Assembly: GCA_016190005.1 (NCBI GenBank) | Contig: JACPRK010000111.1 | Location: forward strand, 1-33,604 | From: Candidatus Wallbacteria bacterium | GTDB lineage: Bacteria; Muiribacteriota; UBA6191; JACPRK01 | Direction of reading: 5' to 3' | Length of the DNA stretch: 33,604 nt | Part shown: piece by piece, positions 1-33,604 of the stretch | How positions within the stretch are numbered: the first letter of the stretch is position 1 | How the letters are laid out: every line of letters starts with the position of its first letter | Translations under genes and position numbers: made by a program | The notes under the pieces: generated by a model | What the model was told of the DNA's origin: nothing | Seen by the model: the letters and a program-made list of their open reading frames with translations, nothing else | Databases searched by the model: none

Positions 1-69
1 GCCTCTGACCCCTCCCCGCTCACCCTGAGCCCCCCCCACCGCACACCATGAGCAGAACCCCCAACGGTC

Positions 70-106
70 GTGTCGAAGGACCGTGTCGAAGGACCGTGCC
101 GAAGGG
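70..106. repeat. Short 13-bp tandem repeat in the left-edge intergenic region
   Basis: The unit GTGTCGAAGGACC occurs at 70-82 and again at 83-95, followed by a degenerate third copy at 96-106. The core TCGAAGGA also occurs in the repeat at 11579-11604. A CCCTGAGC at 23-30 recalls the other half of that repeat. The first 129 bases hold no gene that I can support; they lie downstream of the transporter ATPase gene that ends at 130. Confidence 0.6.
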
Positions 107-129
107 CCCTCCCCACGGACCACTGCCAC

Positions 130-1296
130 CTACCGGCCGCTCGCCAGCGCGCGCAGGATCTCGGCGCCCGTCACCACGCCGACCAGCCGGCCGTCCGCAT
201 CCAGTAGCAAGAGCGGCCGCCCCGAGGCGTGCACCGCATCGATCGCCAGTCGGATCGGTTCCTCGCACCCGGCCGAAAAAAGCGTGGGCTCCGGCAGAGC
301 GCCTTCCCCGCGGGCCGAGTAGCGCACTATCGGAACGGGCATCCCATCCAGCTCGGCCTCTCGGGGACGGCCGCCTTCATCCAGCCTGACGTGAACCGCT
401 CCCCCGTCGAGCGTCACCAGCCCTGCGTCCCGCGCCAGCTCCCCGATGGGCCGCATCAGGCTCCGCGCGCAGAGCACGTTGAGCGGATTGACGTGGGACA
501 CGAAGCGACGCACGTAGTCCGTCTGCGGCCGCGTCACGATCTCCTCCGGACTGCCGACCTGGATGAGCCTGCCGCCCTCCATGATCGCAACCCGGGTCCC
601 CAGCTTGAGCGCCTCGTCCAGGTCGTGCGTCACGAAGAGCATCGTCTTCTCGAGCTCGCGCTGAAGGCCCAGCAGCTCGCCCTGCATCTTGCTGCGGATG
701 AGCGGGTCGAGCGCGCTGAAGGGCTCGTCGAGCAGGAGGATGTCTGCATTGGTGGCCAGCGCGCGCGCAAGACCGACGCGTTGCTGCATCCCGCCGGAGA
801 GCTCGTGCGGGCACTTGTCCTTCCAGCCGGAGAGCCCGACCCGGTCCAGCATCTCGTCGACCACCGGCAGCGACTGCTCGGGGGGCATCCCCTGGACCTC
901 CAGCCCGAAGGCGACGTTGCCGCGCAAGGTCCTCCACGGAAGCAACGCGAACTTCTGGAACACCATCGACACCCGCCGCTGCCGGATGCGCCGGAGCGTG
1001 CGCGCGTCGGCCCCCCCGAGCTCCACAGCCTCGTCCCCGTCCCGCACCAGCACGCGCCCTTCGACCGGCCGCACGAGCGCGTTGGCGCAGCGCAAGAGCG
1101 TCGACTTGCCCGAGCCCGAGAGCCCCATCAGCACGACAATCTCCCCACGCCGCACCTCGAGCGTTACTTCCGCGGTGGCCACCAGGTTCCCCGTCTGCTC
1201 CAGGATTTCATCGCGCGACTGCCCGGCCCGCAGCCGCTCGAGCGCCACCTTGGCGCTGGGCCCGAAAACGTTCGTGACGCGGTGGAACTCGATCAC
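130..1296 (-). CDS. proV: Glycine betaine/choline-type ABC transporter ATP-binding protein (ProV/OpuAA family)
   Basis: This 388-residue cytoplasmic ATPase should energise the permease encoded just upstream. Visible motifs are Walker A GLSGSGKS (58-65), Q-loop Gln114, signature LSGGM (166-170), Walker B with DEP (186-192) and a THD H-loop. The N-terminal stretch before Walker A, with its ILEQTG segment, is typical of ProV/OpuAA and absent from most other ABC ATPases. The C-terminal part (about 280-388) looks like a regulatory CBS-type region. In osmolyte transporters such domains sense ionic strength or nucleotides, but only one CBS-like unit is clear here. The GTG start at 1296 overlaps the permease stop by 4 bp (GTGA), so translation is probably coupled. 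The same frame stays open upstream to 2124, but that part is a shadow of the permease gene. Substrate specificity among betaine, choline and proline betaine is not resolved. Confidence 0.93.
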   Translation of the reverse strand: MIEFHRVTNVFGPSAKVALERLRAGQSRDEILEQTGNLVATAEVTLEVRRGEIVVLMGLSGSGKSTLLRCANALVRPVEGRVLVRDGDEAVELGGADARTLRRIRQRRVSMVFQKFALLPWRTLRGNVAFGLEVQGMPPEQSLPVVDEMLDRVGLSGWKDKCPHELSGGMQQRVGLARALATNADILLLDEPFSALDPLIRSKMQGELLGLQRELEKTMLFVTHDLDEALKLGTRVAIMEGGRLIQVGSPEEIVTRPQTDYVRRFVSHVNPLNVLCARSLMRPIGELARDAGLVTLDGGAVHVRLDEGGRPREAELDGMPVPIVRYSARGEGALPEPTLFSAGCEEPIRLAIDAVHASGRPLLLLDADGRLVGVVTGAEILRALASGR

Positions 1297-3185
1297 AGCC
1301 CAGTCTCCCCGAACTGCCGGCGGACGCGCGGCACCGGCCGCTTCTTGATGACGCGATCGAGCAGGATCGCCACCACGACGATCGACAGCCCGGCCTCGAA
1401 TCCCTGCTCGATGTCCACCGTGTTGAGCGCCCGCACTACCGGCGTCCCCAGCCCCTCGGCCCCGACCAGCGCGGCGATCACCACCATCGACAGTGACAGC
1501 ATCAGCGCCTGCGTCACGCCCTCCAGGATCGCGGGCAGCGCGTGCGGGATCTCCACCTTGGTCAGCACCTGCACGGGCCGCGCCCCGAACGCCAGAGCGG
1601 CTTCGACCAGGTCCCGCGGAACACCGGTGACGCCCAGGTAGGTCAGCCGTATCGGGGCCGGCAACGCGAAGATCACCGTCGAGATGAGACCCGGCACGAT
1701 GCCGAGGCCGAAAAGCATCAGAGTCGGAATCAGGTACACGAAGGTCGGGATCGTCTGCATCATGTCCAGCACCGGCCGGATCGCCGCGAAGAGCCATGGA
1801 TGACGCGCCGAGGCGATCCCGATGGGGACTCCGATCAAGGTCGAGAGACCGCTCGCCGTGACGACCAGCGCCAGCGTTCGCACGGCTGCGTTCCAGTACC
1901 CCAGGTTCCAGATGAGCGCAGTCCCCGCCAGCACCGCCAGCGCCAGACGCAGGCTCCGGTGGAGCACCAGCGTCACCAGCAGCATCAGTCCGATCATCAC
2001 GGGCGGCGGCACTGCCGTCAGCGCGTCTACGAACCACTCCATGACGCGCGTCACGACTCCCGACGCCCCCCTGAGCTGCCCCGAGAACCGGCCCGTGACA
2101 TGCCCGATCCCGCGCGCAATCCACGCGCCCAGCGGCAGTTTCGGGATTCCCGGGGAACTTGCGGCCGAAGGGCGTGCTGCCGGAAAACCCGTGGCGTCTA
2201 CCCGTACCGGGTTTTCAGAAAACCCGGTACGGGTAGACGCCACGGGATTTCCCACGGGATTTCCGCCAACGCCCTCGAGCCAGCGCCGCACCTGCTCCGG
2301 GTGCGCCGCCAGCCACTCTCTGGCGGCCTCCTCGGGTCGCTTGCCGCCATCGAGGATAGCCCCCATCAGCTCGTTCTCAATCTCGACCGTGAAGGTGAGC
2401 CGCGCAAACAACTTGGCCAGCTCGGGCTCGCGCGCCAGGAAGCGCTTGCTGGCGATGGTGTGGACCTCGGAGGCTCCCCCGCCGGGCCCCCAGGCCTCGC
2501 GCGGGTCCGTGAGGTACTCGAGCGCCAGACTGGTGTTCATCGGATGCGGCCGCCACCCGAGAAACACGATCCACTCCCCGCGAGCCACCGCCTGCCGAAC
2601 CTCGGCCAGCATCCCGGTCTCGCTCGACTCGACCAGCCTCCAGCCCGCAAGCCCGTAGACGTCGCGGCCGATCATGTCGAGCACCAGGCGGTTCCCCTCA
2701 TTGCCTGGCTCGATGCCATAGATGCGCTTCTGGAAACGCTCGGCGTGCGACGCGAGTTCCTTCGCTGATCGAATGCCAGCCTCGTGAACGTAGCGCGGCA
2801 CCGCGAAGGTGTAGAGCGCCCCCCGCAGGTTGACGCCCAGGTCCGCCACGGCCGCCCGCTTCAAGTAAGGCCCGATGTCGTTGGCCTGGGTCGGCATCCA
2901 GTTGCCGAGAAACAGGTCGATGTCCCCGTTCTCGAGACTGAGGAAGGTGACCGGCAGCGAAAGCAGGCGCGTTTCGGGTTCCACGCCGATAGCGCGCACG
3001 AGCTCGGAGGCGAGCGCGGTGGTCGCCGTGATGTCGGTCCAGCCGACGTCGGCAAAGCGCACGACCGGTCCGCGTGGCGTGGCTTCCGCCGCCGCGCCGG
3101 CCAAGAGCCCGGCGACGACAAGAGCCAAGCAGCCGGAGTGTCGCATGAGGCGAGCGGATCGTAGCACGGCGTCGAGGAAAGCCAT
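1293..3185 (-). CDS. Substrate-binding protein/permease fusion of a betaine/choline-type ABC transporter, with a palindromic repeat as linker
   Basis: This 630-residue membrane protein joins two normally separate subunits. Residues 1-35 form a signal peptide. Residues 41-306 are an OpuAC/ProX-like binding domain with GNWMP (95-99) and GWRPHP (210-215); Trp49, Trp96 and Trp211 could contribute to an aromatic cage for a quaternary amine. Residues 347-630 are an OpuAB/ProW-like permease, starting at KLPLGAW, with several membrane segments and an EAA loop (about 526-553). Residues 309-336 between the domains are encoded by the palindromic repeat at 2182-2265, in frame. The binding domain ends naturally at WLEGV just before the repeat, and the permease begins just after it. 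The start at 3185 is chosen because AGGGGGG lies 4-5 bases upstream and overlaps the kinase stop; Met14 (3146) lacks such a site. The family assignment is firm; the fusion-by-repeat history is inference. Confidence 0.92.
   Translation of the reverse strand: MAFLDAVLRSARLMRHSGCLALVVAGLLAGAAAEATPRGPVVRFADVGWTDITATTALASELVRAIGVEPETRLLSLPVTFLSLENGDIDLFLGNWMPTQANDIGPYLKRAAVADLGVNLRGALYTFAVPRYVHEAGIRSAKELASHAERFQKRIYGIEPGNEGNRLVLDMIGRDVYGLAGWRLVESSETGMLAEVRQAVARGEWIVFLGWRPHPMNTSLALEYLTDPREAWGPGGGASEVHTIASKRFLAREPELAKLFARLTFTVEIENELMGAILDGGKRPEEAAREWLAAHPEQVRRWLEGVGGNPVGNPVASTRTGFSENPVRVDATGFPAARPSAASSPGIPKLPLGAWIARGIGHVTGRFSGQLRGASGVVTRVMEWFVDALTAVPPPVMIGLMLLVTLVLHRSLRLALAVLAGTALIWNLGYWNAAVRTLALVVTASGLSTLIGVPIGIASARHPWLFAAIRPVLDMMQTIPTFVYLIPTLMLFGLGIVPGLISTVIFALPAPIRLTYLGVTGVPRDLVEAALAFGARPVQVLTKVEIPHALPAILEGVTQALMLSLSMVVIAALVGAEGLGTPVVRALNTVDIEQGFEAGLSIVVVAILLDRVIKKRPVPRVRRQFGETGL
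2182..2265. repeat. Palindromic repeat element, copy A, inside a coding sequence
   Basis: Perfect 28-bp arms (2188-2215 and 2219-2246) flank a 3-bp centre. With one mismatch the pairing extends to 2182-2252. A 12-bp tandem duplication sits at the right edge (2242-2253 and 2254-2265, 11 of 12 identical). Each arm carries GTCTACC(C/T)GTACCGGGTTTT, shared with the copies at 18496-18570 and 33554-33604 and the half copy at 11607-11640. On the minus strand it is read in the transporter frame without a stop. Confidence 0.95.
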
Positions 3186-3194
3186 CTCGCCCCC

Positions 3195-5513
3195 CTACGG
3201 TCCGATCGTCTCGCTCAGCCGATGAGCCTCGGCCAGGGAAGGGTTCTTCCGCAACGCCTCGGCCAGCGATCGGCGCGCGTCGGCCACGAGTCCCAGCCGG
3301 CGCTCCAGATCGGCGCACACGACGGCCGACAGGTCGACCCGCCCGCGCGGCCCGCGCTCTTGTTCCAGCGAACGCCGGGCGAAGGCCAGGGCGTCCATCG
3401 CAACCCCGCGCTCAGCGTCCGATTCGAGCCTTACGGGCAGCCTCCGCGCCGTCTCCTCAGCCACGGCTCGCAGCGCGTCGGGATGGTCCGGATCGGACAG
3501 CAGCGCCATCCGCGCCGCCCGGTACGCGGTCGGACGGTGCTCCAGCAGCTCGGCCCAGGTCCGCGCGTCATACCAGAGGCGCATCCAGCCGGGCGCCAGC
3601 GCGAGCGCGCTGTTCTGGAGTGAGACGGCCAGCTCCAGAAGCTCCGCGGCAGGCGCCTGCAGCTCGGGCGCCCCGCTGACGATGAAGTCGATCGGCATCG
3701 TGAGGATGCCGCCCCGCCCCATGTCGGAGCGAGTCAGCATGACCTCCTGGAGGATGTCGGCCCAGGTCCTGTAAGCCAGTGCGCACTGCGGGTTCTCGGC
3801 GATGGCCGAGCGGACGTCGGCCAGGAAGGGCGCGAGCTGCATCCGATCGATCGAGCGGCGACGCTTCAACCGCCGGGTCCAGTTTCCGCAGTCCTCCGGA
3901 GGGCGGCCCCCCAGCGGCTGGGCAAGCCGCGCCCCGAACCCGGGCTTGCGCGGGGCGTGAAGCGTCACCTCGAGAAGGCCGCTGGCGCCGCTCGGCGAGG
4001 ACGTCGTCAGCCGGAGCCGGTTCCAGCCGGTTCCCAGGCTTCCGGCCGGCAGCGCGAGCTCCGCCTTGCCGCCTTCCATCGCCCCCTGGCAGGCGCCTCG
4101 CTGGCGCAACGCCCGGTACGTGCCCGAGTGCACGGTCACCTGCACCGGCACTGGCTTCCCCGAGGCCGCGAAGCTGGACGCCCGCACGACCAGCTTGAAG
4201 CTCTCGCATGCCTGGGGCTCGAAGAGCAGCAGGTCGAGCTCCTGCACGGTGGCTCGGCGACTCTCCTCGCGGAGCCAGGGCTTCAGCGTACAGGCCTCGA
4301 CCGTCGCCTCGGAGGCGACCGCTTCGCGCAGCCGTGACAGTGCCGATTCGACCGTCGGCACGTGGGTGCGGGCAAAGCGCTGCATCACCAGGGCGCGCTT
4401 CAACTGGACGGGGCCGGCAGGGGTCAGTCGAGGAACGGGAGCGGCGGGTGGGGGATCGACGACCGGCCGCAAGGTCATCGCCACGAGGAACGAAACGGCG
4501 AAGGCGGCTGCGAGCCCGCCGGCCGCAACGAGCAAGCGCCGGCGCGGCCGAGTCGGGGGTGGCGGGACTCCCAGCACGGTCAGATGGGCGGGCTTGCGAA
4601 GGGCAGGCTCGGAGCGCTGCGCCAGCGTCAGTGCCGCCTTCTGGCGCCGGGGGGCGCGACTGGCCACCGCGACCTTGGCCGCCAGCGGGCGCAGTTTCCG
4701 GATGGCCGCGGCCAGCGCGTCGGCGGTCGGATACCGCATCGACGGCAGCTTCTCGAGAGCCACCAGAATCGGCGCGTCCCAGGCGGTGCCGAGGCCCGGG
4801 ACGACTTGCGACGGACGGGCGGGGAGCTCCCGCAGGTGCGCCTGGAGCGTCTCGGAGACGGAGCGCCCCGCGAACGGCGGTGAGCCGGCGACCATCTCGT
4901 AGAGCACGATGCCGAGCGAGTAGATGTCCGAAGCCGGGCCCACCTGCCGCCCGCGCACCTGCTCGGGAGACATGTAATTCGGAGTACCGAGCAGCATGCC
5001 CGCGGCGGTCGCCGCGTCGCCGGTCAGGTCCTTGGCGATTCCCAGGTCGGTCAGCCGGAGGTCCCCTTCCGGCGTGACGAGCATGTTCTCCGGCTTTAGG
5101 TCCCGGTGGACCACGCCGGCGAGGTGGATGGCGTGGATGCCCGCGGCCGCTTGTTCCAGCCAGCCAAGTCCCTCGTCGAGCGAGGAGCCCGCGGCCATGC
5201 GCTCCCTGAGCGAGCGCCCCTCGACCAGCTCGTAGACGATGAAGAGACCCGAGCCTGAGCGGCCGGAGTCGATGACGCGGACGACGGCGGGATGTGAGAC
5301 GCGAGCCGCCAGCCGGGCCTCTGCCAAAAAGCGCTGGTCCTGCGCCTCGGAGCGGGCGCCCTGGGGCTGGAGGACCTTCACCGCGACCGGGCGCTCGAGC
5401 GATTGTTGCTCGCCCCGGTAGACGCGGCTGGTCGCCCCCTGACCGATGAGCGCGAGCAGCCGCACCTTCCCGGTCAACCCGAGCGCCGCCTCGAGGTCGC
5501 TCAACTCGGACAT
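3195..5513 (-). CDS. Membrane-anchored Ser/Thr protein kinase with a large extracytoplasmic C-terminal region
   Basis: This 772-residue protein has a Hanks-type kinase domain at about 18-275: glycine-rich loop GQGATS (24-29), catalytic Lys46 in VAVKV, HRDLKPEN (136-143), DLG (156-158) in place of the usual DFG, and GTPNYMSPEQ (176-185). All catalytic residues are present. A basic stop-transfer stretch and one membrane segment follow (about 327-347). The remaining 420 residues should lie outside the cytoplasm; their C-terminal part, with repeated helical segments, may be TPR-like. The ATG at 5513 is preferred because the 46 codons before it look non-coding and run into the divergent gene's upstream region. 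The downstream transporter fusion starts only 9 bp after this gene's stop, so the kinase may control osmolyte uptake. The ligand of the outer domain is unknown. Confidence 0.9.
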   Translation of the reverse strand: MSELSDLEAALGLTGKVRLLALIGQGATSRVYRGEQQSLERPVAVKVLQPQGARSEAQDQRFLAEARLAARVSHPAVVRVIDSGRSGSGLFIVYELVEGRSLRERMAAGSSLDEGLGWLEQAAAGIHAIHLAGVVHRDLKPENMLVTPEGDLRLTDLGIAKDLTGDAATAAGMLLGTPNYMSPEQVRGRQVGPASDIYSLGIVLYEMVAGSPPFAGRSVSETLQAHLRELPARPSQVVPGLGTAWDAPILVALEKLPSMRYPTADALAAAIRKLRPLAAKVAVASRAPRRQKAALTLAQRSEPALRKPAHLTVLGVPPPPTRPRRRLLVAAGGLAAAFAVSFLVAMTLRPVVDPPPAAPVPRLTPAGPVQLKRALVMQRFARTHVPTVESALSRLREAVASEATVEACTLKPWLREESRRATVQELDLLLFEPQACESFKLVVRASSFAASGKPVPVQVTVHSGTYRALRQRGACQGAMEGGKAELALPAGSLGTGWNRLRLTTSSPSGASGLLEVTLHAPRKPGFGARLAQPLGGRPPEDCGNWTRRLKRRRSIDRMQLAPFLADVRSAIAENPQCALAYRTWADILQEVMLTRSDMGRGGILTMPIDFIVSGAPELQAPAAELLELAVSLQNSALALAPGWMRLWYDARTWAELLEHRPTAYRAARMALLSDPDHPDALRAVAEETARRLPVRLESDAERGVAMDALAFARRSLEQERGPRGRVDLSAVVCADLERRLGLVADARRSLAEALRKNPSLAEAHRLSETIGP

Positions 5514-5590
5514 TGCCCGAATGATACGGGAAGCCGGCCGCTTTCGGGAGCCACTGGCGCGGCCGGCGAGGGAAGGTGTAAGACTGAGGC

Positions 5591-6901
5591 GTGAAACGGG
5601 CCGAGACCGAGAAGCTTCCGCCGGAGGCGCTGGAGCACGTGACCCTGTCACTGGGGCGAGGCGTGCTGGTCGTGCGGGAGGGGCCGGATGCCGGACGGAG
5701 CCTGGAGCTATCGCCCGGGGGAGCGGTTCGCGTGGGGACGGAGGAATCGAGCGACCTGGCGCTCTCCGATCCGTCGGTGAGCGGGAAGCACCTGGTGGTT
5801 GCGCATCGCGCCAGCGGGTTCGTGGTCCGGGACCTGGAGAGCACCAACGGCACCAGCGTCGACGGGGTGCGGGTGACCGAGGCCTTCCTGAGGCCGGGTA
5901 GCCGGATCCGGGCGGGGCGGACGGTGCTGGAGGTGGTCGAGAGCAGGGAGGAGCTGGCGATTTTCCCGAGCGCTTCCGGGAGGTTCGGGCGCATGAGCAG
6001 CAAGAGTCGGAAGATGCGTCAGCTCTTTGGACTCCTGGAGCGCGTAGCGCCGTCGCAGGTCGACCTTCTGATCGAGGGCGAGACCGGGAGCGGCAAGGAG
6101 GTGCTGGCGCGCTCGATCCACGAAAGCTCGGCGCGGGCGGCGGGGCCGTACGTGGTCTACGACTGCGCGCGGGCGTCGCGGGAGTTCATGGAGAGCGAGC
6201 TCTTCGGCCACGAGAAGGGGGCGTTCACGGGGGCGGTCGAGCGCCGGGTGGGAGCGTTCGAGGCGGCCGACCGGGGGACGCTCTTCATCGACGAGGTAGG
6301 GGAACTGGCGGGGGAGCTGCAGCCGAAGCTGTTGCGGGCGCTGGAGGAGCGGGAAGTCCGGCCGCTTGGCTCGGGAAGGTCGCGGGCGGTCGACGTGCGG
6401 ATCGTGGCGGCGACGAACCGGGACTTGCGGGCAATGGTGGGCGAGTGTCGGTTCCGGGAGGACCTCTATTTCCGGCTGGCCGTCATGACGGTTCAGCTGC
6501 CGCCGCTGAGGGAACGGCGCGAGGATCTGCCGGCACTGGCGCGGGAGCTGCTGTCGGGCCGGGGCGGGGCGGCGATCTCGGATGAGGCGCTGGCGGTGCT
6601 GGCCACCCAGACGTGGCGGGGCAACATAAGGGAGCTGGGCAACGTGCTCGAGAGGGCCCGGGCGCTTGCCGCCGGAGAGGTCATCCGGCCGGCTCATCTG
6701 CTCTTGCAGGGCACTGGCGGGGCGGCCTCTCGGGAGGCTCCGGCCGACCTGGCGGGGCGGACGCTGGAGGAGCTCGAGCGGGAGGCGATCCGCCAGACAC
6801 TCCAGGCGTGCGCGAACAACAAGGCGGCCGCCGCTCGGAGCCTGGGCATCGCCAGCTCGACCCTGTTCGAGAAGCTCAAGCGGCTTGGACTCGAAAGATG
6901 A
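5591..6901 (+). CDS. FHA-domain sigma54-dependent transcriptional activator
   Basis: This 436-residue enhancer-binding protein should remodel RNA polymerase carrying sigma54. An FHA domain (about 24-117, with SVSGKH at 62-67 and STNGT at 84-88) replaces the usual receiver and would bind phosphothreonine. The AAA+ domain has Walker A GETGSGKE (163-170), the sigma54-contact loop GAFTGA (210-215) and Walker B LFIDEV (231-236). A Fis-type helix-turn-helix lies at about 390-432. It is transcribed divergently from the Ser/Thr kinase gene, 77 bp away, so the kinase could phosphorylate a partner read by the FHA domain; this is inference. The GTG start at 5591 has only weak upstream purines (GGAAGG 14 bp before it), and a GTG at 5639 would remove the N-terminal tail but keep the FHA domain. 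Its stop overlaps the next gene. Confidence 0.93.
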   Translation: MKRAETEKLPPEALEHVTLSLGRGVLVVREGPDAGRSLELSPGGAVRVGTEESSDLALSDPSVSGKHLVVAHRASGFVVRDLESTNGTSVDGVRVTEAFLRPGSRIRAGRTVLEVVESREELAIFPSASGRFGRMSSKSRKMRQLFGLLERVAPSQVDLLIEGETGSGKEVLARSIHESSARAAGPYVVYDCARASREFMESELFGHEKGAFTGAVERRVGAFEAADRGTLFIDEVGELAGELQPKLLRALEEREVRPLGSGRSRAVDVRIVAATNRDLRAMVGECRFREDLYFRLAVMTVQLPPLRERREDLPALARELLSGRGGAAISDEALAVLATQTWRGNIRELGNVLERARALAAGEVIRPAHLLLQGTGGAASREAPADLAGRTLEELEREAIRQTLQACANNKAAAARSLGIASSTLFEKLKRLGLER

Positions 6902-7188
6902 GCTCACGCAAGAAAATCAAAGGCGCCAGGCGGGGCGAGCCTCGAGCCGCCCGGGCGCCGATGATCAGCACCATCACGGCCCGCGGCCAGACAACGGTTC
7001 CTTCTGCCATGCGCCAGAAGTACGACATCAAGCCGAGCACGCGCCTGGAGTGGCTGGACGACGGCGAGATGATGCTGGTCATCCCGGTGCCGACCGATCC
7101 GATCCAGCAGTTCCGGGGGAAGTCGCGCGCCACGCTCACGCTCAACTTGCTGCTCGACAGGAAGGAGCAACGGAACCGTGAAAGGTAG
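6898..7188 (+). CDS. vapB: AbrB/MazE-type antitoxin (VapB-like)
   Basis: This is a 96-residue protein from the ATG at 6898, or 75 residues from the ATG at 6961. The part from 6961 begins MISTITARGQTTVPS, a classic SpoVT/AbrB swapped-hairpin DNA-binding fold, so that region is certain and the basic 21-residue extension is optional. The ATG at 6898 overlaps the activator stop as ATGA, which favours coupling to that gene; neither start has a strong ribosome site. The C-terminal tail after about residue 70 should wrap around the toxin. The gene overlaps the PIN toxin start by 11 bp, the usual antitoxin-first order, and the pair probably autorepresses its own transcription. Confidence 0.85.
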   Translation: MSSRKKIKGARRGEPRAARAPMISTITARGQTTVPSAMRQKYDIKPSTRLEWLDDGEMMLVIPVPTDPIQQFRGKSRATLTLNLLLDRKEQRNRER

Positions 7189-7594
7189 GTACCTGCTCGA
7201 CACGACGGCGCTCCTGGCTCTGCGCGATGACGCGGAGGGCGCCGACCTGGTCGAGGAGATCCTGCGCAAGGCCGAGCTCGGGGTCTACGAGGTCTTCGTC
7301 AGCTTCATCACGCTGACCGAGATCTACCACCGCGTCTGGGTCGACGAGGGCGAGCGGGCCGCCAAGAAGATCTACCTGGAGCTCCAGACCCTGCCCATCG
7401 CCCGCATCGACGTCGACGACGACCTCATCCGCGGCGCCGCCCGCGTCCGCGCCCAGGTAGCCCTCAGCCTCCCCGACGCCTGGATCATCGCCACCGCCGA
7501 ACGCTACGGCGCCACCCTGGTCCACAAGGACCCCCACTTCGAAGCCGCCGCCGACCTCGTCCACCTCATCTCTCTGCCCTACGAGCGCAAGTAG
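7178..7594 (+). CDS. vapC: PIN-domain ribonuclease toxin (VapC-like)
   Basis: This 138-residue PIN protein would act as an Mg2+-dependent RNase toxin when not bound by its antitoxin. The acidic metal-binding residues expected for the fold are visible: Asp8 in LLDTTAL, Glu48 in TLTEIYHR, Asp100 in LPDAWI and Asp118 in HKDPHF. The length is normal for VapC. The GTG start at 7178 has GGAAGGAG 10 bp upstream, inside the antitoxin gene. It lies three bases before the perfect hairpin at 7597-7657, which should end the transcript. The RNA target cannot be predicted. Confidence 0.9.
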   Translation: MKGRYLLDTTALLALRDDAEGADLVEEILRKAELGVYEVFVSFITLTEIYHRVWVDEGERAAKKIYLELQTLPIARIDVDDDLIRGAARVRAQVALSLPDAWIIATAERYGATLVHKDPHFEAAADLVHLISLPYERK

Positions 7595-7596
7595 GG

Positions 7597-7657
7597 AAAA
7601 AAACCGGGGACACACGACCTATTTTGAAAAAATAGGTCGTGTGTCCCCGGTTTTTTT
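7597..7657. terminator. Perfect 29-bp-arm hairpin, bidirectional terminator-like repeat
   Basis: The arms 7597-7625 and 7629-7657 are perfectly complementary around a GAA loop. The hairpin begins with seven A and ends with seven T, so it fits an intrinsic terminator on either strand, placed 3 bp after the PIN toxin stop. The CCGGGGACAC core resembles REP sequences that I recall as widespread in bacterial genomes and associated with RAYT transposases; this is from memory, and no such enzyme lies in the window. Confidence 0.85.
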
Positions 7658-7684
7658 GCCCGAACCGGGAGCGGATGCTATAAT
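7656..7684 (+). promoter_or_regulatory. Sigma70-type promoter for the secreted TPR-containing protein gene
   Basis: A perfect -10 TATAAT at 7679-7684 is preceded, at 17-bp spacing, by TTGCCC at 7656-7661 (4 of 6 to consensus). The first two T of the -35 are the last bases of the hairpin repeat. A start site near 7691 gives a leader of about 48 bases with AGGAGG at 7723-7728. Confidence 0.7.
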
Positions 7685-7738
7685 GCGGCCTCTCGCCGGT
7701 GTGCGGCGGGGCTGTTCGTCTCAGGAGGTTGTTTGCAG

Positions 7739-8944
7739 ATGAAGCGCATCGGTCTGGTGATCGCGGCTCTGGCTCTGGGCCTTTCGATGGTCCGGGCCGA
7801 GACCGACTACATCGCTTCGGGCTACCAGTACATCGACCAGGGGGACCTCGCGCGGGCCGAGCGCATGTTCAAGGCGGCCATCAAGATCAACGTCGACGAC
7901 GACGCCGCCTGGGACGGCCTCAAGAAGGTCCACGCTCTGCAGGCGAAAAAGTCCGGGGCCGCCGCCGCCCCTGCCGGAAAGCGCAAGAAGGGCAAGCGCC
8001 TGCCTCCGCCCCCGGCCGACGACACGCCGAACCTCTCCCTCAGCGAGCCTACCGAGGCCCCGCCCGAGCCGCAGGCCGCGCTGGAGCCGCCCGCACCCGC
8101 AGAAGAGCCGCCTGCGGACGGCCAGGTCGAGGAGATCAACAAGAAGCTCCTGACCAAGTACCTGGGCGGCGGTCGCAGCTCGGGCGACGAAGAGGCCCCG
8201 GCTCAGGCCGGACCGGCCAAGAAGCCTGCCAAAGGAAAGGCGAAGAGCCGTCCGAAGGCCGCCTCCGACGAGAGCTCGGAGGGCGAGGCCTCGGCGGCGT
8301 CGTCTGACTCAGAGGCTCCCAAGGCCGTCCAGGAGCCGATCGACGACAAGATCGACCAGGATCTGCTCCGGAACCTGAAGCGCGCCACGGAGTCCTTCAA
8401 CAAGCTCCGGGACTGGGCGACCACTCAGTGGAGACGCGAGAGCAACGGCGCCACCCAGTTCATCCCCACCTACTACAGCCCCCAGCTCTACAAGCTGCTG
8501 GTGACCAAGCTCGGCGCCCAGAAGAACTGGTCCGTGGCCGACACCCAGAAGAAGTACCGGCGTCTCATGACGGACAACTCGGGCGTGCTCGAGTTCTACG
8601 TCAAGCTCATCAACACCACTCGCAAGCCAAAGACGGCCGTCCCGGTGGCAGACATCTGCGACCGCACGTTCCTCGAGGACGACAACGGGAACTCCTACAA
8701 GCCGATGCGCTTCAAGGCTCCCTCCGTCACCAAGCTGCTCGACGAGGACAGCTACACCGTCTGGTTCCCCAAGTTCGACGCCGACGGCAACAGCGTCGTC
8801 GACAAGGCCCGGGAGAAGCTCTTCCTCGTCATCAACGACCAGGAGCAGGAGCCCGCCACCGTCCGCATCGCCTTCACCAAGAAGCAGTTCGACGCCAAGA
8901 CCGGCAAGAAGAGCGACGACAAGCCCTGGTGGAAGATCTTCTGA
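7739..8944 (+). CDS. Secreted TPR-containing protein of unknown function
   Basis: The 401-residue product has a signal peptide (residues 1-20, cleavage near VRA|ETD) and one or two TPR-like helices with the pattern YIDQGDLARAERMFKAAI at about 29-46. A low-complexity Pro/Ala/Lys/Glu linker runs to about residue 195. A folded C-terminal part (about 200-401), rich in Trp, Tyr and Lys, contains TYYSPQLYKLLV and ends in WWKIF. The ATG at 7739 is 10 bp from AGGAGG; the TTG two codons earlier is too close. The gene is monocistronic, with its own promoter at 7656-7684, and converges on the dehydrogenase gene 14 bp away. I do not recognise the C-terminal domain. It is probably periplasmic or surface-attached. 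Confidence 0.85.
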   Translation: MKRIGLVIAALALGLSMVRAETDYIASGYQYIDQGDLARAERMFKAAIKINVDDDAAWDGLKKVHALQAKKSGAAAAPAGKRKKGKRLPPPPADDTPNLSLSEPTEAPPEPQAALEPPAPAEEPPADGQVEEINKKLLTKYLGGGRSSGDEEAPAQAGPAKKPAKGKAKSRPKAASDESSEGEASAASSDSEAPKAVQEPIDDKIDQDLLRNLKRATESFNKLRDWATTQWRRESNGATQFIPTYYSPQLYKLLVTKLGAQKNWSVADTQKKYRRLMTDNSGVLEFYVKLINTTRKPKTAVPVADICDRTFLEDDNGNSYKPMRFKAPSVTKLLDEDSYTVWFPKFDADGNSVVDKAREKLFLVINDQEQEPATVRIAFTKKQFDAKTGKKSDDKPWWKIF

Positions 8945-8958
8945 CGTCGGCTTCTGCC

Positions 8959-9894
8959 CTATAAGATCCCGGCCGCGCGACAGGCCGCGAGGATGCCCTC
9001 GACGGCTTCGATCGCAACACGCTCCCTGGCCTGGACGGTCCGGGCCCCCAGGTGCGGAGTGGCGGTCAGCCGTCCGGCGGGAAGTGCCAGAAGCGGGTTG
9101 TCGGGGAGCGGGGGTTCGATCTCCCAGCAGTCGATACCGGCGCCGGCCAGGTGACCGCTGGCTATCAGGCGCGCCAGGGCCGCCTCGTCGAGCAATCCGC
9201 CGCGCGCTACGTTCAACACGATTGCGCCCTTCGGGAGGAGCGCGAGCTGGTCGAACTCCAGCATCCGCCGGGTTCCGGGCGTCAGTGGACAGTGCACCGT
9301 CAGGACGTCGGAGGCGGCCAGGAGCTCATCGAGCGACCGGGCGCGACGGCAGTCGAGGGCCTCGAACCGGTCGTCCTCCAGGTACGGGTCGTAGGCCGAC
9401 ACGGTCATGGGGATTGCACCAGCCATACGGACCACGCGGCTCCCGACCCGGCCGATTCCGATGACGCCCAGGCGCCGGCCGGCGAGCTCGCAGCCCAGCT
9501 CCTCGTTGCGGCTCCAGTGCCCTCCCGTCAGCGCATCGTGGTGGAAGGCCAGGCGACGGGCCACCGCGAAGAGCAGCGTCATGGTCAGCTCGGAAGCAGA
9601 CTGCGAGTTGGCCTCCGGGGCGTGCACGAAATGGACGCCTCGTTGCTCTACCGCCTCGAGATCGACGTTGTCAGTGCCGGCCGCGGCACGACCGATCACG
9701 CGGAGCTCGGGCATCCGCGTGAGCTCGCCCTCCGTGACGACAATGTGGCTAGCCGTGACCAGGACCTGGAATCCTCTCAGCTCGACCGCCTCGGCCCAAT
9801 CAGTGGCGGTCGAGCACTGGAGGCCGGCGGCTTCGAGTTGCGGCCGTACGGCGACGGGAAGCTCTCCGAGAAGCAGCGCGCGGGGACCGCCCAT
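8959..9894 (-). CDS. D-isomer-specific 2-hydroxyacid dehydrogenase (phosphoglycerate dehydrogenase-like)
   Basis: This 311-residue cytoplasmic enzyme of the SerA/GyaR type should reduce a 2-oxoacid with NAD(P)H or run in reverse. Features are GRAAAGTDNVD (68-78) in the substrate domain, the Rossmann motif GIGRVG (146-151), and the catalytic set Arg231 (in NVARGG), Glu260 (in EIEPP) and His281 (in TPHLGA). It lacks the C-terminal ACT domain of full-length SerA, so it need not make serine; glyoxylate or hydroxypyruvate reductase is equally possible. The gene lies 19 bp downstream of the repeat-protein gene and is probably transcribed with it. The ribosome site is weak. Confidence 0.9.
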   Translation of the reverse strand: MGGPRALLLGELPVAVRPQLEAAGLQCSTATDWAEAVELRGFQVLVTASHIVVTEGELTRMPELRVIGRAAAGTDNVDLEAVEQRGVHFVHAPEANSQSASELTMTLLFAVARRLAFHHDALTGGHWSRNEELGCELAGRRLGVIGIGRVGSRVVRMAGAIPMTVSAYDPYLEDDRFEALDCRRARSLDELLAASDVLTVHCPLTPGTRRMLEFDQLALLPKGAIVLNVARGGLLDEAALARLIASGHLAGAGIDCWEIEPPLPDNPLLALPAGRLTATPHLGARTVQARERVAIEAVEGILAACRAAGIL

Positions 9895-9913
9895 CTCGAG
9901 TAAGTCCGTTCGC

Positions 9914-10444
9914 TCAGAGCTCGAGGTCGAAGGGATCGGCCGGCACGGCTTTAAGCTGGAGATCGGGTCCTTCGAGCACCAGGAGTCTCAGGTCGAGACC
10001 AAAGCGAGCAACTCCCACCGACGCCAGCCCCAGGTCAAAGGCGACCGGTCCGCGGGCCGTGAGATCCAGGCCAACCGCAGAGAGGGCCGTCCCCCGCAAG
10101 TCGAGATCGGCCGATCTGGCTCCCAGTCCTGCCAGGTCGAGCGCGACCGCGGAGGCCGGAAGACCGGCCAGCCAGAGATCCCAGCTCGTCGGCGCCAGAG
10201 CCGCAAGGCGGAGATCTGCTGCATGGGCCGGCAGTGCCTCGAGGTCCAGCGCCGGCAGCAAGCTCCTCGGCACCGCCCCGAGATGCAAGTCCGCCGAGGT
10301 GGGAGCAAGCCGTGTCAGATCGAACTGGAAGTCCGCCTGAGCGACCCCGCTCAGGTTCAAGTCTTCGACGTCCAGCGGGACCCCCGCTCCCAGGCGGGCC
10401 GTCGTGATCAGCGCGAGAAGAACCGCCAGCAAGCGACAGGTCAT
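9914..10444 (-). CDS. Secreted protein made almost entirely of 12-residue repeats
   Basis: From the ATG at 10444 the product is 176 residues. A signal peptide (about 1-20, TCRLLAVLLALITTARLGAG) is followed by some twelve consecutive units of 12 residues (one of 13) that carry Asp-Leu at a fixed place, such as DLHLGAVP, DLRLAALAP, DLWLAGLP, DLDLRGTA and DLGLASVG. Units starting DL alternate with units starting xLDL, giving a 24-residue super-period. The regularity suggests a beta-solenoid or stacked-strand fold, which is inference. GGAG lies 4 bp before this ATG; the ATG five codons upstream (10459) has no such site. I recognise no family. The gene shares a transcription unit with the dehydrogenase gene. 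The periodicity and signal peptide argue that this frame is real rather than a GC-rich shadow. Confidence 0.72.
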   Translation of the reverse strand: MTCRLLAVLLALITTARLGAGVPLDVEDLNLSGVAQADFQFDLTRLAPTSADLHLGAVPRSLLPALDLEALPAHAADLRLAALAPTSWDLWLAGLPASAVALDLAGLGARSADLDLRGTALSAVGLDLTARGPVAFDLGLASVGVARFGLDLRLLVLEGPDLQLKAVPADPFDLEL

Positions 10445-10454
10445 GGCACTCCGA

Positions 10455-10483
10455 TTCATACGCCGGCAGCAAGAGGACGTCAA
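10455..10483 (-). promoter_or_regulatory. Putative promoter of the repeat-protein/dehydrogenase unit
   Basis: On the minus strand TTGACG (10478-10483) is spaced 17 bp from TATGAA (10455-10460). A start near 10448 would leave a leader of only about four bases before the ATG at 10444. The -35 is strong (5 of 6) and the -10 moderate (4 of 6). Confidence 0.4.
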
Positions 10484-10511
10484 GCAGAGGGGAGGGCAAC
10501 GACAAAGTCGT

Positions 10512-10603
10512 CGGAAAACGGGTCCAGGCACAGCAAGTCCGGCCGGCCGACCGGGCGACTGCCAGGCATCAAGCGGGCTCCCGGAGCCAGTCCCCGTTTT
10601 CCG
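10512..10603. repeat. Inverted repeat with 11-bp arms, REP-like
   Basis: CGGAAAACGGG at 10512-10522 is repeated inverted as CCCGTTTTCCG at 10593-10603, with 70 bp of GC-rich sequence between. The right end (AGTCCCCGTTTTCC) resembles REP sequences I recall from other genomes. It lies upstream of the repeat-protein gene. Confidence 0.45.
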
Positions 10604-10895
10604 CCTCCGCGCTCGTGACTTTGCGGAGACCCTGGGAGCGCCTACGGGACGTGCTGCCGAGAAGTCAGCGGTCCTGGCCGGCTCGGTTCGCGTGGCGAGT
10701 GCCGGCGCTACGGCCACGCCTGGGCTCCAGCAGGGAACCGGGACCGGTAACCGGCAAGTCAACCGGCCACGGTACAGGCTTCTGCTTCATCACGTTATCG
10801 GTTTCCACCCGGTCGCCTGTTGCCTCTGCCCTGGCCAGAGCATGTGCGCCGCGAACTCAGCCGGGATGCACCGAGGAGCCACGCAATCGTCCGAA
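10604..10895. other. Non-coding stretch with no recognisable gene
   Basis: This stretch lies between the upstream side of the repeat-protein gene and the terminator of the Tyr-rich protein gene. Frames open here on the plus strand give arginine-rich sequences without a ribosome site, typical of GC-rich shadows. Some short ACCGG repetitions occur near 10736-10771. I see no RNA gene or clear promoter. Confidence 0.5.
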
Positions 10896-10928
10896 CAGAA
10901 GACGCCCCCGCCGTTGCCGGCGAGGGCG
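10896..10928 (-). terminator. Probable intrinsic terminator after the Tyr-rich protein gene
   Basis: Read on the minus strand, CGCCCTCGCC (10919-10928) pairs with GGCGGGGGCG (10903-10912), with one G-T wobble, around a six-base loop. A TCTTCTG stretch follows. It lies 27 bp after the stop codon. The T-tract is imperfect. Confidence 0.5.
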
Positions 10929-10955
10929 ATCGTGTTCGATTCGAGCGGTTCGGCT

Positions 10956-11468
10956 CTATCTGCCGAACAGGTTCACGCCCATCCCGTAGGTCGGCTGGTA
11001 GGTCTGCACGGGAGTGGCCCGGTAGTACTGCTGGGCGGGGGGCATGTTGTAGACGGGCTGCTGGTAGGTGTTCACGTAGCCCGTGTTCACACCCGGGTTG
11101 TAGCCGTTGGCGTAACCGTAGCCGGCGTAGGCGCCGCCGTAGGGGTTCGGGCCGCGGCTGACGACGGGCTTGCGGTCGAATCGATCGTAGTAGCCGTAGT
11201 CGGGGTTGCCGAACGTGTGGCGGACCTGATGGGCCGCATCTCGGGTCCAGTTGCCCACGGAGTAGACGACCCGGTTGACGACGTTCATGGGCCCGTGGAA
11301 GTACTCGCGGCGGGCCTCCCAGTTGCGCTGGGCCTGCTGCGCGTAGTTGTGCCACGACGTGTGGCCGCCCGGCGGATAGTACTGGGCGCTGGCGGTGCCG
11401 GTCCCGACGGCGAGGGTAAGAGCCATCATGGCGAGCCCGGTGGCCAGTCTATACGTCATGCTCTTCAT
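10956..11468 (-). CDS. Small secreted Tyr/Gly/Asn/Pro-rich protein
   Basis: The 170-residue product has a signal peptide ending at TASA|QYYPP (about residue 28), a middle region with charged and aromatic residues (SWHNYAQQAQRNWEARREYF), and a C-terminal half of low complexity dominated by Tyr, Gly, Asn, Pro and Gln, such as YGGAYAGYGYANGYN. Such composition is common in exported or surface-layer proteins of unknown function. GAGGAGG lies 7-8 bp before the ATG, and the promoter at 11524-11551 is close to consensus, so it should be well expressed. It is flanked by a terminator and stands alone. I recognise no domain. Confidence 0.85.
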   Translation of the reverse strand: MKSMTYRLATGLAMMALTLAVGTGTASAQYYPPGGHTSWHNYAQQAQRNWEARREYFHGPMNVVNRVVYSVGNWTRDAAHQVRHTFGNPDYGYYDRFDRKPVVSRGPNPYGGAYAGYGYANGYNPGVNTGYVNTYQQPVYNMPPAQQYYRATPVQTYQPTYGMGVNLFGR

Positions 11469-11523
11469 CTCGCGTCCTCCTCGTTGAGGTTCGAATTCAA
11501 GTCGGTTGCTGGAATTTCCCGTG

Positions 11524-11551
11524 ATTATAGGGATGGCGCACCGATCGTCAA
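11524..11551 (-). promoter_or_regulatory. Near-consensus sigma70-type promoter of the Tyr-rich secreted protein gene
   Basis: On the minus strand TTGACG (11546-11551) is followed after 16 bp by a perfect TATAAT (11524-11529). Transcription should start near 11517, leaving a leader of about 49 bases that ends in GAGGAGG. Confidence 0.8.
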
Positions 11552-11578
11552 TCCCCCGAACGAAAATTCTCATTCCCC

Positions 11579-11640
11579 CGCTCATCCTGAGCTCGTCGAA
11601 GGACCCGAAAACCCGGTGCAGGTAGACGCCACGGCTTTCC
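11579..11640. repeat. Chimeric repeat: TCCTGAG/TCGAAGGA element joined to a half copy of the palindromic element
   Basis: The left part (11579-11604, containing CATCCTGAGCTCGTCGAAGG) resembles a short dispersed repeat I recall from many proteobacterial genomes. The right part (11607-11640, GAAAACCCGGTGCAGGTAG and onward to GCCACGGCTTTCC) is exactly one arm of the palindrome family, starting at the palindrome centre. The other arm is absent. It lies between the TrmJ-like gene stop and the promoter at 11524-11551. Confidence 0.8.
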
Positions 11641-11668
11641 CGCCTTGCCCCGCGGCCCGGCGCGAGAC

Positions 11669-12439
11669 TTACCCGCCCTCGCTCTCGCCGAGCCGGCCGA
11701 ACATGCCGAGCAGGAACTTCACTTCCCGCTCCTCCAGCCGGGCGCGGGAGAGCACGCCGCGCAGCGTGTTCATGCCGTTGTCGACCCTGTGGGGCGGAAA
11801 AAAACCGTTCTTGGTGAGCGCGGCGCGCGCCGCCTCGTAGAGCCCCTCGAGCTGGCCGGCATCGGCCATGTTGCGGCTGCTCTTCGCCAGCTTGTCGTGC
11901 GCGGCCAGCCCCTGGTCCAGGAGCGCCATCCGCATCTCGTAGGCGACCAGCAGCACCGCCTGCGCCAGGTTGAGGCTGCCGAACGACGGGATCGTGGGAA
12001 TCCGCACTAGCAGGCCGGCATAGGCCAGATCCTCGTGCGCCAGCCCCCACTTCTCGTTGCCGAAGAGCACCGCCACCGGATGGTGCCGAGCCACTTCCAG
12101 AAGCTGCTGCACCGCCTGCCTGAGGTAAATCGGCCTGGGCTGGATCATGGCGCGCATCCGCTTCGTCGTGGCCGCAACCAGCACGGCCCCGCGCACCGCT
12201 TCTTCGATGGTTTCGACCTGCTCGGAGCCGTCCAGAACGTCGCGCGCCGACACCGCCATCTGGCGCGCCTCCTGCTCCTGGACGCCGGGCCCCCGCACCC
12301 GCACCAGCCGGCGGAACCCCATATTCTTCAGCGCCCGTGCCGCAGCCCCGATGTTGCCGGCCTTGCGCGGCTCTACCAGCACGAACCGCACGTTCTCGAC
12401 CAGCCCGGCCGCCGGCTCGAAGGCTCCCGTCTTGGCCAT
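11669..12439 (-). CDS. trmJ: TrmJ-like tRNA 2'-O-ribose methyltransferase (SPOUT superfamily)
   Basis: This 256-residue cytoplasmic enzyme should transfer methyl from S-adenosylmethionine to a ribose 2'-OH; TrmJ acts on position 32 of tRNA. The SPOUT knot motifs are NIGAAARAL (29-37), LFGNEKWGL (125-133) and IPTIPSFGSLNLAQAV (147-162). The C-terminal helical extension, including KNGFF and the VDNGMNTLRGVLSRARL region, is typical of TrmJ/LasT-type proteins. It begins 7 bp after the MoaD-like gene stop and has AGGCAGG just upstream, so it is the third gene of the unit starting at 13858. TrmJ is the best fit; another TrmH-family specificity is possible. Confidence 0.9.
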   Translation of the reverse strand: MAKTGAFEPAAGLVENVRFVLVEPRKAGNIGAAARALKNMGFRRLVRVRGPGVQEQEARQMAVSARDVLDGSEQVETIEEAVRGAVLVAATTKRMRAMIQPRPIYLRQAVQQLLEVARHHPVAVLFGNEKWGLAHEDLAYAGLLVRIPTIPSFGSLNLAQAVLLVAYEMRMALLDQGLAAHDKLAKSSRNMADAGQLEGLYEAARAALTKNGFFPPHRVDNGMNTLRGVLSRARLEEREVKFLLGMFGRLGESEGG

Positions 12440-12446
12440 GGCCTGC

Positions 12447-12707
12447 CTATCCCCCGCTCAGCGCGCAGAGAATGATGATTTCGTCTGCTGCCGACAGCGG
12501 TCGCCCCAGGTCGTGGACCTGTTCGGTGTTCACGAACACCTTCATGTGCGTGCGCACGCAGTCTTGCTCATCGATCATCCGGAAGCGGATGCCCGGGAAA
12601 CGGCCGTCCAACTCCTTCAGGACCTGGGCGACCGTTTCGCCGGGCACCTCGACCCGGGCCGCTCCGCGCGTGTACGACCTCAGCGGGCCCGGGATGTGCA
12701 CTCTCAC
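12447..12707 (-). CDS. MoaD/ThiS-family ubiquitin-like protein
   Basis: An 86-residue beta-grasp protein ending in LSGG. In MoaD and ThiS the C-terminal Gly-Gly is adenylated and thiocarboxylated to carry sulfur, for molybdopterin or thiazole synthesis. The segment VFVNTEQVHDLG and the terminal ADEIIILCALSGG are typical of the MoaD branch. The GTG start at 12707 overlaps the propeller-gene stop by 4 bp (GTGA). No MoaE, MoeB/ThiF or thiazole gene is nearby, so a standard cofactor role is not supported by context. The tight coupling to a BNR propeller points to a specialised sulfur-carrier or protein-modifier role; this is inference. Confidence 0.9.
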   Translation of the reverse strand: MRVHIPGPLRSYTRGAARVEVPGETVAQVLKELDGRFPGIRFRMIDEQDCVRTHMKVFVNTEQVHDLGRPLSAADEIIILCALSGG

Positions 12708-13858
12708 CGTTCTATCGCCGCCGAGGTCACCGAGTAGATGTGCGGCAGGTGCCGGGCCACGCACTGCCAGCTACCGCCCTCGGTTCGGGAGGCCCAGACC
12801 TCTCCCGAGGTCGTCCCGAAGTAGAGCCCCAGCGGCTCCCCGTGGTCGCTGCACATCGCCTGGCGCTTCACCGTGAACCAGGCCTGCTCCGTCGGCAACC
12901 CCTTGTCCTGGCGTTCCCAGCTCTTGCCGCCGTTGGCCGAGCGGTAGGCCGCCGGCTTGCCCCCTGGGCTGACCCTAGGCCAGACGCTGGTGCCATCCAT
13001 CGGGAAGACCCAGAGCGTGTCGGGGTCTCTGGGGTGCAGTACGAGCGGGAACCCGATGTCCCCGATCTTCTTCGGCATCTTCATACCGATGCGCGTCCAG
13101 CGCTCCTCGGGCCTATCGATACGGTAGATACCGCAGTGGTTCTGCTGATAGAGCCGGTCCGGCCGGAGCGGGTGCAGTGCCATGTGGTGCGGGTCCTGCC
13201 CGAACTCCGGGTCCGGCACCGGGCTGAAGTCGGCCGCGACGCCTTTGTTGAAGGGGCGCCAGCTGGCGCCCTTGTCGGTGCTCTCGAAGGTGCCTCCGCC
13301 CGACATGCTCAGATACATGTGGTTGGCGTCGCGCGGGTCGACGCAGATGGAGTGCATCTTGCCACCGTCGGGCGTCTGGTCCTGGTCGTTGTACATCCAG
13401 AGGCTGCGGTTCGGATTGTCGTTGAAGCCCGACACGCCCTCCCAGTTGCGGCCGCCGTCCTCCGAACGGAACAGCCCCTGAGGCGAGGTGCCGGCGTACC
13501 AGACGTTTTTCTCGGATGCGTGACCCGGCGTCAGCCAGAACACATGGTCGACGACGCGCCCCTTTTCGCCCTCGGGCGCCTTGGGAAATGCCGGCGGCCG
13601 CTCCACTTCCTTCCAGCTCCTGCCCAGGTTGGTCGAGCGGTACATCGTCGGCCCCAGATGGCCCGTGCGCGCCGCCATCAGCAGAGTCTTGCCGTCCCGG
13701 GGATCGAGCACGATGTGGTAGATGATGTGCCCCAGAAAGCTAGGCCCCGTCAGGGACCACTTGCGACGAGACCCGTCGGATCTCAGCCACCAGGCGCCCT
13801 TGCGGGTGCCGACCATGACCAGGACGTCTTTTGCGGAGCTCTTGCCGGATCGAGCCAT
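12704..13858 (-). CDS. BNR/sialidase-like beta-propeller protein
   Basis: The 384-residue protein lacks a signal peptide and should be cytoplasmic. It contains several Asp-box/BNR-type signatures: STNLGRSWKEV, SEDGGRNWEGV, STDKGASWRPF, SANGGKSWERQ and RTEGGSWQC. These make a six- or seven-bladed propeller like sialidases and photosystem assembly factor YCF48. I see no sialidase catalytic set (Arg triad, Tyr/Glu), so a hydrolase label would be over-precise. AGGAGG lies 9 bp before the ATG at 13858. It is the first gene of a three-gene unit and overlaps the MoaD-like gene by 4 bp. A palindrome TACGGT-G-ACCGTA at 13881-13893 in its upstream region could be an operator. Confidence 0.85.
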   Translation of the reverse strand: MARSGKSSAKDVLVMVGTRKGAWWLRSDGSRRKWSLTGPSFLGHIIYHIVLDPRDGKTLLMAARTGHLGPTMYRSTNLGRSWKEVERPPAFPKAPEGEKGRVVDHVFWLTPGHASEKNVWYAGTSPQGLFRSEDGGRNWEGVSGFNDNPNRSLWMYNDQDQTPDGGKMHSICVDPRDANHMYLSMSGGGTFESTDKGASWRPFNKGVAADFSPVPDPEFGQDPHHMALHPLRPDRLYQQNHCGIYRIDRPEERWTRIGMKMPKKIGDIGFPLVLHPRDPDTLWVFPMDGTSVWPRVSPGGKPAAYRSANGGKSWERQDKGLPTEQAWFTVKRQAMCSDHGEPLGLYFGTTSGEVWASRTEGGSWQCVARHLPHIYSVTSAAIER

Positions 13859-13910
13859 GCGAGTGTCCCTCCTGGGAGACTACGGTGACCGTAACGCGAT
13901 GACTTTAGCA

Positions 13911-13945
13911 GTAGCGAGTAGTGAGTAGCGAGTGGTGAGTAGGGA
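13911..13945. repeat. Five tandem 7-bp units, consensus GTRGNGA
   Basis: The units are GTAGCGA, GTAGTGA, GTAGCGA, GTGGTGA and GTAGGGA without a gap. They end 20 bp before the extended -10 of the TPR-protein gene. A second heptamer array with a different unit lies at 31855-31910. Confidence 0.85.
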
Positions 13946-13965
13946 CGCGCTCACCCGCAATCCCC

Positions 13966-13974
13966 TGTTACAAT
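13966..13974 (+). promoter_or_regulatory. Extended -10 promoter placing the start site at the GTG codon
   Basis: TGTTACAAT (TG at 13966-13967, TACAAT at 13969-13974) matches an extended -10. No -35 is visible. Transcription would start near 13981, which is the GTG start codon, predicting a leaderless mRNA. No ribosome site precedes that codon. Confidence 0.6.
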
Positions 13975-13980
13975 GCGAGC

Positions 13981-15750
13981 GTGAGCAGTAGAGGTCTTTC
14001 GGCGCTCGGGGCGTGGTCGCTGGCGGCGCTCTTGTTCGCCGCGACGCCGGCCGCCGCCGACACGGCCCAGCTGCACAACACGGCGGGCCTGGCTTTCTAC
14101 TATCAAGGCGACTTGCGCACCGCCTACGACGAGTTCGTGAAGGCGCTCGAGCTCGACCCCAACGCCGTCGAGCCCCACTACAACCTGGGGCGGATTTACG
14201 AAAAGCAGGCCCGCTACAAGGAGTCGCTCGAACAGTACCAGCAGGCGCTCTCGCTGCAGTCGGACCACCAGGGAGCCCGCGAGGGCATGGAGCGCTTGGG
14301 CTATTACGTCACGGCCGAGAAGCCCGCCCCCAAGTTCAGCGACGACAAGAGCCGCCGGGAGGCGATCGCCCGAGAGTTGAAGGCGGTGCACGACCTGCGG
14401 ATGGCCGGCAAGCACTCCGCGGCTGTCGAACGCGCCGATCGGGCGCTCGCGCAGTTCCCCGACGAGGCCCGCTTCGACCTGGCCGCGGCCGCCGCGCTCG
14501 AAGCCCAGGGCGAGTTGAACGGGGCCATCCTGCGCCTGGAGCGCGCCGAGCGCGTGCTGCCGGGCTCGGGGGCGCTGCAGTACCACCTGGCCCAGAACCT
14601 CTTCAAGGTCGGCCTGTCCGAGCGGGCCATCGCGCACGCCAATCGCGCGGTGGAGCTCTCGCCCAAGGAGCCGAAGCCCTACGTGCTGCTGGCCGACATT
14701 TACCTCACCCGGGGCGACAACTCGCTCGCCTTCGACCGCCTCTTCGAGGCTGCCCGCCTCTCCCCGGCCGACGAGATCCTCTCGGCTCGGGTCAAGCAGC
14801 TGTCGAAGATGCTCGGCCTGGGGCACTACACCACAGGGCTCTACTACTTCAACCAGAACAACTGGAAGTCCGCGCGCGACGAGCTGCGCCTGGCGATCGA
14901 GGCCGGCAACCTGACGGACGAGCAGCGGGCCATCGCGCAGCAGTACCTGATCGTGAGCGACTTCTCGCTAGCGAAGGTCGCCGAAGGCATCCGCAAGCTC
15001 CAGAAGGACCGCGAGACCGTCGAGAAAGGTTTTCTCGGTAAGCGCATCGGCTTCGAGGAGTTGATGGCCAGCCCGAACGCGTTCGCCCAGGGAACCTACG
15101 TCTCCTTCGAGGGGTGGATTGTCAGCACCACCGGCGAGCCGGTCCGCGAGATCGTCGTCACGACCGACCCAGGCGACGTGGAAGGCATGCGCACGCGGCT
15201 GGGCCGCGAGGGCATCAGCACCGAGGATCTCGACTTCAACATCGGAATCGGCGCGGTCGCGGGGGGCATCGACCGAGGCTTCAACGCCAGGAACCCCAGC
15301 ATCGGCCAGGGCCAAACCGCCGGCCGCGGCCCCGTTTCTAGCCCGACGGCCACCGGCGTGCGAGCCCAGGATTCGCTGGGCCGCGGCCAGTCCATCCCGG
15401 GGGACCAGAATGACTTCCGCGCCAACTCCGTGATGTCGCGCTGGTTCCTGGCCAGGATGCCGCGTCCGCTCCCGGTGGATAGCCGGATCCGCGCCCGCTC
15501 CCGCATCCGCGTCGAGGGCAAACTGGGCGCCCCTGGATTTCTCCGCAATGTCTACAACAGTCTCTTCAGCAAGAAGCCGCAGCCCTCGGTCGATGTCACG
15601 TTCGTTTCGATCCAGCGCGAGACCAAGGGCCGGCTCGAGCAGCAAGTGCTGCGGTTGCCGGAAACCGACGTCAACACACCGCCCGGACTGGCAGGCCCGC
15701 TCAGGGTCGACTTCCTGGAGCTGAGCGAGCTGGAGCGAAAGAACCGCTAG
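13981..15750 (+). CDS. Secreted multi-TPR protein
   Basis: The 589-residue product has a signal peptide (about 1-27, ending PAAADT) and tandem TPR units at roughly 30-100 and 120-345, such as AFYYQGDLRTAYDEFVKALELDPN, here seen at about 38-60, and AIAHANRAVELSPKEPKPY. A C-terminal region (about 350-589) without TPR is not recognised; it includes a Gly/Arg/Gln-rich loop near 430-480 and a likely beta-rich end. TPR arrays bind partner proteins, so this may be a periplasmic scaffold. Translation starts at GTG 13981 without a ribosome site, and the preceding extended -10 suggests a leaderless message. The small membrane protein gene follows 20 bp downstream and the VIT-vWA gene after it. Confidence 0.88.
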   Translation: MSSRGLSALGAWSLAALLFAATPAAADTAQLHNTAGLAFYYQGDLRTAYDEFVKALELDPNAVEPHYNLGRIYEKQARYKESLEQYQQALSLQSDHQGAREGMERLGYYVTAEKPAPKFSDDKSRREAIARELKAVHDLRMAGKHSAAVERADRALAQFPDEARFDLAAAAALEAQGELNGAILRLERAERVLPGSGALQYHLAQNLFKVGLSERAIAHANRAVELSPKEPKPYVLLADIYLTRGDNSLAFDRLFEAARLSPADEILSARVKQLSKMLGLGHYTTGLYYFNQNNWKSARDELRLAIEAGNLTDEQRAIAQQYLIVSDFSLAKVAEGIRKLQKDRETVEKGFLGKRIGFEELMASPNAFAQGTYVSFEGWIVSTTGEPVREIVVTTDPGDVEGMRTRLGREGISTEDLDFNIGIGAVAGGIDRGFNARNPSIGQGQTAGRGPVSSPTATGVRAQDSLGRGQSIPGDQNDFRANSVMSRWFLARMPRPLPVDSRIRARSRIRVEGKLGAPGFLRNVYNSLFSKKPQPSVDVTFVSIQRETKGRLEQQVLRLPETDVNTPPGLAGPLRVDFLELSELERKNR

Positions 15751-15770
15751 GCGGTCCCACGGAGGCCACG

Positions 15771-16076
15771 ATGCCCGGAGAACTGAACCTCTTCCACCGA
15801 GCGGGAACCGTGTTCCTGCTCATCGCCTTTCTGCTGTTCCTCATCTACTTTCTTCTCGGCGCCGGCCAGGTGAGCATCACCAGCGAAGGGCGGCCCAGCC
15901 CCTGGCGGAACGCGCTGCGCCGCTCCTGGCAGATCGTCGCCTTCCTGGCGGTCGTGAGCTACGCCGGGCTTCTGCCCGCCGGCGTCGAGGCCAAGGGCGC
16001 GGCCATCGTGCGCGGCCTTCTCGGCATGCTGGAACCGATCGCGCGCAAGGTGCCGTTCATCGGCGGCTTCTTCTGA
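15771..16076 (+). CDS. Small two-segment membrane protein of unknown function
   Basis: The 101-residue product has two hydrophobic segments, at about 11-31 (TVFLLIAFLLFLIYFLLGAG) and 50-68, joined by a basic loop containing RNALRRSW, and a C-terminal amphipathic stretch ending in VPFIGGFF. It starts 20 bp after the TPR protein gene and precedes the VIT-vWA gene, so it may anchor one of those two at the inner membrane. I recognise no family. A full-length reading frame with clear membrane segments supports it as real. Confidence 0.75.
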   Translation: MPGELNLFHRAGTVFLLIAFLLFLIYFLLGAGQVSITSEGRPSPWRNALRRSWQIVAFLAVVSYAGLLPAGVEAKGAAIVRGLLGMLEPIARKVPFIGGFF

Positions 16077-16174
16077 TGGAACCCGGGGCCTGAACAGGCT
16101 GTCGCAACCGGCCGGGGGGATACGAGACCAGCCGCGACCACGGGCGGCGGCCCGATCTTGGACGGAGGCAAAAG

Positions 16175-18472
16175 ATGAGAACACTCCTGGCAGTTCCGAT
16201 GCTCCTGGCTTTCGCCGCGGCTTCTCATGCGTGCTGCATCATGATCCCGAAGGAGCCGGACCTGCCGCCGTTGGTGCTGAAAAAGCACAAGGTGCAGGTG
16301 ACAATCGACAACCTCGTCGCCGTCACGAAGGTCGACCAGGTGTTCGCCAACAATACCTCGCGCCAGCTCGAGGCGACTTACGTGTTTCCGCTGCCGGCCG
16401 GCGCCAGCGTCACCGAGTTCGCGCTCTGGATCGACGGCAAACGCCAGAAGGCCGAGATGCTCGAGAAGGAGAAGGCCCGCTCGATCTACGAGGAGATCGT
16501 GCGCCAGCGCAAGGACCCCGGCCTTCTCGAATACGTGGGAGAGAATCTCTTCCAGGCCCGCGTCTTCCCGATTCCCCCGAATGGCGATCAGCGGGTCGAG
16601 ATCGTCATCCAGCAACCGCTGGCGATGGATGCGGGCCTGGCCGAGTACCGCTATCCCCTGAAGGGCTTGCGCGAGAGCCCGCCTCAGGAGCTCACCATCG
16701 ACGTCAGCATCAGCTCCCAGATCCCCATCAAGTCCGTCTACAGCCCGTCGCTGGCCGTGGCCGTCCACAAGACCGACGACCGCACCGCCAAGGCCAGCTT
16801 CGAGGACGCCCGCGCAGTCCCGGAAAACGACTTCTCACTCTTCATCACTTCGAGCGAGAAGGAGTTCGGGCTCAATCTCCTGGCCTCCCGGAAGCCCGGC
16901 GAGGACGGCTACTTCATGCTGATGCTGGCGCCCAAGCAAGAGCTCGACAAGAACGCCATCGTGACGCGCGACGTCTGCTTCGTCTTCGACTGCTCGGGAA
17001 GCATGCGGGGCGAGAAGATGGAGCAGGCCAAGGCAGCGCTCAAGTATTGCGTGCAGGCGCTGAATCCGGGCGACCGATTCAACGTGCTGCGCTTCAGCAC
17101 CGACGTCGACGGATTCGCCCCGAGCCTGCTGGACGCCAAGCCCGAGGAGATCCGGCGCGCCGTGGCCTGGATCGAGAAGCTGGAGGCCGTCGGAGGCACT
17201 GCGATCGATGAGGCGCTTGGGGCCGGCTTCAAGCAGCTCGATGGCAGCACTCGCCCGGCCGTGCTGGTCTTCTTGACGGACGGCAAGCCAACGGTGGGCG
17301 CCACCGACGCGCAAGTCATCGCGCAGCGGGCAGCGAAGAGCAACACCCGGTCTGCCCGGCTCTTCGCCCTGGGCGTCGGCGTCGACCTGAACGCCAAGCT
17401 GCTCGACCAGCTGGCCGAGGACGGCCGCGGCGTTCCGGTCTATGTCGCGCCCCAGGAGGACATCGAGGTGAAGGTCTCCGGCTTCTACTCGAAGATCAGC
17501 CAGCCCGTGTTGACGGACCTGGCGCTCGACTTCGGCAAGATTGCCACATCTCAGGTCTACCCGTCGAAGCTCCCCGATCTCTACCAGGGATCGCAGCTGG
17601 TGCTGTACGGCCGCTACAAGGACGGCGGCGACACGGCAATCAAGCTCTCGGGAACCCGAAACGGCCAGAAGGTCGAGTTCGCCTACGACGCAAAGTTCCC
17701 CGCCGAGGAGCTGGAGCGGGACTTCATTCCCCGGCTCTGGGCAACTCGCCGCGTTGGCTACTTGCTGGATGAAATCAGGCGAAATGGCGAGCAGGCCGAG
17801 CTCAAGGACGAAGTGATCCAGCTGGCGCGCAAGTACGGAATCGTCACGCCCTACACGAGCTACCTGGTCGTCGACGAGCGCGAACAGCTCGCCGCGCAGC
17901 CCGAGCCGCCCATGGACGGCGCGATGCACAGGCAGAAGCGAGACGGCGTCTTCCCAGTCGCCGCCAAGCCGGCACTCGAGGAGTCCCGACGCTCCAGCGA
18001 GTTCGCAGGCGGCGGCGCGGCGGCGCCCAGCGCGCCCGCTCCGGCACAAGCCTGGAGCCCGGCCGACAAGGACGCGGCAGGAGCACCGGGGATGAACCTG
18101 GCCGATTACATCGGCGCCGAATCGGGCGCCCGTGCCGTCGAAGCCTCCAAGGCCGTGCAGGAGCTCAAGTCCGCCGACGCCCCCGGCAAGGCGGAGCGCT
18201 CACGCGCCGCCGAGCGCGAAGTCGAAGGCCGCACCTTCACGCTCTCCGACGGCGTCTGGACCGACACCGCCTACAAGACCGGCATGCCCGAGCTGAAGAT
18301 CAAGTACGGAAGCCAGGCCTACTTCGACATCGCGTTTGGCCGCGCCGATCTCAAGAAGGCGCTGGCCCTGGGCGAGAAGGTCGTCATCGTCGCGAATGGC
18401 AAGGCCCTGATAATCGGCGCCGAGGGTAAGGAAGTCCTCGCCCCCGGCGAGCTCGACGCCTTCCTGAAGTAG
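16175..18472 (+). CDS. Secreted VIT and von Willebrand A domain protein
   Basis: The 765-residue product has a signal peptide (1-19, cleavage near SHA|CC). A VIT (vault/inter-alpha-trypsin) domain follows at about 36-160, with VFPLPAGASVTEFAL and KARSIYEEIVRQRKDPGLLEY. A vWA domain spans about 265-440, with the metal-site motif DCSGSM (272-277), GGTAID and LTDGKP. The MIDAS residues are intact, so it should bind a divalent metal and a protein ligand. A C-terminal region (about 590-765) of Ala/Glu/Lys-rich linker and a small folded end is unassigned. GGAGG lies 8 bp before the ATG. The TPR and small membrane protein genes upstream probably belong to the same unit. The family is widespread and its role is poorly known; envelope integrity or adhesion is a guess. 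Confidence 0.92.
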   Translation: MRTLLAVPMLLAFAAASHACCIMIPKEPDLPPLVLKKHKVQVTIDNLVAVTKVDQVFANNTSRQLEATYVFPLPAGASVTEFALWIDGKRQKAEMLEKEKARSIYEEIVRQRKDPGLLEYVGENLFQARVFPIPPNGDQRVEIVIQQPLAMDAGLAEYRYPLKGLRESPPQELTIDVSISSQIPIKSVYSPSLAVAVHKTDDRTAKASFEDARAVPENDFSLFITSSEKEFGLNLLASRKPGEDGYFMLMLAPKQELDKNAIVTRDVCFVFDCSGSMRGEKMEQAKAALKYCVQALNPGDRFNVLRFSTDVDGFAPSLLDAKPEEIRRAVAWIEKLEAVGGTAIDEALGAGFKQLDGSTRPAVLVFLTDGKPTVGATDAQVIAQRAAKSNTRSARLFALGVGVDLNAKLLDQLAEDGRGVPVYVAPQEDIEVKVSGFYSKISQPVLTDLALDFGKIATSQVYPSKLPDLYQGSQLVLYGRYKDGGDTAIKLSGTRNGQKVEFAYDAKFPAEELERDFIPRLWATRRVGYLLDEIRRNGEQAELKDEVIQLARKYGIVTPYTSYLVVDEREQLAAQPEPPMDGAMHRQKRDGVFPVAAKPALEESRRSSEFAGGGAAAPSAPAPAQAWSPADKDAAGAPGMNLADYIGAESGARAVEASKAVQELKSADAPGKAERSRAAEREVEGRTFTLSDGVWTDTAYKTGMPELKIKYGSQAYFDIAFGRADLKKALALGEKVVIVANGKALIIGAEGKEVLAPGELDAFLK

Positions 18473-18495
18473 GGGCCCGTCAGGGCCCACGCCAT

Positions 18496-18582
18496 GTGAA
18501 ACACGGTGGTGTCTACCTGTACCGGGTTTTCGTAGAAAACCCGGTACAGGTAGACGCCACCGTATTTCACACCGTATCTCAC
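18496..18582. repeat. Palindromic repeat element, copy B, between convergent genes
   Basis: Arms of 36 bp (18496-18531 and 18535-18570, two mismatches) flank a GTA centre. The core is that of copies A and C. At the right edge a 12-bp unit is duplicated in tandem (18559-18570 and 18571-18582, 11 of 12 identical), reaching into the stop codon of the receiver gene. Lying between two gene ends, it may act as a bidirectional transcription stop. Confidence 0.95.
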
Positions 18583-18941
18583 GCGACCGGGATCGACTGG
18601 AGCAACTCTCGAACCTGATCGGCAGTGAACGGCTTGTCCAGGCAGCGCACCTGGGTCCGCGCGAAGAACTCCTGGGTGCTGGGATTGATAGCATCCCCGG
18701 TGGTGAAGACCAGCGACAGGCCGGCCCCCAGCTTCTGTCCGACAATGGCGTCGTAAAGCTGCACACCGTCCATCCCGGGCATTCGGATATCGCTGATCAT
18801 CAGCTGGAATCCCCCCGCGCGCACGGCCTCCAATGCGGCCATCCCGTCGTGCACGACCTGGGTGGTATGACCCAGCCGCTCTATGAGTCGCCCGAGGAAA
18901 TTGGCGACATCTTCCTCGTCATCCACTATGAGAACCCGCAT
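18579..18941 (-). CDS. Single-domain response regulator receiver
   Basis: The 120-residue CheY-like protein has the acidic pair Asp7/Asp8 (VDDEE), phospho-acceptor Asp51 (ISDIRMPGMDG), Thr80-Thr81 and Lys103 (DKPF). It has no output domain, so it works by protein contact or as a phosphorelay shuttle. GGGAGG sits 6-7 bp before the ATG. It is divergent from the TonB-dependent receptor operon at 19197, whose kinases lack a separate DNA-binding partner; it could serve them, but that is inference. Its stop codon overlaps the duplicated edge of repeat copy B. Confidence 0.93.
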   Translation of the reverse strand: MRVLIVDDEEDVANFLGRLIERLGHTTQVVHDGMAALEAVRAGGFQLMISDIRMPGMDGVQLYDAIVGQKLGAGLSLVFTTGDAINPSTQEFFARTQVRCLDKPFTADQVRELLQSIPVA

Positions 18942-19013
18942 GGCGACCCTCCCATTCTCGCGTTACCCGGATGATACCTCGGCCTAGCGCCGGTTGCGAG
19001 TCGTTCGACGGGG

Positions 19014-19099
19014 CCAGACGTGGAAATCCGTACCACTCGACTTGCCCCAATTCTGGAGAGAATTGGGGCAAGTCGAGTGGTACGGATTTGCACGTCTGG
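19014..19099. repeat. Long palindrome with 41-bp arms upstream of the TonB receptor operon
   Basis: Arms 19014-19054 and 19059-19099 match with a single mismatch around a GGAG centre; the inner 31 bp are perfect. The sequence (for instance CCGTACCACTCGACTTGCC in the left arm) is unrelated to the other palindrome family. It lies 27 bp upstream of the operon's -35 and between divergent genes, so it is not placed as a terminator for either. Confidence 0.95.
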
Positions 19100-19126
19100 C
19101 GCGTGCACCCGAACACCACATCCAGC

Positions 19127-19155
19127 TTGACTTGTCGGGGCATGTGGCCTATTGT
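19127..19155 (+). promoter_or_regulatory. Promoter of the TonB receptor/cytochrome operon
   Basis: TTGACT (19127-19132) and TATTGT (19150-19155) are separated by 17 bp. Transcription should start near 19162, giving a leader of about 35 bases with GAGGGAG at 19184-19190. Confidence 0.6.
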
Positions 19156-19196
19156 GCCGGGCCTTGATTTCGGTTGTGTTCCCGAGGGAGAAAAAA

Positions 19197-21224
19197 GTGC
19201 ACCCGAGAACTCTTTCAGCTCTACTTTTGTTGGTGTTGTGGCCCGGATTGCCGGGGCTGACGCGGGCGGCGTCGGGTCCCGAGCGGGGGGCCGAGCATGC
19301 TCTGCTGGACGACATTCCCATTGTCAGCTCCGCCGGACGGAGGGCGGAGCCGGTCGCGTCGAGCCCGGGGTTCGTTTCCGTCCTGACGCGCGCGGACATC
19401 CAGGCCAGCGGCGCCCGGAACTTGCCAGAGCTCTTGCGCAGAATGCCGGGAGTCGACGTCTTCTTCCATGACGGCGTCGGCTACGAGGTCTCCTTGCAGG
19501 GTCTGACGGAGCATTACTCCAACAAGACCCTGCTGCTGATCGACGGCAAACCATTCACCGCTACACTCCGTGGCTCCGACAGCTTCGACCTGGTGCCGAT
19601 CGTCCTGCAGGAGGTGGAGCGCATCGAGGTCGTGCGCGGACCGGTGTCGGCACTCTACGGGTCCAACGCCATGGCAGGGGCGATCAACGTGGTCACACGC
19701 GCCGTGGCGCCGGACGCCCCGGCGGAGTACTGGACCACCGTCGGCACGGGCAACGAGTACAGCCAGGGAGTGCGCAGCTCCGGGCGCGCCGGACGTGGCC
19801 GCTTTTCCGTGGTCGCAGAACACAAGGTGGCCGGTGGCTTCGGCCCGCAGCTCGACGCCAACCTGGCGCCAGTGCCCACCCGCTTCCGCACCGACCACTT
19901 CGACAACGGTGTCGTCAAGGCCGCCTTCGAGACGGTCCTCGGCGAGAAGACCGAGCTTCGGCTGGATGCTTCTGCTGTCCGGCTCGACGCGGACGCTCTC
20001 ATGCTCACGTCACCTTCCGGCGCCGACACGCTATCGCAAGCGCTGCGCTTTTCCGCCGAGGCCAGTCGCCGCGACGGCCGCCACACGCGAAAGTTGCGGA
20101 TAATCCGGGACGCCCGGCAGGTCGGCAGCGACCTCGGCCCCGTCTTCTCTGCCGATGAGCGGCGCACCTCCTTCGACAATGGTTTCTTCGACCTGGAGCT
20201 GTTCGACCAGATCGACCATGGGCGCCACCAGTTCACCTTCGGTGCGGGATTTCGCCACCTGTACGCGGAGGGCTTCCTGATTGAGCCCGACTCCCCGGAC
20301 ATCGAGCGCTTCACGGCCTTCGCGGACTGGGCCGCTAGTCTGTCCGACCAGCTGCGCCTGGACGTCTCGTTCCTGGCCCTCCGGCAAGACGACGGATCGC
20401 CTTGCGCCAGCGCACGGATGGCCGCTCGCTACGACGTCACCAACCGCGACACGATGCGCTTCGGCCTGGGCAACTCTTTCCGAACGCCAGACCCTCTGCC
20501 CCTGTACTTTCACCGAGTCACGGCCATTGGAACCGCGACTGCCTCCCCGCCCCTCCTCGGGCCAAACCCGGACCTCGGCGACGAAGAGGCGTCTACCTAC
20601 CAGGCCAGTCTGGAGCATCGCGACTCGCGCGGCCGGTTCGCCTTCGAGACTTCCCTCACCCGACTCACGGGGTTGATCGACCGGCGCGCTGTGGGGCCAG
20701 CGACGCTCACCTTTCCGAGCGGTCGAGTCGTCCCGACCGTGCGGGGCCTCTTCGTGAACGTTCCGGAACCCCTGCATACTCACACAGTCATCGCCGCCGC
20801 CGAACGCCGTCTCTCCAGGAGGACGGACCTGACCCTCCGCATCACCCACCAGGAGGTGGACGACAGCCGCGGCAACCCGCCGGCTCTCTTCGCCGCACCG
20901 GCCAAGAAGTACGGCCTGGGCCTCCGCCAGAGCGTGGGCAAGCGCGACGTTCTCGATCTCGACCTTCGCCGGGTCTCCTCCTACGCGACAGCCGACGTCG
21001 AGCAGTCGGTGCTGGCGCCTCGCCAGGTCCCTGGCTACGACGTTCTCGACCTGGCCTACTCCAGAGTTTTCGAGCCCGACCGGCGTCTCATCCTGGCGAT
21101 CAACAACCTCTTCGACGAGCGCCACGTCGAGTTCCTCGGCCCCGTCAACGCCTTCGGAGCCGACGCGGGCAACGGCCTCGCCCTGGAGCGCCGCGTCACC
21201 CTGATGTACCAGGCGACCTTCTGA
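19197..21224 (+). CDS. TonB-dependent outer-membrane receptor
   Basis: The 675-residue product has a signal peptide (about 1-24), a possible TonB box near IPIVSSAGRR, a plug domain (about 45-165, with IDGKPF and VVRGPVSALYGSNAMAGAINVV, quoted here in part: RGPVSALYGSNAMAGAI), and a 22-strand-type barrel ending in the aromatic YQATF. It is of the BtuB/siderophore-receptor class and should import a scarce ligand using the TonB energy system; the ligand is unknown. The GTG at 19197 is chosen because GAGGGAG lies 6 bp upstream; the longer frame from 19152 would start inside the -10. It is the first gene of a seven-gene array, and its stop overlaps the next ATG by one base. The pairing with a binding protein and sensor kinase suggests ligand sensing as well as uptake. 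Confidence 0.93.
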   Translation: MHPRTLSALLLLVLWPGLPGLTRAASGPERGAEHALLDDIPIVSSAGRRAEPVASSPGFVSVLTRADIQASGARNLPELLRRMPGVDVFFHDGVGYEVSLQGLTEHYSNKTLLLIDGKPFTATLRGSDSFDLVPIVLQEVERIEVVRGPVSALYGSNAMAGAINVVTRAVAPDAPAEYWTTVGTGNEYSQGVRSSGRAGRGRFSVVAEHKVAGGFGPQLDANLAPVPTRFRTDHFDNGVVKAAFETVLGEKTELRLDASAVRLDADALMLTSPSGADTLSQALRFSAEASRRDGRHTRKLRIIRDARQVGSDLGPVFSADERRTSFDNGFFDLELFDQIDHGRHQFTFGAGFRHLYAEGFLIEPDSPDIERFTAFADWAASLSDQLRLDVSFLALRQDDGSPCASARMAARYDVTNRDTMRFGLGNSFRTPDPLPLYFHRVTAIGTATASPPLLGPNPDLGDEEASTYQASLEHRDSRGRFAFETSLTRLTGLIDRRAVGPATLTFPSGRVVPTVRGLFVNVPEPLHTHTVIAAAERRLSRRTDLTLRITHQEVDDSRGNPPALFAAPAKKYGLGLRQSVGKRDVLDLDLRRVSSYATADVEQSVLAPRQVPGYDVLDLAYSRVFEPDRRLILAINNLFDERHVEFLGPVNAFGADAGNGLALERRVTLMYQATF

Positions 21225-22150
21225 TGGCACGTCCCGTCCCACTCGAAGCGCTCTGCGGCTGCCTGCTGTTCCTCTCAGGCACCGCGTTCGCGGAGCCCGC
21301 AGTGCTCTTCGTGGGCGAGGAGGAAGCCCCGAAGTTTGCGGAGTTCGGGGGTCAGATCCGCTCGGCGCTCTTGCGTGCCGGCAATCCGGAGATCCTCTCG
21401 TGGCCGCTGGACCAGGCGATGGGGCGACGTGGTCCCCTCCCCGAGAGCTTGCGACTGATCGTGGCGCTGGGCACCCATCCGGCCCGTTGGGCCCGGGACA
21501 ACCGCGGAGGTCTGCCCATGGTCTTCGGCATGGTGCTCAACCCTCAGCCCGACCTTGTGGAGTCGCTGGAGCGACCGGCTCCTGGAATCATGGGCGCGTG
21601 TCTCAACCTCCCGGCCGAGCCCATCGTGGCCGTCCTCCGCAAGCTTCTTCCGCGCGTCCGGCTCATCGGTTTGCTGCACACGTCGCGCGAGACCCTGGGG
21701 CCCGTCCGGGAAATCGAGGTCGTTTCGGCGCGCGTGGGGCTGGAATGCAGGGCGGTGGCCGTTGACTCGCCCAACGACATCGAGCCCGCGCTGCGTCCGC
21801 TGCTTCCGGCCGTCGACCTGGTCTGGGCGCTGGCGGACTCCAAGGTCTTCACTCCGGCGGGCGCGCGCGTGGTCCTGGAGCGGGCGATGGCCGCGCGCGT
21901 GCCGGTGCTGGGCTACTCCAAGCCGATGGCGACGGCTGGGGCGCTCGTGGCCATCTATCCCGACTTCGCCGAATCGGCGAACCAGGCCGCCGAGCTGGCC
22001 GCCGAAGCGCTCCAGAAAGGCGCAGCCACGGTCCGCCCCATCGCGCGGCCGACCAGACCAATCGTCGCCGTCAACCGCCGGGTTCTGGATCTGCTGGGGC
22101 TGAGCCTGTCGGAAGAGGCCTCTTCGCTGGTCCAGGAGTGGATTCAGTGA
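21224..22150 (+). CDS. Periplasmic ABC-type substrate-binding protein (ABC_sub_bind-like)
   Basis: The 308-residue product has a signal peptide (about 1-23, ending TAFA) and the two-lobed pattern of the ABC_sub_bind/TrpX-like family: a FVGEE start, an ALGTHPA turn, repeated VWALADSK and PVLGYSKPMATAGA segments, and a C-terminal RPTRPIVAVNRRVLDLLGL. The usual family has this ending with an IxVN motif. No transporter permease or ATPase gene accompanies it. Instead it overlaps a membrane histidine kinase gene by 4 bp (GTGA), so it probably presents its ligand to that kinase. It shares one base with the receptor stop. Confidence 0.85.
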   Translation: MARPVPLEALCGCLLFLSGTAFAEPAVLFVGEEEAPKFAEFGGQIRSALLRAGNPEILSWPLDQAMGRRGPLPESLRLIVALGTHPARWARDNRGGLPMVFGMVLNPQPDLVESLERPAPGIMGACLNLPAEPIVAVLRKLLPRVRLIGLLHTSRETLGPVREIEVVSARVGLECRAVAVDSPNDIEPALRPLLPAVDLVWALADSKVFTPAGARVVLERAMAARVPVLGYSKPMATAGALVAIYPDFAESANQAAELAAEALQKGAATVRPIARPTRPIVAVNRRVLDLLGLSLSEEASSLVQEWIQ

Positions 22151-24051
22151 CCGAGTCTCGACTCTGGCATCGGCTGCATCTCCTCGGACTGGAAGGGCGC
22201 GCCGTGCTGGCCGCGTCGTCGATCCTGGTCGCGGTCGTGGCGATACTGGTCACGATGAGCTATGCGCAAGCCACCTACCTGCTTCGGCGAGTGACCGAGG
22301 CCCGGCTCGAGAGCCTGGGGCGGACGCTGGCGGACACGCTCGACTTCGCCGTGCTCGTGGGCAACCGCGAGGCCATCGAACAGACGATCTCCAAGCTGAT
22401 GGCCCACGACCCCCTCGTGTACTGCGTTGTCGAGGACGCGCACGGCAAGCTCCTGCTGCACAAGCGGGCCCCCCGCTACTTCGGACCCATTCCCGAGAGC
22501 TGCACGGCGCCGCCCCGGTTTTCGGCCACGATCCTGGAGCGCATCGACATCGTCACGTCGCCTGCCCTGGATGATCCGGAGGACGCCGTGCTCGCCGAGG
22601 TTCCCAGACAGCAGGGGACGAAGGACATCGGCCGGATCCGGCTCGGCCTGAGCTGCGAGGACTTGCAGGCCGAGGTCGAGCACGCCCGTTTCCGGGCTGG
22701 GGCAACGGCACTCTGGATTGTGGTGTTGGTCTACTTGCTGACCCGCATGCTGATGCGGAAGCTGACGTCGCCGCTCAGGGAAATGGAACACTTTGCCGAG
22801 CGAGTTGCGGCCGGGGACCTCTCGCATGCGGCCCCGACCGTGGGTGCCGGCGAGATCGGTTCGCTGGCGACGTCGCTGGAGCGGATGGTCCACTCATTGG
22901 CCGCGAGCCGCGAGGAGATTGCCCGCTACAACCGCGAGCTCGAGGACAAGGTCCGCGACCGCACGCGGGAGCTGGAGCAAGCCCACGATCTCACGCGCCG
23001 CGTTCTCGACGAGATCCCCCTCGGCCTGGTGGTCACCGGCGCCGATCAGGTCGTGCAGTACCACAACCCCGCGTTCGAGGAGCTCTTCGGGAAGACCGGT
23101 CCGCGCCTGCTCGAGGGCATCGATGGAGTGCTCGAACCCTCCGTCAGCGCCATCCGGGCATGGCCGCTGGCCGAGGGGCAAGGGCTCGAGAGCCTGCCTC
23201 TCGAAGCCATGTGGGCCCCCAGAGATAGAAGGGCAATGGTGCTGGAGATGCGGCGCGCCACCATCATGCCGGACCCTTCGACCTCCCACGTCTGGATCTT
23301 CCACGACGTCACCGAGCAACGCGAGATCCACCGCAAGGTCGCGCAGGCCGGGCGCCTGGCCGCCCTGGGCGAGCTGGCCGCCGGCGTCGCTCATGAGGTG
23401 AACAACCCGGCCGACGGAATCATGGGGATCTCCCGCATCGTCCGGCAACGCTCCGAGGGCGATGCGCGGCTCGTGAAGGACATGCGAATGGTGGAGGATT
23501 GCGCCAGGAGGATTTCCGCAATCGCGCAGAACCTGCTACTCTTCTCCCGCCAGGAGCAGACGCAGTTCCAGCCCCAGGGCATCGTCGAAGGCATTCGACG
23601 AACCGTCTCGCTGATCCAGCGCCAGCTCGAGCTCAGGCGCCAGGTGACGGTGGAGTGCTATCTGCCCCCCGACCTGCCGCAGGTGCGCGTGAGAGGGAAC
23701 CAGCTGGAACAGATCTGGCTCAATTTGATGAACAACTCGGCCCAGGCCCTCGATGAGCTTCCGCCCGATCGCCCGCGCCGAATCCATGTTTCGGCCCGCG
23801 CCGTGGACGACGGGTCCGCCGTCGAGGTCAGCGTCTCCGACACGGGCCCCGGAATTCCTCCCGCCCTGCTCGACCGGATCTTCGAACCCTTCTTCACCAC
23901 GAAGGGCCGCCTGAAGGGCACCGGGCTGGGCCTCTCCATCAGTTACGGCATCGCGCGTGATCACGGCGGCGACATCACGGTCCGCTCCGTGCAGGACGAG
24001 GGGACCACGTTCGTCGTCCGGCTGCCGGCCGCCACGGGGCAAGTGCCATGA
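22147..24051 (+). CDS. Membrane sensor histidine kinase (HAMP-PAS-HisKA-HATPase)
   Basis: This 634-residue inner-membrane kinase has two membrane segments (about 20-42 and 184-204) enclosing a periplasmic sensor of about 140 residues. A HAMP domain (205-258), a coiled coil (255-285) and a PAS domain (285-390) follow. The phospho-acceptor is His416 in GVAHEVNNP. The ATP-binding domain shows the N box (NLMNNSAQAL), SDTGPGIP, EPFFTTK and GTGLGL. The GTG at 22147 is preferred because AGGAG lies 9 bp upstream and it overlaps the binding-protein stop; GTG 22138 is too close to that site. The gene overlaps the next by 4 bp (ATGA). The binding protein encoded before it is the likely periplasmic input. 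Confidence 0.95.
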   Translation: MTESRLWHRLHLLGLEGRAVLAASSILVAVVAILVTMSYAQATYLLRRVTEARLESLGRTLADTLDFAVLVGNREAIEQTISKLMAHDPLVYCVVEDAHGKLLLHKRAPRYFGPIPESCTAPPRFSATILERIDIVTSPALDDPEDAVLAEVPRQQGTKDIGRIRLGLSCEDLQAEVEHARFRAGATALWIVVLVYLLTRMLMRKLTSPLREMEHFAERVAAGDLSHAAPTVGAGEIGSLATSLERMVHSLAASREEIARYNRELEDKVRDRTRELEQAHDLTRRVLDEIPLGLVVTGADQVVQYHNPAFEELFGKTGPRLLEGIDGVLEPSVSAIRAWPLAEGQGLESLPLEAMWAPRDRRAMVLEMRRATIMPDPSTSHVWIFHDVTEQREIHRKVAQAGRLAALGELAAGVAHEVNNPADGIMGISRIVRQRSEGDARLVKDMRMVEDCARRISAIAQNLLLFSRQEQTQFQPQGIVEGIRRTVSLIQRQLELRRQVTVECYLPPDLPQVRVRGNQLEQIWLNLMNNSAQALDELPPDRPRRIHVSARAVDDGSAVEVSVSDTGPGIPPALLDRIFEPFFTTKGRLKGTGLGLSISYGIARDHGGDITVRSVQDEGTTFVVRLPAATGQVP

Positions 24052-25628
24052 CGGAACCCAAGCCAAGAGTCCTGGTCGTCGACGACGAGCCCGCGCTTCT
24101 CGTGGCCCTGCAAGACCTCTTCACACTGGAGGGCTACGAAGTCACGGCCTGCCAGGACCCTCGACAGGCCCTGACGGAACTGGAGCAGGGCGAGTATGAC
24201 TGTGTCGTCACGGACCTGCTGATGCCGGGCGTCGGCGGCCTGGAGATCGTCCGCACCACTCACCAGAAGTGGCCGGAGACGGGAATCGTCGTCATCACGG
24301 GGGCGCCCGAGCTGACCACGGCGATCGAGGCGATGCAGTGCGGCGCCAGCGACTACGTCATCAAGCCGGTCTTCGAGCGCGGCGTGGAGTTCGTCGTGCG
24401 CCGCGTGCTCGAACAGACCGCGATGCGGCGCGCCATCCGCCGCAAGAACGCGGAGCTTTCCCTGCTGCTGGAGGCAAGCCAAAGGTTTGGCCTGGCCGAG
24501 GACCTCCAGGAGGTCGCCGAATCCAACGACGGCTTCATCCAAAGATTGCGTGCTCTGGGCGATCCCGAGGACTGCCGCTCGACCCTGGCCAACATAGCAA
24601 CCCAGACTCGCGAGCGTGTCATGACGCGCCGGCTGCGAGAGCAGGCACGGCTGGGAGCTCTGCTGGAATCGCATCCCGACGGCATCGTCGTGCTCGACGA
24701 GAGCGGCGAGCTCTTGGTCGTGAGCTCGCGGGCCCGGGAGCTGTTGGGCAACGGCCTCGCAGGCAAATCGTCCCCTGCGCTGACACGGCTGCGCGAGATT
24801 GCGCTCGGCGGAGGCGCCGGCGAGTTCCGGAGCCCGGCCGACCCGACGCGGCTGCTGCAAGTCCGGACCGCGCAGGTCATGGACGGCGACAGGTCCGCCG
24901 GCATGATCGCCACGCTGGCCGACGTCACCGAAAACCGCGATCGCGAGCTCCAGGCCTTCACGAGCGCGCGGCTGTCGGCCATCGGTGAGATTGTGGCCGG
25001 TGTCTGCCACGAGCTGAACAACCCGCTTGCCATCATCATCGGCCTCTCCGAGGAGCTGATCTCGGACGCTCCCCATCCCTGGTCCGACCGCAGCCGGCGC
25101 ATCCTGGAGTCGGCCTCCCGATGCGCCGAGTTCGTGCGCAAGCTGGTCCCGATCGTGCGCCGCGCGCGCGAGGCGCCAGCCCCCCTCGACCTGCCCCATC
25201 TCCTCCGCGCCGTCCTGGGCGTGCTCAACGGTCAGCTCGTGCAGCACAGCATCGAGACGGACCTGGACCTGCAGCCGGTCCAGCGCGTCCACGGTCTGGC
25301 CAGCGAGCTCAACGAGGCCATGCTCGCCCTGCTCCTCAACGCCATCGACGCGATGCCCAGGGGCGGCAAGCTCTCCGTCGCCACCCGCCCCGACGGCGAC
25401 GGTCACGTGACCCTGGACATCGGAGATACTGGCGCCGGAATCGCCGAGTCGGCCCGCGGCCGCATCTTCGATCCCTTCTTCACCACCAAGGCCGGGACCC
25501 GCGCCACCGGCCTGGGTCTGACCGTCGTCCACTCGGTCTGCACCCGGATGGGCGCCGCGATCTCGGTCGACAGCACGCCCGGAAACGGAGCCCGCTTCCT
25601 GCTTCGCTTCCCCGCCGTCCACTCCTGA
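24048..25628 (+). CDS. Receiver-PAS-histidine kinase hybrid
   Basis: This 526-residue soluble protein has an N-terminal receiver (1-120; Asp12/Asp13, phospho-acceptor Asp56, Lys106), a helical linker, a PAS-like domain (about 200-295), and a kinase core with His321 in GVCHELNNP, GDTGAGI, DPFFTTK and TGLGLTVV. With the receiver first, it can be phosphorylated by the upstream membrane kinase and then pass a signal through its own kinase core. No DNA-binding output is present, so a further receiver is required. The candidates in the window are those at 18579-18941 and 29130-29585. It overlaps the membrane kinase gene by 4 bp. Confidence 0.94.
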   Translation: MTEPKPRVLVVDDEPALLVALQDLFTLEGYEVTACQDPRQALTELEQGEYDCVVTDLLMPGVGGLEIVRTTHQKWPETGIVVITGAPELTTAIEAMQCGASDYVIKPVFERGVEFVVRRVLEQTAMRRAIRRKNAELSLLLEASQRFGLAEDLQEVAESNDGFIQRLRALGDPEDCRSTLANIATQTRERVMTRRLREQARLGALLESHPDGIVVLDESGELLVVSSRARELLGNGLAGKSSPALTRLREIALGGGAGEFRSPADPTRLLQVRTAQVMDGDRSAGMIATLADVTENRDRELQAFTSARLSAIGEIVAGVCHELNNPLAIIIGLSEELISDAPHPWSDRSRRILESASRCAEFVRKLVPIVRRAREAPAPLDLPHLLRAVLGVLNGQLVQHSIETDLDLQPVQRVHGLASELNEAMLALLLNAIDAMPRGGKLSVATRPDGDGHVTLDIGDTGAGIAESARGRIFDPFFTTKAGTRATGLGLTVVHSVCTRMGAAISVDSTPGNGARFLLRFPAVHS

Positions 25629-25735
25629 ATCGCACAATCTGTGCAATTCGGCGCCCGATCCTGTCGATAGATGGGATGGAAAGGCAGGCAGGGACTGCAG
25701 GTCGACGCTTGCCTCGCCGAAAGTGAGGCCAGCCT

Positions 25736-26188
25736 CTGGTCATCCCCCACAAGCTCGCGGCTGCCGCGCTCGCGCTCCTGGCGATCGCTGGGCTGGGCTG
25801 CGCGGATCTCGAGACGCCGCTGGGTCCGATCGTACGGCCACAGTCCGCGCCGCGCATCGTCGCCATCGAGCCGCGGACCGTGACGCGCGGCGTCGCTTCC
25901 ACTCTGGTGGTGAGCGGAACCGGCTTTCTACCCGAACTGACGGCCTTCGTCGGGACGGCCGCCCGCGAAACGCCGGAATTCCCGGCGACCGAGGTCCGGC
26001 CCGTGGAGTTCGTCGCTTCGACGCGGGCCGTGCTGCACCTGCCGTCAAACCTGCCGGCAGGCCGGCTCGACGTCACCCTCATCAATCCGGACGACGGCCT
26101 GGCCCGCTTGACGCGCGGACTGACCGTGGTCGTCCCCGTCGTGAAGGCTCCCCAGGGGGAGGTACAACGTGAAGCTCGGAACCAGTAG
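25736..26188 (+). CDS. IPT/TIG-domain lipoprotein with no standard start codon
   Basis: The frame encodes a lipoprotein signal, HKLAAAALALLAIAGLGC, whose Cys (25799-25801) follows LxG-type residues, then an IPT/TIG immunoglobulin-like domain (PRIVAIEP through VTLINPDDGLARL). The in-frame stop at 25724-25726 lies just upstream, and between it and the lipobox there is no ATG, GTG or TTG. A CTG at 25736 lies 7 bp after GTGAGG and would give 150 residues. The only standard start, GTG 25880, would remove the signal and lipobox. Possible explanations are a rare CTG start, a sequence error or a decayed start. The 3' end overlaps the cytochrome gene by 20 bp, so it belongs to the same operon and probably sits at the outer or inner membrane beside the conduit. 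Confidence 0.65.
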   Translation: MVIPHKLAAAALALLAIAGLGCADLETPLGPIVRPQSAPRIVAIEPRTVTRGVASTLVVSGTGFLPELTAFVGTAARETPEFPATEVRPVEFVASTRAVLHLPSNLPAGRLDVTLINPDDGLARLTRGLTVVVPVVKAPQGEVQREARNQ

Positions 26189-27356
26189 GCGGGGGCTTTG
26201 GGGCGCGCTCATCACGGCGGCCGTTGCCGCCTGGGGCGTGACGCTGCTCTTCGGCGTATCGCAGGAAGAGATGGCGCGCTACGGGTTCGGAAGCGAGGTC
26301 GCGCGCACGGCATCGACCCAGCCCCAGGATCTGGTCCCACCTCCGAAACGGCGCATCCCGCCGCCCCCTATCTTGCCTCGGCGGACTGAGCTGCCGGCGG
26401 GGTTGGTCCCGGCACCGACAAGGCCGACCGCCCGCATTCTCCTGAAACCCCGCGGCACGCCCCGCCCCGAGCCGCCGGCAAGCATCCCCACGCGTCCCAC
26501 CTTGGACGAGGCGCTGCGCGAGATCTTCCCCGACCAAGTTACGGCCCGCTACGCAGGCGACGCGGCCTGTCTCGATTGCCACGGCGAGAAGGGCCACGAC
26601 CAGCCGCACTCGCTCTATGGCCTCATCAAGAACGCCAAGAGCGTCGAGCCTGATCGAAGGGGCTGTGAAGGCTGCCACGGCCCGGGCAGCGAGCACGTCG
26701 CCAACTTCGGCCCGATCGTCAACCCGGCGAAGCGCGATCACCTCGCCGTCAGCCGGCTCTGCCTCTCATGCCACGAGGACCAGCGGCTGGTGAGGCGGAT
26801 GGAGTGGCACATCACGGGCCACCAAGAGGCCTTCGTCAGCTGCACGACATGTCACAGCGTCCACAAGCCGAAGGCCAACCCTTCGCTCCGCGACGAGCCG
26901 GACCGCCTCTGCCTGAAGTGCCACCAGGACCAGTGGGCCAAGTTCCAGCTCCGCTCCCGGCACCCGCTCAAGCGCGAGGGCTCCGACGCGCTCTCCTCGC
27001 AGCGCGAAGGCAAGGTTCGCTGCATCGACTGCCACCAGCCCTACTCCACGCGCAACGGCGCCGACCTCACACGTCGCGGCGGCAAGGAGCTTTGCACCAA
27101 GTGCCACGCGGAGACGCGCGGCCCGTTCCTCTTCGAGCACGACAGCGTCAGCGGCGACCTCACCCACCAGTGCACGACCTGCCACGCCCCGCACGGTTCC
27201 CCCAACCGTGACTTGCTGATCGTGCAGGGGCGCGGCCTCTGCCTGCGCTGCCACACGGACCGCGTCTCTCACCGCCCGGGCCCGAGCTGCTACAACGCGC
27301 AATGCCATCGCGACCTCCACGGTTCGAACTTGAACCAGCTCTTCCTGCCGAGGTGA
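26169..27356 (+). CDS. Multihaem c-type cytochrome with ten haem-binding motifs
   Basis: The 395-residue product has a signal/anchor (about 8-29), a Pro-rich linker (52-110) and a haem region. Nine CxxCH motifs occur at 134, 166, 198, 225, 248, 285, 309, 335 and 358, and a CxxxxCH motif (CYNAQCH) at 374-380, giving ten potential haems. Many extra His residues could be distal ligands. The count, spacing and neighbouring barrel recall DmsE/MtrA-type decahaem cytochromes, which carry electrons through an outer-membrane sheath. The linker could span the periplasm from an inner-membrane anchor. GGGGGAGG lies 6 bp before the GTG start. The gene overlaps the lipoprotein gene and is followed 4 bp later by the barrel gene. 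Whether all ten haems are attached is untested. Confidence 0.94.
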   Translation: MKLGTSRRGLWGALITAAVAAWGVTLLFGVSQEEMARYGFGSEVARTASTQPQDLVPPPKRRIPPPPILPRRTELPAGLVPAPTRPTARILLKPRGTPRPEPPASIPTRPTLDEALREIFPDQVTARYAGDAACLDCHGEKGHDQPHSLYGLIKNAKSVEPDRRGCEGCHGPGSEHVANFGPIVNPAKRDHLAVSRLCLSCHEDQRLVRRMEWHITGHQEAFVSCTTCHSVHKPKANPSLRDEPDRLCLKCHQDQWAKFQLRSRHPLKREGSDALSSQREGKVRCIDCHQPYSTRNGADLTRRGGKELCTKCHAETRGPFLFEHDSVSGDLTHQCTTCHAPHGSPNRDLLIVQGRGLCLRCHTDRVSHRPGPSCYNAQCHRDLHGSNLNQLFLPR

Positions 27357-27360
27357 TTTG

Positions 27361-29115
27361 ATGAGCGCTCGGCTGGCGGCGGTCTGGTTGGCGGTGGTCC
27401 TGGCCACCTTCGTCGCTGGGACTACTGCCTGGGCCGAGGAGCCGTCGAGTACGGCCCCTCGGCGTGCCATCCCGCTTCCCGCGCCCAGGCAGGCCCTCCC
27501 CGCGGCGAGCCAGGAGTCGACGGAGCCCTCCACCGGCGAGACTAGCTTCGGCGGCGCTATCGGCGTGCGGGCCATGTTCTGGATGGACCGCACGGACAAC
27601 CTGGTAGAACAGATGGACTGGTACCGCGAGCCCTACCCGCTGTCGCTCGGGCGCCTCGACCTGTATCGCAACTTCTCCACGCTCACGTCACTCGACCTGA
27701 AGCTGCGCAGTCCCTCGGACCAGGACTGGGGAGCCGGGATGGCGTTGAGGAGCCTTCCCTACTTCACCACGCAGCACAACTTCACCGACTCTACCTTCTA
27801 CAACCTGCCGATCCCGCTCGAGACCGGGCGGCAGCGGTACTGGGGCGACTTCAAGCTGCGCAAGTTCGGTCAGGTACCGGTGAAGCTCGCCTACGACGTG
27901 CACGCACTGCAGGGGATCGGTTTCGACAAGGACCGCTCCTACTACGACGAGCAGTACTCCCTCGACGCGCACGCGCACATGCGGGGGTTCGACCTCGACG
28001 TCAGCGTACCGCGCCTGGATTACCACGACCGACACGATCGCTCCAACGACACCGAGACGCGCGGCTTCGCGCTCTCGGCCACGCGAACGCTCCTGGACGG
28101 AGACGCGGACTTGCAGGCCAGCTTCCGGCGCACGCTCGCCTATCTGGAGTCGGTGGCGCAAGAGAGTCAAGTGGACACGTGGGAGCTGCGCGGCCTGATG
28201 TACGAAATCTTCGGCGTCGAGGGCTTCAAGCTCGACACCCGCGCCACCTACCGGGACACGCCGCAGGATCTGGGGCTCACGGCCCGCACCGACAGCCTGC
28301 TGAACGCCAAGGCGATCCTGTCACTGACTCAGGGCAGCGGCTACAGCGTCCAGGTGGGGCGAGAGCATCGGAAAGTCCGCCGCGAGCGCCTGACGCGGGC
28401 CGGGTTCGACCGCGTCGGGATGGTCGCCACGGCCACGCGTGACGACCTGGCCTCCTTCCGGCTGACCGACGAGCCGCGCTACGACGACCTCTTCGGACGC
28501 GCCTTCTTCCGCTTCAAGCCGTGGTTCTCGGCCACCTTCTTCCAGAAGGAGACCTCGATGGAAGACCAGCCGCCCACGGACCTGGTCCGCTTCCACTCCC
28601 CGGCGCTCTTCTTCGATCGCCAGCGGGATCGCCGTCTGGATCTGCAACTGCAGCCGCTGACGAACATCGGCGTCAACTTCCGCCTGCACGAGCAGCGCAA
28701 CAAGAACCTGGCGCGCATCTACCGAGAGGTCGTTCGTAACAAGCAGACCGACTTCTACTGGCTGCTGGTCAACAGCCGCCTGAACATCGGCGGCAGCATC
28801 GCCTACTTGGAGATCAGCCCCTCCACCGACGAGGTGTTCGCCGCCCGTGAGAACGCCACGACGCGCGGCGGCTCCATCAGCTATCAGCTCTCGCCCGAGC
28901 TGTCCGTGTTCGGAGACTACACGGTCATCGATTCGGAGGGGTTCCGGCTCTCCACCGAAAGGATCACCAACATCGGCCTGGAAGCCGAGACCGGCACCCG
29001 CCACCGGCTCACCTGGCGATGCGCCTTCACGGTCGACGAGCAGCTCTCGCAGCCGCGCAACCTGGAGGACTTCGACGTCCGCGGAATCAACATCAGCGGG
29101 GAAGCCCAGTTCTGA
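27361..29115 (+). CDS. Outer-membrane beta-barrel, probable porin partner of the cytochrome (MtrB/PioB-like role)
   Basis: The 584-residue product has a signal peptide (about 1-25, ending WAEE), a Pro/Ser-rich N-terminal stretch, then many alternating amphipathic strands with aromatic girdle residues, ending in GEAQF with the C-terminal Phe recognised by the Bam machinery. The length and the place directly after a ten-haem cytochrome gene match the MtrA/MtrB-type porin-cytochrome pairs. The N-terminal CxxC of Shewanella MtrB is absent, so it is at best a divergent member. The ATG at 27361 has GAGGTGA about 5 bp upstream. No surface (MtrC/OmcA-like) cytochrome follows. It ends the operon and converges on the receiver gene at 29130. 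The barrel fold is firm; the conduit role is inference from context. Confidence 0.82.
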   Translation: MSARLAAVWLAVVLATFVAGTTAWAEEPSSTAPRRAIPLPAPRQALPAASQESTEPSTGETSFGGAIGVRAMFWMDRTDNLVEQMDWYREPYPLSLGRLDLYRNFSTLTSLDLKLRSPSDQDWGAGMALRSLPYFTTQHNFTDSTFYNLPIPLETGRQRYWGDFKLRKFGQVPVKLAYDVHALQGIGFDKDRSYYDEQYSLDAHAHMRGFDLDVSVPRLDYHDRHDRSNDTETRGFALSATRTLLDGDADLQASFRRTLAYLESVAQESQVDTWELRGLMYEIFGVEGFKLDTRATYRDTPQDLGLTARTDSLLNAKAILSLTQGSGYSVQVGREHRKVRRERLTRAGFDRVGMVATATRDDLASFRLTDEPRYDDLFGRAFFRFKPWFSATFFQKETSMEDQPPTDLVRFHSPALFFDRQRDRRLDLQLQPLTNIGVNFRLHEQRNKNLARIYREVVRNKQTDFYWLLVNSRLNIGGSIAYLEISPSTDEVFAARENATTRGGSISYQLSPELSVFGDYTVIDSEGFRLSTERITNIGLEAETGTRHRLTWRCAFTVDEQLSQPRNLEDFDVRGINISGEAQF

Positions 29116-29129
29116 ACCGGGGCGGGGCG

Positions 29130-29585
29130 TCAGCCGGCGGGCTCGGGCAGCTCGACGATCTCGAGCCAGTACTTGCCGAGCGTGCGGACGACGTCGAGCA
29201 GTTTCTCGAAGCGCACCGGCTTGCAGATGAAAGAGTTGACGCCCAAGTCGTAGCTGCGGACGACGTCTTCCTCGGCCTCGGAGCTGGTCATCACGATGAC
29301 CGGGATACGCCGCAGTGCGGGGTCGCTCTTGATCTCGCGGAGCGCCTCGCGGCCGTCCTTGCGGGGCATGTTCAGATCGAGCAGGACCAGCCCGGGCGCC
29401 GGAGCCGAGGCCGGAAGAGCATAGGCGCCCCGGCGGCGGAGATAGTCCAGTAGCTCCTCGCCGTCCGCGACAAAGACGAGAGGATTCAGCAATCGACTCT
29501 CGCGAAAGGCCTTGGCCGCCAGGAGCCGGTCCTCCTCGTCGTCCTCGGCCATCAGGATCGTAACGGGTTTGGTCGGACGTGTCAT
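29130..29585 (-). CDS. CheY-like receiver (Rcp1 type)
   Basis: The 151-residue single receiver domain shows EDDEED (14-19), phospho-acceptor Asp70 (LLDLNMPRKDG), Thr100-Ser101 and Lys122 (CKPV). The insert between strands 2 and 3 and the LNMPRKDG motif are typical of Rcp1-type regulators that partner PAS or phytochrome histidine kinases. It has no output domain. The gene overlaps its kinase gene by 4 bp (ATGA), making the pair almost certain. It is the last gene of a three-gene minus-strand unit. Confidence 0.94.
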   Translation of the reverse strand: MTRPTKPVTILMAEDDEEDRLLAAKAFRESRLLNPLVFVADGEELLDYLRRRGAYALPASAPAPGLVLLDLNMPRKDGREALREIKSDPALRRIPVIVMTSSEAEEDVVRSYDLGVNSFICKPVRFEKLLDVVRTLGKYWLEIVELPEPAG

Positions 29586-30928
29586 GGAACCTCCGGAGCG
29601 CGCGCCGCGGGGAGCCGCACCACGAAGCGCGTGCCCTCGCCGGGCGAGGATAGGGCCTGGATGGAGCCCCCGTGGCGGCTGACGATTTTCCGGCAGATGG
29701 CCAGGCCGATGCCGGTGCCCTCGTAAGCGTGGCGGCTGTGCAGCCGCTGGAACACGCCGAAGATCCGGTCGGCGAAGCGCTGCTCGAAGCCGATCCCGTT
29801 GTCCGAGACGGTCAGCTCGCACTGGCCGCGGTCGCTGTCCTGATCGCTCTGGAGCGTGCGACCCCAGACCTTCACGACGGGCGCGACGTCGGGCTTGCGG
29901 AACTTCAATGCGTTGGACACCAAGTTCTGCAGGAGCTGGAACATCTGGGTCGGATCGGCCTGCACGGCGGGCAGCTCTCCCAGCTCCACTGAGCCGGTGG
30001 ACTCGCGAATGCGCATCTCCAGGTGATCGACGACCTCTCGAGCCACATCGCCCAGGTCGACCGGGATGAAAGTCTCCCCGCGCGAGGTGATGCGGGAGTA
30101 GTCGAGCAGGTCGCGGATGAGGCTCTGCATGCGGACGGCGCCGCCCTGCATGCGCAGGACGTAGTCGCGGGCTTGCTCGGGGAGCGCCGCGCCGTACTCG
30201 GAGCAGAGCAGCTCGCCGAACGCGAGGATCTTGCGCAGCGGTTCCTGCAGATCGTGCGAGGCCGCAAAGGCGAATTCCTCGAGCTCCTTGTTCGACTGCT
30301 GCAGGCGCCGCTCGAACTCGGTGCGCGCGGTCTCCGCGCGCTTCTGGCGCGAAACGTCCCGAAAGATGGCCATCGCGCCGGTGATGTGACCCGCGCTGTC
30401 CAGCAGCGGCCGAGCGCTGACGCTCAGCCAGGTGCCGTCGGGCAGATCTGGCCGCCAGACGAACATCTCGGCGCCGTCGACGGTTTCGCCGCGCAAGGCG
30501 CGGGCCAGCGGAAGATCCTCGGCCGGAAACAGCGTGGCGCCATCTGGAAGATAGAGGCCGTAGCTCGTCGGCCAGTCGTGAGGGTTGCCTGCAAGCGGTC
30601 CCTGCCCCAGTACGTGCTGGGCCGCCTCGTTGTAGAGGGAGAAGCGGCCGTACCGGTCGACCGCTACGACACCGGAGGCCATGCTCTCCAGAACCGACTC
30701 GAGCAAGCCGGATTTCGTAGCGAGCGCCTGACGGGACCGCTCGAGCTCCTCCCCGTGGGAAGCCAGCTCGTGCATGGCCGATTCGAGTCGCAGCGTCTGC
30801 TCGAGGGCAATACGCTCGGTCGTCTCGAGCAGCTGCCGCAGGGCCGCAAGCTCGGGTGACGGCGTCTTCGGGGTCGAACACGGCCGGCCGCGGTTGACAC
30901 GAGACAACGGCGTGGGCTCGGAGGTCAT
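29582..30928 (-). CDS. Soluble PAS histidine kinase
   Basis: The 448-residue protein has no membrane segment. It has an N-terminal coiled coil (about 25-75), a PAS domain (about 76-195, ending IFRDVSRQKRAE), and a HisKA of the phytochrome-like type with phospho-acceptor His225 in FAFAASHDLQEPL. The ATPase domain shows NLVSNALKF, SDNGIGF, FGVFQRLH and GTGIGLAI. The SHDLQEPL box is the kind usually paired with Rcp1-type receivers. It overlaps the sensor-like gene upstream and the receiver gene downstream by 4 bp each, so the three products probably form one pathway with a cytoplasmic input. Confidence 0.94.
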   Translation of the reverse strand: MTSEPTPLSRVNRGRPCSTPKTPSPELAALRQLLETTERIALEQTLRLESAMHELASHGEELERSRQALATKSGLLESVLESMASGVVAVDRYGRFSLYNEAAQHVLGQGPLAGNPHDWPTSYGLYLPDGATLFPAEDLPLARALRGETVDGAEMFVWRPDLPDGTWLSVSARPLLDSAGHITGAMAIFRDVSRQKRAETARTEFERRLQQSNKELEEFAFAASHDLQEPLRKILAFGELLCSEYGAALPEQARDYVLRMQGGAVRMQSLIRDLLDYSRITSRGETFIPVDLGDVAREVVDHLEMRIRESTGSVELGELPAVQADPTQMFQLLQNLVSNALKFRKPDVAPVVKVWGRTLQSDQDSDRGQCELTVSDNGIGFEQRFADRIFGVFQRLHSRHAYEGTGIGLAICRKIVSRHGGSIQALSSPGEGTRFVVRLPAARAPEVP

Positions 30929-31644
30929 GAGAAGATCGCCCCCCTCTGGAGCGGCAGCAATGCCACCTTCATGTTGAGCGCCACGGTGCGAAAGAGCTCT
31001 GCCGTCTGATGCGAGACGCGGACGCGCAGAAAGAGGATGACGGCGAAGAGCGCGCCGGGACCGAGCATGCCGCCAAAGCCGAGCACCGATTCGACCCGGT
31101 GGGGAAGGACGAACTTCTCCTGGGCCGGCACCAACGGACTGCCCAGGGCGACCGGGACGTGGAAAACGTTGTAGCTTTGCGTCGAATGGTCGACCATCAG
31201 CTCAGGGCTGGCCCCCAGGAGAGCGGCAGTGGGGACCCCGAGCTGGGCCAGCAAGCTGGCGATCATTGGGGCGCCCGCGATTGCCTTCTCGCTGACCAGC
31301 GGGATGGCCTGGTGACCTTCGGACGAGAGCCTGGAGTTCCACTCGGGCAGCAAGCCGGCCGTCGCCAGGAGAGTGAGGCACCGTGTCGCCTCGGAGAGCG
31401 AATCGTCAACGGGGAAGCGCCGCGCGAACTGCTGCAGGCCGGGCGGCAGAGAACCGTACGGCAGGGTCAGGAAGACGCGCGCCAGCACGCAGGCCGGCGA
31501 AGACCCATCGCCCAGCATCGCATAGAGATACTCGACGGCCGCGCGGCAAGCGTCCTCCATGCTGTCGGCCCCGTCACCCACCCCTCGAAGGTCGGCGCCG
31601 CACCTCAGCGTGTCGCTCAGCTTGAAGTTGGCGATTTCGTACAT
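30925..31644 (-). CDS. Conserved sensor-like protein coupled to a histidine kinase
   Basis: The 239-residue soluble protein contains CLTLLATAGLLPEWNSRLSS (about 106-125), HQAIPLVSEK, and the end region FGGMLGPGALFAVILFLRV. The pattern resembles a GAF-like alpha/beta fold. I recall similar proteins next to, or fused with, histidine kinases, but I do not know a named family. The ATG at 31644 starts at the conserved MYEIANFKLSD; the frame upstream to 31839 looks non-coding. Only weak purines precede the start. It overlaps the kinase gene by 4 bp, so it is likely the input or a regulator for that kinase. Confidence 0.8.
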   Translation of the reverse strand: MYEIANFKLSDTLRCGADLRGVGDGADSMEDACRAAVEYLYAMLGDGSSPACVLARVFLTLPYGSLPPGLQQFARRFPVDDSLSEATRCLTLLATAGLLPEWNSRLSSEGHQAIPLVSEKAIAGAPMIASLLAQLGVPTAALLGASPELMVDHSTQSYNVFHVPVALGSPLVPAQEKFVLPHRVESVLGFGGMLGPGALFAVILFLRVRVSHQTAELFRTVALNMKVALLPLQRGAIFS

Positions 31645-31854
31645 CCCCGCTGGACGAGGGGCCGCGCCCCTCGGCCATTCCGAACAGTATCCTTGCCCGC
31701 CCGCAACCGCAAGTACCGCCGCCCCCCGCCGTTCGAGGCGCGCGCGCCAATCTGGTAACCAAAGTTGCCCATGCAGCGAAAACTCCCGAAAGCCCGCGCC
31801 GGAAGTGCCGCGTCCTGCACCCAGCCCGCCATTTCGCATGCCCCTCTTGCCCCC

Positions 31855-31910
31855 CCTGACTCCTGAAGCCTGATCCCTGAAGCCTCAAGCCTCACTCCTC
31901 AAGCCTGACT
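31855..31910. repeat. Eight tandem 7-bp units, consensus CCTSANN
   Basis: Without a gap the units are CCTGACT, CCTGAAG, CCTGATC, CCTGAAG, CCTCAAG, CCTCACT, CCTCAAG and CCTGACT. The array ends 10 bp before a -10 like TATACT. Unit length equals that of the array at 13911-13945 but the sequence differs. The rest of 31645-31936 contains no gene I can support. Confidence 0.9.
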
Positions 31911-31919
31911 TGCGGGGCC

Positions 31920-31925
31920 TATACT
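31920..31925 (+). promoter_or_regulatory. Putative -10 element of the sigma factor gene
   Basis: TATACT matches 5 of 6 to the -10 consensus. No convincing -35 is visible; the position where it should lie falls inside the 7-bp repeat array. Transcription would begin near 31932, only five bases before an in-frame ATG at 31937. Confidence 0.45.
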
Positions 31926-31975
31926 GCCCGCGTCACATGGGTGCAACGGCGGGGGCGGGCAGCGCGTACAAGCAC

Positions 31976-32545
31976 ATGGATGTGGAACCCGACATCGAGG
32001 CGATCGCAGCGAGCGTCGCAGCAGGCGAGACGGAGCGGTTCGAAGCCATCGTCCGCCATTTCCAGCGGCCGCTGTTCAACTTCATCTTGAATCGAGTGCG
32101 CGACATGGAGACGGCCGAGGAGCTGGCGCAGGAGACCTTCCTGAAGGCGTATCGCAGCCTGGCCAGTTTCGACGGGCGCAGATCCGGGTTCAAGACCTGG
32201 CTCTATCGCATCGGGCTGAACCTCTGCCTGGACCACTTCCGCCGGCGCCGCGTGCGCGCGGCAGAAGAGGAGAAGCTCGCGCACGAGAATCGGGCAGAAA
32301 ACTCGCCAGCGCCTGCGGACCGGCTGGCCCAGCGGGATCAGCTGATGCGGCTGCTGGGGCGGGTTGCCGGCGACGAGGCGGAGCTGCTCCTGATGCGGTA
32401 CGCCGACGATCTCACCTATGAAGAGATGGCCGTGGTGACCGGTCTGGGCGAGAGCACGCTCCGCAGCCGCGTGCACCGGGCGCTGCGCAAGCTGCAGGCG
32501 CTGGTGGCGCCGGCCGGGAAGGGGGCGGGGCGCGATGTCGTGTGA
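31976..32545 (+). CDS. ECF-family RNA polymerase sigma factor
   Basis: The 189-residue protein has region 2 (about 18-90, with NRVRDMETAEELAQETFLKAY, seen from about 38, then FKTWLYRIGLNLCLDHFRRRR shown here in part as TWLYRIGLNLCLD) and region 4 (about 125-180, with LLLMRYADDLTYEEMA and a helix-turn-helix ending TLRSRVHRALRKL). The start is uncertain: ATG 31976 (MDVEPD) fits the family best, while ATG 31937 would add 13 residues and be nearly leaderless. Neither has a ribosome site. The gene overlaps the anti-sigma gene by 11 bp, so the pair is co-translated and the sigma should be held inactive until a signal arrives. The promoter target is unknown. Confidence 0.92.
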   Translation: MDVEPDIEAIAASVAAGETERFEAIVRHFQRPLFNFILNRVRDMETAEELAQETFLKAYRSLASFDGRRSGFKTWLYRIGLNLCLDHFRRRRVRAAEEEKLAHENRAENSPAPADRLAQRDQLMRLLGRVAGDEAELLLMRYADDLTYEEMAVVTGLGESTLRSRVHRALRKLQALVAPAGKGAGRDVV

Positions 32546-33482
32546 GCGGTATCGGACGGCCTTGGCGGAGCGGGCCGACGGGGAATCGCCGGGCACGCCC
32601 GGGTCGGAGCTCGAGGCCCACCTGGCGGGCTGTGACGGCTGCCGCCGCGAGCTCGAGGCGCTGCGGCGAGCAGTCGAGACCCTGCGAGCGGACATTTCCG
32701 TGGAGCCACCCGAGTCCATGACGCGCAGCGTCATGGAGCGCGTCCGGGCGGAGGCGCGTCCCGTACCGAGGGTGGGAAAGCAAGGCGGGAGCGCTTCCTG
32801 GGTACCCGCCGATTGGTGGCGGTTTGCGACGGGCCTGGCGGTGGGCGCCGTCGCGACCGTGGCTGCGCTCTGGCTGGGCGGCGACCGTCCGGGTCAGGGA
32901 GTCGCACCACAGTCTGCGCCCGTGGTTACCCGGGTCCCGGACGTCGTCCCCACGCCGGCGCCCTCGCCGATTCCACCCACGGGCGGTCTCCAGGTCGCCT
33001 CGGGCGGCCGCGGCGAATGGCGTCAGGCGGCCCCCGCCCCGGCATTGCGCGCGGGTGACACGGTGCGCGCCGTCGGCGCAGCCGGCCAGCTGCTTCTGGC
33101 CACCGGCACGCGAGTGACTGTCTCCCCGGACTCAGCCCTCGTCTTCGAGAGCGCCGCCCAGCTCACGCTCACCCGCGGCCGGCTCGAGCTCCACGCCGTC
33201 TCTCCGATCGCCGTGCGAACGCCAAACGCCAAGGTCTCCGTGCTCGGCACGCGATTCAGCGTGGAGCTTTCGTCCACGGGCCACACCCTGATCCACGTCA
33301 CGTCCGGCCGCGTTGCCGTCCTCGAGCTCGCCACAGGCAGCAGCAAAGAGCTAGCCGCCGGGCAGTCGCACGACTGCCCGCCCGCCGCGTCCCCAAGCGC
33401 GGCGCCTCCTTCACTCCCCAGCTCGAGCGCGCCCCCCGCGACGCCCCCGCGGCCCGTCACCACCATCCAGGAAGGCTTCTAG
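32535..33482 (+). CDS. Zinc-finger anti-sigma factor with FecR-like periplasmic domain
   Basis: The 315-residue membrane protein has an N-terminal zinc anti-sigma motif (His29, Cys33, Cys36 in EAHLAGCDGC) that should bind the ECF sigma, one membrane segment (about 97-116), and a periplasmic FecR-type domain (about 165-275, with VRTPNAKVSVLGTRFSVEL, then VTSGRVAVLE). It ends in a Pro/Ser/Ala-rich tail. FecR domains relay signals in iron-type surface signalling, often from a TonB-dependent receptor; one is encoded at 19197, but a link is only a guess. The ATG at 32535 lies inside the sigma gene. Repeat copy C follows 59 bp after the stop. Confidence 0.9.
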   Translation: MSCERYRTALAERADGESPGTPGSELEAHLAGCDGCRRELEALRRAVETLRADISVEPPESMTRSVMERVRAEARPVPRVGKQGGSASWVPADWWRFATGLAVGAVATVAALWLGGDRPGQGVAPQSAPVVTRVPDVVPTPAPSPIPPTGGLQVASGGRGEWRQAAPAPALRAGDTVRAVGAAGQLLLATGTRVTVSPDSALVFESAAQLTLTRGRLELHAVSPIAVRTPNAKVSVLGTRFSVELSSTGHTLIHVTSGRVAVLELATGSSKELAAGQSHDCPPAASPSAAPPSLPSSSAPPATPPRPVTTIQEGF

Positions 33483-33541
33483 GAGCGCGTCGGAGAATTC
33501 GATCCGGCCCGCGCGTCTGGTCCCAGTCGAACAGGGAACAC

Positions 33542-33604
33542 GGGAAAACCCGTGGCGTCTACCTGTACCGGGTTTTCGGCGAAAACCCGGTACAGGTAGA
33601 CGCC
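33542..33604. repeat. Palindromic repeat element, copy C, cut by the window edge
   Basis: The left arm core 33554-33577 pairs perfectly with 33581-33604 around GGC; the right arm runs off the window. A GGGAAAACCCGT boundary (33542-33553) precedes it, equivalent to the 12-bp boundary units of copies A and B. The core matches copy B at every visible position of the arms. Confidence 0.95.

Follow-up and report, generated by a model that had tools for sequence, protein, structure and literature searches.

The window analyzed here, the whole 33,604-nucleotide stretch of contig JACPRK010000111.1 from a Candidatus Wallbacteria genome (72.7% complete), carries seven consecutive plus-strand genes at 19197-29115. 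All seven, as listed in the first-pass annotation, are present. They and their neighbors are laid out as follows.

16175-18472, plus strand: VIT/VWA-domain protein (Pfam VIT 3.1e-32, VWA; synteny)
18495-18571, no strand assigned: REP-like palindrome, left edge of the relay module
18579-18941, minus strand: stand-alone receiver, transcribed divergently to the relay genes (Response_reg 5.1e-20)
19127-19155, plus strand: weak sigma-70-like site before the TonB receptor (TTGACT-17-TATTGT)
19197-21224, plus strand: TonB-dependent receptor, GTG start (Plug 4.8e-23, barrel 6e-10)
21224-22150, plus strand: PF04392 periplasmic binding protein (1.3e-17)
About 22147-24051, plus strand: membrane histidine kinase (HAMP, PAS, HisKA, HATPase)
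24048-25628, plus strand: receiver-HisKA-HATPase hybrid (Pfam)
25629-25672, plus strand: conserved block ahead of the lipoprotein gene, shared by three genus members
25736-26185, plus strand: small IPT/TIG-like lipoprotein, CTG start
26169-27356, plus strand: MtrA/DmsE-like cytochrome with ten haems, a hydrophobic N-terminus and a proline-rich linker
27361-29115, plus strand: predicted 26-stranded MtrB-like outer-membrane barrel (model)
29130-31839, minus strand: receiver (29130-29585), PAS histidine kinase (29582-30928) and unknown protein (30925-31839)
31910-33482, plus strand: ECF sigma factor and zf-HC2/FecR anti-sigma protein

The intergenic gaps are short within the first four of the seven genes (the relay module) and within the last three (the conduit module).

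Cytochrome, barrel and lipoprotein

The cytochrome does contain the ten haem motifs first attributed to it: nine are CXXCH and one is CX4CH (C374-C379-H380), the latter aligning with CX4CH in five of six relatives and with CX5CH in the sixth. Among solved proteins it matches MtrA best (6r2q_A, E 1.8e-31), and the nearest named families in NCBIfam are the GSU2203 and DmsE cytochromes; it scores below the cut-offs of TIGR03508, the DmsE family (172.8 vs. 192.2 bits), and of NF041028 (186.4 vs. 325 bits). Among 80 named MtrA-like loci, a set from which near records may be left out, the window has no close relative, and the best shared segments are 38% identical.

The barrel is more divergent at the sequence level. 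It matches no Pfam or NCBIfam profile above cut-off, and direct membership in those families was rejected accordingly; this includes PF11854 (MtrB_PioB), the family against which a profile search had been proposed. A profile built from the barrel finds nothing better than E 0.59 among solved sequences and scores 0.5% in profile-profile comparison with a set of Shewanella, Aeromonas and Gallionellaceae barrels, which is no direct match. The same profile reaches 73.5% with the barrels of a group of PF04392-bearing conduits (discussed below), two of whose three scanned barrels match PF11854 and which in turn reach 98.9% with the Shewanella set; together, these two values link the window's barrel to Shewanella-type barrels only indirectly. 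Predicted structure is more informative. A first model, from a five-sequence alignment, was discarded (pLDDT 33.5), and a second was built from a 15-row alignment that added barrels from G054, G059, G060, G061 and four Armatimonadota loci. This model (pLDDT 78.4) has 26 strands of at least eight residues, and its best PDB match is MtrB (6r2q_B; E 6.4e-10, TM 0.64 by query length); the other 49 PDB matches listed, mostly TonB receptors and LptD, have TM values of 0.27-0.46. A barrel too narrow to hold the cytochrome would have spoken against the conduit proposed in the first-pass annotation; the predicted strand number and the top solved match instead favor it.

The gene upstream of the cytochrome had been described as an IPT/TIG lipoprotein. 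A small lipoprotein-like product is indeed encoded, but the IPT/TIG match is weaker than claimed and lies below the Pfam cut-off (13.0 vs. 20.9 bits), while NCBIfam's CoaZ repeat narrowly clears its threshold (32.5 vs. 30). No ATG, GTG or TTG occurs between the preceding stop and the signal peptide, and the gene would therefore start at CTG 25736.

On sequence and modeling grounds, the lipoprotein, cytochrome and barrel genes probably build an outer-membrane electron conduit, and the assignment of the last two to the MtrA/MtrB type is supported by sequence and predicted structure alike. As in MtrAB(C), PioAB, MtoAB and DmsEF, a ten-haem cytochrome is followed by a large barrel, and the likeness to MtrAB extends to the best solved match of each protein and to the 26 predicted strands. 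Unlike these systems, the window's cytochrome stays under the TIGR03508 cut-off, its barrel lacks a PF11854 match, and an IPT-like lipoprotein and a proline-rich linker are added; the cytochrome clade is also far from that of the Shewanella conduits. Further, there is no MtrC-like cytochrome as in MtrCAB: a six-frame search of the whole window finds no CXXCH outside the cytochrome gene, and thus no outer-surface multihaem cytochrome of the MtrC/OmcA type. This absence, together with the proximity to the GSU2203 and DmsE families, would suit a conduit for electron uptake (as PioAB and MtoAB) or for a reductase outside the cell, DMSO reductase for instance (DmsEF), instead of metal reduction. 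We consider such a role less likely than not: the neighboring genes scanned include none recognizable as encoding a reductase or Fe(II) oxidation, and several multihaem proteins encoded at other loci of the genome could supply the rest of an outward route.

The relay genes and their arrangement in related genomes

The TonB receptor consists of Plug and barrel only; no N-terminal signaling domain was found in searches extended to E 5, and FecA-type signaling was therefore rejected. The locus resembles FecA-FecIR in having an ECF sigma factor and a FecR-type anti-sigma protein nearby (31910-33482), but differs from it in the receptor. The next gene was correctly recognized as a lone periplasmic binding protein: it matches PF04392, has no ABC permease or ATPase gene beside it, and is the only PF04392 match detected in the incomplete genome. 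It adjoins the membrane histidine kinase, for which simple hydropathy gives two hydrophobic segments around a loop of ~150 residues. A transporter-less binding protein encoded beside a sensor kinase that has a periplasmic loop recalls the solute-binding-protein-activated receptors, described as widespread in the introduction of PMC9602780; the window's binding protein may dock on its kinase. None of the five nearby two-component proteins, relay included, has a DNA-binding domain detectable with Pfam.

Comparison with relatives shows where this neighborhood is stable and where it is not. The first-pass annotation proposed searching related genomes for co-occurrence of all seven genes in this order. 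They do co-occur in one member of the genus (G001), in the same order and at 88-98% identity, an arrangement thus preserved across part of the genus; the stand-alone receiver at 18579-18941 is 90% identical there, and the minus-strand genes at 29130-31839, convergent with the barrel, are also found. In G001, contig C16 ends 110 bases past the VWA match, and contig C44 starts inside the palindrome. The two may join at the palindrome, a placement kept provisional since the last bases of C16 differ. Co-occurrence fails in a second member of the genus (G002), in which the VWA gene is followed by the lipoprotein (70% identity), cytochrome (76%) and barrel (70%) and then by the sigma/anti-sigma pair; the four relay genes are absent from this interval, and the minus-strand genes are missing at the same place. 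The best match to the window's kinase is 34% identical in G002, as opposed to 93% in G001, and the binding protein has no match in G002 or in a genome of the same order (G003), where two cytochrome-barrel pairs occur without the relay. Completeness is 74% for G002 and 78% for G003, and the G002 arrangement could reflect loss instead of an older state. Conversely, two loci of the same phylum hold relay-type sets with no cytochrome in the stretch examined: receptor, PF04392 protein, HAMP kinase, receiver and hybrid kinase in L162; and receiver-kinase hybrid, receptor and PF04392 protein, with the kinases on the opposite strand, in L164.

The 107-bp gap between the two modules (25629-25735) points in the same direction. 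It contains a conserved block, ATCGCACAA-N5-GCRATT-N12-CTGTCGATAGAT (25629-25672), present once each in the window's genome, G001 and G002, with the same spacing to the conduit though the upstream gene differs; it was not found in G003 with up to three mismatches. As a single copy per genome, and likewise in the window, it gives no sign of a general site, and its candidacy as a recurring regulon motif was rejected. Its conservation in three genus members suggests a promoter or regulatory site belonging to the conduit itself. A scan for sigma-70-like sites returned two, against a shuffle mean of 0.7, of which the weak one before the TonB receptor is listed above. The single promoter first proposed for all seven genes is therefore disfavored by comparative evidence for a probable second start within the gap. 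Of the three outcomes that the first-pass annotation named as speaking against its single unit, two thus apply: relatives carry the cytochrome and barrel with no upstream relay genes, and a separate start in the gap is indicated.

Taken together, we read the window as two neighboring and separable modules, an MtrAB-like conduit and a ligand receptor with phosphorelay, at a probability of roughly 0.7; the gap's compatibility with read-through counts against this reading. In the conduit module, the conserved part, the cytochrome would be threaded through the 26-stranded barrel, passing electrons between periplasm and exterior, with transcription starting from its own site in the gap. In the relay module, found next to the conduit in some but not all members of the genus, the receptor would admit a ligand and the binding protein would capture it and dock on the kinase's periplasmic loop, not feeding an ABC transporter; the hybrid kinase would then receive the phosphate, with the nearby stand-alone receivers as possible further recipients.

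PF04392 binding proteins and membrane sensors beside other conduits

A PF04392 binding protein lies directly behind the barrel in 11 of the 80 named MtrA-like loci (L088, L093, L099, L108, L109, L110, L111, L112, L136, L139 and L148), followed by a chemoreceptor in six and a histidine kinase in three, such that 9 of the 11 have a HAMP membrane sensor. These conduits share with the window an orphan PF04392 protein and, in most cases, a membrane sensor. Their order is cytochrome, barrel, binding protein, sensor, whereas in the window the receptor, binding protein and kinases precede the conduit; no TonB receptor match was found in the 11 loci. The cytochromes of all 11 form a single clade, distant from that of the window, and the sensor is thus most simply gained by conduits twice, in different gene orders. 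The window's binding protein is 16-20% identical to the six conduit-linked proteins aligned with it and forms an isolated branch in the tree; common descent with conduit-linked or receptor-linked binding proteins was rejected.

It is possible that the two modules are chance neighbors, the receptor-kinase set having come to lie next to the conduit, close to a boundary that carries a repeat, with no functional link. Two-component genes are very common in these genomes (96, 88 and 119 kinase matches in G001, G002 and G003), the REP-like palindrome marks the left edge of the relay (its exact core has 23 copies in the window's genome, 28 in G001 and none in G002 or G003), and the binding protein is near neither conduit-linked nor receptor-linked ones. 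But the sole detected PF04392 gene of the genome sits at this locus, the order is retained in G001, and the recurrence of PF04392 proteins with sensors behind other conduits argues that the closeness of relay to conduit is not pure chance; we regard coincidence as a serious, if less favored, alternative. The earlier proposal of a single seven-gene unit, with extracellular electron transfer governed by the uptake and sensing of a ligand, draws on the order shared by the window's genome and G001 and on the convergent pairing in other phyla (11 of 80 loci, 9 of them with a sensor), yet appears improbable in view of conduits without the relay in G002 and G003, the conserved block in the gap, the lack of any detected DNA-binding domain in the relay, and relay-type sets without a conduit in the same phylum. 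Within the two-module reading, functional coupling of relay to conduit is plausible, if somewhat short of an even chance.

The general idea of pairing a receptor or sensor with a conduit gains unexpected outside support. Literature largely outside subscription journals and preprints offered no example of a conduit accompanied by a PF04392 protein and sensor, nor of one accompanied by a TonB receptor relay. The EsnABCD genes of Geobacter sulfurreducens (GSU1704, GSU2220, GSU2222, GSU3376) are located apart from those for the extABCD conduit. Their products, an electrode-sensing network of MCP, CheW- and CheA-like proteins and a diguanylate cyclase, are required for growth on an extracellular acceptor and likewise tie sensory proteins to acceptor use; the passages describing them name neither a binding protein nor a TonB receptor (PMC5585712). 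In the omcB clusters of G. sulfurreducens, porin-cytochrome genes similarly come with regulators, OrfR and OrfS, but these are transcription factors, unlike the window's receptor and phosphorelay (PMC4245776).

We tentatively suggest that pairing of PF04392 proteins and membrane sensors with MtrAB-like conduits arose at least twice, once in Nitrospirota and deltaproteobacterial genomes (cytochrome, barrel, binding protein, sensor) and once in the window's genus (relay before conduit). The binding protein may read an acceptor cue, such as an electron shuttle, a metal chelate or another sign that an acceptor can be used, and direct movement or the use of the conduit accordingly. The window contributes a divergent MtrAB-like conduit from a thinly sampled lineage, and makes clear that, inside a single genus, such conduits and ligand-sensing modules can occur both together and apart. 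If the suggested role is correct, these cells would sense what their wire can reach, and a binding protein and chemoreceptor directly behind a conduit would represent a concrete, testable sensor of a solid acceptor within reach.

Gene content and the relay

The window is the entire contig C84 of G000, a 4.48-Mb draft genome in 212 contigs that is 72.7% complete, compared here with two more genomes of the genus (G001 and G002) and one more of the order (G003). The seven genes described by a first-pass annotation were all found in place, four forming a relay and three a conduit:

19197-21224, plus strand: TonB receptor
21224-22150, plus strand: PF04392 binding protein
22147-24051, plus strand: histidine kinase
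24048-25628, plus strand: receiver-kinase hybrid
25736-26185, plus strand: IPT/TIG-like lipoprotein
26169-27356, plus strand: cytochrome
27361-29115, plus strand: barrel

The receptor has both plug and barrel domains, and the kinase has HAMP/PAS domains and two hydrophobic segments. The window's binding protein has neither an ABC permease nor an ATPase next to it, and the natural reading is therefore that this protein would dock on the kinase; binding-protein-activated sensors are widespread (PMC9602780). Pfam detects no DNA-binding domain in the kinase, the hybrid, the two stand-alone receivers, or the second kinase, so that control of conduit transcription by the relay would have no visible last step. 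Related runs occur within the phylum: L162 holds receptor, PF04392 protein, HAMP kinase, receiver, and hybrid kinase, with no cytochrome in the stretch examined, and in L164 a hybrid of receiver and kinase is followed in one run by receptor and PF04392 protein, with opposite-strand kinases on both sides. In two other loci of the phylum, PF00871 (acetate kinase) and PF04392 both match single open frames (L156, 12653-15070; L160, 6053-8056), reflecting either an odd fusion or an annotation overlap.

An MtrAB-like conduit

The proposed IPT/TIG lipoprotein was recovered as a small IPT/TIG-like protein, although its TIG match is under the cut-off. Its gene lacks any in-frame ATG, GTG, or TTG from the preceding stop to the cysteine after the hydrophobic segment, and CTG at 25736 seems to be the start. 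The ten heme motifs attributed to the cytochrome are present as nine CXXCH and one CX4CH (C374-C379-H380), the latter aligned with CX4CH in five of six relatives and CX5CH in the sixth; the six frames of the window hold no CXXCH outside this gene. Further multiheme open frames were observed on contig C140 of the same draft (L181, L182), with 15, 15, 14, 11, 8, 7, and 4 CXXCH.

The top NCBIfam matches of the cytochrome are NF041028 (GSU2203 family, 7.3e-55) and TIGR03508 (DmsE family, 9.2e-51), both under their curated cut-offs. Its best solved match is 6r2q_A (E 1.8e-31), from an entry titled "Structure of the Mtr complex." The molecule name listed for this chain is odd; in view of the entry title, chains A and B are taken here as MtrA and MtrB, respectively.

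No Pfam or NCBIfam family matches the barrel above its cut-off. In profile-profile comparison it matched a set of G054's two barrels plus L077 (92.8%), the barrels of a PF04392-bearing group of conduits treated below (73.5%), and Armatimonadota barrels (65.2%); no link was found to the Shewanella/Aeromonas/Gallionellaceae (0.5%), Acidobacteria (0.8%), or mixed deltaproteobacterial (0.7%) sets, with a TonB-receptor control at 0.2%. Between the PF04392-bearing group's own barrels and the Shewanella set, the match was 98.9%. An initial barrel model built on five sequences was unsuccessful (pLDDT 33.5). A model from 15 sequences (pLDDT 78.4, pTM 0.66) has 26 predicted strands of at least 8 residues, and among PDB structures it matches 6r2q_B best (E 6.4e-10; TM 0.64 by query and 0.58 by target length); the other 49 matches listed, mostly TonB receptors and LptD, reach TM 0.27-0.46 by query length. 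The MtrA/MtrB-type assignment made in the first pass is accordingly well supported, by sequence match for the cytochrome and by prediction for the barrel. The pair is MtrAB-like in its modeled anatomy, yet under the profile cut-offs for family membership.

Relay and conduit in related genomes

The first-pass annotation had placed all seven genes behind one promoter as a single unit. G001 does carry all seven in the same order (88-98% identity). In G002, however, a VWA gene is followed by lipoprotein, cytochrome, and barrel (70-76% identity) and then a sigma/anti-sigma pair, with no receptor, binding protein, kinase, or hybrid between the VWA and lipoprotein genes; G003 has two cytochrome-barrel pairs, with no relay beside either in the stretches examined. 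Because these relatives carry the conduit without the relay, a single seven-gene unit is not supported. Neither G002 nor G003 has a binding-protein match, and the best kinase match is 34% in G002 versus 93% in G001. The barrel itself occurs in four of 56 genomes (G000 included) and in four of eight genomes of the class.

The 107-bp gap (25629-25735) also speaks against a single unit. It contains a conserved block, ATCGCACAA-N5-GCRATT-N12-CTGTCGATAGAT, with identical spacing in G000, G001, and G002 and a varying upstream gene (RR-kinase or VWA). Allowing three mismatches or fewer, each of these genomes has one copy, and none was found in G003. We read the block as the conduit's own putative promoter or regulator site, and the ECF sigma factor, which in G002 comes immediately after the barrel, is a candidate user, but the window holds no second copy before its sigma gene. 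In G000 and G001 the barrel is followed by a minus-strand two-component set (receiver, PAS kinase, and unknown protein; 29130-31839) that is missing from this position in G002, and the conduit's flanks thus differ between species on both sides.

REP-like palindromes, with core ACCGGGTTTTC-N1-6-GAAAACCCGGT, lie at four places in the window:

2182-2252: inside an open frame at 1293-3185, minus strand
11605-11641
18495-18571: at the relay's left edge
33542-33604: the contig's end falls in this copy

The exact core has 23 copies in G000, 28 in G001, and none in G002 or G003. One G001 contig starts within the palindrome of the relay's left edge, and on another the VWA gene is 110 bases from the end; the layout at the relay's left edge is likely the same as in the window. 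What G002 and G003 show agrees best with the relay having been gained in the G000/G001 line; since the genomes are incomplete, it may instead, if less probably, have been lost in G002. Two other palindromes were observed: a nearly perfect one with 42-nt arms (19013-19100), between a divergent receiver and the TonB receptor, with a similar one in the same place in G001; and one with 32-nt arms, 97% complementary (7594-7660).

PF04392 proteins and sensors beside other conduits

A named-genome scan with the cytochrome alignment covered at least 596 stretches and confirmed at least 363 relatives; the best 80 loci (about 1004 non-overlapping ORFs of at least 120 residues) were analyzed. A barrel candidate is present in 72 of these, and in 64 of the 72 the sequence continues for 1200 bases or more past it. 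A PF04392 protein lies directly behind the barrel (next plus-strand frame of at least 420 residues) in 11 of the 80, always above Pfam's cut-off; the binding-protein profile at 1e-5 found nothing beyond these eleven in the 80 loci.

Genes following the PF04392 gene in the eleven loci
MCP with HAMP (6/11): L088, L110, L111, L112, L136, L148
Second binding protein, of PhnD type (PF12974; coordinates given for it), then a HAMP histidine kinase (3/11): L099 (13875-14783), L108 (11822-12739), L109 (9918-10799)
Stand-alone receiver (1/11): L139
13-heme protein (1/11): L093

In a cytochrome tree (n=88; the 80 loci and eight further sequences, taken from the window and the G genomes), all eleven belong to a single 13-member clade (100/100), whose other members are L085, where the contig ends about 1.3 kb past the cytochrome, and L138, without a PF04392 gene. 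The window, G001, G002, and G003 form a separate clade (100/100) adjoining G054, L077, and Armatimonadota, far from the eleven and from Shewanella. The eleven's binding proteins group at 85/95, below the starred level and with one long branch; the window's is isolated. Given the distance between the cytochrome clades, the simplest reading of these trees is that MtrAB-like conduits became associated with PF04392 and a sensor on two occasions, with a different gene order each time: the eleven run cytochrome-barrel-binding protein, mostly followed by a sensor, whereas the window has binding protein and kinase ahead of the conduit. One ancient gain followed by numerous losses would be a less parsimonious history.

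These genomes are rich in kinases (G001, G002, and G003 have 96, 88, and 119 matches), making a chance kinase neighbor less unlikely. A 2014 survey of porin-cytochrome clusters mentions the transcription factors OrfR/OrfS, and its main text contains no mention of chemotaxis, histidine kinase, substrate-binding, or TonB (PMC4245776); the Esn chemosensory network is required for electrode growth (PMC5585712). The window holds an MtrAB-like conduit adjoined by a putative ligand-sensing module. The recurrence of the PF04392-sensor pairing is the strongest argument, though one by analogy, that the window's neighborhood may have meaning, and sensor-coupled conduits constitute a recurrent operon class elsewhere, worth study in their own right.
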